DNA of 64,000 nucleotides, taken from positions 47,675,665-47,739,664 of the forward strand of contig OX419757.1 in NCBI GenBank assembly GCA_948567375.1, written 5' to 3'. Numbering within the stretch: the first letter of the stretch is position 1; each line of letters starts with the position of its first letter. Positions 1-64,000 of this stretch are shown piece by piece. The notes beneath the pieces were generated by a model. It did no database searches, was not told the origin of the DNA, and was given only the letters and a program-made list of their open reading frames with translations. The position numbers and the translations under genes were made by a program. Source of the stretch: Lunularia cruciata. Taxonomy: Eukaryota; Streptophyta; Marchantiopsida; Lunulariales; Lunulariaceae.

Positions 1-71
1 TGGATAACCAGAGGAGGATTTTCCATTTGGTGGGACCTTTAGGGAAGGTCTATACACCATAGAGAGTCTTA

Positions 72-380
72 TTAGACTTTGGTGCGCAATCCCTTATGTT
101 GAGGAAGGTTGCAGTTGTTGATCTAGAGTTGTGGAAGACCGATGTAGAGAGGTGTCCATTTCAAATCCAGAAATCTCTAAGAAGTGGTTCAACACATTAC
201 ATCACACATGGAGAGCTAGTTGTTCAGCTTCAGCCTGGTCATCCAATTGATAGCTCTGTGGTGAGAGCTCATGCCATTGCGACCATAGCTGAGTTGTATG
301 ATGTGTTAGGGGGGGAGCAAAGTTATACTCCATGGGTTTTAGTATTGATTATTGGGAGGAGGCAGCCTCTTATAGACTAG
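72..380 (+). pseudogene. Retropepsin-like aspartic protease remnant of the MT-family element
   Basis: The frame around the ATG at 96 is open upstream and reads LLDFGAQS over 72-95. That matches the retropepsin active site hD[S/T]GA, with the second position changed to Phe. The open frame runs 94 codons past the ATG, to 380. Its middle (a QLQPGHP stretch, then AHAIATIAELYDVLGG) fits the flap and the second hydrophobic strand of plant Ty3 proteases. In the family this enzyme cuts the Gag-Pol polyprotein. The altered active site and the stop at 378-380 make it inactive. The assignment rests on the DxGA motif and on its place upstream of the other pol domains. Confidence 0.55.
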
Positions 381-756
381 GTTGGGAGTCTGGTGAGGGA
401 CGAGTATGTTGCCTACCAATATGTTTCAATAGTGGCAGTCTTGGCTCACTACAGTCTGGGGCTATGGCAGCATCAATTTCAGCTTTGAGTGGTGTGGTTA
501 CTTGACCTGGTGATTTATCGGGGTGGAATGCCCATGTAGAGAATACTCTTACACCAGAGGAGATCACTCAAATTTGGAGTACAAGTGGGATTGTTCCATC
601 CACCTTGTGTGTTCCATTGTGGAGTTCAGAGGAGGCATTGCAACAATATGCAGATTGGTGCAACAGGCTTGGAGTGGAGCCTTTGTACCACCAAGAGACC
701 AGTGTGAGGATGAGCCTCCAAAGTTGATTACCTTGATATCTCAAGATACCAAACTC
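381..756 (+). other. Linker between protease and methyltransferase of MT copy 1
   Basis: No known domain is recognised. Between about 520 and 720 one frame still reads smoothly (GWNAHVENTLTPEE, then WSSEEALQQYADWCNRLGVE), which looks like the leader of the methyltransferase polypeptide. It could be part of a target-recognition or N-terminal domain. Confidence 0.35.
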
Positions 757-1690
757 ATTGCTTGGCAATGTCTATTGGAGTTGTTCGGTGGGATTATCAC
801 ATGACTAGCTATGGTACTGTAGGTGGGTATTACAAGTATAGAGGTACTTGTATGTGGAGATAGATGAGACTGCCAGGCAAGTCTCTCTCTATCATATGGC
901 ACACTTGGCCTATGTTACTACCGATGTCAGCAATCAGGGGTTACCAAAAGGCCTTACCAACATACATTTCTTTGTTGGGAGTGCATGGTCTAGAGCAACA
1001 TGGACCTATTCATTTGGTGATTTTTGGATGGCCATGCCAAGGACATACACTTGATGGCAGAGGTCTGGGTCTATAGGATCTTTGTTCTGGTGTGTTTTGG
1101 GAGATGTTACGGATACTACAACATCTCATGGTTTATCATATTGTTTCTTGAGCTTATATTTTGGAGAATGTCCCTTTGATGGGTGATTCTTGCACCCAAG
1201 TGGTGGCAAGTACACATCAGGTCTATTCTTAGATTGGACCCGCCATTTTGTTAGATGCAGCCAGAGTGAGATCACGGGCTCATTATCTTCATGTTTGGAG
1301 GACAAACCTCTTACCTAGAGAGGTTCTACAACATGCTTATCATAGGAGTCAACAATTAGACCACATCATTGTTGATGATATCTTGGATGTTGGGTGTTAG
1401 TCTTAGATAATAGTAGTGGTTGATAGGTCACCTATGGCAATGGTGAACCTAGTTGGATAGCTTAGAGCCACTTTTCCCACACTCATGAGTTTCTCAAGCT
1501 CTCATGCCTTTTGAGAGGGAGGTCCTAGATTGGTTTGGGACTCATAGTTACAGCAATTGGTGGAGCCCAATGCCAATGAGAGAGAGCAGGCAATGGGTTT
1601 TTGCACCGGTATTACTGCTATTCCAATAGTTTTAGAGGCATCAAGGCGTCAGGTGTTAGATCAGGCTATGGATCTGAATTGTTTGACCTA
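757..1690 (+). pseudogene. Cytosine-5 DNA methyltransferase domain inside the MT-family retrotransposon (broken)
   Basis: Conserved C5-methyltransferase motifs appear in the right order across three frames. Motif I (SAM binding) is LLELFGGI at about 774-797. Motif II is RYLYVEIDETAR at 842-877. Motif IV is the catalytic loop, HLVIFGWPCQGH, with the nucleophile Cys codon at 1035-1037, followed by GRGLGL. Motif VI is AYILENVP, with ENV at 1164-1172. A motif VIII-like Arg-rich stretch, ARVRSRAHYLHVWRTNLLP, lies near 1260-1310. Motif IX is EREQAMGF and motif X is RRQVLDQAMDLN, in about 1570-1685. These enzymes transfer methyl from S-adenosylmethionine to C5 of cytosine in DNA. The domain sits between retropepsin and RT in the same orientation, so it looks like part of the element's polyprotein rather than a host gene. 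A frameshift after motif I, another between motifs II and IV and at least three stops kill it. It is not obviously DNMT1-, CMT- or DRM-type; PCQ rules against DRM/DNMT3, which use PCN. Confidence 0.85.
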
Positions 1691-2021
1691 GATTGTGAGC
1701 CTTGGCTAGGTAGAGCAATGTAAGATGCGTTTGATAGGCATCACCACTCAAACACTTGTGAGCCCTGTGCCTATCAAAATGATTTAGGCAAATGCTTGAA
1801 GCAATGGACCAAGTGGACTTGGTATTCTTGGGACATAGCCAATAGCTATTAAGGAGAGTGGTCTACTTGGAGTCCATCTAGGTGAGGGTACTTGGAGTCC
1901 ATCTAGGTGAGCGTGGGCTACCTGGATTACACCATTGATCCACTTGGGATGCTGCTAGAGGACGTGTGGAGCCTGTAGCCAGAGTGGAGAGAGTTTTTCA
2001 CACTGAGGTTGGGACATCTAG
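1691..2021 (+). other. Methyltransferase-RT connector of MT copy 1, internally deleted
   Basis: The frame ends with VARVERVFHTEVGTSS at about 1970-2018. The same segment in copy 3 (LASRLEGVFHIEIGTSS on the - strand just inside the window's right edge) continues for roughly 130 more codons before the RT begins. Copy 1 has therefore lost that connector. Nothing else is recognisable here. Confidence 0.5.
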
Positions 2022-2545
2022 TGCCAACCAAGAAGGATATGCATAGCAACCAAGAAGGATGCCAACCAAGAAGGATATGCATGGCAACTACACAGATAAG
2101 CAGATGTGTGGAGATTACTGTCCTATCAATTGATAGACTACGGTTGATTGGTATACCATGCCTACACCAGAGGAGATATTTGATGCGATTGGGCATGCAA
2201 AGGTCTTTAGTACTTTGGATCTTTGAGCAAGATATCATCAATTGCTAATCAAGGAGGAGGATAAGTCCAAGATAAAATTTTGGGCTATTGATCCTCATAG
2301 CAAGGATTTGTTATATCAATGGAGGTTCTTACCATTTGGGTTAAAGAATGCTCTTGCTAAGTTCCAAAGGATCATGGATAGGATCCTAGCTGGGCTGGAT
2401 TCTGCTTGGTGCTATATTGATCACATTTTTGTCTATATCATTATTGTGGAGGAGCATGAGAGACAATTGTTGGAGGTGTTTGAGAGGTTGAGATCTCATG
2501 GACTCAAATTACATCTTGGGAAGTGTAGGTTCTTCCATGAGTAAG
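2022..2545 (+). pseudogene. Ty3/gypsy reverse transcriptase remnant, MT copy 1
   Basis: From 2059 the frame reads MPTKKDMHGNYTDKQMCGDY, the Ty3 RT fingers motif (KKDG.WR.C.DYR). It is followed by PEEIFDAIGHAKVFSTLDL, and from 2242 by WRFLPFGLKNALAKFQRIMD and CYIDHIFVY. The last is the YxDD catalytic box with the second Asp changed to His, which would inactivate the polymerase. HERQLLEVFERLRSHGLKLH and GKCRFFHE then close the RT domain. A frameshift or stop near 2225-2248 splits it. The start carries a local triplication of the 12-mer accaagaaggat between about 2028 and 2074. RT copies element RNA into DNA. Confidence 0.85.
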
Positions 2546-3201
2546 AGTGGTGTTGGAGAGATGAGCATGAGAGAGCTTTTGTAGAGCTCAAGGAGAGGTT
2601 GACATTTACTCCTATTTTGAGGAGACCAATTAAAGGATGACCATTTTAGGTTCACATTGATTGGAGTATGTTGGGGCTTGGAGCAGTGCTCACCCAACAT
2701 GATGATGAGGGGAAGGAGTTTTTGGTGGCCTATGCTAGTTGCTCCAACAATTCAGCGGAGGCAAAGTATAGTTCATATGATAGAGTGTGCTTGGCAGCAG
2801 TTTTGGTAGTAGCACATTTCTGATGTTACCTATTTGGTAACCTCTTTACTCTCATCATTGATCATCAGCCATTGGAGTGGTTGATGGAGTTTGACAAGCT
2901 TTCAAGGAAACTTGGACGATTGGCTCTGATTTTTTAGGATTATGATTTCACGGTTGTTCATAGACCTAGAGTGGTGAACCGTGATGCAAATGGGTTGAGT
3001 AGAAACCCATATCCCAGCCAACAAGATCAGACCGGAGCACGTTGGCATGGCAAGACAGATGAGGAGATGGTGCTAGAGTGGCATGCAGCGGCCTTTTTAT
3101 GTGTATTTTCTAAGGCTTTGGCGGTATCTCTCTCAACGCATACAGGAAGAGCTATTGAGGTCATAGATCTAGAGAGTAAAGATATTGGTATAGTTAAGTG
3201 A
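2546..3201 (+). pseudogene. RNase H domain and tether remnant, MT copy 1
   Basis: Readable pieces include HERAFVELKERLTFTPILRR (2569-2628), GLGAVLTQHDDEGKEF, LVAYASCSNNSAEAKYSSYD, VCLAAVLVVAHF and LIIDHQPLEWLMEFDKLS. VHRPRVVNRDANGLSRNP follows at about 2955-3015. This is the standard Ty3 RNase H ending in the 'N.DALSR' signature, and it would remove the RNA strand during reverse transcription. At least three in-frame stops interrupt it. The 2971-3201 frame continues into the spacer before the integrase. Confidence 0.8.
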
Positions 3202-4204
3202 GACTTTCATGATGATGTCTTAGTGATGGACTATCTTTGCACTAGTGTTGTGGGTGGCACAATTGGTGCTAGTTGAGACCGTGTTCTTTGGCAAGCCAAA
3301 CGGTTCAAATTATAGGGTAAACACCTTTTTGCGTGTATGGGAGGATGGTAGAGTGCCACTTCCATCTTAGAGACTACAGTTGGTCCGTCATGCACTCATG
3401 AGGAGCTTGGACATTTTGGAGTAAAGCGTACATATAGCTTACTCTTCGAGTGATTATTGGTGGCATGGTATACGACCAATGTACAATAGTTTGTTGCTAG
3501 ATGTGTGGTTTATGACCAAGTTAGAGCATCATTCAATGCTCCTATGCCATAGTTGCACCCATTACCTATCATCGGATTAGGTTACCATTGGAGTTTAGAC
3601 TTTGCTAGACCTTTACCGTTGATTGTGAGACAATTGGTATGTTTTGGTGATGGTGGAGCACTTCTCCAAGTAGATTGGGTTGGTGGCACTTCCTGACAAG
3701 TCCAGTGAAGGGACTGGTTATTCATTCCTAGATCGGGTTCTTAGTCATTTTGGTGCACCAGCTAAGGTTTTGACTGATTAGGGTAAAGAGTTCTTGGGAG
3801 AGTTTCAGACCCTATGTGACAAGCCTTTGATTGATCATTGTACTACCTACCTTGAGGTCAATGGCTTAGCAAAGAGAGTGGTTCAGACGGTGAAGAGAGG
3901 ATTGCAAAAGTATGGTTTGAAGTGTGGCCACTTGGGAGATTGGGACCTCTAGTTACGTTGGTTGGCCATGGGCTATTGGTTCAGCCGGCAAGCCTCCTCT
4001 TCTCCTTAATTTCTACTCTATGGACAAGATCAAGATTTACCTGCAGCCATTTGTCAAGATGCTATTGTAGTTTTGGACTTGGATGATCCAAATTTATGGA
4101 TGAGTGCATGTTCTCAACGGGTAGAGATCTTTTGGAAAGTGGTGCCAATGGCTTTTGAGAACTTGGCAATTGCTCCACATAGAGATACCTTATGCTATGC
4201 CACT
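3202..4204 (+). pseudogene. Integrase remnant, MT copy 1
   Basis: Heavily frameshifted integrase. LVRHALMRSLDIL near 3380-3420 and a CxxC-like VARCVVYDQ near 3490 mark the HHCC zinc-binding end. LGYHWSLDFARPLP near 3580-3615 holds the first catalytic Asp. The stretch around 3775-3800 (TD.GKEFLGEF) holds the second, and NGLAKR at about 3860 stands where the catalytic Glu should be. The match to the better-preserved - strand copy at 31903-32160 is clear. The frame ends at NLAIAPHRDTLCYATI near 4205. Confidence 0.75.
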
Positions 4205-4509
4205 ATTCAAGGAAGAGGTTGTAACTCCGGGTTGTAACTTGAGGTAAAGTGACTTTGTGTCAAAAGATAAAGTACTCGGATTGGTCCTGCCAGCATTCAA
4301 CCTGAAGTAAGAAAACTTTGTCTTAGGATGCTCAATCAGAGGTGAGGATAGTGTAACAAATTTCCTTTTGGCTTGGATATTCAAGAAGTTACCACACACA
4401 AAAGCGGCTGGCCTATGAACGAGGGAAAGTTGACATTGACAGGAGCATGTAGAAGGTGTGATTTCTTGGTAGAAGCTCAAAGTGAAGAAAGAATGAGGAA
4501 ACATGCCAC

Positions 4510-4516
4510 TATAAAA
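4510..4516 (+). promoter_or_regulatory. TATA box of coiled-coil element A
   Basis: TATAAAA lies 334 bp before the ATG of the element's long ORF. The equivalent sites in C (11269, TATAAGA) and D (19237-19231, TATAAAA) lie 310 and 309 bp before their ATGs. The conserved position suggests an internal RNA polymerase II promoter. Confidence 0.5.
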
Positions 4517-4843
4517 TTTGAGATAGAGACAAAGAGATGACAAGTAATTTCCCATCACCATTAACAAGTCATCTTGAGGGAGATTGGGGAAAAAGGGAGT
4601 GTAGTAAGAGACGTGCTTGTGCATCAAGAGGAAGTTAGAAGAGTTAGTCCAAGAGTTAGGTAGAAGAATAATCACCAACCTAGAGTGGAGGAAAGTAAGA
4701 TGGGAGGTGCAAAGAAGAACTCAGAATTTGCAGTGAGAATTCATGCAATTTGGAGGTTAGATGTGATTGCAAGAATCAAAGTTTTGAGCAGGCTTTGTAT
4801 CACATTTTTGGCATGGAACTAGAACCTTAGTTTTCCAAGTTTC

Positions 4844-7074
4844 ATGACCAAGATCATTGAAAGTAAGTGTCTAGATGGACCCAAGGCAGAGGGTAAGAGA
4901 GGAAATCCGGCTCAATGGACAAAGTTGGAATTGAGGTTAGTACTCAGAAGAGAGGCAGGTGAGGAGCAAGGAGCCACATTCTTGGGGAGAGGAGAGGTAG
5001 TTGAAGAAACCCAAGAAGTACAATATGCCTTTTCTTCAAAATGCACAAAGAATGGGTATAAGGTTGAGAATTATAAGGACCTTGTGAGGAGAGGCATCAT
5101 AGGAGCAATGAGGGCCATCTTTAAGCCAAAAAAAACCACTTATGTGATGAACCATCAAGTGGTGTTTTTCCATAATATGTTTGAAAGGGAACCAATCAAT
5201 TGGGCAAAATGCTTTCATCAGCACACAAGACAAATGGTGTGGAATTTGAGGGATAAGTCACCTCCACACTACATTGTGCCATTTGTAGCCAACTTTTATT
5301 TGGGATTGAAAGATGAGAAACAACACTGATAACAACACAAGATGGTGTTGCATTTCCATCCCAACTTAAGGAGACATACTTATGCAGAGGAGCAATAATA
5401 CATTCTTCAAATCAAGAGCAGTGATGAGTACTACATGCATACAGGGCAAAGCGTAAGATTGGCGGTGAATGCTCCAAAGACAAAGAAGAGGAGTTGACCA
5501 AAAGAAGAAGTGGCAACAATACCTCAGAAGACCAAGAAAGTGAACCCAAAGAAGGACTTGGTGGTAATCACGTTGTCAAGAGAAGAATCAGAAGGGGAAG
5601 CTGAGTACAAGTCAAAAGACTTGAAGAAAGAAGAAGAACCTGAATTCATGTTATAGAGTGGTGAAGCAAGTAATGAGAGTGAGGATGGAGTGGAAATGCA
5701 GTCGGTACCAAAGGAAGAAGAGGGAAAGTTGAAGATGGTAGAAGAAGATAACCAAAAGGAAGAAGAAGAAGTTCCAAAGAAGGAGGAGAAGAAGGTTATC
5801 ATTTAGAGAGGTATCTGATCCAAAAGAAATGTGATGTATGAGGTGGGGCCAAGTCAAAGAAAAGAAATGGAAAGTGAAAGTTTGGGGAACAAAGAATCCA
5901 TTCCAATCAGGCAACTTCAGCTAAGGAGAAGAGTGTCAGGGGAAGAAGAAGCAAAGAAGAGGAAGAGCCCGCAAGCAGAAGGGAACCAAACCAGAGGATT
6001 GGAGTATCTATGGGAGATTGTTTGCCCATTGTTGATGAAGTTGGGGGAGAAGAAGAAAGAGGTGCAGTCAGAGTATTTGGAGGTAAAGATTGTGTTGCAA
6101 ATGTTAGTGCGGTTAGAAGAAGAGAACTTGGAGTTGAAAACAAGTATAACCCAAGGAGAGGAGCAAAAGGAGGTACTACAAGTAGATGCAATAGTAGAGA
6201 GAGAATTATAAAGAAAAATATCATACCCAGGGAAAGATAGATAGCTAAGTATGAAATCTTGAAATAGTAGTTTGTTGATTCACAATTAGAGATCATCCAT
6301 GCTATGGCAAGGGTAGCAAAGAAGGAGCAAGAGCTCAACAAAGTGATGCAAAGTGTAGAAGAGAAGAAGCAGCTCTATGAAAGAGAGTTAATAGTGAGGT
6401 ATAGAGAAGAAGAAAGATTGAAGGAGTTACTTTGTAATTTGGAAGAGAAGGTAGTGTAGAAAGAGAAGGAGAAGGAGATTGTGAAGGCCAAATTTGAGGC
6501 AGAGCCTGGCAATGTACCGGGAAGACTGGCAGGCAAATTGGGAACATGAGAGAAGAATGAGGCTTGAGTTGTTGAAGGAGATAGTAGTGAAGATGGATGT
6601 GATGTTGAGTAGAAAAGCCAATGTAAGGATTGAAGAAACTGGATTATACGAGTTAAGATTGTTGGTGTAGTAGACGAGGAGAAGAAATGCAAAAGATAAG
6701 GACTTGAATGCTTTGCTAATTAGTCTTAGAACTCATGTAGATAGGAAGATATTGGAAGAGGAAGACAAAATCATGATTAGATTAGATTTAGTTAAGTTAG
6801 AAATAGATAAACATTGGAAGGATGTAAGAGAAAAACCCAAAGTAGAAGAGATATGAGTACAAATATCTTTGGAGTTGTCATTTGAGGTATTAGAGAAAGA
6901 TAGGTTGTAGGGAGAAGTGTGTAGATTGCCCATGAGGGGAATTTTAGATCAGAGTGAAGAGGTGTTAGAATTGGTAGAAGAGTTAATAGTTGTGAAACCT
7001 GAGGATAGAGTAGTATGTGAGGTTACTTTGGGTTTGGAAGCCAAGGAAAAAGTAGATATTGGATCAAAATTGTA
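4844..7074 (+). pseudogene. Long coiled-coil protein of element A (broken)
   Basis: Function unknown. The ATG at 4844 begins MTKIIESKCLDG, the same start as in copies C and D. A globular N-terminal part of about 160 residues follows, with YKVENYKDLVRRGI, PINWAKCF, RQMVWNL and PPHYIVPF. The frame stops at 5329. Further pieces are recognisable: an acidic Glu/Lys-rich stretch at 5520-5810, a heptad-rich stretch at 5831-6211 in the same frame as 4844, then coiled-coil remnants to about 7074. Several stops and frameshifts separate them. No RT, integrase, helicase or known transposase motif is visible. Confidence 0.65.
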
Positions 7075-7875
7075 ATAGTTTTGAGATTTGAAGAGGCAAA
7101 TATGAAGAGGTGCATTGTCATTTTGGATCCACAGGTTGTTAGAGTTGGTAGAAAGTAGTTTAGGAAGCTAGTTAATTGCTAAAGTCCTCTCCTTATTTAA
7201 AGGAGACATTTGTAGTGTTATGTTGTTCAATGCTCATTATTTCTGAGAATAGATAGAGCAAAGTGTTGTGTAGCAGTGCTTGTTGCTTGAGCTTAATTCC
7301 AGGTATCAGCATTGCGTGTGTGTTTGTGAGTGTTTGGAGAAGTTTGAAGTGCAAGTTACTGTGTTTGTTTGATGTTGGATTCTATAGCCTTGATCTTCAA
7401 ATTGTGTGTTTGATCCTAAGTGAAGTGCAATAGGAGCAATGCCTTGATATATTTGAGAGAAATTGTAGTGTTGGTAGTATTTTGCAGTTGTGAGTGTAGT
7501 GCAATGTTGATGTGAAGCAATTTTGAGTGAGGAAAATCTGCCTTCAGTGGAGAGATGGAACACAATTTTGAGGCAAAGTCTTTTTGCAATGAAGTGTTGT
7601 TTTTAGGAAAGATTGAATCATCACAATCAAGAGTGTTTGGAAAGATTTGATGGAGTTGTGATCAAGTGTGACATTTTTGTATGACGAGACTGCAAGTTGG
7701 TGCTTGTTACTCTCTTCTTGGTGCAGTTGCTACTTGAGAGACTAAAGACCAAGAAAAACTACTTGTTACTATTTGACTTTGTATTTGGACATTTCTGACA
7801 AGTATCTCTACGGGAACAAACTTTACTTACTTGATTACCGCAAAAGTGATATTGCCATGTTGTCACATATTGGCA

Positions 7876-8302
7876 CTCTCCTTTAGTCAAAATTTGTTGC
7901 ATCTTCTCACAAATCAAATCCTTGAAGTAATCGGCTCTCTTAAAAATTTTGGGAGAAGTTGGTGTGTTGTGTCACAATGAATATGTTAGCCCATTTGTGT
8001 CTTGGAATGAGGGAGTGTAAAGTAGTCTCACCACCTAGATTCATGTTTCCTCTTCAAGTGCTTGCAAGGCTCCTTGTACTTCATGAAGAAGTTGGAGATC
8101 CAACACCTCCTTCTTAGATTCTTCAATATTGAGTTGGCTCTTCTAGCATTCTTCTTCTTCATGTTGTAAAGTTCTTCATGAGCACTCTCTTCCCATTGTT
8201 CTCTTGATGCAAACATTCATATTCGATGGACAATCAGCTTTCAATTTGGCTTTGTATTCATCCACTCCCAAGATTTGTATCCTTGGCGGTTGCGCCAAAA
8301 TC
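7876..8302. other. Spacer between coiled-coil copies A and B
   Basis: AT-rich. The 62-codon - strand frame at 8028-8216 is Lys/Arg/Glu-rich with no recognisable motif and is not called as a gene. Nothing else is visible. Confidence 0.4.
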
Positions 8303-10560
8303 ATGTGATAATTCAACAAGTACCACTTTTGTGGTAATTAGTAAGTAACTATTTGTTCCCATAGAGATAGTGGTAAAAATGGTCAAATGCAAAGTGAAAG
8401 TAACAAAAAAATTCTTCTTGGCTGCATCTTTAGCGTCTTGGGTAGAAACCACATCCAAAAGAGAGTAACAAGTGCTCAACTAGCAAACTTGTCACAAATA
8501 AACAACACCCATAATCACAATTCTTCACATTTTTCCAATTGACACTAATTTTGATGATTCAATTCTTTTGAAGAAGGCTACTTAACCATGAAATGACTTT
8601 GTATTGGAATTATGTTTAGGGTTAGGGTTTAGGGTTTAGGGTCTTTGGAACTAACTCCTCCTGAGTTCTTTCTACTTCCAATTGATTTCAATACATCTTC
8701 AACTCTTCTTCAGAATTTTCCTTCAATGCTTCCTTCTCTTCCATGTAGTGAATAAGTTGAGCCTCCGCATTCCTGATCAAACCTCTCAGCCTTTCTTCTT
8801 CTTGATCTCTACTCAATAAATTTGTGTTGCTAGGCCCAATCCTTCTCCATTGCACCAACCTTAGTTTCTCCAACTCTTGCTTCCTCTCATTGCAATGGCT
8901 TTTGAGTGCATTGCATTGAGTTGCAATTCATTGAATTCTTGCTTCAACTTCTTGAACAATACTTTTTGGTCCTTCAACTCTTTAGCTTGTTGTTCAAGAT
9001 CACCATTGCGCTTCACAAAATTCTCATGTAGAGTTTTGAAGCTCTTCCTCCAAATTACCACATCCACCCAGAGTAATTCGGCTTAATCGCCTCCTCAAGT
9101 TAACTTCTCCTTCAACTCCAAGACTTATGCACTTAGATTCTTCATTTCATGCATCTCATCCTTTACTTAGGGATGATCTTGTTGCATCTCCTTCCTCTTC
9201 CTCTGCAACTCAAACAATAACAAACGCACAATCTTTGAAAAATAACTTACTCCTCTGTGCCTTTCCTCATCTTCTTCTCTATCTTTGGCTTTCATATGCA
9301 ATTCTTCTTCAAGTGCCTTACCCCAAAGTCTCAATCTTGTTATCTTTAAATTGATTTCCTTTGAACTTTCTTCTTCTTCCTTGGCTCTATTTGTCCTATA
9401 GTTGGAAGCTAAATACTTCTCTTTGATCTTGCTCTTTGCAAAAATACCAATATTTGCTCCTCTTCCCTCTCCTCCAAAACATCCACTTCATGCAACTCCA
9501 AGTATTGGTTGTCTCTTCCTTCCATGCACTCAATTAGTGCATGGAACTCCTGTAATCTTCCTCAATCTCTTATTCAACAGATTGCTTAACATTGGTTGCT
9601 CCATCACTCTCAATGCTTGACTCCTTACTTTGCAACATGAACTCTTCTTTTTCTTCTTCTTTTGAATCTTTTCATCTAGACTTGGCTTCTCCTTCAGATT
9701 CTGCAACTATTTACAGGTCCACCACCGCCATTTCTCACCTTGGGTTCAATCTTCTAGTCTTTTGTGGCTAAATTGGTGATACTACCTCCTTGAGTCTACC
9801 CCACTTCCTTGGCCTTATAGTACACACCACCACTACCTTCTCTTGCCTCACCTTGGCAAAGTGTTCATCACTTCCTTACATCTGCCTTTTGTAGTATTGC
9901 TTGTCCGCATCTACATCTTGACATAGATCTAGGTGAAAGTGCAACAACATCTTCTCCTTCTCCTCTGAGTTGAGTAAGTTTAATCCCAAATAGAAATGGG
10001 CTGAAAATGGCACAAGGTAGTGGGGTGTCAGATTCATTCTCCAATTCCCAATCATCTGCCCCACTCTCTAGTGAAAGCACTTCACCCAATTCACCTTTTC
10101 TCTTGCAAACATTTGGTGGAAGAATACCACTTACTGCTTTGTTACATAGGTGCTTTGCTCTAGCTTAAACATTGCCATCAAAGCCCCAACAATACCTCAC
10201 CTTACTGGATCTTTATAACTATCTACCTTGTACTTATTCTTAGTGCAAGGAGCACCAAAGGAATTCCTCACCTTTGTAATCTCCTCTAGTAAATCACACT
10301 TCCAATAGAAGGTGACTCCTCTTGCATCCCCAACTTCTCTCCCCAAGACTAATCTGCAATCCAACTCAGTCCATCAAGCCAGCTTTTGTCTCTTCTCCTT
10401 TGTCTTGGGACCATCTTCGCAGTTACTAGTCGTTATTTCTGCCATGAGACTTGGAAAACTTAAGTTCTAGTTCCATGCCAAAAAAGTGATCCAAAGTCTA
10501 CTCAATACTTTGATCCTTGCCATCACATCTAATCTCTGAATTGCAAGATTCCTCATCACA
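8303..10560 (-). mobile_element. Coiled-coil element, copy B (diverged, 5'-truncated)
   Basis: A diverged copy in the opposite orientation to A. On the + strand its left edge, TGTGATAATTC at about 8303, corresponds to the 3' terminus of the family, followed by blocks also found in D (TTTGTTCCC, GTAGAAACCACA, GAGAGTAACAAG). The coding part is badly decayed. The best piece is the - strand frame at 9876-10064, with PHYLVPFSAHFYLGLNLLN, matching PHYIVPFAAHFYLGLNLLN of C. Coiled-coil pieces appear at 8688-9067. Homology stops near 10560, before the promoter region. Confidence 0.65.
8614..8641 (+). repeat. Short interstitial telomere-type repeat (TTTAGGG)
   Basis: Four near-perfect units of the plant telomere repeat, one missing a T, inside coiled-coil copy B. 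The array is too short to be a telomere. It may mark a repaired break or be chance in AT-rich DNA. Confidence 0.7.
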
Positions 10561-10884
10561 AGTGAGGGAACCTGCCTATTGCCCTTTGTTGGCATCACGT
10601 GTTTTCTTGGTCTTTGAAAGATCAAACCCTCACCTAGGCCCAAGATTCAAACTCCTTCATGATAACTATTAAGCGGCATGGATATTGTCTTGACATCTCA
10701 AAAATTCCTTTGTGAAGTGTTTCAATACTTTCCTTGATCATACCTTCTTGATTTGTTTGGCCTAAAGGAAAGTGTTTACGGTTTCTTTGGATCAGATTGA
10801 TCCCTCCAATATGAAGTATCTTACTTTAGATCTACAACCCTATAAGTCCAATCCAAGTACTTCTTTCTCTAATCTAAAGTCTAT
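10561..10884. other. Spacer between copies B and C
   Basis: About 320 bp with no gene or repeat that I recognise. It ends with the putative 5-bp target duplication TCTAT (10880-10884) that abuts copy C. Confidence 0.4.
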
Positions 10885-11268
10885 TGTGGTGCCCACATTT
10901 TTTGTTTTTCTCAAAATAAAGGAGAAGAAGTGTACAGAGAAGTTGAATTGCGCTTGTATGGCCAAAGAAGGCAAAGGAAAGAGTCTTCGGGATGAAACCC
11001 AAAGTAAAGTGACTTCAGTCATAAGGCAAAGTACTCGAAATGCACTGTCAGCATACAACCCAAAGTAAATTTTCTTTGTATCAGGGGGAGCTCAACCCGA
11101 GGCGAAGACATTCTAACAACCTTTCATCGGGGCGAGAAATTCAAGAAGGGGCCGTTTAAAAACTGGCGGCTCATACGCACGAAGGTTTATTGACAGTGAT
11201 AGGTGCATGCCGGAGGTGTGATTTCTTGGTAGAAAATCAAAGCGACAAAAGACGAAGAAGTGCAACTC

Positions 11269-11275
11269 TATAAGA
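11269..11275 (+). promoter_or_regulatory. TATA-like box of coiled-coil element C
   Basis: TATAAGA stands 310 bp before the ATG at 11579, at the same spacing as TATAAAA in copy D. The intervening leader is conserved between copies. Confidence 0.45.
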
Positions 11276-11578
11276 AACAAAACTGTAATGATGAAATGTC
11301 AAGTAATTTTCCTTCGCCATTGAGAAGTCATCTTGCAAGTGATTGGGGAAAGGGAAATAGAGTTGGGATCGTGTTAGTGCACAAGGGCAAAGTCACAAGA
11401 GTGAAATCAAGAGAAAGTGAGAAAGTAGAAGAGATGGGAGGAAGGGAAGAAGAACTCCAAATTTGCAGTGAGAAATTATGAGATTCGGAGGTTAGATGTG
11501 ATAGCAAGGATCAAAGTCTTGAGCCGACTTCGGATCACCTTTCTGGCATGGAACTGGAACGTAAGTTTTCCAGGACTC

Positions 11579-12505
11579 ATGACAGAAATCATCGAGAGTA
11601 AGTGTCTTGATGGACCCAAGGAAGGGGGGAAGAGAGGAAATCCGGCTTGCTGGATAGAGTCGGATTGGAGACTTGTACTCGGGAAGGAAGGAGGCTTGGA
11701 GCAAGGAGCCACGTTCTTGGGAAAGGGAGAGATAGCCCAGGAAACTCAGGAGGTGAGAGATGCCTTCTCGTCAAAACGGACAAAGAATGGGTACAAGGTT
11801 GAGAGCTACAAAGACCCTGTGAAGAGAGGGATTGTGAGTGCTCTGATGGCTATCCTGAAGCCAGAGAGAACCACTTATGTGATGAAACACCAAGCGGTGT
11901 TCTTCCATAAGTTGTTTGCAGGAGAACCAATCAATTGGGCGAGGTGTTTTCACGGGAGAACAAGGCAGATGGTGTGGAATTTGTGGGATAAGTTGCCTCC
12001 ACACTACATCGTGCCGTTTGCAGCACACTTCTACCTCGGGCTCAACTTGCTGAATTCGGCGGAGCGCACTAGGATGGTGTCGCACTTCCATCCGGATGTG
12101 CAAAAGGAGGTCGATATCGAGGAACAAAAGTACATTCTCCAAATCAGAAGCACCAATGACTACTATGCGAAGACAGGGAAGAACGTGGAGGTTGCAGTGA
12201 GTACCTTGACGAAGAAGCGGAGTTGGCAAGGAGAAGCCGAAGATAGCAAGAAACCTTGGAAGATGCAAAGAAGTAACCCAAGGCAAAGTATGATGGTGAT
12301 TGAGTCGGAGGGTGAGGACTCAAAAGGAGATGCCGAGCTCAAAACAGAAGACTTGGAACACAAGGAGGAGCCTGAGCTAACATTGCAGAGTGGAGATACG
12401 AGCAGCGATAGTGATGAAGTGGGAGGGATGACCTCGGCGTCAGCAGCTGATGAATACAAGGAGAAAGAAGTGCACGCTGAGATGGAGGCCGAAGACAACA
12501 CATAG
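11579..12505 (+). CDS. Coiled-coil element protein, N-terminal part (copy C)
   Basis: Unknown protein. The ATG at 11579 is conserved in copies A and D (MT/I-EII-SKCLDG). The first 200 or so residues look globular. Marks include GNPACW, RLVLGKEGG, EQGATFLGKGE, YKDPVKRGIVSALMAI, YVMKHQAVFFHKLF, PINWARCF, RQMVWNLWDKLPPHYIVPF and a YILQIRSTNDYYAKTGK block. An acidic Glu/Asp/Ser region follows. The frame stops with TAG at 12503-12505, where copy D keeps reading, so this is a premature stop. The INWxRCF...LPPHYIVPF arrangement is loosely like plant 'putative transposon protein' or gag-like coat domains, but that is only an impression. No catalytic motif is seen. Confidence 0.6.
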   Translation: MTEIIESKCLDGPKEGGKRGNPACWIESDWRLVLGKEGGLEQGATFLGKGEIAQETQEVRDAFSSKRTKNGYKVESYKDPVKRGIVSALMAILKPERTTYVMKHQAVFFHKLFAGEPINWARCFHGRTRQMVWNLWDKLPPHYIVPFAAHFYLGLNLLNSAERTRMVSHFHPDVQKEVDIEEQKYILQIRSTNDYYAKTGKNVEVAVSTLTKKRSWQGEAEDSKKPWKMQRSNPRQSMMVIESEGEDSKGDAELKTEDLEHKEEPELTLQSGDTSSDSDEVGGMTSASAADEYKEKEVHAEMEAEDNT

Positions 12506-14569
12506 TTGGAGGACGAAGTAACTGTGCCCAAGGAAAGGAAGATTGCAGTACAATGAGGAGTTCGCTCAAGACGTAAGGCAAAGTGTGAAGCAGGGCCGAG
12601 TAAAGTGAAGGAAGAGGTTGGAGAAAGCTTGGGCAGTGAGGCATCAATTCCGATACAAAGACTGCAAAGGAGAAGGTGAGTATCGGGTAAAGAAGAGGTA
12701 AGGAAGGAGATTTCTATGTAGGAAGAAGTAGTTGCAAGAAATGGAGTGGAGTACATGCAGGAAATTGTGTGTCCATTGTTGGTGAGGTTGGAGCACAAGA
12801 AGAGGGAGATGGAGTCGATGTGTCTAGAGGTGAAGACTGTGTTGTAGGTGTTAGCGCGACTAGACAAAGAGAACTTGGAGTTAAAGAAAGGTGTAACCCG
12901 AGGTGAGGAGGAAAGGGAAGTACTGCGAGCGGAGGCAGTAGAGAGAAGTCAGGTAATTGAAGACCTGAAGAGAGAAGTGAGCTATTGAGAGGAGCTTTTG
13001 AAGAAGAGTGACATAGCAAGGGAGAGACAAGTAGCTGAATACGAGATCTTAAAGCAGCAATTTGTTGATTCAAGAGTAGAAGTTATCCATGCTATGGCGA
13101 GAGTAGCAGCAAAGGATCAAGAGCTCAATAGAGTGAGGGAGAGTATGGAGGAGAAGAAACAACTCAGGCAACAAGAGTTGGCGGCACGATACAGAGAAGA
13201 AGACCGATTGCGAGAGTTACTTCATAATCAGGAGGAGAAGGTAGTACTGTGAGCCGGCCTGTCTCTCACTCAAGATGAACCTCTGATGGCTATTATGGTA
13301 GCGCACCATGGACTAAGAAGGCAAGGAACCCCAACTCCATCATACTCCTCCAAGGCTAACACTCCAAGACTCAAGACATTGCTCACTAGAGAACTCAATG
13401 AGAGAGAGATAGTTGCAAATGAAAGGATGATGAGTACCTCCTCACCCCTTGTTTATATACTTGTGAAATAGTTACGTACCAAAGTTACTAATTACCGTAG
13501 TAACTCAAGTTACTAGACTAAAAGTCAAGTAAAGTCAAAAAGTAGAAAGGAATATCCATTCACATGGGCATATTCCCCTAAGCATGTGGTCTTATCTTGA
13601 CCCAACCACTAAGTCAAGGATTCCTTCACATGGGCTATCCTTGGACTAAAGAAGAATCCAAAACAAAAAGGCTTGCGGGCCCAAGAGTTCTCAACTCTTT
13701 CCTCAAAGCCAAACACCTAGGAATAATACCAAGTCAACACACTAAAATCCAAAATAGTGGTGCTCATCTTTTCTACTTCCTCTAAAGTAAGGTCCCCTCT
13801 ATCTTAGTTATGACTAACTTTAGCTAACCATGACTAATATAGAACCATCCTTTATCTCTTTATAAATAATATCTCTTAAGTACTTGTAATACCAAGTTAA
13901 ATATCACAATACCACACACATGCACATATGGGTATTACAGTACAGAAGGAGAAGGAGAAGGAGACGGTGAAAGCCAAATTTGAGGAAGAGTTGGCGATGT
14001 ATAGAGAGGATTGGCTTGCAGATTGAGAACAAGAAAGGAAGACAAGATTGGAGCTAATAAAGGAAATTGTCCTCCAGATGAATGCAATGTTGAGTACAGA
14101 GGCCAGCGTTTGAATTGAAGAGACAAGATTGCACAAGTTGAAATTGTTGGTGCAGGAGATGAGGCGAAGACAAGCGAAAGATACCGAGATGAACGCCTTG
14201 TTGATTAAATTGAGAACTCTTGTAGATAGGAAGATATTAGAAGTAGAAGATAACATTTTGATTAAACTAGACTTAGTGAAAATAGAGATAGAAAAGCTTT
14301 GGAAAGATGTTGAAGCAAAACCCAAAGTAGATAACATAGGAGTCCAAATGTCTTTGGAGTTACCGATGGAGATATTAGAGAATAGTGGATCGGGAGATAA
14401 GGAGTTAGATAGATTACCCACTAGTGGAATTTCAGATTAGGAAAGAGAATTGCTGGAATTGGTAGATGAAGTAGGAGATCTGAAACCCAAGGAAAAAGTG
14501 ATAGGAAGTAAGATTACTTCAGGTTCGGGTTTGAAAGCCGAAGAAGAAGTAGACATTGGATCGGAGTAG
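12506..14569 (+). pseudogene. Coiled-coil element protein, C-terminal part (copy C, broken)
   Basis: Continuation of the 11579 frame after several stops, split by the solo LTR at 13248-13939. Pieces before it include IPIQRLQRRR-like and ECRQVAEYEILKQQFVDSR-like heptads (about 12998-13247). After it come coiled-coil helices (MRRRQAKDTEMNALLIKLR at about 14160-14216) and the C-terminus near 14567. In-frame TGA codons near 12986 and in the AS-V-stop-I-E-E context near 14112 are also present in copy D. Long heptad repeats suggest a dimeric rod. Confidence 0.6.
13248..13939 (-). mobile_element. Solo LTR of a J-type Ty3/gypsy element, inserted in coiled-coil copy C
   Basis: 692 bp, the same length as both LTRs of element J. 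Read on the - strand it starts TGTAATACCC and ends GGCCGGCTCACA. It is flanked by the perfect 4-bp duplication GTAC (13244-13247 and 13940-13943). Removing the LTR and one GTAC restores the reading of the copy D homologue (GAGAAGGTAGTACAG). Solo LTRs form by recombination between the two LTRs of one element. It includes a - strand TATATAAA near 13456. Confidence 0.9.
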
Positions 14570-15360
14570 TAATAGTTTTGAGATTTGAAGAGGCAGATAT
14601 GAAGAGGTGCATTGTCATTTCGGATCTGTATGTTAGAAGAGTTGTTGTAGAACGGTATAGTTGTTAGAACTGTCAATTTGTTCACTGCTTAAGAGTGGCA
14701 TTCGCAGTCAAATGTTGTTTAGTGCTCACTATTTTTGAGAATAGATAAAGCAAAGTGTTGTGAAGCAGTGCTCGTCGCTTGAGCTTGATTCTGAGTATCA
14801 ACTTCATGTTTATGTTTGTGAGTGTGTGGAGAAATTTAAAGTGCAAGTTAGTGTGCTTGTTGGATGTTGGATTCCATAGCCTTGATCTTCATTCAGTGTG
14901 TTTGATCCTGAGTGAAGTGCAATCAAAGTAATGCCTTGATAGATCTGAGAGGAAATGTAGTGTTGGTAGTATTTTGCATTTGTGAGTGCAGTGCGAAGTT
15001 GATGTGAAGCAATTTTGATCGAGGAAGTTGTGCCTTCAGTGGAGGGGTGGAACGCAATTCTAAGGCGAAGTTGTTTTGTAGTGAAGTGCCGTTTTTGGGA
15101 GAGCCTGAATCATCACAATCAAGATTGTTTGGAAAATTTGATGGAGTTTTGATTAAGAAGTGTTAATTTGTGAGAAGACTGTGAGTCAGTGCTTGTTACT
15201 CTCTTTTGGGTGTGGTTTCTACCTGAGAGATTAAAGACGCAACCAAGAAGAACTACATTGTTACTTTGCTTCGTATTTGGACATTTCTGACTCATATCTC
15301 TACGGGAACAAACTTTACTTACTCGATTACCGCAAAAGTGATATTTGCCGGGTTGTCACA

Positions 15361-15843
15361 TCTACTTCCTTGGTTCAAAAGAGAACACATGATTCTTCTC
15401 TTTTCTTCTCCATTTGACTTCAATTTGACTTCAACAATACACTTCTTCTTTAAAACTTGTCAAAAATGAAAAATGTGAGTACCACAAATCTCTAGGCAAA
15501 ATTTCAAGTAGGAATTTTTCCAAGAACCAAGATTGAACCTTAATTAGGGTTTCTAAATTAGGATTTGAAGTACAAAGCTTTTCTAAGTTTGAAAGATGAT
15601 CACATGCATTGTAGCAATCATATTAGAGCATAAAATATATCATTGGAAATCTTATCTTTTAGGCTTTTCCTTAAGTCCTAGAACAATAGAATTTAAATTA
15701 TAGAGAAAAAGTTATTTGAGTTTGGTATTTATTTGTTGACCAAAGTGTACATAATTTCCCTATTTGGAGCACAAGTTGAGAGTAACTCTTGGAATGCATG
15801 TCAAAAGCAATTCTTGGATTAAGGAAGGATTCTTTGAAACAAT
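15361..15843. other. Spacer between the tail-to-tail copies C and D
   Basis: 483 bp of AT-rich DNA bounded by the target-site copies TCTAC (15361-15365) and ACAAT (15839-15843). No coding or structural feature is seen. Confidence 0.45.
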
Positions 15844-16636
15844 TGTGACAACCCGGCAAATATCACTTTTCTGGTAATTGGGTAAGTAAAGTTTGTTCCC
15901 GCAGAGATACGAGTCAGAATTGGTCAAATACAAAGCAAAGTAACCATTTCAGTTCTTCTTGAGTTCTTCTTTAGTCTCTCAGGTAGAAACCACACCCAGA
16001 AGAGAGTAACAAGCACTCACTCGCAGTCTTGTCACAAATTAACACTCCTTAATCACAAATCCTTCAATTCTTTCCAAACAATTTTGATTGTGATGATTCA
16101 GGCTCTCCCAAAAACGGCACTTCACTGCAAAACAACTTCGCCGCAGAATTGTGTTCCACCCCTCCACTGAAGGCACAACTTCCTCGATCGAAATTGCTTC
16201 ACATCAACTTTGCACTACACTCACAAATAGAGAATACTACCAACACTACAATTCCTCTCAGATCTGTCAAGGCATTGCTTCGATTGCACTTCACTCAGGA
16301 TCAAACACACAGAATGAAGATCAAGGCTATGGAATCCAACATCCAACAAGCACTCTGATTTGCACTTCAAATTTCTCCAAACACTCACAAACATAGACAC
16401 AAAGTTGATACTCAGAATCAAGCTCAAGCAACGAGCACTACTTCACATTACTTTGCTTTATCTATTTTTAGAAATAATGAGCACTGAACAACATTTTCCT
16501 ACGAATGCCACTCTTAAATAGTGGAGCAATCGATAGTTCTAACAACTATACCTTTCTACCACAACTGTTCTAACCTGCATATCCACAATGACAATGCACC
16601 TCTTCATATCTGCCTCTTCAAATCTCAAATCTGTTA

Positions 16637-17521
16637 TTACTCCCATCCGATGTCTACTTCTTCTTCAGCTTTCAAACCCAAACCCGAAGTAATTTTACTT
16701 CCTACTATCTTTTCCTCGGGTTTCACATCTTCTACTTCTTCTACCAATTTCAACAATTCTCTTTCCTGATATGAAATTTCACTAGTGGGTAATCTATCTA
16801 ACTCCTTATCTCCCGACCCACTCTTCTCTAATGTCCCTGAGGGTAACTCCGAAGACATTTGGACTCCTATATTATCTACTTCGGGTTTTGCCTTAACATC
16901 TTTCCGAAGCTTTTCTAACTCTATTTTCACTAAGTCTAATCTAATTGAAATGTTATCCTCTACTTCTAACACCTTTTTGTCTACACAAGTTCTTAGTTTT
17001 ATTAACAAGGCATTCATCTCCGTGTCCTTCGCTTGTCTTTGCCTCATCTCCTATACCAACAACTTCAACTCGTGCAGTCGCGCTTCTTCAATTCAAACGC
17101 TGGCTTCTGTACTTAACATTGCGTTCACCCTGAGGACTATCTCCTTCAATGGCTCCAATCTTGTCTTTTGTTCTCATTCACAATCTGCAAGCCATTCCTC
17201 TCGGTACATCGCCAACTCTTCCTCAAACTCGGCTTTCACTGCTTCCTTCTCTTTCTCCTTCTGTACAACTTTCTCTTCCTGATTACGAAGTAACTCTCGT
17301 AATCTCTCTTCTTCTCTATACCACGCAGACAACTCTCTTTGCCAGAGTTGCTTCTTCTCCTCCATACTCTCCATCACTCGATCGAGCTCTTGATCCTTTG
17401 ATGCTACCCTCGCCATAGCATGGATAAGCTCTACTCTTGAATCAGCAAATTGTTGCTTCAAGATTTTGTGCTCCGCTACCTATCTCTCCCATGCGATGTC
17501 ACTCTTCCTCACAAGATCCTC
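16637..17521 (-). pseudogene. Coiled-coil element protein, C-terminal extension past in-frame stops (copy D)
   Basis: The frame of the 18928 ORF continues unchanged to 16637 but for four stops: TGA at 17524-17522, TGA at 17176-17174, TGA near 17090 and TAG near 17050. Together the frame would be about 764 codons. It encodes more coiled coil (MARVASKDQELDRVMESMEE, EEERLRELLRNQEEK, RQAKDTEMNALLIKLR) and an acidic end. The lack of frameshifts over 2.3 kb shows that only point changes have accumulated. Confidence 0.6.
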
Positions 17522-18928
17522 TCAATAGCTCACTTCTCTCTTCAGGTCTTTGATTACCTGACTTCTCTCTACTACTTCCGCTTGCAGTACTTCTCTCTCT
17601 TCCTCACCTTGGGTTATACTCCTCTTCAACTCTGAGTTCTCCTCTTCTAATCTTGCTACCACCTGCAATATAGTCTTTACCTCTGGACAAGTTGACTGCA
17701 TCTCCTTCTTCTTCTGCTCCAACTTCACCAACAGCGGGCACACTACCTCTTGCAGGTATTCTACTCCCTCACTGGCAACTTCTTCCTCCCGTGGAGTAGT
17801 TTCTCTTTTCTCCTCGTGTTCTCCTGATACGTGCCTTCTTCTCTGAAGTCTTTGTATCGGGATTGATGCCTCACTACCCAAGCTGTCTTCTGCCTCTTCC
17901 TTCATCTTACTCGGTCCCGCCTCACACTTTGCCTTACGTCTCGAGCAAACTCCTTGCTGTACTGCGATCTTCTTCTCCTTGAGCACCGATACTTCGTCTT
18001 CCAACGCCGCATTGTCTTCGGCTTCTACTTTGGCTTGCACTTCTTCTTCGTATTCTTCAGCCGCTGGCACTGAGGTCATTTCTCCACCGTCTTCACTGTC
18101 ACTGCTCGTATCTCCGCTCTGCAGTGTCAACTCAGGTTCCTCCTCATGTTTCGAGTCCTCCATCTTGAGCTCGGCCTCGCCTTCTGAGTCTTCATCTTTT
18201 GACTCAATCACCACCATTCCTCGCCGCGGGTTGTTTTTTTGCATCTTTCGAGGTTTTTTTTTTTCTTCGGCTTCTGCTTGCCAAGTTCTCTTCTTCGTCG
18301 GGGTACTTACTACGACCTCCACGTTTTTCCCTGTCTTTGCATAGTAGTCGTTCGTGCTCCAGATTTCGAGAATGTATTGCTGCTTCTTGACATTGACTTC
18401 CTTTCGCACATCTAGATGGAAGTGCGACACCATCCGGTTTTGCTCCGCCGAGGTCAGCAAATTGAGCCCGAGGTAGAAGTGCGCCGCAAACGGCACAATG
18501 TAATGTGGAGGCGACTTATCCCATGGATTCCACACCATCTGCCTCGTTCTCTCGTGAAAACACCTCGCCCAATTAATTGATTCTCCTGCAAACAATTTGT
18601 GAAAGAACACCGCTTGGTGTTTCATCACATATGTTATTCTCTCCGGCTTCAGGATTGCCATCAAAGCACTCACAATTCCTCTCTTGACAGGATCTTTGTA
18701 ACTTTCTACCTTGTACTCATTCTTTGTTCTCTTCGACGAGAAGGCATCTCTCACCTCCTGCATTTCTTGGGCTATCTCTCCTTTCCCCAAGAACGTGGCT
18801 CCCTGCTCTGAACCCGCCTCCTTCCCGAGTACAAGTCTCCAATCCAACTCTGTCCAGCGAGCCGGATTTCCTCTCTTCCCTTCTTGCTCGGGACCATCGA
18901 GACACTTACTCTTGATGATTTCTATCAT
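17522..18928 (-). CDS. Coiled-coil element protein, longest intact frame (copy D)
   Basis: A 468-codon open frame from an ATG (18928-18926) to TGA at 17524-17522. Residues 1 to about 210 form the globular N-terminal domain shared with C, A, B and, weakly, E (RLVLGKEAG, EQGATFLGKGE, INWARCF, PPHYIVPFAAHFYLGLNLL). Residues 210-330 are basic then strongly acidic and low-complexity (a VVSTPTKKRTWQ block, then Glu/Asp/Ser runs). Residues 330-468 hold RR-rich and heptad segments (GVEYLQEVVCPLLVKLEQKK, VARLEEENSELK). The protein has no signal peptide, membrane span or Cys/His finger. It could be a structural, gag-like or DNA-binding protein; function unknown. The open frame, in the midst of decayed repeats, makes D the youngest-looking copy. 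Confidence 0.6.
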   Translation of the reverse strand: MIEIIKSKCLDGPEQEGKRGNPARWTELDWRLVLGKEAGSEQGATFLGKGEIAQEMQEVRDAFSSKRTKNEYKVESYKDPVKRGIVSALMAILKPERITYVMKHQAVFFHKLFAGESINWARCFHERTRQMVWNPWDKSPPHYIVPFAAHFYLGLNLLTSAEQNRMVSHFHLDVRKEVNVKKQQYILEIWSTNDYYAKTGKNVEVVVSTPTKKRTWQAEAEEKKKPRKMQKNNPRRGMVVIESKDEDSEGEAELKMEDSKHEEEPELTLQSGDTSSDSEDGGEMTSVPAAEEYEEEVQAKVEAEDNAALEDEVSVLKEKKIAVQQGVCSRRKAKCEAGPSKMKEEAEDSLGSEASIPIQRLQRRRHVSGEHEEKRETTPREEEVASEGVEYLQEVVCPLLVKLEQKKKEMQSTCPEVKTILQVVARLEEENSELKRSITQGEEEREVLQAEVVERSQVIKDLKREVSY

Positions 18929-19230
18929 GAATCCTGGAAAACTTACATTCTAATTCCATGCCAGAAAGGTGATCCGAAGTCGGCTCAAGACTTTGATCCT
19001 TGCTACTACATCTAATCTCCGAATTGCATGATTTCTCACTGCAAATTTGGAGTTCTTCTTCCCTCCTCCCATCTCTTCTGCTTTCTTACTGTCTCTTGAT
19101 TTCTCTCTCGCAACTTCTCCCTTGTGCACTAACATGAGTCCAACTCTATTTCCCTTTCCCTGATCACCTGCAAGATGATTCCTCAACGGCGAAGGAAAAT
19201 TGCTCGACATTTTGTTGTTGCAGTTTCGAT

Positions 19231-19237
19231 TTTTATA
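19231..19237 (-). promoter_or_regulatory. TATA box of coiled-coil element D
   Basis: On the - strand TATAAAA lies 309 bp before the ATG at 18928, conserved in position with copies A and C. Confidence 0.5.
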
Positions 19238-19623
19238 CAGTTGCTCTTCTTTGTCTTCCGTCACTTTGAGTTTCTACCAAGAAATCACACCTCCGGCATG
19301 CACCTCTCACTGTCAATCAACCTTTGCGCGTATGAGCCGCCAGTTTTGAAACGGCCCCTTCTTGAATTTCTCGCCCCGACGAAAGGTTGTTAGACTGTCT
19401 TCGCCTCGGGTTGAGCTCCTCCCAATCCAATGACAATCTACTTCGTATTGTATGCTGACAAGGCATTTCTGAGTACTTCGCCTTATGACCCAAAGTCACT
19501 TTACTTCGGGTTTCATCCCGAAGACAATTTTCTTTGCCTTCTTTGGCCATATAGGCGCAATCCGACTTCTCTATACACTTCTTCTCCTTTATTTAAAAAA
19601 AAACAAAAAATGTGGGCACCACA

Positions 19624-20115
19624 ACAGTTGTGTACTATTCTTGGATTGGTGTGCATATGTTGCAATTAGGTTTCCTTTCCTTGGATGTGTTGTGTGTTTC
19701 TCCTTGGTGATGCTTGAAGGGATGACCAACAACAAAGAGTGGGTGTTATGATGGCAATTTAGGTTGCTTGTTTTCCTACCTGATGAAAAGGAAGTTTGGA
19801 ATTGTTGTAGAAGTACTTGATCGTTGTGATTAAAAATGGAGATAAACACTCTTGACAGGTTTAGGTTCAGCTTACCTACCAATGGAATCCACAATTAGAC
19901 ACCTAGTGCATTGCTAGTGAGAATATATAGTATAATGATAGCACAACACTCAACTTTTTGTTTTTAGACTCTTTCTAAAAGCTCTTAAAAAACAAGGTAT
20001 TTGAACGACTCCTTCATCTTGTGGTACTCAATTCTTTGATAACATTCATTAATTTATCAGTCTTTGTATCTAGACACTTTGAAGAATGTATCCCTGATAA
20101 TGGCTCCAAAAAATA
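19624..20115. other. Spacer between copies D and E
   Basis: AT-rich, with no gene seen. A stretch around 19710-19760 (GATGACCAA, then GTGTTATGATGGCA) resembles 43565-43655, so an unnamed dispersed repeat may be present. Confidence 0.35.
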
Positions 20116-21255
20116 TGTGACAACCCATTGTTGACCAAATTATGGTATATCAATAAGGAATGGGTTGATCCTATGAAGATATGGGTTAGAAATGGCTAGA
20201 TTTAAAGGAAAGTGTCACAACTTGTAGTTCTTTATTGTTACATGTTTAACCTCTTAGGCAAGATCACTCCTTGAAGAGGCTATTTAACACCACCAAGGTG
20301 CACTATGGAAAATAGAAAACAACAAATGATCATATTTACTAAGAATAAGTTCCAACTTTAACTTGAAAGTGATGATTCAATTGACTACAAAGAAGCTACT
20401 TCTTGTACAAACATTACTACTCCAATGATCATGTTCTACCCTTCTTAAAAGGCATTTCCTCATCCAAAGGTTCTTTGCATTGGTTATTCTTTGTCTTTGC
20501 TTCTATTGAGTACTAATCATACTACAATTTTCTCCAAAGATCCACCAAGGCATTGCTTCTTTGGAACTACCAAGTATCACAGCCACAAGTACTGATAATC
20601 ACAAACAATCAGTACTTGAGTTTCTACCACAAATATTCCTCACTAAATCACTCACTAAAGATTTGAGATTGAAGTATCCCAATATTGACAAAAATGTGTT
20701 ATATTGGTAAGAAACATGTTGTTCATAGTAAGATTTGGTTTGAAAATGGCTAGAATTGAATAGAAGTATCAATATCTTAGTTCTTTAAAATAACTTCTTT
20801 AATTGCTTAGGCAAGAACCATTCCAAAAATAGAGTAACAACATTACCAAGGTGTACTACAAAAAGTAGAAAAAACAACCAAAAGATCACATTCACTAAGG
20901 ATAAGTTCCAGCTCTAATCTAAAAGTGTGAATCTAGTCAACTATAGGGAGACTACTTTTACTACAAAGATTCCTACTCTAAAGATTTCATTCCATCCTTC
21001 CTACAAGGCATGAATTTTCCAAAGGATCTTTGCATTGGTAGCTATTCTTTGTCTTTACTCCTATTGATTATTGTCAAAACTAAAATTCTCTCTCAAGTTT
21101 CATCAAGGCATTGCTTCTTAAAATCTACAAAGGATTAGACATCCTAGCCACAATTACCAATGATCACATAGACTAAGTCACTTTGGTTCTTACTACAAAG
21201 ATTCCTCACCGTCACTCAACAAAGATCTGACACCAATACTTGAAATTAAGCAAAG
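20116..21255 (+). repeat. Two tandem, diverged copies of the coiled-coil element 3' end
   Basis: Unit 1 (about 20116-20680) and unit 2 (about 20681-21255) share ordered blocks: CCCATTGTTGACC / CCCAATATTGACA, GAAATGGCTAGA / GAAAATGGCTAGA, AAGGTGCACTA / AAGGTGTACTA, and CATTGGTTATTCTTTGTCTT / CATTGGTAGCTATTCTTTG. The period is about 560 bp. They differ at many sites, so the duplication is old. Confidence 0.6.
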
Positions 21256-22696
21256 AAATAAAGAGATTTTGGCTTTTTCACTTTCTTTTTCCTTGAATGA
21301 TTGAATGAATATTTACAATTGACATATGCCTTAAATATTATTTCCCACTTGGACTAAGGAGATCTAAAGGTTGAGGAAGTGCAAAGATATATGAAGATTA
21401 CTTCCTTGCATCTACATTGTACATTGGAGATGTTATTATGGTGTCTTATCCTAGCTTGTTGACATGTACATTATAACTATTATCCATATGTCTTGTGGAA
21501 GGTGTTAAATCTTCCCCAAAGAAATATTACTTTTGTTGTGTGTGTACACTCTTCCTACTCTAAAGATTACAACTACAAAGAACCTTTCCAATGAGTTCTT
21601 TGGCACAAAACTATTGCAAATAATTACCTTTGCTACTAACCTTTCTAAGGAGAAGATCTACTCTTTCCTTGTAATATGCTATCTCTAATACTAAGTTATC
21701 ACAAGATTTTGGGATCTTCCTTTTGACATGCTCCATAAATTTTATAGCTTGTCTATCCACTTTGGATCTTCATAGGTCTTTGCCTCCAAAGTTTGCAATT
21801 GCAGTTTCAGTCGTGTTACTTTTTTTTTGTCATTTTCCTTCTACTTCTTCTTGGGCAAGGGATACCAATTGGTCCTGAATATCTTCTAAATCTTTGATCA
21901 ACTTCTTAACATTTTGTCCTTGGAATTGTAGAATTTTTGTAGCTCCTTGGTGATCTCTTCCCAAAACCTCTTATGATCAATGGAATTTTCTTCCTTCTCC
22001 TTTTGCAACCTCTCTTGCAAGGCCTCTATCAAAAGACTAGTCTTTTCCCTACATTCATCTACATGATTTGCAAGGCGGCTTTCTTGCTATGTTTGGCCTC
22101 CATCTCTTGTTGAAATCAAAGTCCTCTACACTCTAGTCCTATAATTTTTCCTCAAGCCATTTATGGCACACATTAGTGTCAATCCAAAGAGCACCCATGT
22201 CCTCAAGCAATCTTTAGAATTCTGATCTTGGCTCTTCTTGACATTCTCTAGCAAACACTTCCCACTTTAAGTATTCAGCCTCCTACAACAATGTGTCTTG
22301 ATTCTTGCACACCTTCTTGTATAGGACCTCATACTTCTCTCACTCCTCTTGCAAATGATTGTTCTTTGCCTTCATTGCAAATTCATTTATAGATAATCTC
22401 TTCACCAACAAGGTGTAACTTTAACCTATGGCCAATCCTATTGATATTGGGGAAGAATGGACTATAGATATCTAAGCAAGGGACCAATAGAGTTAACTAT
22501 AAAGGATGTTCCATCAAATGCCTTGCTGGATTTCTCCTTGATCACCACCACTTCTTCATTTTTTATGTACTCCTCCAAGGACATCTTCTTCATGGGTATT
22601 GATTTTCTTTTTGTCTTCAACTAGTTCTTCTTTGGCATACTTCACTTCTAACTTCAAAGGCAATCTTGGTTGCACTAGAGTGGTTGGTTCATTGCT

Positions 22697-23576
22697 TCAA
22701 AAATCTTCTTGATTTTTGGCTTGGGGACTCCTTTCACCTTGTGGTGCATACTTTTCATTTGCATGCTCTTCTTCTCTATCTATATCTATCTTGGTTTCTT
22801 GTAAGGTGAGTTCATTGTCTTCCTCTTCTTCTTCCACTTCAACTTTCACTTCACCTTCATCTAAGGAGATGTCCACCACCTATGGATTCTTTCTTACCTT
22901 CTTTGCAAGATACTTTGGTCTCAAAGAAAGAGTGGCTCTCTTCTTGTTTGAGATTGTAAATTCCTTTAACTCCAAAATTTTTCCTAGAATAGTAAACTTG
23001 TTGTTGGTTTCTTGGATTTCCCTTATAACTCTCTTTCCTAAGGGTTTCATTTTGAAGTACTCCACCAAGTGAAAGTAACTAATGAATTTTCTTTGCTCCT
23101 CCTTGCTCAATAAATTGTCTCCATTTAGAAGTGGATAGCAAATGAAGCCAAGTAGGTAGCTCTTCTATCTTCCTCCAATTCTTAGACAATTGACTATGTA
23201 TGAAGATAAAAATATGTGCTCAATTTGCCACTACTCCTTCCTATACTTGGTCAAAGAAGACTATTTGATTAATTGTTGAGTAAGTTGTTCTCTTTGGGCA
23301 AAAAAGCTTCATAAATTAGAGAAAAATTTCTCTTTAGGCTGAATTTTTGTAATTGGTGACCTACCAACCATTATTAGTAGTTTTTACATTGGCAAAGGAG
23401 TTGCTTATCCAAGTATTGACTTCTTTGCACATATCTCCTAACTCTTCTCCAAGGTAATTCCCCCCCAAAGTTCCTACTTCTTTCCCAAGGACCATCCTTA
23501 GTGTCTTGCTCCATTCCTTTGAATTTTTTCTCAAATTACCAATTTCTTGGGTCCTACTCCTTATCTCATGCATCAT
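22697..23576 (-). pseudogene. Coiled-coil element protein remnant, copy E
   Basis: The - strand frame at 23576-23361 has WSKTLRMVLGKEVGTLGGNY, matching W...LRLVLGKEAG...GATFLG of copies C and D. 23110-22880 has EEQRKFISYFHLVEYFKMKP, matching SAEQNRMVSHFHLDVRKEV. 22879-22697 is an acidic Glu/Asp run, as in D. Frameshifts or stops lie between the pieces. The same subfamily occurs on the + strand at 51560-51900 (copy F). Confidence 0.6.
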
Positions 23577-23664
23577 TTTTGGTGAGCTAAGATCCCAATT
23601 CTAGAAAAAGAAGGTCAAGTGCTTGCTCTCAATGAATTCATTCCTAACATACATATTGCCGTGC

Positions 23665-24319
23665 GTATATACATTGCTACACAACATACATCGCTGTCAA
23701 CATCATACACTATAGAAGCACAACTCACACATAAGTCATACATAGACTCTAAAGTGCCACAATAATCAGATTGTTTACCACTCTCAACTCAACTCAACTC
23801 AGATTAGTACTTGATCTATTTCTCTATAAACTACCAACAACTGGATACAGATTACAATCAAGCCACACCCACTCAAGCATAGAGAATCCAAGTGACGCTT
23901 GCCGGTCTCTGTCCACCATAGCCAGGAACTTGAAGGCTCAACATCAGAGAAGTGAGCTCTCAGGAGCTGCACTTCAAAAGTATACCCCCTAGACCTGAGC
24001 TAGGTCTGAACCCTAACGGTCCTACTGATGGCACACTTGACAGTGCAAACGGTGCAAAGTGACAGTGGGCTCCACCGTAAAGTCAGTACCCCAAACATGA
24101 AATCTGACCGTCGGAAAGTAGTCTCTAAGAAACTACTGAAATAACTCCAACTACTATCACTACAACTCGAGTGTCAGAGCAATCTAGATGCAACACTAAA
24201 AATAGCATGACAATTGTCATGCGTATATACATCGCTACACAACATACATCGTTATCAACATCATACACTATAGAAGCACAACTCACACATAAGTCATACA
24301 TAGACTCTAAAGTGCCACA
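23665..24319 (-). repeat. LTR of MT-family copy 2, followed by a second LTR start
   Basis: In element orientation (- strand) the LTR begins TGTGGCACTTTAGAG at 24319, just after a purine-rich tract (AGGGAGGCAA). It runs 558 bp to 23762 with an ACTC/GAGTT-rich end. Its first 100 or so bases recur directly after it (23761 to about 23665). The same LTR-plus-start arrangement is found at 62630-63278. Related LTR sequence in the opposite orientation lies at 41480-41818 and there ends GATTACA. Confidence 0.65.
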
Positions 24320-24689
24320 ATTGCCTCCCTAGCTGGCGGTTAGGTCCCTCTAACTCCAGATAGCCATCTACTCTAAGTATATGGTTTACCCTATAATGGG
24401 CAAAGATCAGGAAGCCGGATGCCATGGAGCCCCATTGTTAGTCGCCTATTTGCAATCTATACCATATAAAGAATGAACTAGCTATAGGTCAAGTACATCT
24501 AGGACATAGCCACTGTCCATGAGGAACCACCGTGAGGGGAGGAGGCATACATGCCATATGCCATCCTCTCAAACAGCTATCACACACTAACATAGTATTA
24601 GCTCCACCAAAAGAGCCACATAACATACACCTCAAGCTTGCACGTACAAGTGCCAAGCTTGGGTCCATAGAACCATCAATGTTTGGAAG
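24320..24689 (-). mobile_element. MT-family copy 2, 3' end of the internal region (left of element I)
   Basis: - strand sequence joining the PHD finger coding end (24489) to the 3' LTR (24319). The 165 bp between the stop codon and the LTR are non-coding and end in a probable polypurine tract. The other half of this copy resumes at 31298, beyond the inserted element I. The junctions carry GGAAG (24685-24689) and AGAAG (31298-31302). Confidence 0.7.
24489..24689 (-). CDS. PHD finger at the C-terminus of the MT-family polyprotein (copy 2)
   Basis: The - strand frame entering from the element I insertion point ends at TGA 24491-24489. The last 45 residues form a complete C4HC3 PHD zinc finger: CMLC, then VCDSC, GWHMAC and WLCPRC. 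Coordinates are 24629-24495, and every zinc ligand is present with ordinary spacing (11 residues between the first two pairs, 14 before the last). PHD fingers usually bind the histone H3 tail, often by its methylation state at Lys4. The domain lies downstream of this copy's integrase (31298-32300), after a short SMDPSLALV linker, where chromoviruses carry a chromodomain. It is not part of element I: the LTR boundary is at 24690, and the upstream 54 codons of the open frame are LTR. No aromatic-cage residues can be assigned by eye beyond the conserved GWH Trp. Confidence 0.85.
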   Translation of the reverse strand, partial: LPNIDGSMDPSLALVRASLRCMLCGSFGGANTMLVCDSCLRGWHMACMPPPLTVVPHGQWLCPRCT

Positions 24690-25421
24690 TGTAATACTCC
24701 AAGGACAAGAGAAGAGAGAAAACACAGATTGCACACTCAAACATTTGATGCCCCAAGGGAGCACCTTCTCTTTATTATATAGACAAAGAGGATCTCCTCC
24801 AAGGAAGCTCCACCCTAGGATTAGGGACATAGATAGGTGACATGTCAGCAAGCTCCACCCTTGGATTACTTACTTGGATGGGTGACCTATCTAGTCTAGG
24901 TCCTATCTGGTTGGTCAAACAAGCTTTGACCGGAGGGAACCTTCCTGTAGGAATCTCAGAATCACATGAGTAAGGTACCGTTGGAAAGCTTTCGATGAGA
25001 CAAACCAGGGGGGGAGGGAAGGCCAGCCTTTCCTCTGTTGGGGGGGGAATCTACACATTTTTGAGGCCTAATTCATCCGTTTAGGTCTCCGAAATTGCCT
25101 TCAAAGATTTCAGGCATATTTCGGTTCCTACTCTATTAGTAGAAGTCCTCTTTTGGTGATACCTCTTTCTGCTCTGTTTAGTCCATCATGTGTAACATCC
25201 TTCCAGATGTTACCAAACCAATTCTCACCTTTAAATCATATGTCTAGCTATTGGTTCTAAGGTTCTCAAGTCTATTTTGGTTTGTGCCCTATTAGTAGAA
25301 GTACTCTTTTGGTGATACTTACTTCTATCTGATCTATTTTGACCATCATGTATAACATCATTCTAGATGTTACCAAACCAAATTTCACATCTAGATCATA
25401 TGGCTAACCCTTGGTATTACA
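24690..25421 (-). repeat. 3' LTR of element I
   Basis: Starts (- strand) TGTAATACCAAGGG at 25421 and ends ...AGTATTACA at 24690. It holds a TATA box (TATATAATAAAG in element sense, near 24770) shared with the other H/I LTRs. It contains both copies of the 154-bp internal repeat. Confidence 0.9.
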
Positions 25422-25437
25422 GACCTCCCTCCTTTTA
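25422..25437 (-). promoter_or_regulatory. Polypurine tract of element I
   Basis: In element sense AAAAGGAGGGAGGTC immediately precedes the 3' LTR. It is the expected primer for plus-strand DNA synthesis and is identical in element H (49674-49687). Confidence 0.8.
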
Positions 25438-25500
25438 AGACATAACGTCCTCGTTGTGCAATTGTTGCTCAAATGCTTGCACCAACACCGGTGCATGTGC

Positions 25501-28500
25501 CTAATTGGCAGCGGGTTCCCAGGTTGCTTCATAGAGGGGGTAACCTTTGCATTGTACTAGATATTCCACCCGCGGATGGCGAGTACCACGCATGCGCTTT
25601 TGGAGAATCCGCTCCACTTCATATTCCTCTATGCCATCAATGACTGTCGGACAAGGTCGAATGTCCTGTGTGGAAGTACCTTGGCCTGATCGGGGAGCAT
25701 ATTTGCATAATAGGGAGACATGGAACATTGGATGGATCTTCATGTGTGGTGGTAGCTCAAGGTGATAGGCCACAGCACCGATGCGACGAAGAATCAAGAA
25801 AGGCCCAATAAAACGACGTCTAAGCTTACGAGATCCAACTAATGTGAGGTTGGTTGTCAATAGCCACACTTGATCCCCAACATTGAACTCCATGTGCCTA
25901 TGGTGTGCATCAGCATATTGCTTTTGTCGATTTTGCGCAATTTGTAACCTGTGCTTGGCGCTCTCCACACCTTGTTGGATTCTAGAAACAAATGTGTTGA
26001 TTGCATCAACCTTGGTAGTCATTGGACGGATCTTCATCAAGCTAGAAGGTGTGAAGGGATGCTCACCATACATGAGGAAGAACGGAGTGACCTGGGTGGA
26101 GGCGTTCACTGAATTGCTGTAAGCAAATTCCACCAACGGTAGTAGGTTGTCCCACCTCTCTTGCTCTTCTAAGGTGAAGCCGCGTAACATGTCTTCAATC
26201 GTGCGATTAGCCCGCTCTGTTTGGCCATCTGTTTGTGGGTGGTAAGCTGTAGACATGGCCAACTTGGTTTTGAAGAAACCAAAGAGTGTTCGCCAAAACA
26301 AACTGGTGAATTGGGTGCTTCTATCGGTGATGAGTACTCTAGACAAGCCATGGTGAGCAAAGACTGCATCTAAGTATAGTTGAGCTAGTTGTGGAGCGGT
26401 CACCTCCTTGGTGGTAGGGCGTACATGAATCACTTTGCTGAGCCGGTCCACAAAGACCACAATGGAGTCAAACCCTGAGGTGGTCTTGGGTAATTCACAG
26501 ACGAGATCCATACTCACTTGTTCCCAACGTTGGGTAGGAGTGGGAAGAGGTTGAAGGAGCCCTGCAGGAGCTTGATTAGAAGCTTTGTTCTGTTGACAAA
26601 GTAGGCAGCTACGCACATAGTCCATCACGTTGTTGCTCATCTTGGGCCAATAGTAATGGCGATTAACTGCCTCCAAGGTCTTGTCTACTCCGACATGAGC
26701 TGAAATGGCCGAATCATGACATTCCGCTAGAATAGTGGTGCGTAATTCTGGGACATTTGGGATCCACAATCTGCTCTCTCGAAAGGTGAGTCCTTGGGTG
26801 CTGGTGACACCTTTGGACAATTGCGCTTCTACAATCTGTGGATCAGTTTTTGTAGCAGCTAGAATCTCTTGCCAGAATTCAGGGTTAATCTTAACCTCTG
26901 CCACCAAGTTGTTGGCCATTGGCATGCGGGTGAATGCATCTGCAAGTTGCTTCTTACCTTCCACGTAGGTGATTGTCATGTTGAAGCGTTGTCGCCACTC
27001 TGCCCACCAAATTTGGCGACGAGATAGATCCTTCTGCGTCTCGAGGTAGACTAGAGGTTTGTGGTCTATCTCTACTACAAATGCCTTCTCGCCCAGGTAG
27101 TGCTTCCAATGCTTGGTTGCTAGAACGATGGCCAGCTCTTCTCGTTCTATGGTGTGGTAGTTGCGCTCTGCCGGTAACAACTTTTGAGAGAAATATGCAA
27201 TTGGATGCTATCCGTCATGCCATTCTTGTTGTAGGACTGCTCCTATTGCTACACCTGATGCATCCGTAGCCAACTTGATTGGACGTTTTGGGTCATACCA
27301 CTTCAAGATTGGTGCATGTAGCAAGGCGGCCTTCAATTCTTGAAAGGCCAACTCTTGTGCAGTTCCCCATGTCCACTTCTTCTCCTTGCCAAGTAGTGCC
27401 GTTAAAGGCTGTGCAACCTTAGAGAAGTCCTTGACAAATCTATAATAGAATCCCGTCAACCCCAAGAAGCTTTTAAGTTGAGTCTGATCTTCTGGGGCAC
27501 TCCATTTTTGAATGACCTCTATTTTATCTGTTAATACTTGAATGCCCTCTGCACTTACTCTATGCCCTAAGTAGTCTACTTCAGACTTGCCAAACTCACA
27601 CTTTGAGATTTTGGCATACAACTGATTCTGTCTTAGAATCTGGAAGACCTCTCGTAGATGTTGTTTGTGTTCTGTCATCGTGCTACTATATACTAAGATA
27701 TCATCCAAGAAGACGATAACAGACTTATCTAAGTATGGACGAAATATGTCATTCATTAGGCTCATGAAAGTGGCAGGCGCATTGGTGAGGCCAAAAGGCA
27801 TCACAAGATACTCAAAGTGGCCATACCTGGTTCGAAAGGCAGTTTTGTACACATCCTCCTTTGCAATTCGGATTTGATTGTAACCGCTCCGCAAGTCCAG
27901 TTTGGTGAAGTATCTCACTCCATGGAGTTGATCAAATAGGTCATCCATGCAAGGTAAGGGGTATTTGTTCTTCACTATTTGCTGATTGAGACCCCGATAG
28001 TCAATGCACATGCGCATTGTACCATCCTTCTTCTTCACAAACAAGACAAGGGCCCCATATGGTGATATGCTAGGTTGGATGAACCCTTTCTGTAGCATCT
28101 CCTCAATTTGAGTCTTACACTCCTCCAACTCATGAGGTGATAGGCGATATGGGGCCTTACAAGGAGGTGTCTTCCCCGGGAGTGTCTCTATTTTGTGATC
28201 TACTTGCCTTTTAGGTGGTAATCCTGAGGGTAGATCATTGGGAAAGACATCTTGAAACTCATCCACCACATCCTTCAATTTCTCAGGAATTTGTCCAGCG
28301 AGTTGTGCACTCTGGACTTCTCTTATTAGATCCATAAAACATCTATCGGTCTTACAGACAGTTGTCATCCCTACGACATATAGAGGCAGTTTCTGCCTGT
28401 GTGATTTTTCTTTAACCCCAATGATTGACCATTGGTGGGTTCTCACTACTTTCTTCCTCCAATCCACCATTGGGTTGTACTGCTCCATCCATGGCATGCC

Positions 28501-28764
28501 TAAAATTGCATCATAACGGGCTAACTGTATCACTCGCCACTCAATTGCTTCCTTATATTCTCCTACAGAGAGGGTTACCCGTCTAGGTAATGATTCAATC
28601 CTCTCTGTTTGCCCATTTCGTAACTCTACTTCTTCACTTCCATCTCTCTCTAGATCTATTCCCAAGCTTATTGCAACAGAGCGAGACAAGAAATTCTCTG
28701 TTGCTCTCGGATCTATTAATACTCTCACTTGATTACCTTCTAGGATACCATTCACGACAATCAA
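25501..28764 (-). pseudogene. Pol polyprotein of element I (one internal stop)
   Basis: A single - strand frame of about 1,088 codons. It is broken by TAG at 27210-27208 (TGG in H) and ends early at TAG 25503-25501 (TTG in H). The frame is open before 28764 and has no ATG there, as expected if Pol is made by frameshifting from Gag. Order: retropepsin ([10 protein letters not shown], where H has DPGA, so the active-site Gly is Arg); RT with [30 protein letters not shown] and FLDD; RNase H (ATDASG, IDHKPL); integrase HHCC (CLLCQQN) and DDE core (SMDLV, ITDRSTQF, QTDGQTERANR; Gly is Ser in DRS); GPY/F module (FIGPF); chromodomain (EYEVERILQKR, KGYPLYEATWEP). Confidence 0.92.
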
Positions 28765-28934
28765 TTGTGAGGTTGCCTTTCAGGATCTTTGCGCATTATT
28801 CTTCTTCCTTCCCTCGCTTCTCTGCTTCCTTATTGAGCTAGTAAGGCCGCAAGGTACATTTACTGGCGATCTTTGTTTTTTGAAGTGGTTTCCACCTCCT
28901 CCTCTTCAATGTGCCTCTCCATGTTGTTCAAAGA

Positions 28935-29948
28935 TCACCTGTACAAAGGCCGAGGGCCTCTAGGGAAATGAGTGCAACAATTGGTAGATATGTGCCCAAT
29001 ACGGCCACAATTGTAACAACAACGTTGTTCTCCTCGAGTCCCTTCTCCTCGTGGGACTCCATCTCTTTGTTCTTCTACCCGTCCCCGCTCTCCTTGAAGT
29101 GGCCGTGCTCCTTGATCCCGGAATTGAAGGTTGCCCAATTCCATCGGTACTGGTCCACCCATGTGTGGCATTTTTGCCCAATAATGTTGAGGTGGAACTA
29201 CTCCTTCACCTCCACCTAATGTTCCGGCTATTCTCTGCGCACAAGCAATAGCTTCAAATACCGTGCAAGGGTTTTGCACCATGACTTCTTGGCGAATCCG
29301 CTCTTTCAACCCTCGTTTGAAATTGTCGAGAGCCTCTGCTGGACTCATGTCGGTAATTGCAACTTGTAGATCCAAAAATGCCTCCACATACTCTTGTACG
29401 CTATTCTTCTGTCTCAATCCCCATAGTCGGGTTTGAGCCATCTACACAGAATCCACCGATTGGAAATTCTTGAGCAGTCCTTCTTGCATTGCTGTCCATG
29501 TGACCTCCCTTCTCTCTGCCAGCATGGATCGTTCCCAAGCCTCATACCATGTGAGGGCTTTATCGGTCAAGTACCCACATGCAAACACGCCTGCAGCATG
29601 CTCTGTGATCTCTGTTGAGAACAATCAAAAATATCGATTCATTCTCGAGATCCAATTCTCCATTACTCCCATTGTACGCTGCCTCTTGTAAGGCTCGATG
29701 TTGCAGGTCTTCTTCATCCGGAGTAGCAATGTGGCTTCATTGTTGATAGAGTTCGTAGGCACGGGTGCCTCTCCAAGTACTTCAGTCGCAGGTATTGGGT
29801 TTTGAGACGGCTCTTCTTCTTGCATGGCTTGATCATTCCTGAGGATCCGCACTTGACTTTGCAATGTCTCCATGGTCATCTTAATCTCTCAAAATTCATT
29901 CAACATCCCTTGCATTCCTTGCACCAGCTCTTGCAACTGCGGATCCAT
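28935..29948 (-). pseudogene. Gag of element I (two internal stops)
   Basis: ATG at 29948-29946 (MDPQLQELVQGMQGM). One frame with TGA just before 29624 and TAG just before 29441, ending near 28935. It holds the Retrotrans_gag-type core (NIEPYKRQRTM, WISRMNRYF, ALTWYEAWERSM, VQEYVEAFLDLQVAIT) and a CCHC zinc knuckle (CYNCGRIGHISTNC), the usual nucleic-acid-binding end of Gag. The first stop is in the same codon position in element H. The second is CAG in H. Confidence 0.88.
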
Positions 29949-29981
29949 GGTTCCTGCAACACCCAATTGCTAACGTCTACT

Positions 29982-30185
29982 TCAATACAGAGTCAATATA
30001 ATCACTCTGGAAGGCGCACGAACTATCGGAACTACCATTGGGACCTCAGAAGCTATCACTCGTTGATAATACTCCTCACCAAAATTCCTAACCACAAAAT
30101 CTCTAAACATCAATTTTGGCCTCACTACATAACGGATTTCTACTTGAGTGTTGAAAGGGAGAGGATTTGGGACATTCATATCCAT
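29982..30185 (-). CDS. Short leader protein 2 of element I
   Basis: 67 codons from an ATG (30185) between the primer site and gag. Contains RYVVRPKLMFRDF, FGEEYYQRVIASE and VPIVRAPSRVIILTLY. The 65 residues shared with element H (44924-45121) are identical, although gag and pol of the two elements differ at many positions. It is related in pattern to leader protein 1 and to the short leader ORF of element J. Function unknown; no transmembrane segment or Cys. Confidence 0.6.
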   Translation of the reverse strand: MDMNVPNPLPFNTQVEIRYVVRPKLMFRDFVVRNFGEEYYQRVIASEVPMVVPIVRAPSRVIILTLY

Positions 30186-30189
30186 ATTA

Positions 30190-30411
30190 TCATAATAGAA
30201 TGTAGATCGTCAAATCCCACTCTCTGTCATATATCACCACAGGTAGAATCACCGGGTTTGGTGAGTTCATCACTCTGTCCATGAATTCCGCACCAAAGTG
30301 AGAAACTAGCGATACTCTCATCTGCTCACGCTGGATGTACATAACCTTGATGTGGAATGGGTTTGAGAATGGAAAGCTAGGTGCGGGAAATTGTCCCCCC
30401 GGTGCATCCAT
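30190..30411 (-). CDS. Short leader protein 1 of element I
   Basis: 73 codons from an ATG (30411), ending at 30190 just before leader protein 2. MDAPGGQFPAPSFPF opens a Pro-rich start; KVMYIQREQMRV, FGAEFMDRVMNSPNP and VVIYDREWDLTIYILL follow. Six of 73 residues differ from the element H version. It looks like a tandem paralogue of leader protein 2: V..RY/MYI, then FG.E, then NP/VP...VV. Function unknown. Confidence 0.6.
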   Translation of the reverse strand: MDAPGGQFPAPSFPFSNPFHIKVMYIQREQMRVSLVSHFGAEFMDRVMNSPNPVILPVVIYDREWDLTIYILL

Positions 30412-30538
30412 CCCATCCGCTCTCTAAAGTCCTTCCTAAGTCTAGCGATTACTCTATGTTCTCCACCTCAAATTACTCAATTTCAGTAGTTCGTGCTATT
30501 CCAAGAGGGGTGATCCACTCTCTTGGACTAGAACACTC

Positions 30539-30550
30539 GCTCTGATACCA
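30539..30550 (-). promoter_or_regulatory. Primer-binding site of element I (tRNA-iMet)
   Basis: TGGTATCAGAGC in element sense, one base inside the 5' LTR. It is complementary to the 3' end of plant initiator tRNA-Met, the commonest primer of plant LTR retrotransposons. Confidence 0.9.
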
Positions 30551-30551
30551 T

Positions 30552-31297
30552 TGTAAAACTCCGAGGACAAGAGAAGAGAGAAAACACAGATTGCACACTC
30601 AAACATTCGATGCCCCAAGGGAACACCTTCTCTTTATTATATAGACAAAGAGGATCTCCTCCAAGGAAGCTCCACCCTAGGATTAGGGACACAGATAGGT
30701 GACATGTCAGCAAGCTCCACCCTTGGATTACTTACTTGGATGGGTGACCTGTCTGGTCTAGGTCCTATCTGGTTGGTCAAACGAGCTTTGACCAGAGGGA
30801 ATCTTTTAGGGAATCTTCCTGTAGGAATCTCAGAATCACATGAGTAAGGTACCGTTGGAAAGCTCTCGACGAGACAAACCAGGGGGGAGGAAAGGCCAGC
30901 CTTTCCTATGTTGGGGGGGGGGGAATCTGCACATTTTTGAGGCCTAATTCATCCGTTTAGGCCTCCGAAATTGCCTTCAAAGATTTCAAGCATATTTCGG
31001 TTCCTACTCTATTAGTAGAAGTCCTCTTTTGGTGATACCTCTTTCTGATCTGTTTAGTCCATCATGTGTAACATCCTTCTAGATGTTACCAAACCAATTC
31101 TCACCTTTAAATCATATGTCTAGCTATTGGTTCTAAGGTTCTCAAGTCTATTTCGGTTTGTGCCCTATTAGTAGAAGTACTCTTTTGGTGATACTTACTT
31201 CTATCTGATCTATTTTGACCATCATGTATAACATCATTCTAGATGTTACCAAACCAAATTTCACATCTAGATCATATGGCTAACCCTTGGTATTACA
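30552..31297 (-). repeat. 5' LTR of element I
   Basis: 746 bp, TGTAATACC...TTACA in element sense (the last bases read TTTTACA). Nearly the same as the 3' LTR, with scattered substitutions. The TATA box CTATATAATAAAG lies near 30640 (element sense), about 100 bp before the LTR end. Confidence 0.9.
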
Positions 31298-32709
31298 AGA
31301 AGGTGGCATGGCGCACAATTGCGCACATGATCCTTCTAAACAACACCATCACGTCCTTCTAACACAAGGACTCTAGATGGCAAAACCTCACGCACTCTCA
31401 AGATAGTGCAGCTTGTTGATACGTCAAGTGTCGTTGGTGTTGTCTGCTATAGATATACATAGTCGCTTGGATGAAATCAACAGATCAAGGGTCTATAACC
31501 TCCTCCTCAAATGGTAGCATAGCGTAAAGTATCTCTATGTTGAGCAATTGCCAAGTTCTTAAAAGCAATCGACATCACTCTCCAAAAGATCTCTGCCCAT
31601 TGAGAACATGCACTCATCCATACATCAAGGTCATCCAAGTCCAAAACTACATTAGCATCTCGATGAATGGCTATAGGTAAATCTAGATCTCATCCATAGA
31701 GTAGAAAGTACGGAGAGAAGGATGCTAAGGAGGCTTGCCGGCTGAACTGATAGCCCATGGCCTACCAAGGTAACTGGAGATCCCAATCTCCCAAGTGGCC
31801 TCTCTCCAAACCATACTTTTGCAATCCTCTCTTCACAGTCTGAACCACTCTCTGCTAAGCCATCTGCCTCAGGGTGATCTCAAAATGTAGTATGATGATC
31901 AATCAAAGCCTTGTCACACAAGACTTGAAACTACCCCAAGAACTCTGTACCCTGATCAAAACCTTAGCTGGTGCACCAAAATGACTAAGAACTTGATCCG
32001 GGAACGAGTAAGTTGTCCCTTCACTAGACTTGTCAGGAAGTGCCACCAACTCAATCCACTTGGAGAGGTGCTCCACCATCACTAAAACATAGCAATGATG
32101 TCTCATAGTCAATGGTAAAGGTCCAATGAAGTCCAAACTCCAACGGTAACCCAATCCCATGATAGGTAATGGGTGTAACTATGGCGTAGGAGCATTGAAT
32201 GATGCTCTAACTCGGTCACAAACCACACATCTAGCAACAAACTGCTATTACTTGGTCTGCATACCACGCCACCAATAATGACTTTGGAGTAAGCTATACG
32301 TACACTTTACTCCAAAATGTCCTAGCTCCTCATGAGCATGATCGACCAACTATGGTCTCTGAGATGGAAGTGGTACTACTTGCACTCTACCATCCTCCCA
32401 TACACGCAAAAGGTGTCTACCCTCCAATCTGAACCGTTTGGCTTGTTGAAGAACATGGTCTCTTTCCTTGGCCCCAACTGTGCCACCCACAACACCAATG
32501 CAAAGATAGTCCATCACTAAGACATCATCATGAATGTCTTGCTAAACTGTACTAATATCTTCACTCTCTGGATCTATGACCTCAATAACTCCTCCTGTAT
32601 GCACTGAGAGAGATACCACCAAAGCCTCTGAAAATATACACAAAAAGGCCGATGCTTGCTAACTTGGCACCATCTCCTCATCTGTCTCACCATGCCAACG
32701 TTGTCATCG
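31298..32709 (-). pseudogene. MT-family copy 2: RNase H tail and integrase (right of element I)
   Basis: On the - strand, from about 32700 down, the frame reads the RNase H end and spacer (GMARQTDEEMV, VVSLSVHTGG), then integrase. ELGHFGVKCTYSLLQSHYWW and FVARCVVCDRVRASF give the HHCC finger. LGYRWSLDFIGPLPLTMR and VEHLSKWIELVALPDKSSEG (32160-32080) hold the first Asp and core strands; HFGAPAKVL follows. Pieces continue to LFRRIMCAIVRHAT at the insertion point. It is broken by many stops. It matches MT copy 1 at 3100-4200 and leads, across element I, into the PHD finger. Confidence 0.8.
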
Positions 32710-33049
32710 GGAAAATAGCCCACGTGTACCCTTGAGGCTTTTGGTGTGATAAATTTTCTTTTTCTCTTCTAGTTGTTGTAAGGAACATGGATTTATGTCA
32801 ATATGTCTTAGGTGTAGTTTTATGCTACCTTGCTATAGGAGATATTTCCTATATTATTGTGAAGCCAAAAAAAGTTATGGTGTTATTAGCTCAAGGAGTC
32901 TTTTAATGTGGCTTGAGCCAAGAAATCATGTTGGGTTATACTAGCTCAGGTTCTGTTTTACGTTATTGGAATGAAAGAGTATTTGCCTTAGAGGAGGAGC
33001 AAAAAGGAGTCTTGGAGTTGGAAATACTGGGGAGGCTTTAGAGGAGTTG
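32710..33049. other. Spacer before the 106-bp tandem repeat
   Basis: AT-rich; the homology to MT-family integrase ends at about 32710. No gene seen. Confidence 0.4.
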
Positions 33050-33685
33050 TGACAATGAAAGGCTTGGGGGAAGAGAAAATTTTTGCAAGGACTGTTAGGG
33101 CTTGATAGTGCAGGGGAAAAAAAGGGTTTTCTCTCTAAAGGAATGAACAATGTGCAGGAGAGGAAGTGTTGGGAAAAAAGAGCAATTTTCGCAGGGACTG
33201 TTAGTGCTTGAGAGTGCAAGGGAGAAAAAGAGTTTTCTCTCAAAGGAATGAACAATGTGCAGGAGAGGAAGTGCTTGGACAGGAGAGTGCAATTTTCACA
33301 TGGACTGTTAGGGCTTGAGAGTGCAGGGGAGAAAAAGGGTTTTCTCTCAAAGGAATGAACAATGTGCAGGAGCGGAAGTGCTTGGACATGAGAGTACAAT
33401 TTTCACAAGGACTGTTAGGGCTTGAGAGTGCAAGGGAGATAAAGGGTTTTCTCTCAAAGGAATGAACAATGTGCAGGAGAGGAAGTGCTTGGACAGGAGA
33501 GTGCAATTTTTGCAAGCACTGTTAAGGCTTGAGAGTGTAGAGGAGAGAAAGGTTTTCTCTCAAAGGAATGAACAATGTGCAAGAGAGGAAGTGCTGGGAC
33601 AGAAGAGCAATTTTTGTAGGGACTGTTAGTGCTTGAGAGTGCAGGGGAGAGAAAAGGTTTTCTCTCAAAGGAATGAACAACGTGC
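33050..33685 (+). repeat. Tandem repeat of about 106 bp, six units
   Basis: The block GGAATGAACAATGTGCAGGA recurs with its GAATG at 33141, 33246, 33353, 33460, 33566 and 33671 (periods 105, 107, 107, 106 and 105). Each unit also has GGACTGTTAGGGCTTGAGAG and GGGTTTTCTCTCAAA. Units differ by substitutions and 1-2 bp indels, and the period is not a multiple of three, so it is a minisatellite and not a coding repeat. The last unit is cut by the 5' LTR of element J. Confidence 0.9.
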
Positions 33686-34377
33686 TGTAACACTCATTTG
33701 TGCATGTGTATGGTATTGTGATATTTAGCTTGGTATTACAAGTACTTAAGAGATATTATTTATATAGAGATAAAGGATGGTTCTATATTAGTCATGGTTA
33801 GCTAAAGTTAGTCATAGCTAAGATAGAAGGGACCTTACTTTAGAGGAAGTAGAAAAGATGAGCACCACTATTTTGGATTTTAGTGTGTTGACTTGGTATT
33901 ATTCCTAGGTGTTTGGCTTTGAGGAAAGAGTTGAGAACTCTTGGGCCCGCAAGCCTTTTTGTTTTGGATTCTTCTTTAGTCCAAGGATAGCCCATGTGAA
34001 GGAATCCTTGACTTAGTGGTTGGGTCAAGATAAGACCACATGCTTAGGGGAATATGCCCATGTGAATGGATATTCCTTTCTACTTTTTGACTTTACTTGA
34101 CTTTTAGTCTAGTAACTTGAGTTACCGCAGTAATTAGTAACTTTGGTACGTAACTATTTCACAAGTATATAAACAAGGGGTGAGGAGGTACTCATCATCC
34201 TTTCATTTGCAACTATCTCTCTCTCATTGAGTTCTCTAGTGAGCAATGTCTTGAGTCTTGGAGTGTTAGCCTTGGAGGAGTATGATGGAGTTTGGGTTCC
34301 TTGGCTTCTTAGTCCATGGTGCGCTACCATAATAGCCATCAGAGGTTCATCCTGAGTGAGAGACAGGCCGGCTCACA
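33686..34377 (+). repeat. 5' LTR of element J
   Basis: TGTAACACTC...GGCTCACA, 692 bp. TATATAAA at 34166-34173 is the likely promoter; the transcript would start about 30 bp later. Solo copies of this LTR lie at 13248-13939 and 42716-43407, both in the opposite orientation. Confidence 0.92.
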
Positions 34378-34381
34378 CTTT

Positions 34382-34398
34382 TGGTTCCGTTGCCGGGA
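34382..34398 (+). promoter_or_regulatory. Primer-binding site of element J (tRNA-Asp-like)
   Basis: TGGTTCCGTTGCCGGGA lies 4 bp after the 5' LTR. It resembles the TGGCGCCGTTGCCGGGGA site of Athila/Tat elements, complementary to the 3' end of tRNA-Asp, with two or three differences. Confidence 0.7.
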
Positions 34399-34418
34399 CC
34401 TCTCTAGAAGGCAAGATA

Positions 34419-34589
34419 ATGTTCCGCGTCCAATTCTACATTAGGCAGAAGGAGCCTATGAGAGGTCACTTGGAGAGAACATTAGGAGAGGAGACGGCTG
34501 AACTTATGTTAGAGAACCAAGATCCATTTGTATACCCTGTAGTTCATTATGATGTCTTTGAGGTGATTTTTTATATGTTGTACACATGA
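34419..34589 (+). CDS. Short leader protein of element J
   Basis: 56 codons from the first ATG after the primer site. It contains FRVQFYIRQKEPMRG, LGEETAELMLENQDP and YPVVHYDVFEVIFYMLY. The order of marks (V..YI.R...MR, then G.E, then .NQDP.V.PVV.YD, then I.Y.L) is the same as in leader proteins 1 and 2 of elements H and I, which belong to a different Ty3 lineage. Function unknown. Confidence 0.5.
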   Translation: MFRVQFYIRQKEPMRGHLERTLGEETAELMLENQDPFVYPVVHYDVFEVIFYMLYT

Positions 34590-35236
34590 GAGGAATTGGA
34601 GAGATTGTGTGAGGTGGATTGCAGATTTTGGGGATTAAGGTGATTTTGGGCAAAATCTCAAGTTTGAGATCTGGACTTGAGATTTCTACACATGATAGCT
34701 TGGGTTATCTTTCAGTTATCACACTTGAAATTATTGTGAGAGCTTCTATGCACACTAGGCTAGAATTTTTGAAAGTTGATAGGGTAAAGTGCTTCCGCAA
34801 CTGCATGCTCTCTGGAAAATTATACAGAGTCTGCCATTTCTTCAATTTTAAGTGAATTGTCCTGAACATTTTCAAGAAAATTAAGTGCATTGTATCCTAC
34901 CTGAGGCCACAAAAATTAGAGATAGATAGTTCTTGCGCAAGGAGTAATGGGTTTTTGAAGTGAAGGGGGTTTTTTTCAGACCAAATCTGAAATATAGGTG
35001 CTGAATAGAAAGGTGTCTAGGCCAAATGGCTCAATGAAAAGATCTCAAATTTTGCAAGGAGGGACACCCTAGAGTTGTGATCAAGTGTGCAAAATATTAG
35101 AGGACTAAGACATACAGGTTGGGAGATTTGAGTGACATTGTGAGGAAGGGTCGATTCTGCAGAGTGGAGATCTCATGCATGAGAAATTTGAGATCAACAA
35201 AAAGCATGTTTGAGTGTTTAGATTCATCTTAGGAAC

Positions 35237-35710
35237 ATGGAGGGTCATCAAGAGTGGAAATTGAGATTATGCAATGTTCCCCAAGGGTTTGAGGTGATTT
35301 TAGGGGTTGATTTGAGGAAAAGAGAGTTTACAATAGAATTTGAAGAGAGTGTTGAGAGGATCCAAAAACCTACACCACTTGGAGTAAAGAGTGAGTCTAG
35401 GTGCTTTTTGTGTGAAGAGAAGGGACATAAGGCAAGTTAATGTCCATTGACCTTTGAGAGCAAGAGATTGAGTGAAAGGAGAGGCTTACTTGACTTGGGT
35501 TTGCATGTTGGACCTTCTTCACCAAGATTGGGAGGGAGAAGATCTAAGACCAAGGAGTTGTGTGAGGTTTGTGGAGTTGAGGGACTTCCAAAAGGACATG
35601 AGTGTAGTGGAGTAAAATCACTTTTGGAGACTTTGGTGAAGGATCTTGGAGAGAGTCTTAGTACAGATACAGAAATACTACCACCTTCATCAGCTAGTTC
35701 TCAAGATTAG
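35237..35710 (+). pseudogene. Second leader ORF of element J, with a zinc-knuckle motif
   Basis: ATG at 35237 opens a frame of 157 codons with one in-frame TAA at 35438-35440. The start (KLRLCNVPQGFEVILGVDLRK) has no known domain. CFLCEEKGHKAS followed by Cys directly after the stop gives a CCHC knuckle, and CEVCGVEGLPKGHEC follows further on. It lies between the primer site and gag, where Tat/Ogre-type elements carry an extra ORF. Role unknown; nucleic-acid binding is a guess from the knuckle. Confidence 0.5.
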
Positions 35711-35934
35711 TGATGGAGATAATCTTTAACTTATGGATAAACTATCCATGAGAGTTAGATTAATATGCACTCTAGGATTTGATGTTGCTATAGAAATCTT
35801 GGAGCAACCTGAACCTTTTTTGTTCCCTAGAGTGGATTATTCTTAGATGGTGTTAGTCATGTATATACTTTATTAGTAATAGAGAAAGAAAAGAGAAAAA
35901 AATTTGAGAGAAAGAAAGATAGTGAGAGGTTAAG

Positions 35935-37079
35935 ATGGGGAAACTTCCGGTTTTCTTTGGCAAGGATGGAGAAGATGTGGAGGCCTTTGTGAGAGACTTC
36001 AAGAGAGCTTGCATAGGAAACAATGAGAGGAGGAAGAATGAGTGGGCCTCATTATTACCAGATTTCTTTGAGGATGCAGGACTTACATGGTATGAGTCAG
36101 AATACCAAAAGAGAGAGAGGAGAGATGGGGAAGAGGAGTCTTGGGAGACTTTGACTTCAGCACTCATTGAGAACTTTCTTCCTGATGAGAGTTCTGAGAG
36201 ATTGATGAGTGAGGTTACATTCCTAAAGAAAGGAGATGGAGAGAAAGTGAGAGTCTATGTGGAAAGAGTGGAAAAGTTAGAGTCCAGATTTCGCATAGTG
36301 TTGAGGAAGGGTGGTGATGATGTGGAGACTACAATGATTGGCATAGAGGCCATGCTCACCAAGAATTTTGTGGGAGGGTTGAGACCACAAATAAGAAGCA
36401 AGGTGAAATATGAGAAACTTTCTTCCAAGGTTGAAGCTATCAAGATTGCAATTCGTATGGAGGAGAGTTTGGAAGGGGATGAGAGTGATTTGGTGGTGAA
36501 GGAGGTTGTGCATCCTCCTCAAGGCTACAAGTATGGTGGGACTTCTGATACCTTGGTGACAAGGGTTGCACCACAAGTAGTAGTTGCTCTAGTTCTTGCA
36601 CCTCCACCAAAAGATCCACTCCAAACCATCATAGAACAACTTGCGGATCTCAAGATCAATGTGGTGCAACTATGGGAGAAGAGAGAGGTGGATCAGAATC
36701 TAGGAGTTATGGAAACTATCCATATAGAGGAGGCCAACCAGCCAACAATTTCAATGATAGAAATTGTTTTGGTTGTGGAGGAAGAGGCCATATCCAAAGG
36801 AATTGCCCAAATTCCACTTACCATGGAGGAAGGAGTTATGAGGGAGCCAATAGATGGAAAGAGGGAGGTAGTGAAACCCAAGTGGCTCCTAATCCCAACA
36901 AAGGTAAGGGGATAGCATCCATAGATGTGGTTGAGAGCAAGTATGAGAAGGGAAAGTGCTCAAACTCCAAGGGTCTTAATTTGGAGCTTTTGGCACAAGA
37001 GAAGAAGAGAGCTTGTTTTGCAGAGGATATTCACTCTTCTCAAGGATTCACTCCAAGCAAGGATACTCCTGTCTACTAG
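35935..37079 (+). pseudogene. Gag of element J (frameshifted)
   Basis: ATG at 35935 (MGKLPVFFGKDGEDVEAF). The frame to about 36670 holds the Retrotrans_gag core: LTWYESEYQ, ESWETLTSALIENFLPDES, VRVYVERVEKLESRF. The zinc knuckle (CFGCGGRGHIQRNC, about 36766-36807) is in another frame (36672-37079), so a frameshift near 36650-36680 separates capsid from nucleocapsid. Gag forms the particle and packages RNA. Confidence 0.85.
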
Positions 37080-37896
37080 GAGCACTCGCACCTCAACACC
37101 ACTAACAACAAAGACCCCAAGGAAGAAGTTGGGGATGGAGGACTTCTTGATCTCAAAGCAACAATGGAACTACAATGTGTTGGAGGATGTTGGTAGTTAC
37201 AAGGCTAACATCACAGTGGGCCAATTAATTGCTTTGAACCCTACCTTGAGAAAGGAGCTTAGAGGTGGTTTGAGTTCTACAAGGAGCAAGAGGAAGAAGA
37301 AGGCAAAAGCTCCCATATCAATGGGAGTGGTGGATGCCAAACCAGCACCATGGGAGGCTTGTGAATATGCCTCCAAGATTGATGTGAGAGTGAATGGTCA
37401 CAACATCAAGGATGCATTGGTTGATGGAGGATCAGCAGTGAATGCCATGTCAGAAAGGTTGATAGAGAAATTGGGTATGATACTCTCAAGACCTTCAACA
37501 TTTGTGGTGAGCATGGCAAACAAGCAACAAGTTTGACCAGTAGAGGTGATGGATAAAGTGGTAGTTTCTATTATGAGAGTTCAAAATCTCATGACTTTCC
37601 AAGTCTTGAAGGATTCAAGCTATGACTTACTTCTTGGGAGGCCATGGTTGAGAGCAGCATGCACAACTGATCGATGGCACAAAGGGTACTTGAGGATTGG
37701 GCCATCAAACCATAGAGTCACAGTTCCTGTGACTAACACCACCAACACTTCACATTCAGATACACCATCTTTTGATTATTGGGAATCAGATATTGAAGAA
37801 GGAGCTTTACGTGTGGACACAACATTGAGGAAGAGACTTCCACGGAGGAGGATGAATCTGAATCTGATTCAGATGTGTATCCCTTGTGTGCTATGA
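37080..37896 (+). pseudogene. Protease region of element J
   Basis: In the frame ending at 37536, IDVRVNGHNIKDALVDGGSA (near 37380-37440) is the retropepsin active site with D-G-G-S in place of D-S/T-G-S/A. This is followed by VNAMSERLIEKLG. The second half (VVSIMRVQNLMTFQVL, YDLLLGRPWL) continues at 37546 in the same frame after a TGA at 37534-37536. The rest to 37896 is a linker. Confidence 0.75.
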
Positions 37897-40071
37897 ATTT
37901 TGCACCTAAGCCAGAGGTTTTGAAGGACCCAGACAAATCACCATTGACACTTGAGGAGGTAGAGAGAAGGTTAGCTACCCTCAAGTATGGTCCAAATGTT
38001 ACCAAGGAAGAGAAAGTGAGATTTGAGGAGATTTTCCGCAAGTTCATCCATGTGTTTGCTTTCAGTTACAAGGATTTGAAGGAAGTCACCTTGGAGGAGC
38101 ACAAGGTAGAGGTGGAGTCACATGCAAGACCAATCCGCCAAAAGCAACATCGCATTAGCCCACCAATATGTTTGGTTGTGAAGGAGGAGATTGATAAGCT
38201 CAAGGAGGCTGGATTTATCTTTGGAGAATTCAAAATGGGTATCTCCAATTGTCATTGTGAAGAAAAAGAATGGCAAGCTTTGGGTATGTGTGGATTACAA
38301 GAAGCTCAATGTTGTTACCAAGAAGGACTACTATCCATTGCTGTTCATTGATGAGATCTTGGAGGAGGTTGCAGGTCATGAGAGGTACAGTTTTGGAGAT
38401 GGTTATAGTGGATACAACCAAATCAAGATTGCACCAGAGCATCAACAACTCACCACATTCATCACACCTTGGGGAACTTACGCTTTCAAGGTCATGCCTT
38501 TTGGGCTTTCCAATGCTCCAGCCACATTCCAACGGTTCATGAACAAGGTATTTGAACCTTTCATTGGGAAATTTGTGAGAGACTTCATTGATGACTTTTG
38601 TGTCTATGGGAGCAAGGAGGAGCACTTTGAGCACCTAATCAAAGTCTTGCAACGCTTGGATGAGGCAAATGCATCACTCAACCCAGAGAAGTGCATTTTT
38701 GGATGTGAAGAAGGTCTACTTTTGGGCCACATCATCTCCAAGGATAGAATAGTAGTTGATCCTGAGAAGGTGAGGAAAATCTCAGACCTTCTATTCCCTT
38801 CAAGCTTGATAAAGTTACGCCAATTCTTGGGGATGGTTGGATACTATAGGAGGTTCATCTTCTCATTTTCCAACAAGGCTTATGCATTGACCATCTACAT
38901 GAAGAAGGGTGTAGATAACATGGTGATTTTGGAGGACAAGGAGGCTCTCAAAGCTTTTGAGGAGCTCAAGCAATCCCTTGTTGTAGCTCCAATTCTTGCT
39001 AAACCTGATTGGAGTAAGCCTTTCATCCTCTACATTAATGCTTCTAATGTAGCTATAGGATGCACTCTTAGTCAATTAGACCAAGATGGGCATGATCATC
39101 CAATAGCTTATGCTAGTAGGCAAATGGTTTCAACAGAGAAGAACTACTCTGTCATGGAGAGAGAAGGGTTGGCAGTGATCTTTGGTCTCAAGAACTTTAG
39201 ACACTACTTGATTGGAGGGAAAGCCACCATTGTCACGGATCACAAGGCTTTGAAGTACATCTTCAACAAACCTTATGTTGAAGGGAGACTAGCAAGATGG
39301 ATGATACTCTTATCTGAGTATGACTACACCATTGAGGATAGGCCAGGAAAGAAACATGCAAATGCTGATTTGTTTTCTAGAGCCTATGATCATGATGGAG
39401 ATGAGCCAATGGATGATTCCTTCCCAGATGAGGAGCTCATGACAATCTCAGTCACTCAAGAGGTTCCAATGGAGTACAAGGAGATTGTGGATTTTGTGAC
39501 AAGAGGTAACTTTCCAGAAGGGATGCATGCTAGGGAGAGGAAGGCCCTTGCAGCAAGATCTAGACCTTACACAATGGTGGAGGATATTCTTTTTCACCAA
39601 GGAGCAGATGGTCTACTTCGAAGAGTAGTGGGTAAGGAAGAGTCTATCCTACTCATAAAGGAGTTTCATGAAGGTTTAGTATGTGGAGGACACTTTGCAG
39701 GAAAGGTGACTGCTTTCAAGATTCTAGATGCAGGTTACCATTGGAGAGGGATTTTCAAGGATTGTCTTGATTATTGCAAAACTTGTCATGTTTGTCAAGC
39801 TTTTGCTAGAAAGTCTACATCCACTCCACCACTTAGATCAATTCCATTGCAAGGACCTTTTGAGAAGTGGGGAATTGATTTTGTAGGTCCTCTCAATAGA
39901 ACCCCAAGGAACAATCGGTACATTGTGGTAGTTACTGATTACCTTACCAAGTGGGTTGAGGCTAGACCATTGAGGGACAAGAATGAAGATGAAGTGGGTA
40001 GATTTCTCTATGAACGCATTATCACTAGGTTTGGATGCCCTTTGGAGTTGGTTTCTGATAGAGGAGTCTAG
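37875..40071 (+). pseudogene. RT, RNase H and integrase N-terminus of element J
   Basis: 37875-38240 gives the RT approach (VFAFSYKDLKEV, HARPIRQKQHRISP). After a frameshift, 38241-40071 is one long frame. RT: WVCVDYKKLN, YSFGDGYSGYNQI, VMPFGLSNAPATFQRFM and FIDDFCVYG (catalytic DD). RNase H: LYINASNVAIG (catalytic Asp is Asn), TDHKALKYIF, KKHANADLFSR. Integrase: FHEGLVCGGHF and CKTCHVC (HHCC finger), GIDFVGPLNR (first Asp), VSDRGV (second Asp). The frame ends at TAG 40069-40071, where the family has Gln before FTG. Confidence 0.88.
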
Positions 40072-40720
40072 TTTACAGGAAGCATTACTACAACCATGCT
40101 ACGATATTTCTCTATCACCCACAGAGTAACTACATCCTATAAGCCAAATTCCAATGGCTTGGCAGAGAGAACCAATCAAACCTTGTGCATGATGTTGGCC
40201 AAAGATGCAGAAATGGAAGGGGCAAAACATCATTGGGACAAGGGGATTCATGCAATTTTGTGGGAGTATAGGACAACCATGAAGACTTCCACCGGATATT
40301 CTCCATTTCAATTGGTGTATGGTATTGAGTCTACCTTACCTATTCACTTTGATCTTCCTACCTTCCAAAGCATTCATAGGAGATTGAAGAAAGCACAAGG
40401 AGGTGATGCAAAGAAGTCAAGGAAGGATCAACTCATGGAGTTGGAAGAGGCAAGAGCAATTGCTATGGTTTGAGTGGAGCAAGACCAAAGGAAACAAAAG
40501 GAGAGATATGACAAGAGGCAAGGCAAGAAGAAGGTGAAGACTTTCAAAGAAGGTGATTGGGTAATGTTGTTTGATTCCATTCGATTCAAGAGAGTGCAAA
40601 AGAAGTTTTTGCCTAAGTACTTTGGACCTTTCATAGTGGAGAAGGTGTGGGGCAATTAACCCTATGATCTCAAGGAGTTGGGAGGAAGCACTTTGATAGG
40701 ATTAACCATGATAAGTTGAA
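40072..40720 (+). pseudogene. Integrase C-terminal part of element J
   Basis: Same frame as the preceding part after TAG 40069-40071. SNGLAERTNQ (catalytic Glu) and the core end (WEYRTTMKTSTGYSPFQLVY) lead to TGA at 40471-40473. Beyond it come KERYDKRQGKKKVKTFKEGDW and FLPKYFGPFIVEKVWGN, a GPF-type module ending in TAA near 40657. No chromodomain follows; coding ends before the 3' LTR. Confidence 0.8.
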
Positions 40721-40773
40721 GATGTACCATAGAAGGTAGAGAGACCTTCACTTTGAGGACAAAGTGAAAACAT

Positions 40774-40787
40774 AGTCCGGGGGTAAA
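40774..40787 (+). promoter_or_regulatory. Polypurine tract region of element J
   Basis: AGTCCGGGGGTAAA directly before the 3' LTR at 40788. The GGGGG core is the likely plus-strand primer; it is less pure than that of H and I. Confidence 0.5.
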
Positions 40788-41479
40788 TGTAACACTCATT
40801 TGTGCATGTGTATGGTATTGTGATATTTAGCTTGGTATTACAAGTACTTAAGAGATATTATTTATATAGAGATAAAAGATGGTTCTATATTAGTCATGGT
40901 TAGCTAAAGTTAGTCATAGCTAAGATAGAAGGGACCTTACTTTAGAGGAAGTAGAAAAGATGAGCACCACTATTTTGGATTTTAGTGTGTTGACTTGGTA
41001 TTATTCCTAGGTGTTTGGCTTTGAGGAAAGAGTTGAGAACTCTTGGGCCCGCAAGCCTTTTTGTTTTGGATTCTTCTTTAGTCCAAGGATAGCCCATGTG
41101 AAGGAATCCTTGACTTAGTGGTTGGGTCAAGATAAGACCACATGATTAGGGTAATATGCCCATGTGAATGGATATTCCTTTCTACTTTTTGACTTTACTT
41201 GACTTTTAGTCTAGTAACTTGAGTTACTACGGTAATTAGTAACTTTGGTACGTAACTATTTCACAAGTATATAAACAAGGGGTGAGGAGGTACGCATCAT
41301 CCTTTCATTTACAACTATCTCTCTCTCATTGAGTTCTCTAGTGAGCAATGTCTTGAGTCTTGGAGTGTTAGCCTTGGAGGAGTATGATGGAGTTTGGGTT
41401 CTTTGCCTTCTTAGTCCATGGTGCGCTACCATAATAGCCATCAGAGGTTCATCTTGAGTGAGGGACAGGCTAGCTCATA
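40788..41479 (+). repeat. 3' LTR of element J
   Basis: 692 bp, TGTAACACTC...GCTCATA; the terminal CA has become TA. Roughly 15 differences from the 5' LTR by eye, mostly transitions, so about 2 percent divergence. Confidence 0.92.
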
Positions 41480-42715
41480 GTACTGACTTCACAGTGGGGC
41501 CCATTGTCACTTTGCACCATTTGCACCTTCGAGTGTGCCGTCAACAGGACCGTTAGGGTTCAGACCTAGCTTGAGTCCTGGGATTATACTTTCAAAGTGC
41601 AACTCCAAAGAGCTCACTTCTCTGATGTTGAGCCTTCAAGTTCTTGGCTATGGTGGACATAGGCCGGCAAGCGTCACCTAGATTCTCTATGCTTGAGTGG
41701 GTGTGGCTTGACTGTAATCATTGCCCAATTGTTGGCAGTTTATAGAGTGACAGATCAAGTACTGATCTGAATTGAGTTGAGTTGAGTTGAGTTGAGAGTG
41801 GTAGCCAATCTGATTACATTAGAGAAGTGAACTCAAGGGGAAATCGAGTGCAGGAACTTTGAGTGTTGGTGGTATCTCCAAGCTTGGTGGATCATTGGTA
41901 GCTCGATTCAAGTTCAATTTTTCTCTAGTGTGCAGAAGCTTGTTCAATAGATGCAGATTTGGTAGTAAGGCAGACGGTGTGCGGAAGCACTGGCCAATTT
42001 TTGAGCAAAGAAGAAGCAAATTTTGAACAGTGGTTGTGATTTTGAGCTCAAGAGGTGAAGGCAAGACCAATTTGTTGCGAGTGGGGCTCATAAAGTCAAA
42101 TTGAAGGTGGAGTTGGGAAGCTATTCTCATGAATTTGTGATTTCAAGAAACCTATGTTGTCAATTTGGCTTGAGTGGAAAGTAAGCGGGGGATTTGGCAG
42201 ATAGCCAACTTTAGGGTTTACGTTAGATTTTGCTTGGATTTTACATCAGATTTTTGCCAGATTTGGAGGACTTTTGCTAGTTTGGAGGACTTTTGCAAGT
42301 TTGGAGAAGTTTTGCCAATTTTGGAGGAGGTTTGAAGTGGCAAGAAGAAAGGCCTCATTTGCCTCAAGAGGCTTCAAGGCATAGGGCTGTGGGCTATGAG
42401 AGGCTACAAAGGGCCAGCTTGCTGGCGTGAGGCTAGCTAGTTTAGAATAGATCTTGGTCATTGGTTGGCAAAATCTGCCTTTCCTACTAGATTGTGCGCA
42501 ATAAGGTTTGATCCCTAGATCTCTTGTTCCTAGATTGGTGCCCTAGCAAACTAGTCCACCCTCACTTGTTGTCCTACTAACTGTGCCACTGTTATCTATA
42601 CACATGTAGCTTTGGCTAGGAGAGGCAGTATGATCCCATTCTTGGTGATCCTGGTAGCTTAGGACTTAGATACACTTCTCTTATGTCAAATGCTAAATGG
42701 TGGCAAAGTCAGTCC
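41480..42715 (+). mobile_element. MT-family LTR (3' part) and leader, + strand
   Basis: 41480-41818 is the reverse complement of the LTR body at 23780-24120: blocks CACTTTGCACC, GACCGTTAGGGTTCAGACC, GAGTTGAGTTGAGTTGAGAG. It ends GATTACA at 41818. The following 900 bp should be the 5' leader of an MT-family element. No primer-binding site or gag is recognisable, and frames are short. The left end is cut by element J, the right end by the solo LTR at 42716. Confidence 0.6.
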
Positions 42716-43407
42716 TGTGAGCCGGCCTGTCTCTCACTCAGGATGAACCTCTGATGGTTATTATGGTAGCGCACCATGGACTAAGAAGGCAAGGAACCCG
42801 AACTCCATCATACTCCTCCAAGGCTAACACTCCAAGACTCAAGACATTGCTCACTAGAGAACTCAATGAGAGAGAGATAGTTGTAAATGAAAGGATGATG
42901 AGTACCTCCTCACCCCTTGTTTATATACTTGTGAAATAGTTATGTACCAAAGTTACTAATTACCGTAGTAACTCAAGTTACTAGACTAAAAGTCAAGTAA
43001 AGTCAAAAAGTAGAAAGGAATATCCATTCACATGGGCATATTCCCCTAAGCATGTGATCTTATCTTGACCCAACCACTAAGTCAATGATTCCTTCACATG
43101 GGCTATCCTTGGACTAAAGAAGAATCCAAAACAAAAAGGCTTGCGGGCCCAAGAGTTCTCAACTCTTTCCTCAAAGCCAAACACCTAGGAATAATACCAA
43201 GTCAACACACTAAAATCCAAAATAGTGGTGCTCATCTTTTCTACTTCCTCTAAAGTAAGGTCCCCTCTATCTTAGCTATGACTAACTTTAGCTAACCATG
43301 ACTAATATAGAACCATCCTTTATCACTATATAAATAATACCTCTTAAGTACTTGTAATACCAAGCTAAATATCACAATACCATACACATGCACAAATGAG
43401 TATTACA
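42716..43407 (-). mobile_element. Second solo LTR of the J type
   Basis: 692 bp, opposite orientation to J, ends TGTGAGCCGG...TATTACA on the + strand. Flanks GTCC (42712-42715) and GTCT (43408-43411), a 4-bp duplication with one mismatch. Very close in sequence to the solo LTR at 13248-13939. Confidence 0.9.
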
Positions 43408-43799
43408 GTCTCGTGTTGTTTTATGAGATGGAGGGTTTTTGTTTAGATTTCTTGTGATTAGACCCCCTTCATTCTTTGCTTCCTATTTGTGCACCACATT
43501 TGTGTAAGAAGTCTTGACTTTTGAGCGTTAGTGCTTTGGTGTGCTGTTGGTAGTGAGGTTGGAGTGATGACCAATAAGACTACCTTTGTTTCTCTCCGGT
43601 GAGGCAAGAAGTGATGATCTGCAAACCATGAGAGTGCATGTTATGATGGCAGGTTACAGTTTGCCCTTTCCCCTAGTATAGTTATCTTAGTTAGAGTTAC
43701 ATTAGTGGGTGATGCTTAGTTGGTATTGGCACGTGGTGGTGTTGGCACTTGGTGGGGTACTTGCGGTTGTGACTTGCGGTTGTAGTTGTGGTTACTTTG
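43408..43799. other. Spacer between solo LTR and element H
   Basis: 392 bp, G/T-rich toward its right end (TTGCGGTTGTGACTTGCGG). No gene seen. Weak similarity to 19700-19760 around GATGACCAA and TGTTATGATGGCA. Confidence 0.4.
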
Positions 43800-44541
43800 T
43801 GTAATACCAAGGGTTAGCCATATGATCTAGATGTGAAATTTGGTTTGGTAACATCTAGAATGATGTCATACATGATGGTCAAAATAGATCAGATAGAAGT
43901 ATTACCAAAAGAGTACTTCTACTAATAGGGCAGAAACCGAAATAGACTTGAGAACCTTAGAACCAATAGCTAGACATATGATTTAAAGGTGAGAATTGGT
44001 TTGGTAACATTTGGAAGGATGTTACACATGATGGACTAAACAGATCAGAAAGAGGTATCACCAAAAGGGGACTTCTACTAATAGAGTAGGAACCGAAATA
44101 TGCTTGAAATCTTTGAAGGCAATTTCGGAGGCCTAAACGGATGAATTAGGCCTCAAAAATGTACAGATTCCCCCCCCTCCAATGGAGGAAAGGCTGGCCT
44201 TCCCTCCCCCTTGGTTTGTCTCGTCGAGAGCTTTCCAACGGTACCTTACTCATGTGATTCTGAGATTCCTACAGGAAGATTCCCTAAAAGATTCCCTCCG
44301 GTCAAAGCTCGTTTGACCAACCAGATAGGACCTAGACCAGACAGGTCACCCATCCAAGTAAGTAATCCAAGGGTGGAGCTTGCTGACATGTCACCTATTT
44401 GTGTCCCTAATCCTAGGGTGGAGCTTCCTTGGAGGAGATCCTCTTTGTCTATATAATAAAGAGAAGGTGCTCCCTTGGGGCATCGAATGTTTGAGTGTGC
44501 AATCTGTGTTTTCTCTCTTCTCTTGTCCAAGTAGTATTACA
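43800..44541 (+). repeat. 5' LTR of element H
   Basis: TGTAATACCAAGGG...AGTATTACA. It contains a diverged internal duplication of about 154 bp: from CATGATGGTCAAAATAGATC near 43871 and again from CATGATGGACTAAACAGATC near 44026. TATATAATA at 44450-44458 is the likely promoter. Confidence 0.92.
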
Positions 44542-44542
44542 A

Positions 44543-44554
44543 TGGTATCAGAGC
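44543..44554 (+). promoter_or_regulatory. Primer-binding site of element H (tRNA-iMet)
   Basis: TGGTATCAGAGC one base after the 5' LTR, complementary to initiator tRNA-Met. Confidence 0.92.
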
Positions 44555-44681
44555 GAGTGTTCTAGTCCAAGAGAGTGGATCACCCCTCTTGGAATAGCAC
44601 GAACTACTGAAACTGAGTAATTTGAGGTGGAGAACATAGAGTAATCTCTAGACTTAGGAAGGACTTTAGAGAGCGGATGGG

Positions 44682-44903
44682 ATGGATGTGCCGGGGGGAC
44701 AATTTCCCGCACCTAGCTTTCCATTCTCAAATCCATTCCACACCAAGGTTATGTACATCCAGCGTGAGCAGATGAGAGTATTGCTAGTTTATCACTTTGG
44801 TGCGGAATTCATGGACAAAGTGATGAACTCACCAAACCCGGTGATTCTACGTGTGGTGATATATGACAGAGAGTGGGATTTGACGATCTACATTTTATTA
44901 TGA
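44682..44903 (+). CDS. Short leader protein 1 of element H
   Basis: 73 codons from ATG 44682 (MDVPGGQFPAPSFPF), 128 bp after the primer site. Intact. KVMYIQREQMRV, FGAEFMDKVMNSPNP and VVIYDREWDLTIYILL match element I with six substitutions. There is no known domain, Cys or membrane helix. Placed before gag on the genomic RNA, it would be the first ORF met by ribosomes. Confidence 0.6.
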   Translation: MDVPGGQFPAPSFPFSNPFHTKVMYIQREQMRVLLVYHFGAEFMDKVMNSPNPVILRVVIYDREWDLTIYILL

Positions 44904-44923
44904 TAATATGGATATATGATAAT

Positions 44924-45121
44924 ATGAATGTCCCAAATCCTCTCCCTTTCAACACTCAAGTAGAAATCCGTTATGTAGTGAGGCCAAAATTGATGTTTAG
45001 AGATTTTGTGGTTAGGAATTTTGGTGAGGAGTATTATCAACGAGTGATAGCTTCTGAGGTCCCAATGGTAGTTCCGATAGTTCGTGCACCTTCCAGAGTG
45101 ATTATATTGACTTTGTATTGA
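44924..45121 (+). CDS. Short leader protein 2 of element H
   Basis: 65 codons from ATG 44924 (MNVPNPLPFNTQVEI) to TGA at 45119-45121, 33 bp before gag. Identical in residues to element I. RYVVRPKLMFRDF, FGEEYYQRV and VPIVRAPSRVIILTLY resemble leader protein 1 position by position, suggesting a tandem duplication of one small gene. Function unknown. Confidence 0.6.
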   Translation: MNVPNPLPFNTQVEIRYVVRPKLMFRDFVVRNFGEEYYQRVIASEVPMVVPIVRAPSRVIILTLY

Positions 45122-45154
45122 AGTAGACGTTAGCAATTGGGTGTTGCAGGAACC

Positions 45155-46246
45155 ATGGATCCGTAGTTGCAAGAGTTGGTGCAAGGAATGCAAGGGATGT
45201 TGAATGAATTTCGAGAGATTAAGATGACCATGGAGACATTGCAAAGTCAAGTGCAGATCCTCAGGAACGATCAAGCCATGCAAGAAGAAGAGCCGTCTCA
45301 AAACCCAGTACCTGTGACTGAAGTACTTGGAGAGGCACTTGGAGAGGTGCCTACGAACCCTATCAACGATGAAGCCACATTGCTACTCCGGATGAAGAAG
45401 ACCTGCAACATTGAGCCTTACAAGGAGCAGCGTACGATGGGAGTAGTGGAGAATTGGATCTCAAGAATGAATCAATATTTTTGATTGTTCTCAACAGAGA
45501 TCACAGAGCATGCTGCAGGCATGTTTGCATGTGGGTACTTGACCGATAAAGCCCTCACATGGTATGATGCTTGGGAACGATCCATGCTGGCAGAGAGAAG
45601 GGAGGTCACATGGACAGCAATGCAAGAAGGATTGCTCAAGAATTTCCAATCGGTGGATTCGGTGCAGATGGCTCGAACCCGACTATGGGGATTGAGACAG
45701 AAGAATAGCGTACAAGAGTATGTGGAGGCATTTCTGGATCTACAAGTTGCAATTACCGACATGAGTCCAGCAAAGGCTCTCGACAATTTCAAACGAGGGT
45801 TGAAAGAGCGGATTTGCCAAGAAGTCATGGTGCAAAACCCTCGCACGGTATTTGAAGCCATTGCTTGTGCGCAGAGAATAGCCGGAGCATTAGGAGGAGG
45901 TGAAGGAGTAGTTCCACCTCAACATTATTGGGCAGAAATGCCACACATGGGTGGACCAGTACCGATGGAATTGGGCAACCTTCGATTCCGGGATCAAGGA
46001 GCACGGCCGCTTCAAGGAGAGCGAGGACGGGTAGAAGAACAAAGAGATGGAGTCCCACGAGGAGAAGGGACTCGAGGAGAACAACGCCGTTGTTACAATT
46101 GTGGCCGTATTGGGCACATATCTACCAATTGTCGCACTCGTTTCCCTAGAGGCCCTCGGCCTTCATATAGGCGATCTTTGAACAACATGGAGAGGCACAT
46201 TGAAGAGGAGGAGGTGGGAACCACTTCGGAAAACAAAGATCGCTAG
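45155..46246 (+). pseudogene. Gag of element H (two in-frame stops)
   Basis: ATG at 45155 (MDP, then TAG at 45164-45166 where element I has CAG). The frame then reads to TGA at 45482-45484 after WISRMNQYF and on from 45485 to 46246. It holds the gag core (ALTWYDAWERSM, VQEYVEAFLDLQVAIT) and the zinc knuckle CYNCGRIGHISTNC (about 46091-46132). The pol frame is already open before the gag stop, in the -1 register relative to gag, as expected for frameshift expression. Confidence 0.88.
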
Positions 46247-46344
46247 TAAATGTACCTCGCGGCCTTACTGGCTCAATAAGGAAGCAGAGAAGCGAGGGAA
46301 GGAAGAAGAATAATGCACAAAGATCCCGAAAGGCAACCTCACAA

Positions 46345-49300
46345 TTGATTGTCGTGAATGGTATCCTAGAAGGTAATCAAGTGAGAGTATTAATCGATCC
46401 GGGAGCAACAGAGAATTTCTTGTCTCACTCTGTTGCAATCAGATTGGGAATGGATCTAGAGAGAGATGGAAGTGAAGAAGTAGAATTACCAAATGGGCAA
46501 ACAGAGAGGATTGAATCATTACCTAGACGGGTAACCCTCTCTGTAGGAGAATATCAGGAAGCAATTGAGTGGCGAGTGATACAATTAGCCCGTTATGATG
46601 CAATTTTAGGCATGCCATGGATGGAGCAGTACAACCCAATGGTGGATTGGAGGAAGAAAGTAGTGAGAACCCACCAATGGTCAATCATTGGGGTTAAAGA
46701 AAAATCACACAGGCAGAAACTGCCTCTATATGTCGTAGGGACGACAACTGTCTGTAAGACCGATAGATGTTTTCTGGGTCTAATAAGAGAAGTCCAGAGT
46801 GCACAACTTGCTGGAAAAATTCTTGAGAAATTGAAGGATGTGGTGGATGAGTTTCAAGATGTCTTTCTCGATGATCTACCCTCAGGATTACCACCTAAAA
46901 GGCGAGTAGATCACAAAATAGAGACACTCCCGGGGAAGACACCTCCTTGTAAGGCCCCATATCGCCTATCACCTCATGAGTTGGAGGAGTGTAAGACTCA
47001 AATTGAGGAGATGCTACAGAAAGGGTTCATCCAACCTAGCGTATCACCATATGAAGCCCCTGTCTTGTTTGTGAAGAAGAAGGATGGTACAATGCGCATG
47101 TGCATTGACTATCGGGGTCTCAATCAGCAAACAGTGAAGAACAAATACCCCTTACCTTGCATGGATGACCTGTTTGATCAACTCCATGGAGCAAGATACT
47201 TCACCAAACTGGACTTGCGGAGCAGTTATAATCAAATCCGAATTGCAGAGGAGGATGTGTACAAAACTGCCTTTCGAACCAGGTATGGTCACTTTGAGTA
47301 TCTTGTGATGCCTTTTGGCCTCACCAATGCGCCTGCCACTTTTATGAGCCTAATGAATGACATATTTCGTCCATACTTGGATAAGTCTGTTATCGTCTTC
47401 TTGGATGATATCTTGGTATATAGTAGCACGATGACAGAACACAAACAACATCTACGAGAGGTCCTCCAGATTCTAAGACAGAATCAGTTGTATGCCAATA
47501 TCTCAAAGTGTGAGTTTGGCAAGTCTGAAGTAGACTACTTAGGGCATAGAGTAAGTGCAGAGGGCATTCAAGTATTGATAGATAAAATAGAGGTCATTCA
47601 AAAATGGAGTGCCCCAGAAGATCAGACTCAACTTAAGAGCTTCTTGGAGTTGACGGGATTCTATCGTAGATTTGTCAAGGACTTCTCCAAGGTTGCACAG
47701 CCTTTAACGGCACTACTTGGCAAGGGGAAGAAGTGGACATGGGGAACTGCACAAGAGTTGGCCTTTCAAGAATTGAAGGCTGCCTTGCTACATGCACCAA
47801 TCTTGAAGTGGTATGACCCAAAACGTCCAATCAAGTTGGCTACGGATGCATCAGGCATAGCAATAGGAGCAGTCCTACAACAAGAGTCGCATGACGGATG
47901 GCATCCAATTGCATATTTCTCTTGAAAGTTATTACCAGCAGAGCGCAACTACCACACCACAGAACAAGAAGAGCTGGCCATCGTTCTAGCAACCAAGCAT
48001 TGGAAGCACTACCTGGGCGAGAAGGCATTTGTAGTAGAGATAGATCACAAACCTCTAGTCTACCTCGAGACGCAGAAGGATCTATCTCGTCGCCAAATTC
48101 GGTGGGCAGAGTGGCGACAACGCTTCAACATGACAATCACCTACGTGGAAGGTAAGAAGCAACTTGCAGATGCGTTCACCCGCATGCCAATGGCCTACAA
48201 CTTAGCGGCAGAGGTTAAGATTAACCCTGAATTCTGGCAAGAGATTCTAGCTGCTACAAAAACTGATCCACAGATTGTAGAAGCGCAAGCGTCCAAAGGT
48301 GTCACCAGCACCCAAGGACTCACCTTTCGAGAGGGCCGATTGTGGATCCCAAATGTCCCAGAATTATGCACCACCATTCTAGCAGAATGTCATGATTCGG
48401 CCATTGCAGCTCATGTTGGAGTGGACAAGACCTTGGAGGCAGTCAAGCGCCATTACTATTGGCCCAAGATGAGCAACGACGTGATGGACTATGTGTGTAG
48501 CTGCCTACTTTGTCAACAGAACAAAGCTTCTAATCAAGCTCCTGCAGGGCTCCTTCAACCTCTTCCCACTCCTACCCAACGTTGGGAACAAGTGAGTATG
48601 GATCTCGTCTGTGAATTACCCAAGACCACCTCAGGGTTTGACTCCATTGTGGTCTTTGTGGACCGGCTCAGCAAAATGATTCATGTACGCCCTACCACCA
48701 AGGAGGTGACCGCTCCACAACTAGCTCAACTATACTTAGATGCAGTCTTTGCTCACCATGGCTTGTCTAGAGTACTCATCACCGATAGAGGCACCCAATT
48801 CACCAGTTTGTTTTGGTGAACACTCTTTGGTTTTTTCAAAACCAAGTTGGCCATGTCTACAGCTTACCACCCACAAACAGATGGCCAAACAGAGCGGGCT
48901 AATCGCACAATTGAAGACATGTTACGCGGCTTCACCTTAGAAGAGCAAGAGAGGTGGGACACCCTACTACCGTTGGTGGAATTTGCTTACAACAATTTAG
49001 TGAATGCCTCCACCCAGGTCACTCCGTTCTTCCTCATGTATGGTGAGCATCCCTTCACACCTTCTAGCTTGATGAAGATCCGTCCAGTGACTACCAAGGT
49101 TGATGCAGTCAACACATTTGTTTCTAAAATCCAACAAGGTGTGGAGAGCGCCAAGCACAGGTTACAGATTGCGCAAAATTGACAAAAGCAGTATGCTGAT
49201 GCACACCGTAGGCACATGGAGTTCAATGTTGGGGATCAAGTGTGGCTATTGACAACCAACCTCACATTAGTTGGATCTCGTAAGCTCCGACCTCGTTTTA

Positions 49301-49674
49301 TTGGGCCTTTCTTGATTCTTCGTCGCATCGGCGTTGTGGCCTATCACCTTGAGCTACCACCACACATGAAGATCCATCCAGTGTTCCATGTCTCCCTATT
49401 ACGCAGATATGCTCCTCGATCAGGCCAAGGTACTTCCACACAGGACATTCGACCTTGTCCGATAGTCATTTATGGCACAGAGGAATATGAAGTGGAGTGG
49501 ATTCTCCAAAAGCGCATGCGTGGTACTCGCCATCCACGGTTGGAATATCTAGTATAATGGAAAGGTTATCCCCTCTATGAAGCAACCTGGGAACCCGCTG
49601 CCAATTTGGCACATGCACCGGTGTTGGTGCAAGCATTTGAGCAACAATTGCACAACGAGGACGTTGCGTCTTAA
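46345..49674 (+). pseudogene. Pol polyprotein of element H (four in-frame stops)
   Basis: One frame over 1,100 codons with stops at 47923-47925 (TGA), 48817-48819 (TGA), 49180-49182 (TGA) and 49555-49557 (TAA), ending at TAA 49672-49674. Retropepsin [10 protein letters not shown] near 46390. [45 protein letters not shown] near 47398. RNase [19 protein letters not shown]. Integrase: CLLCQQN finger, SMDLVCEL, ITDRGTQF, QTDGQTERANR (DDE). GPY/F: FIGPF near 49300. Chromodomain: EYEVEWILQKR to WKGYPLYEATWEP (about 49485-49595). The chromodomain binds histone H3 in this family and targets integration. The frame is open before 46345 without an ATG. Confidence 0.92.
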
Positions 49675-49687
49675 AAGGAGGGAGGTC
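49674..49687 (+). promoter_or_regulatory. Polypurine tract of element H
   Basis: AAAAGGAGGGAGGTC overlaps the pol stop codon and abuts the 3' LTR. Confidence 0.85.
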
Positions 49688-50275
49688 TGTAATACCAAGG
49701 GTTAGCCATATGATCTAGATGTGAAATTTGGTTTGGTAACATCTAGAATGATGTCACACATGATGGTCAAAATAGATCAGAAAGAGGTATCACCAAAAGG
49801 GGACTTCTACTAATAGAGTAGGAACCGAAATATGCCTGAAATCTTTGAAGGCAATTTCGGAGGCCTAAACGGATGAATTAGGCCTCAAAAATGTGCAGAT
49901 TCCCCTCCCCCCCCAACATAGGAAAGGCTGGCCTTTCCTCCCCCCTGGTTTGTCTCGTCGAGAGCTTTCCAACGGTACCTTACTCATGTGATTCTGAGAT
50001 TCCTACAGGAAGATTCCCTAAAAGATTCCCTCCGGTCAAAGCTCGTTTGACCAACCAGATAGGACCTAGACCAGACAGGTCACCCATCCAAGTAAGTAAT
50101 CCAAGGGTGGAGCTTGCTGACATGTCACCTATCTGTGTCCCTAATCCTAGGGTGGAGCTTCCTTGGAGGAGATCCTCTTTGTCTATATAATAAAGAGAAG
50201 GTGCTCCCTTGGGGCATCGAATGTTTGAGTGTGCAATCTGTGTTTTCTCTCTTCTCTTGTCCTCGGAGTATTACA
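49688..50275 (+). repeat. 3' LTR of element H, lacking one internal repeat unit
   Basis: 588 bp. It joins the first CATGATGGTCAAAATAGATC block directly to the AGAAAGAGGTATCACC of the second block, so it has lost about 154 bp compared with the 5' LTR and with both LTRs of element I. It ends CGGAGTATTACA. Confidence 0.9.
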
Positions 50276-50539
50276 GTCTGTAGTAGATGGAGCTCATGAG
50301 GAAAGCCAATGAGGAGTACTGGCACCTAAGGAAGTTTGAGAAAGGCCAATGAAGAGTATCAACACACAAGGAAGTTTGTGACTCTTGTCAAGAAGGAGAA
50401 AAAAGTGCAAGTTGGGAGAAGCTTGACCTAAGAAGTAGAGAAGTGTGTGATTTGGGAGATGATTGGAGTGCAATACACCTAAGACATCCTATTCCTCTTA
50501 ATTATAGTTCTCAACACCCATTACCTGATGTATGAAAGA
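50276..50539. other. Spacer between element H and coiled-coil copy F
   Basis: Contains two similar 40-bp blocks (around 50310 and 50350, AGGAAGTTTG and AAGCCAATG / AGGCCAATGAAG). It may be the decayed upstream coding part of copy F. No open frame. Confidence 0.35.
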
Positions 50540-53210
50540 AGATGTCCAAACAGGTCAGGGTATTGTTTATTGTACCTGAGATGCATCCTCAATTGGAGTA
50601 CCATAAATCCAAAGTTACGTCGCTCAAGAGTGAAGTTCTCTATCTTTGTGAAGAGCAAAAGAACCAAGGCACTGAGGTTGCTTGCCTTGTAAGAAGACTT
50701 AGATACCTTGAAGAATGTTCATGTCATGCCATGCCAAAGAAGAGTGAATAGGTGAGGAACGTGAAGATGGCAAAACTAGAGAAGAAATCAGTCAATCTTT
50801 GGGATTCTTTGCATGGGAAGAGAAGAAGTTGAAGAGGAATACATTTTAATGAAGAATAAATTAAAGGATCTTTGGAAGACAGTATCCAATCTTGAGAAGA
50901 GAACAGTAGATGATAAGTCCAAATTCAAGGGCAAGATCCTGCAATTCAAAGAGCAGGTCTGGAAATTGACAGCGGAACATGAGCTTGCTACCATCCAAAA
51001 GACCAATTATGAGAAAGCTACCACCGCCTATCAAAGGAGGACAATCCTCCAGATAAAGGAGTATCAAAAAAAGTTGGAGGTCTTGTAGAAAAAGCTCAGG
51101 TAGATGCATCAAGAACTCATCAATGCTATGGTCTTTTAAATGTGGAGAAGAGCAAGAAATCATAGTTGATAGTATGACATCCATCCCTTCACCAAGCAAG
51201 ACTTTTAAAGATGGTGAAGTAATGGTAAGGCTGGTGGTAGAGGGTTCAAAGGAGGACAAGCACCAATTGTCTACTTGGCATACAAGCTAAGCTAGCTATT
51301 AAGTTGGTGTGAAAGTTACCTAATCCTTAGAAGGTACCTAGAAGCTTCCTAGGTACTTCTAAAACATTCTACCAAGAAACTTCATAGATGCTTTTTGAAC
51401 ATTCTTCAAATTTGTAGCTATATTTGGCTTTTTTTATACCTCATTAGCCTTTGCTAACTCATTTGAAAACTCCATATTTTTATAGAGGAGGATGAAGTAG
51501 TCATCTACCTCACCCCATTTGAAATTCACTTTTAAATGGAGCTTGCAAAGGAAAGAGGTGCAGAAGAAGTTTCTTAGCTATTTTAATCTGGAGGAGTACT
51601 TTTCTGCCCATCCCAAAGGAAGGAGGACAATACAAGAACATCTAGATGCAGATGTAGAATAAGTTTGGAAGGTTTGGAGAAGTAAAGAAGATAAGGCCAT
51701 TACCCTAAAGAAGAGGCCTTCATCAACTCGAACACCAATAAAGACAACAAAGAAGGTTAGGAAGAAGCCACAAGTGGTAGATCTTTCCTTAGGTGAAGAA
51801 GAAAAAGAAGCCAAAGATGAGAGTGAGGAAGAAGAAGATAAGAAAACCACTATCATCCTATACAAGACCAAATCTGAATTGGAGGAACAAGTGGTAAGTA
51901 CAAATGCAAATTTTACACCAAATGAAGAACACTAAGAAGCGGGTTTGCAAAATATAGAAGTGATGATGGTAGATTTTTTGGAGGCCAACTACCATTTTGA
52001 GGGAAGAACATGAGCTTAGATTAGCACAAAAAAGTTTATAAAACCCCTTAAATATTAGACATTGGAGCAGATCACCTCAAGATTTAGAGTTAGGATAGAT
52101 TGGAAGCTTAGAGAGTTACAAGAAAATTTGCAAATAATCTTATTAGAGGTTACGGCCTGTTTTGATCAAGCCATAGAGCCTCTAGAGCGAAAGGGGAGGT
52201 TTGAGGAAGCATTGAGAAGTAGTATGCAAGCATGATGTAACACCAACACCTCTGTCATACCCACCAAGAGCAACAAGACCATTAATTATAGAGAAGTTAC
52301 AATATTTGGGCATGTTCTTGATTTCTCATCTTTGGTAAGGACTGATTTTGTTAGGTTTTTATTTTTATTTCTATGACTATTTAAGCGCATCATTTAAAGT
52401 GTTGTTTTTTTCCAGAACACAAGTTGTGAATAAATTGAAAGAGCTTCTCAGCACTTTGTTGCTTTTTTTATCTCTCATGAAATTTTCTTTTGGTGAAGAG
52501 TCACAATGAGAATATTTGGTTTCTTTGTGTGTTTGATCCCTAGCTTCTTTGTGATTGTCTGGCTGCAATGCCTTGATTTATTTATGCTATAGTGTTGCAA
52601 GTAACCAAAGTGTGAAGCTTGAATAAATTGCCGCAAAGATGCTACAACAGTCCAAAGATTGTGCCTTTGGAGGGGTAGAACATTGGTCTTTGGTGAAGAA
52701 AATACTTTCCAAAGGGTAGGACATCAACCTGTGGTGAAAAAGATGCCTTCCAAAATGTGGAACACATGTCGTCATAAGACTGAAAAAAAAAATCTTTGGA
52801 AAGAGCAAGGACCTTTAGAAGATGAGTGCCTTCATTAGAAGTGTAGTTCTTCATCTTCACAGAAACAAGACCTCCACTTTGAAATAGTAGGACATTTGTA
52901 TTTGGAAAAATATTCAGGAGACCTTTGGAGAAAAGAAGCATCTCTATTTTGAATCATCACTTTCTAGGAAATCTTTGGATTTATACATTTTAGACTGAGT
53001 GATTTTTCTTTGTTGTTTCCCACAGTACACCTTCTTGGTGTCATTGTCCTTGTATTGGAGTTGTCTCTGCCCAAGAGGTTAAATAATAAGTAATAAAGGA
53101 CTCTAATGTGACATTTTCCTTTGTATTTGATCATTTCAGACTTGTATCCCGGTGTGAACAAACTGTTACTTACTGAAATGCTTCAATTTGGTGTTTGTTG
53201 GATTGTTTCA
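50540..53210 (+). mobile_element. Coiled-coil element, copy F (E-like subfamily, decayed)
   Basis: The + strand frames at 50542-50751 and 50813-51088 are Lys/Glu-rich heptads (KDLWKTVSNLEKR, ILQFKEQVWKLTAEHE). Around 51560-51900 the sequence matches copy E (LSYFNLEEYF, RKKPQVVDLSLGEEEKE, then an acidic run), but rearranged relative to the coiled-coil parts. The 3' end near 53110-53210 has the family block (TTTGATCATTTCAGACTTGT, then GAACAAACTGTTACTTACT). The 52590-52930 stretch repeats GGTAGAACAT/GGTAGGACAT and CTTTGGTGAAGAAA-like blocks. Function unknown; non-functional. Confidence 0.55.
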
Positions 53211-54386
53211 CCTTTAATAAGTTATTGGTAGATTAATTGGTAGATTATTTATTCATTCCTTGAATCATTTTCATTCATTATGTTTAATATTTGTTGATGA
53301 TACTTTTTTTATGTAATTTCCAAGAAGAAGCATCAAGGAAAAGCTATGGGGTAATAAATCCAAGGCCCAAGGTAGGATGCCAAGGGACCATTTTAAAAAG
53401 CTTTCTACATTTAGTATTAGGTTATCTTATTTCTACTCCTACGTAAAGATCCACATCCCGATCTTCTACAGTAGAGAGCATAGTGATTAATCAGTATTTC
53501 AAAGCATGAACTTCGATGAAGATTGACCAAGAGATTCAAAACACAATCTTTTACATTAGAGACCATAATGATTTATTTAAATTTAAAGTAAAGGACTTTT
53601 GATAACATTGACCCACGGATTTTCACTTACATGCTTCTACTTCAGCACTATAAGTGGATATTGCATAACTAACTAAGGCATCTTCTTCCCTCCATTCTCA
53701 CCTTAATTTTATGTGAATTTGTTCATAGTTTGGGTATGTTTCGTTGTCCAATTTTATATCATTAGGTACACATTTTTGTATCTGATCCAAGATCCACCAA
53801 AGTGTTGTTAACTTATCTTATCCTGATAAAAAAATAAATTAGATCATTTTTGAAATAAACTTTGGTTCAACTTGGATAAAACAGAGGAATCATGGAGTTG
53901 AACCAAGGAACCATGAAGTACTCACGTTAACCTATGACAATTTCTACAATCACGTTCCTTAAAGAAAATATCAAAAACGGGAGATGGATATTCTTACGAC
54001 GACACTTCCAAAAATGCAATATTTATCTATTATACTTTCCTTCTTACTAGCCTAAACTAGAGCTCTACGACCCGTACCCGGGACCAACCGTAAGCTGCTT
54101 AAACCTCGTACTTGTCCTTAGCTACTGATCTGTCCTCCACTTGTACAGAAGCTCGAGCATTCGACGCATTATGAAACCACAAAAGGCGATCCCGCAGGAT
54201 AAGAATAAGAATAAGAATAGGAAGACCCCATCAGGCCGTACAAGGATAAGACATTAGATTATGATTTTATTGGAATAAAGTGGAGTTAGGAGCCAGAGAA
54301 AATCGACGAGAAACAGAAAATGTAAATTTTGGGGTTGGTAATGGGACGACATGGTCCTCAGACCATATCCTTCACGGAACTTACAC
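53211..54386. other. AT-rich intergenic region
   Basis: No open frame of note, no repeat boundary and no RNA gene seen. Around 54190-54230 there is a short AAGAAT repeat (GGATAAGAATAAGAATAAGA). Confidence 0.45.
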
Positions 54387-54537
54387 CCATCTCTAAAATT
54401 ATTTGCATACAAATACTAATGGCCATATACTTCGTCTATAGATAACTTGGTTAAACCTATACCCGTCTCTAAAACTAATTTCATGTAATTAGTAATGACC
54501 ATATACTTTGTCTATAGATAACTTTGTTATACTGTTC
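54387..54537 (+). repeat. Two tandem copies of a 76-bp unit
   Basis: Both units run from CCCATCTCTAAAA / CCCGTCTCTAAAA through CCATATACTT and GTCTATAGATAACTT. About 85 percent alike by eye. Non-coding. Confidence 0.7.
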
Positions 54538-55040
54538 GAGAGCTGCTGTTTTTAACCTGGGACCTTAACATATCGAATTTTGTTTCAACAATACATTACA
54601 AGGATTAAAATATTGTCAATTGCACTTGGATAGTCACAGAAACAAAGTGTGTCACAAGCCGAAGGCGCAAGACATTCAATCACATTATAGCAACAAAAAG
54701 AACTTGAGTATTCAGCCTTAAATTACAAGTTTGGATTACAGTAATAAACAAAGAGTGGGAACTTGTAGACTTCAGGTGACTATGGTTTTGTACGTCCCTG
54801 TAAACGACTGCACTACAGTACGTACGTCCATGAGAATGGAAACCACCTATGCACATCTAATTAATCAATGTGTCAAGGAATTTGAGGACATTATAAGAGA
54901 TTGAACTACCCTACGTGACAGAAAGGAAAACCAATTCTCTGTTGAAAGAGATTTTCAGGAATCAGGTCGCTAATGCGAGATTTGTAGAAAGCACCCGATT
55001 GAATGAGCACAAGTTCCCATCTACCAAAGACATTCTACTA

Positions 55041-56786
55041 TTAATTCTCGTACTCAGGATGATCACTAGGGTCGCGAAGGCGAGGCACCCAAAGACCTTC
55101 TTCTGTACGCATCAGTCCCTTATTCTCCTCCTGCCACCAGTTCGCTGGAATGGAGTGCTTAGACAGGAGAAAATCACACGCTTTGTTTACGAGGGCAATA
55201 TCTCGAGGGAGAGCCGGAAGGAAATCTTTCCCCTTACCATGGTAGCCATTAACTAGATGGAGGTAGGCTTCTAAATTGTGAACATTGAGGACATTTTTAT
55301 TTTGCTTGAGAAAAGGTGAAACTAAACTGTCGATATCAAGGGGAACTCCGCAGTGAGTATAAGTCCATGGCAACCTCTCCAACCAATTCCACAAGAACCC
55401 AAGCTGTTCTCCAAATTTCTCATTGAGCAGAAGTCCTGGAACTTTGGTCACGTGGTCGTGCTTGTTGACTACGCGGAGAACTTTTACTCCAAGTTCCTCC
55501 ATCCGATCTCTGAATGCATCATTTCCTACTCTAGGCCCTGCGAAAGAGAACACTGAAATGGGAATTCTGTGATCGATATCGTGGGAATCTTCCGGCCTGT
55601 AGTAGAAGTTATTCTCCGCCAGATCGTAGGCACACACATGTGCAAGTGCACTCCCCAAGCTGTGTCCTGCAACTGAGATGCTCAGCTCATCATCTTTGTA
55701 CTTCCTAATCAACCTCGTCACAGCCTCGTGGACTTGCTCTCGTGCACTCCTCTTACTGTAACGCGACTCATCATTTTTGGAGTTGTAAACGTTCAGAAAG
55801 CCAGCTTCGATTTTGATGTCCTGCGTTCCAATGTGGTTGTCGAAATCAAATGCGCTCGGAGCTAGGTAATCTCGTAAGTTTTCGAGCCATTCTAGCCTGG
55901 TAACAGTCCCTCTCCATACAATAACAATATCTCTCCGCCCGAGTCTGTTTATTTCTTCCTCGTCAGTTGCTACTGCCACGAAACCCATCCAATTTGTGTC
56001 CTTGTCCCAAATCTCGTCTGCATCCCAGTCATCGTTGTCATCGATGTCAATCCTCTTAAAGAAGTTGGCAATCGGATGACTGACGCCGGAGGTAGCGTAA
56101 AGATAGTCAGTGACAGTGTATCCTCTGCTGTGCAATCCGACTTTATCGAGTAGACGATCCTTGTGGAACTTGGCGCTGCCACAGAATTTTGAGTGAGTGT
56201 CATTATCGAAAGCATCGTACGCGGCCTGAGCAAATTCACCGTATCGAATTATTTCACCACGTAGGACAGGATCCATAGGCTCGAGCAAGCCATCCCAGTT
56301 GTCCTTCCCTTGGATTTCCCGCCACCTCGGCTGAACATCCAGATGTTTATACGGGTGCCCCAAGCCTTTACCTCTACTCTCAAGGTTAGCAGGCTGTTCC
56401 AAAACTCTCTCTCTTCCAGCAACTGCATATTCTAGAATTCCCATCTGCTTCGCGGTTGGCAGTCCCTCGAGTTCCTTCTCCTCAACTCTGCTATCATTTG
56501 GTGTTGGAATCGCAACCTGAACAGACTTTGTATTTTCAACTTCATCTTCAATCTTGGCACACAGTCTAGTATGTAATTCCTTTTGACAAGACTTGAAACT
56601 CGTACCCGGTGTCCAAACCTGGCCGTTGAAGCTTTGCCGCAGGCTACAGGTGGTGCCGAACTTTGACCATCTGAAATGGTATGTGTCCAGTGTCGAAATT
56701 TCTCTCAAGCTGGTTGTATTCTTGTGACCTTGAAAAGGTCTGCTGGTGATAGCTCCAACAATCTGAGTACCAAGAACTTTCGCCAT
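55041..56786 (-). CDS. Chloroplast-targeted class I phospholipase A1 (PLA1-I gamma type, lipase class 3)
   Basis: An intact, intronless ORF of 581 residues from ATG 56786-56784. A longer frame from GTG at 56804 is unlikely in a nuclear gene. Residues 1 to about 60 are Ser/Thr/Arg-rich with few acidic residues, like a chloroplast transit peptide. The core begins at about 154 with WREIQGKDNWDGLLEPMDP, the hallmark of plant class I PLA1. YGEFAQAAYDAFD, YLYATSG and WMGFVAV follow, then IVWRGTVTRLEWLENL. The nucleophile elbow GHSLG lies at 374-378 (Ser376). FAGPRVGN and VVNKHDHVTKVPG supply the likely catalytic Asp444, and VHNLEAYLHL the likely His503. DPALVNKA-like and GMVR-like tails are present (DIALVNKACDFLL, KGLMRTEEGLWV). 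Such enzymes release fatty acid from the sn-1 position of plastid galactolipids and phospholipids; relatives (DAD1, DONGLE) feed jasmonate synthesis or stress lipid turnover. This is the one clearly functional gene here. Which paralogue it is cannot be told by eye. Confidence 0.93.
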   Translation of the reverse strand: MAKVLGTQIVGAITSRPFQGHKNTTSLREISTLDTYHFRWSKFGTTCSLRQSFNGQVWTPGTSFKSCQKELHTRLCAKIEDEVENTKSVQVAIPTPNDSRVEEKELEGLPTAKQMGILEYAVAGRERVLEQPANLESRGKGLGHPYKHLDVQPRWREIQGKDNWDGLLEPMDPVLRGEIIRYGEFAQAAYDAFDNDTHSKFCGSAKFHKDRLLDKVGLHSRGYTVTDYLYATSGVSHPIANFFKRIDIDDNDDWDADEIWDKDTNWMGFVAVATDEEEINRLGRRDIVIVWRGTVTRLEWLENLRDYLAPSAFDFDNHIGTQDIKIEAGFLNVYNSKNDESRYSKRSAREQVHEAVTRLIRKYKDDELSISVAGHSLGSALAHVCAYDLAENNFYYRPEDSHDIDHRIPISVFSFAGPRVGNDAFRDRMEELGVKVLRVVNKHDHVTKVPGLLLNEKFGEQLGFLWNWLERLPWTYTHCGVPLDIDSLVSPFLKQNKNVLNVHNLEAYLHLVNGYHGKGKDFLPALPRDIALVNKACDFLLSKHSIPANWWQEENKGLMRTEEGLWVPRLRDPSDHPEYEN

Positions 56787-57274
56787 GTGTCTCCTGCCGG
56801 TCACTGGTAGAACGGGAGAATAACAAGAGTTGAATCAGTGGACCTCTTATGTAAACCCGTCGAGTGCTCTCCGCTTCTCTTCGCCGTCTATAAGATACCC
56901 TGGTTCTGCTTAAGGTTGATAGAGGCTACAGTCAGTTGTACCTCATCACTCACTTAGAAAGTTCTCTAGTTTGAGCAAGTACATTGAGTAAGATCGACGA
57001 AAAGCTGCAACTGCAAGAGGAAAGTAAGGTGCAGACATCAACAACGATAAACTACTCGGAGTGAAAGTAAGATTGACACTGACAAAAGACTCTTCAGTTG
57101 CACATTGCTCGGATTGCAGCTGCTGCTGTTGTTCTGCTCTATCTGAGAATCAAGAATGGTGTCGACTGCAGGTTTATTACAAAAGATATCTGCAGATCTC
57201 GGACAATGTGGATGCAAACAGTGCAATTTATAGTGAAGGTCGGGCGTTATCCCGTTTGTCCACCAGTCCAAGAC

Positions 57275-57280
57275 CACGTG
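57275..57280. promoter_or_regulatory. G-box upstream of the phospholipase gene
   Basis: CACGTG about 490 bp before the ATG of the - strand phospholipase. G-boxes bind bZIP and bHLH factors, including MYC2-type jasmonate regulators. A role here is inferred from position only. Confidence 0.4.
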
Positions 57281-57393
57281 CGATTTGCTACTATGCGATA
57301 GTGACAAATATGCACTTAAAAGTACCTCAGCTTTGGCTCAATAGACTTACCGGCAACAAGTTGGCAGAAAGACTTAACAGTATCCTTCAATGC

Positions 57394-57411
57394 CACGTGG
57401 TCCTACGTGTC
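57394..57411. promoter_or_regulatory. Second G-box with adjacent ABRE-like site
   Basis: CACGTG at 57394-57399 and ACGTGTC at 57405-57411, 12 bp apart, about 610 bp upstream of the phospholipase ATG. Paired ACGT-core elements are typical of abscisic-acid- or stress-responsive promoters. Confidence 0.4.
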
Positions 57412-57579
57412 ATCCATTTGTTATGGTTGGCATCGCAGCTCCGAGTTGGCAAGCAGTGCTCTTGTCAAAGATATTACACCTAGACTCTTCATAAACATGC
57501 TACTTGCAGACGAAAGAGTATTCGACAGATGCTTTCAGGTCGAACTTTCCCTCAGTATCCTCTTAGAGATGAACAAAAT

Positions 57580-58180
57580 TTCTCCTTTCTTCGGGCCGAA
57601 GGCCATGTGGGCTCTTAAGTTTATCTTCTTGTGGATGAACTCCAGTCATTTCTTTTGGATAAATTCTAACCGACCCCGAACTCCCCACCGAGCTCCAAAG
57701 TCTAACAACTTTTGATTGAATATTTTCATAGTTTCTGGGCCGCATTCTTCGTCCAGCCTGAAAATATAATGTTCTATGACTGAACCCCGGGCCCAGACTT
57801 CATGCCCAATTCCCAATACAACACAAAAATTTAAGCATTTTTGGTTGAATTCCGGTCCGACCCGAACATTCAATCTCTTGTGCTTGTGCTTCGAACTTAG
57901 ATTCCAGACCGGGCCGAATTTTCTGTCCAGCCCAAAAGTCTAATTTGTTTTGTGCTTCGAACTTGGATTCCAGAGACCGGCCGAATTCTCAATCCGGCTC
58001 GAAGTCTAATTTTTTTTCTTTCTCGCTGAACTCCAGTTCGAATTCTTTGTTTCAGTTTCAGGATCTAATTTCTTCAGGTTGACTCCAGTTCGGCCGCAAC
58101 TTCGGGCCGAATTCTTTCTTTAATTTAAATTTTTCATTTCTTTCGCTTCGAACCGAACTCCTGCTGTGTTCGAAGTTTAT
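57580..58180 (+). repeat. Degenerate tandem repeat rich in CCGGxCCGAA
   Basis: Blocks of the type GAATTCCGGTCCGACCCGAA, GATTCCAGACCGGGCCGAAT and GATTCCAGAGACCGGCCGAA alternate with T-rich stretches and AGTCTAATTT. Spacing is irregular, about 60-90 bp. It is not coding on either strand. It could be an old minisatellite or the end of an unrecognised element. Confidence 0.5.
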
Positions 58181-59188
58181 AGTTTCATCCATCCACCAAG
58201 CATTCCGCACCAAGCAGGACCCAAGATGGATGATCTGATCTCATAAGCAAATAATCCCCCCTAGAATTTCATATTTACGTGTGTATTAAATCATTGGTCA
58301 ACAATCGTTCCCCAAAACATTGAAATGACAGTCCAATTCAAATTTCCTCACTCACAGATAATTCCAGTCCGTTGTTGTGCTACCATGATAAACAAAGATG
58401 ACCGGCCATGTTATATGCGAAAGTGGATCCTTCAAATACAAAGGCATTAAAAAGGTCATAGTGTAGTTGTTTGTGAGATATGGTGCCCAGTAACGCTCGC
58501 ACGCCACGTCAAGCTAAAAAGGATATTTGTTAAGTGTTTCCGATAAGTCTATGGACTAGAGTTGGAGTACTGCTAAGTCCACCTCCGGTGAAATCTATAA
58601 CCTGCTTGCTTTGCGATCTACGCGGCTCGAGGCTCACCCCAACGACCGTCAGCATTCCTGGCGTGCTCATTCTGGAAACTACAGCGCCGCCGGGTCTTGT
58701 TCATGTAATAGCTCACGAGGAGCCACATTTATCTGCATTTCCAGAGTACATAATCGTTATAAATGTAGAGGCTAGAAGTTGCATTCCTACTTTTGTAGGA
58801 ATGTTGACGGTAAAGCAAAATGTGGCTATATTTGGAAAGAAACTATGACCAATTCATTTAGACGTGTGGATTGAATGGAACAGAGGAAGAGGAGAGGGCG
58901 ACCCCGTAGAAGAAAAGACGAAGGAGGGGAAGACCCATCAAGCTGTACAAGGAGAGAAAAAAAAAGAAAAAAAGTAAAATCAAGTCGTAGACAAGGAGAA
59001 AAAAAAGAAGAGGTAAAATGAAACTAAGCCCAATAGAGTCTATACGAGAACAGAAGGAGGTGAACAGAATAAAAACTAAAAAATTTAAAAAAAATTTGTT
59101 GGTGGATGATGACCAAGAATCAAATTATTTTTCAAATTTCCTCTCTTAGGAAAGAATAGAAATGAAAATCAGGTCACAGACTGCTCAA
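58181..59188. other. Intergenic region
   Basis: No gene recognised. The frame at 58534-58848 has no ATG with family resemblance and is not called. Around 58890-59060 the strand is strongly purine-rich (GAGGAAGAGGAGAGGG, then A-rich). AAGACCCATCAAGCTGTACA at 58930 resembles AAGACCCCATCAGGCCGTAC at 54222, a possible small dispersed repeat. Confidence 0.4.
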
Positions 59189-59300
59189 GGATTTATGTTT
59201 CTTATCTCTTGGCGTGGATATTGGCAAGAACTTATTAAAGCTTTAGCTTGGGCTCATGAACGTACTCCGTTAGCAAATTTAGCTCGCTGGAAAGATAAAT
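59189..59300 (+). pseudogene. psaB: Nuclear insertion of chloroplast psaB (photosystem I P700 apoprotein A2) fragment
   Basis: The frame reads [20 protein letters not shown] then [17 protein letters not shown]. This is the segment of chloroplast PsaB about 70 residues from its C-terminus, with small changes (ETL to KAL). Codon choice is chloroplast-like. It is too short to work and lacks its continuation (PVALSIVQARL is absent), so it is a nuclear plastid-DNA scrap. Confidence 0.9.
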
Positions 59301-59412
59301 GGGGGGTGGTTAAGCACAATTTGATCTCCAAATAAACTCTACTCTGTTATTTTTCTCTGAAATACGTTGCACTAACGTGTATCCTTGCTAAGTTTAGATG
59401 TTTGTATAAATA

Positions 59413-59417
<5 letters not shown>

Positions 59418-59446
<29 letters not shown>
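59418..59446. repeat. (TA)n microsatellite
   Basis: An uninterrupted AT dinucleotide run of about 29 bp. Confidence 0.95.
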
Positions 59447-59451
<5 letters not shown>

Positions 59452-59535
59452 CTAATTCTACATCTTTCACTGAAGAAAATGTACACTCTCTAGTGGAACA
59501 CGTAGGTATTGTAAGGACTGTCAAGTTTTTTTTAG

Positions 59536-59816
59536 TGTTTTATTCCTCGACCGGTGCGCTTTCCAAAACCAACCCGATCTACTTGAAGGCGCGGAATAAA
59601 TACTACAAACTTGTGAAATCATCCAAGGCTTCTTCAGCCGAAATAATCCGAGCGAGACGCGATATGTTGAAAATGGCTTACGCGATTCAAACAGGTTCTA
59701 GGAATTTCCTTATGCAGGGAGCACCACAAGGCGATGCATGCGGGGGATATAAGTCTGCAGGATATAGATGTATCTGTGGTTCTGAACCCGAACCCAAGAA
59801 GGGGGCAGGCCTGTGA
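59536..59816 (+). CDS. Probable terminal exon of an unknown gene
   Basis: An open stretch preceded by a strong 3' splice-site pattern (GTTTTTTTTAG, AG at 59534-59535), ending in TGA at 59814-59816. The upstream open frame starts at a GTG and passes through the T-run, so a separate ATG start is unlikely. The peptide reads [38 protein letters not shown] and [15 protein letters not shown], then a Gly/Cys-rich end ([17 protein letters not shown]). G+C is higher than in its flanks and codon use looks selected. It matches no family I know. A polyadenylation-like AATAAAAG follows at 59819. Confidence 0.4.
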
Positions 59817-61221
59817 ACAATAAAAGAAATAAAATATTAAGGGACCACGCTAGATTGACAGCCTTTTCGTTACCTTTTTGTTAGGGTGACACCCCCTCCG
59901 TCCACATCAGAAGACTTTGATTGATTCCAGTCCGTCCACTTTTCGTGATATTGGTACACTCGTATAAATTATCGTGTTTCATGACCAGTACATAAATAAA
60001 TCAGAACCTCCTAGGTGGATTTGGAGAAAATATCGTTTTAACAAAAAAAGGTCAGTTTAGTCGTTTTCATTAAATAAATAAAAATACCTATAATTTATAA
60101 TCCTAGAAAGATCTAAAATTTTAAAAATGTATAAAAATTAATATTTTCATATTAATTTATTCTAATTTTTTATTTTAATAATAATTTCGAATTTCACACC
60201 AAACTAGAAAATCCTAAATTAGATAACGATTCCACTTCCTTCCCAAATTTGGCGAAGAATTCCCGCGTATCCCGTGGAAGCAGGTGTAGGAGATGAAGCA
60301 GATGCTGGAGTTCAAATCTCGAAGGAGGTGCTCTCGTGATCGTTTACTTGGTAATCATGGCTTCCTTCTCCTCGCGTTGTGCCACTGAGGGACGTGCTCA
60401 CGATATAAACCGTCTGTGATTTATCGAACTTGTCAATTCAGGATATTGTCTTCATTGTTAGTGTAGCTCGCATGTCCTACCTCCTTATCACATTCGAATG
60501 GAACGGAACTTCAGCCTAGTGATAACGTCGTCTCATCTCATCTCAGAGAACACCACTTTGCTTATGACCGGATGTCATGAATTAGTGAGTGGTAACGCCC
60601 TAATTTATGGGAGACACTCTCTGAAATGGTAACGTAGAGAATAAGATTAAGCATGCCTCCTGAAAATTTTGATTTAACAAGAGCCTCGAAGATGTGAGGA
60701 AGCATTCAATGCAATACATAAGATAAACTGCGATTCATTTTCAGAAGAAACAAATGCACAAGACTAATACTGACCCCGGATCAAACTCCTTCCATTTGCC
60801 CGTTCAACGTTCCCCGAATACGAGACCAAATCAACCGTGTGACAGGATTTAAGCTTGATTTATTATTCACGAATCAACCAAGTGCACCCCGGTCCTCTGA
60901 TTTAATAAAATCTCCTGGTAACATGTATAACTAATTGCTAAAGAATCTTGAATCAATTTCTAAGCTCAGAGTCGGCTATTAATCCCCTGCGACGCAATGT
61001 GCATTCTTCAATTCCTCGACTAAACTATGTCAATCGCCAAAACTATTCAGAACTCATCCTCGGTTGTCCACTCACGATTCATGCGGTAATGTTGCAAATC
61101 TGATTATGGGATCCCTCGGGATGGATTATGATCACAAGGCATAGAACAGAATTATGTAAGCTCACATTCTGTTCCACCTTGTCGGGAGATGAACGTCAAC
61201 TGGCCTGAATGAGCCTGGAGA
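59817..61221. other. Intergenic region
   Basis: AT-rich, especially 60050-60200. A short readable stretch at about 60255-60330 (GVGDEADAGVQISKEVLS) is not enough to call a gene. No RNA gene or repeat seen. Confidence 0.4.
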
Positions 61222-61550
61222 TTAAGGGTTGCTAGAAGTCGTGGCTGGATTGTAGTTGATCCACTCGGCGTCGTTCACATTCTCATATGTGTACCCGAAT
61301 TCTTCCATGTTTTGAGCATCTTTCACTTTAACTCTCCTTAGAATCGCAGCTTCATCGTGGAAAAGAAATTCAGCTTCTAGATAATCTAGGTCCGAGTAAT
61401 CAACTCGTTCTCCACACGGCAACTTGTACCAACAGGTTCAACAGCCTGTCGACATCTGCGTGATGAGCATAGAAAACAGGGTCCGAAGGGAGGTTTCCTC
61501 GACTGCCTTGGCATTTCCGATCCACCACCAATGGATGCCCACGTGACCTA
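61222..61550 (-). pseudogene. Polyphenol oxidase pseudogene fragment (CuB site and DWL domain)
   Basis: On the - strand GHVGIHWW near 61546-61529 matches the first CuB histidines of plant polyphenol oxidase (PHG.VH.W). In another frame DPVFYAHHADVDRL (61483-61442) is the CuB signature DPIFYAHHANIDRLW. After a further frame change, YLEAEFLFHDEAAILRRVKV and GYTYENVNDAEWINYNP (61400-61240) match the PPO1_DWL domain. The active enzyme is a di-copper oxidase of phenols in the thylakoid lumen or vacuole. Two frameshifts, no CuA region and no C-terminal KFDV domain within reach make this dead. Confidence 0.8.
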
Positions 61551-62189
61551 TAACTTCGTCCTCTAATTTAGAACTCTCCAATTTGGCGGGACTCAAAATT
61601 GTTGACGGGAAGTGTGGAAATATTAATTTCCAAATTTAATTGTACCTAAACGTGCAATACTAAATATACCAACCCTGTTGCAAACACGAGCTAAATCTAG
61701 ATCATTATATCTATATTGAAAAATGATTATACTTTTAGAGAAGGAAGTACACAGAGACAAGATCCAGTTTCTAGAAACTTTTATTCCCTAAATATCTCGA
61801 GTCAGTTTCTTTTGTCCCGAGTAGAAGGGAGTATTAAAACCTACGCCTTCATGGTGTTTCCCATTGAAAAATTATACTTTAAGACAGGGAAAGCTGGGTT
61901 GGGTTGATACCACAGCACCGACCACTACTAATACATACTTTTCTGACAGGACAATAGAGTCTACTTCAAAGTTTCACGTGCTTAATCGTTAGGATCACTA
62001 GCGGGACCGAGACATCCATGCCGAGTGCCTTGATACTACTGTCTGCATGATATCTGCACATTTTGCACGTGATACTTCTGTCTTCGGATACATCATCCGA
62101 CCATGTGCTGAGGTGAGGAACTGACTTATTTACTCCACGGATCTATTACACAAAGACACAGAATGCCATGAAATACTTTTGCTCACATC
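61551..62189. other. Intergenic region
   Basis: Nothing recognised. A little polyphenol-oxidase-like sequence may extend to about 61620 (SPAKLESSKLEDEVIGHV on the - strand). Confidence 0.4.
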
Positions 62190-62416
62190 AGTTTTTATAG
62201 CTCGAGGGGTGTTGTACAGATTTCTCATACCGATGTTAAGGGCAGTTACAATTTTACGGGTATTCTTACTGATTTCTCACATCGATATTAAGGGGTTTTC
62301 ATTTAGAGTTTTGCTGGTATTCTTACTAAGTTCTCATAGCGCTAATACCGATATTAAGGGACTTCATTTATAGTTTTACTGGTATTCTTACTGATTTCTC
62401 ATATCGCTATTAAGGT
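62190..62416 (+). repeat. Degenerate tandem repeat, about 65-80 bp unit
   Basis: GGTATTCTTACTGATTTCTC followed by ATCG.TATTAAGG recurs at about 62260, 62310-62360 and 62390; an older version begins at 62212. Non-coding. Confidence 0.7.
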
Positions 62417-62438
62417 TGGACCTTAATAGCGATATGAG
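62398..62438. repeat. Perfect inverted repeat, 19-bp arms, 3-bp loop
   Basis: Left arm CTCATATCGCTATTAAGGT (62398-62416), loop TGG, right arm 62420-62438. It lies at the end of the tandem repeat and probably arose by inversion of one unit end. It is too A/T-rich and lacks the U-run to be called a terminator. Confidence 0.9.
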
Positions 62439-62550
62439 TATCTTTTAGATGTATGAGTATCTTTTCAGATTTTTCATACCACTATTAACTTATAGTTGTA
62501 GGGGCAGTGCTTGTACATCGGGGTATAATTTTTCTATGGATAAAAATCTA

Positions 62551-62551
<1 letters not shown>

Positions 62552-62606
<55 letters not shown>

Positions 62607-62624
62607 ATCTATCTATCTATCTCT
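62552..62624. repeat. Compound microsatellite (TA)n(TATC)n
   Basis: About 25 TA units followed by about five TATC units. Confidence 0.95.
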
Positions 62625-62629
62625 ACATA

Positions 62630-63278
62630 ATATACATACTATCAATATTATATATTAAAGAAGTATAATTCACGCATAAATTATACACAATGCCAATGGG
62701 GATTCTAAAGTGCCACAATAATCAATTTGTTCATATAACTCGAATCACAATCAGATCAGTATTTAATCTATCATTCAATAATCTCTTAATAATTATACTT
62801 TGATTATAGTCAAATCATACACATTCTAGCTAAGAAAATATAATTGATGTTCACCGGCCTCTATCCACCATAGTCAAGAACTCGGAGGCTCAACATTAGA
62901 GAAGTGAACTCTCTAGAGCTGCACTTCAAAAGTATACCCTCTTGGTCTCCAACCCTAATGGTTTCACTGATGGCACACCCGACTGTGCAAATGGTGCAAG
63001 TGATGGTGGGCCCCACCATATAGTTAGTACCCTAAACACAAAATCTGACTGTCAACAAGTAGTCTATGTGTAAATATCAAAATACTCCTAACTACCAAAA
63101 TACTACTAATTACCAAAAATACTACTCTTGAGTCCGAGCAATCTAAGTGGAACGCTACAAATGGCATGATAATTATCATATGTATATATATCATTATATA
63201 ACATACATCATTGTCAACATCACACACTCTAGAAGCACAACTCACACATAAGTCATACATGGACTCCAAAGTGCCACA
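62630..63278 (-). repeat. LTR of MT-family copy 3, with LTR-start duplicate
   Basis: In element orientation the LTR begins TGTGGCACTTTGGAG at 63278. It runs 561 bp to an LTR-start duplicate at 62717, going on to about 62630. Blocks CACTTGCACCATTTGCAC and AGCTCTAGAGAGTTCAC match the LTR at 23665-24319. It is AT-enriched relative to that copy, so it is older. Confidence 0.65.
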
Positions 63279-64000
63279 ATTGCCCCCCCTAGCTGGTGGT
63301 TAGGTCCCTCTAACTCTAGATAGCCATCTACGCCAAATATATGGTATACCTTATGGGATTAGCAGGCCGGGGTGCTATCGAGCCCCATCATTAGTTGCTG
63401 GTAAGATCCAAAGTACTAAAGACCTTTGCATGACCAATTGCATCAAAGATCTCCTTTGGTATGGGCATGGCATGTCGATCAGCCCTAGTCTATCAATTGA
63501 TAGGATAGTAATCTCCACACATCCGCTTATCTGTGTAGTTGCCATGCATATCCTTCTTGGTTGGCATCATTGTAGTTGATACATTGTCTCCATGTGAAAT
63601 CTCCACCAAACCAACCTCAAAAATGTCTCTACTCCGGCTTTGAATCAATGCTCTCTCCATGTCACTATATTGATAGGGACATCAAAAAATTGGTTTATCA
63701 CTAGTCAACTCAATCTAAATACTAGGTCCTTTTAGAGCACCTAAATCCTTCATATTGAAAGCAAAACAACTCATGTAGCTCCTCAAAAACCTCCAAACTC
63801 TCTGTCATTCCTCTTTTATAAGCTTGGGTCAAAGATCTGGCTTCCAAGTATCCTCTATAACTAATGTAAGAGTGGAAGACGCACTAATTGGCTGCTACAT
63901 TGGGCCCTTGGGAATAGTAATATCATGCTCCCAACCACTAGAGGTCCCAATTTCAATGTGAAAAACTCCCTCTAATCTGGATGCAAGCTCTATATGTCCT
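63279..64000 (-). pseudogene. MT-family copy 3: connector and RT start, internally deleted
   Basis: On the - strand, entering from the right edge: LASRLEGVFHIEIGTSS (as at 1970-2018 in copy 1), WEHDITIPKGPM-like sequence, a VFEELHELF connector (about 63820), DMERALIQSRSRDIFEVGLV and RT start MPTKKDMHGNYTDKRMCGDY (about 63570-63510), then IFDAIGHAKVFSTLDL to 63406. RT then breaks off into the 3' non-coding part (63279-63405), which matches 24320-24420. The rest of RT, RNase H, integrase and PHD finger are deleted. Several stops. The methyltransferase, if kept, lies beyond 64000. Confidence 0.75.

What the first reader, a model, noticed from the sequence alone, without database searches (positions are those of the whole stretch)
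757..1690. A cytosine-5 DNA methyltransferase built into a Ty3/gypsy retrotransposon
Seen: C5-methyltransferase motifs I, II, IV (WPCQ, Cys codon 1035-1037), VI (ENV, 1164-1172), VIII, IX and X occur in order between a retropepsin and a Ty3 RT, all on the + strand. Known: PCQ and ENV are catalytic motifs of this enzyme family. As I recall, capture of such enzymes by LTR retrotransposons has been reported in charophyte algae and dinoflagellates; I know of no land-plant case. Inferred: the element methylated DNA itself, perhaps to hide its new copies or protect its cDNA. The copy is dead, but the family is repeated in the window.
Basis: partly seen in the sequence, partly recalled or inferred. 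Interest (0 to 1): 0.92.

Follow-up and report, generated by a model that had tools for sequence, protein, structure and literature searches.

The report
Liverwort jumping genes carrying DNA methyltransferases
A large family of retrotransposons in a liverwort carries its own DNMT3-type DNA-methylating enzyme, kept intact by selection and built into the coat-protein side of the element, so a mobile element holds a copy of the enzyme class that hosts use to silence such elements.

Summary
Window 764-1742 (+) encodes a decayed cytosine-5 methyltransferase (MTase) between protease and reverse transcriptase of a Ty3/gypsy-type element. It is no chance insertion. The host is the liverwort Lunularia cruciata (plastid matK 100% identical over 81% of the query); an MTase 30-mer has 1279 exact hits in its genome. 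The 121 MTase copies scored are 96-100% identical to the query; 78 have no stop. Family layout: A - [gag-protease-MTase] - UAG - [RT-RNase H-integrase-PHD finger] - B-A-B. The UAG is in frame and in the plant-virus readthrough context UAG-CAR-YYA in 20 of 20 fetched copies, so the MTase should be made at Gag level, RT only by readthrough. Variants shared by copies show purifying selection on the MTase as on the protease (pN/pS 0.26). Sequence and fold place it nearest DNMT3. Relatives occur in Marchantia, Sphagnum and unnamed sequences. The closest published case is KnitGypsy-Dnmt3 of a charophyte, with the same A-coding-B-A-B ends. My searches found no land-plant case in print. New variant of a known kind; activity and purpose untested.

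The parts
3..763 (+). Decayed ORF1 before the MTase: protease region and linker; the element's left part lies outside the window
   Evidence: tblastn ORF1 aa 740-843 at 3-314 and 843-1050 at 311-913; Asp_protease_2 before the MTase in homologues P0047 and P0050
764..1742 (+). Decayed DNMT3-like cytosine-5 methyltransferase (frame change near 900-913, in-frame stops)
   Evidence: 83.6% nt identity to the open MTase of L010; protein homologues to E 9.2e-50
1035..1037 (+). Catalytic Cys codon (TGC) of motif IV
   Evidence: Cys in 52 of 52 ungapped of 54 MTase domains
1164..1172 (+). Motif VI ENV (GAG AAT GTC)
   Evidence: Glu in 54 of 54 domains
1743..2031 (+). C-terminal tail of ORF1; the stretch with the ORF1 stop is missing in this copy (2023/2058)
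   Evidence: ORF1 aa 1371-1418 at 1888-2031; L010 5518 to 5886 missing
2059..2541 (+). Reverse transcriptase piece (ORF2 aa 110-270)
   Evidence: 82.6% aa identity
2545..3630 (+). RNase H and start of integrase (ORF2 aa 339-703)
   Evidence: 70.3% aa identity; domains by Pfam in L014 ORF2
3326..4219 (+). Integrase, second frame (ORF2 aa 600-906); the copy ends here in the window
   Evidence: 58.4% aa identity
31299..32701 (-). Second fragment of the family: ORF2 aa 504-972
   Evidence: 92.7% nt to L010
23660..24689 (-). 3' end of the family: PHD finger end and B-A-B terminal repeats; in element coordinates it continues the 31299-32701 fragment (L010 8472/8475)
63403..64000 (-). Third fragment: ORF1 end, TAG at 63895-63897, RT start
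41480..41786 (+). Fragment of terminal repeat A
   Evidence: 91.2% nt to L010 9071-9377
43406..43793 (+). Fragment of the 5' region with the start of ORF1
   Evidence: 89.7% nt; ORF1 aa 1-21
62704..63398 (-). Fragment of a 3' end (76% identity)

Best explanation
The window holds a dead copy of a large family of Ty3/gypsy-type retrotransposons of the liverwort Lunularia cruciata that carries a DNMT3-type cytosine-5 methyltransferase as a regular, selected domain. Shown by sequence: ORF1 encodes gag, protease and MTase; ORF2 encodes RT, RNase H, DDE integrase and a PHD finger; one in-frame UAG in a readthrough context separates them; the ends are A ... B-A-B, with 4-bp target-site duplications. 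Inferred: the leaky UAG makes much Gag-protease-MTase and little RT-integrase, so every particle holds many MTase copies. Inferred, most likely: the MTase methylates the element's own double-stranded cDNA in the particle or at insertion. A new copy would then arrive already marked like host DNA, which protects it or keeps it quiet in the haploid plant while other copies stay active. The PHD finger probably guides integration by reading histone H3.
For: Host: matK identical to Lunularia. Abundance: 1279 exact hits of an MTase 30-mer, 0 in the reversed control; 121 MTase copies scored of 13,522 first-look candidates, all at 96-100% identity, 78 without a stop by my count of the table. MTase before ORF2 on the same strand in 20 of 20 fetched copies. 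UAG-CAR-YYA in 20 of 20; 96 of the 100 junction places listed have TAG (my count); the motif is type I readthrough in PMC5382211 (passages). Of 20 homologues with the MTase as only detected domain, 16 end 67-129 aa after it (table, my reading). Selection: shared MTase variants pN/pS 0.26, singletons 0.91 (Fisher p=0.0025). Cys in 52 of 52, Glu in 54 of 54 domains. DNMT3A is the best solved relative by sequence (E 2.5e-10); the 50 fold matches listed are all DNMT3A/3B/3C. MTase and RT distances correlate (r=0.89). 4-bp TSDs in 5 of 5 readable copies; the two A repeats differ at 3-11 of about 450 sites in six copies.
Against: No activity, expression or methylation data. KnitGypsy-Dnmt3 showed no de novo methylation in yeast (inconclusive). 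CpG observed/expected is 0.42-0.47 in 19 of 20 copies (L015, a partial locus, 0.64), but another LTR family in the window has 0.48-0.51 and other window stretches 0.13-0.68, so there is no special scar of self-methylation. C-to-T decay at CG and CHG fits ordinary host methylation. The 20 copies are those with the longest open frames, which favours intact ones; even so 8 of 18 have a stop in the MTase. Readthrough was not measured. Copies without MTase were not counted: the RT-side searches did not complete, and only 55 of 97 junction places have an exact MTase 30-mer upstream.
Confidence: 0.6

Rival explanations
1. The MTase acts on the host: it rides in with the integrase complex and methylates the target site or host silencing genes, and the PHD finger aims it at chosen chromatin.
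For: The same element carries a DNMT3-type catalytic domain and a PHD finger, and animal DNMT3 also pairs its catalytic domain with a PHD-like histone reader (recalled). A PHD was found in 21 of the 26 homologues with an integrase hit (table, my count).
Against: MTase and PHD lie on opposite sides of the UAG, so most MTase molecules would lack the PHD. Nothing was tested.
Confidence: 0.17
2. The MTase methylates RNA (genomic RNA or primer tRNA) to help packaging or priming, as proposed for the LINE-borne enzymes.
For: It lies on the Gag side, where homologues have RNA-binding zinc knuckles (weak Pfam hits). De Mendoza et al. raise RNA methylation for SymbioLINE-Dnmt. The gypsy-type enzyme showed no activity on DNA in yeast.
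Against: Nearest solved relatives are the DNA enzymes DNMT3A/3B; the DNMT2 type is far weaker (E 0.033 against 2.5e-10).
Confidence: 0.15
3. The MTase serves as a brake: self-methylation limits copy number and spares the host, and so favours the element only through the host.
For: Suggested in the 2018 paper's discussion. Decay at CG and CHG suggests that inserted copies are methylated.
Against: The family has more than a thousand recognisable places in the genome, so any brake is weak.
Confidence: 0.15
4. A host MTase pseudogene inserted by chance into one element copy.
For: The window copy alone could be read so.
Against: 20 of 20 fetched copies have the MTase before ORF2, and relatives with RT and MTase in one protein exist in Marchantia and unnamed sequences.
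Confidence: 0.01

Closest known systems
KnitGypsy-Dnmt3 of Klebsormidium nitens (de Mendoza et al. 2018, PMC5890265)
   Same: Dnmt3-type MTase in an LTR Gypsy element; A-coding-B-A-B repeats with Gypsy domains; purifying selection on the MTase
   Different: Published MTase is in the Pol polyprotein ORF; here it is in ORF1 with gag and protease, before a leaky UAG. Here the host is a land plant with over a thousand recognisable places; the paper says K. nitens has fewer copies than Symbiodinium. Its sequence was not in hand, so common descent is untested
SymbioDIRS-Dnmt3 and SymbioLINE-Dnmt of Symbiodinium
   Same: Retrotransposon-borne C5-MTases under purifying selection; the DIRS type has the same A-coding-B-A-B ends
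   Different: Those use a tyrosine recombinase or are LINEs; this has a DDE integrase and 4-bp TSDs
Vertebrate DNMT3A/DNMT3B
   Same: Nearest solved sequence and fold; motifs I, IV, VI, VIII, X in unrearranged order
   Different: 19-24% identity over the fold alignments listed; no histone reader found on the same ORF
Ty3/Gypsy bursts reported in Lunularia cruciata (PMC9985172)
   Same: Same species, same superfamily (passages)
   Different: Its main text contains no word beginning with 'methyltransferase'; whether its burst families include this one was not checked

Membership tests
Ty3/gypsy LTR retrotransposon | Order gag-protease-RT-RNase H-integrase | tested here: met
   Protease passes its cut-off in homologues P0047 and P0050, gag and CCHC hits below cut-off; ORF2 has RVT_1, RT_RNaseH, H2C2, rve in that order. 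No RT tree with named gypsy clades was made
Ty3/gypsy LTR retrotransposon | Two identical long terminal repeats, one at each end | tested here: not met
   A without B at the 5' end in 6 of 7 copies (L034 gave no A); B-A-B at the 3' end in 17 of 20. It works like a gypsy element but has split repeats, as does KnitGypsy-Dnmt3
Ty3/gypsy LTR retrotransposon | DDE integrase with short target-site duplication | tested here: met
   rve domain; 4-bp TSD in 5 of 5 readable copies
DIRS-like element | Tyrosine recombinase | tested here: not met
   No such Pfam hit in the ORF stretches scanned; DDE integrase instead
DNMT3-type cytosine-5 methyltransferase | Best similarity to DNMT3 among C5-MTases, motifs in unrearranged order | tested here: met
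   DNMT3A E 2.5e-10; HaeIII 5e-4; DRM2 0.016; tRNA (DNMT2-type) 0.033; HhaI 0.036; the 50 listed fold matches all DNMT3
DNMT3-type cytosine-5 methyltransferase | Catalytic Cys (motif IV) and Glu (motif VI) | tested here: met
   52 of 52 ungapped and 54 of 54 domains
DNMT3-type cytosine-5 methyltransferase | De novo methylation of DNA | not testable with these tools
   No assay data
DNMT3-type cytosine-5 methyltransferase | Groups with eukaryotic DNMT3 in a tree with DNMT1, CMT, DRM, DNMT2 | not tested
   Only a DNMT3A fragment was used as outgroup
KnitGypsy-Dnmt3 | Dnmt3 domain + Gypsy domains + A-coding-B-A-B repeats | tested here: met
   against the paper's text and legend
KnitGypsy-Dnmt3 | MTase within the Pol polyprotein ORF | tested here: not met
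   MTase is in ORF1, before the UAG, in 20 of 20 fetched copies

The most novel reading that the evidence does not exclude
A DNMT3 was captured once by a PHD-bearing gypsy lineage before land plants arose. In bryophytes the MTase was moved to the Gag side of a plant-virus-type leaky stop, which turned a rare Pol enzyme into an abundant particle component, and elements of this form took part in the Ty3/gypsy bursts that enlarged the Lunularia genome. A transposon then writes the very mark that plants use against transposons, at Gag dose.
Probability: 0.3. Interest if true: 0.88.

Novelty: new variant of a known kind. Interest (0 to 1): 0.74.

Why it matters
Transposons are expected to escape DNA methylation, not to carry the enzyme. 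[quoted passage not shown] a liverwort with more than a thousand recognisable places, and named relatives in Marchantia and Sphagnum, shows that bryophytes have them. The Gag-side place gives a testable idea of dose and site of action, and Marchantia polymorpha, a laboratory model, encodes the same proteins under the label 'hypothetical protein'. So the question of what a retrotransposon gains from a methyltransferase can be studied in a laboratory plant.

Tried and rejected
Pfam on the dead window copy is too weak to decide (E 0.013); open copies and homologues decided it. CpG depletion as a scar of self-methylation: no clear difference from another LTR family in the window. My first guess of a moss host (note) was wrong; matK gave Lunularia. 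Relatives of P0054 in IMG/VR: none. Chance insertion of a pseudogene: rejected. Klebsormidium: no named hit, and the last protein search went to matK, so no tree with KnitGypsy-Dnmt3 was made. Count of MTase-less copies: neither the RT protein nor the RT 30-mer search was ever answered. On contig C1, 55 of 97 junction places (the 100 listed less the last three, which lie beyond the listed MTase range) have an exact MTase 30-mer 539-565 nt upstream; the other 42 are undecided, because one mismatch hides a copy. AlphaFold model of P0030: mean pLDDT only 54; the MTase part is the better part. Rows dropped: MTase counts used 18 of 20 copies (L015 partial, L020 split), RT 19 of 20 (L010 frameshift), RNase H 17, integrase and PHD 14 of 19; codons with several changes and stops were left out of pN/pS. 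RT/MTase congruence used the 25 rows with both domains of sufficient length, of 54 MTase rows.

Full report
What was checked. The MTase of the window runs 764-1742 and is dead: it changes frame near 900-913 and has stops. PF00145 gives only E=0.013 on this copy, but a 165-residue piece finds 26 proteins with E of 1.2e-16 or better.

Host. The window lies in a 565.8-Mb assembly whose contig C74 carries a plastid matK identical to that of Lunularia cruciata over 81% of the query; the next seven named entries have 74-80%. A size given for this species is 565.6 Mbp (PMC12885004, passages). So the host is a land plant, a complex thalloid liverwort.

Abundance and intactness. PF00145 gives 123 scored matches in the genome, mostly over profile positions 48-120; a few of the 123 are probably host genes. 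With the MTase protein as query, 121 places were scored of 13,522 first-look candidates; all 121 are 96-100% identical over 330-331 residues, and 78 have no stop by my count. The tool scores only the best candidates, so these are the copies closest to the query and the number is a lower bound. An MTase 30-mer with one free base has 1279 exact hits, and the loose pattern across the end of ORF1 has 1162; both reversed controls give 0.

Anatomy. I fetched 20 stretches of up to 9.8 kb around the 20 of 123 places with the longest open frames, hence biased to intact copies. In 20 of 20 the MTase precedes ORF2 on the same strand. ORF1 is open over 1428 codons in two of them. ORF2 carries RT, RNase H, integrase zinc finger, integrase core and a C-terminal PHD finger in the open copies scanned, L013 and L014, and in two pieces of L011; a stretch of L010 read in one frame gave no hit, because of a frameshift. 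In 20 of 20 ORF1 ends in TAG, in frame with the start of ORF2, followed by CAG and then CCA, CTA or TCA. UAG followed by CARYYA is the type I readthrough signal of tobamoviruses and others (PMC5382211, passages). In the looser pattern the 100 listed places have TAG 96 times, TAA twice, TTG and GAG once each (my count); the stricter TAG-CAG form has 986 hits. The fragment at the right window edge also keeps TAG CAG CCA. Of the 20 homologues in which the MTase is the only domain detected, 16 end 67-129 residues after it (table, my reading), as in Lunularia (98). Some of these ends may be gene-model or contig ends, but they suggest that the split after the MTase is old in bryophytes. Readthrough itself is inferred.

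Ends. The 3' end is B(105)-A(449)-B(105) in 17 of 20 copies; L009 is cut by the locus end, and L017 and L025 show only the first B. At the 5' end, 6 of 7 flanks looked at have A with no B before it; in L034 no A was found. A perfect 4-bp duplication flanks 5 of 5 readable copies; L019 ends in a tandem and is not readable. The two A repeats of a copy differ at 3 to 11 of about 450 sites, gaps aside, in six copies. So the element has DIRS-like split repeats but inserts with a DDE integrase. De Mendoza et al. describe this for KnitGypsy-Dnmt3: repeats as in DIRS, domain composition typical of Gypsy (PMC5890265, section 9).

What the enzyme is. By sequence the nearest solved proteins are DNMT3A (E 2.5e-10) and DNMT3B, well before HaeIII, DRM2, DNMT2 and HhaI; none of the 54 matches at E<=1 is named DNMT1 or CMT. 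A model of the homologue P0030 is reasonable only in part, the MTase included, and its 50 listed PDB matches are all DNMT3A, 3B or 3C. In 54 MTase domains (50 database proteins and 4 Lunularia copies) the Cys is kept in 52 of 52 without a gap, and Glu in 54 of 54.

Selection. Among 18 copies the MTase has dN/dS 0.39, and 8 of 18 have a stop in it. Variants seen in one copy have pN/pS 0.91 (62 nonsynonymous, 22 synonymous), as expected of decay after insertion. Variants shared by copies have 0.26 (18 and 22), like the protease stretch (0.26) and RT (0.22); the difference between shared and single variants in the MTase is significant (p=0.0025). On smaller counts the shared values are 0.14 for RNase H, 0.49 for integrase and 0.30 for PHD. 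Shared variants may include recurrent mutation, and the choice of copies favours open frames. Of singleton changes in the protease and MTase stretch, 144 of 205 are C to T or G to A, with rates per site of 0.020 at CG, 0.014 at CHG and 0.003 at CHH, so the inserted copies are probably CG- and CHG-methylated.

Relatives. The MTase search scored 7990 candidates (those sharing most words) and found 55 at E<=1: 14 named Marchantia polymorpha (61-75% identity), one Sphagnum fallax (49%), the rest unnamed; one search also names Sphagnum troendelagicum (57%). Three layouts occur: gag-protease-MTase as a separate protein (bryophytes and unnamed); RT-RNase H-MTase-integrase-PHD (13 complete, unnamed); MTase-RT-RNase H-integrase-PHD (3, unnamed). 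MTase and RT pairwise distances of 25 rows (22 database proteins, 3 Lunularia copies) correlate at r=0.89 (0 of 2000 permutations), and both trees hold the bryophyte rows and the three MTase-first rows apart; much of the rest is unresolved. So the MTase has mostly travelled with its RT. Whether it was captured once and shuffled within the polyprotein, or several times, is open.

How it most likely works. Shown: MTase kept, catalytic residues kept, place on the Gag side, recent amplification. Inferred: readthrough ratio, packaging, action on cDNA. I favour methylation of the element's own DNA, with host-chromatin action, RNA methylation and a self-brake as rivals; these overlap, so the odds do not sum to one. 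Against: the gypsy-type enzyme of Klebsormidium showed no activity in yeast, inconclusively (section 10), and CpG depletion is not special to this family.

Print. I searched for retrotransposon DNMTs with Klebsormidium, gymnosperm, fern, land plants, Marchantia, liverwort and bryophyte, and for Lunularia with retrotransposon. Judged by listings, starts of abstracts and the passages read, none reports a MTase-bearing retrotransposon in a land plant. Searches listed only 20 of 491 and 15 of 157 papers, only open-licence papers are held, and no supplements were read. PMC12344493 (passages) mentions DNMT3 within retrotransposons of streptophytes, citing the 2018 paper. PMC9985172 (passages) reports Ty3/Gypsy bursts in Lunularia and has no word beginning with 'methyltransferase' in its main text. 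So the kind is known; the land-plant host, the Gag-side place before a leaky stop and the copy number appear new.

Noticed in passing
L014 8851-9512, L011 8906-9567 and 15 further loci: Split terminal repeats A ... B-A-B with a DDE integrase and 4-bp TSDs; the B-A junction in L014 reads CGACA-GC-TGTCACG, like the two element ends joined with two extra bases. How reverse transcription makes such a linear element is unclear.
   Followed up: partly
L014 ORF2 residues 992-1036: PHD finger at the C-terminus of the integrase ORF, where chromoviruses have a chromodomain (recalled); also in 21 of 26 homologues with an integrase hit. One paper search listed nothing on it in plant gypsy integrases.
   Followed up: partly
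MTase domains (rows not named there): In 17 of 52 ungapped MTase domains the residue before the catalytic Cys is Glu (ECQ, ECK, ECN) instead of Pro.
   Followed up: no
window 25320-29762 and 45347-49789: Inverted pair of a second gypsy-like element, 96% complementary over 4.4 kb, RT about 36% identical to the MTase family; no MTase found in it. The minus-strand copy appears to split the MTase-family copy at 23660-32701.
   Followed up: partly
window 38284-40341: A third gypsy-like RT, 32% identical to this family's, in a region with CpG observed/expected of only 0.13.
   Followed up: no
window 33031-33685: Tandem repeat with about 107-bp period; no match to the MTase element there in blastn.
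   Followed up: no
L031 (plastid contig C74), start of the matK match near 1500: The matK profile match includes two stops before the open frame of 454 codons; a truncated start, editing or an assembly matter.
   Followed up: no
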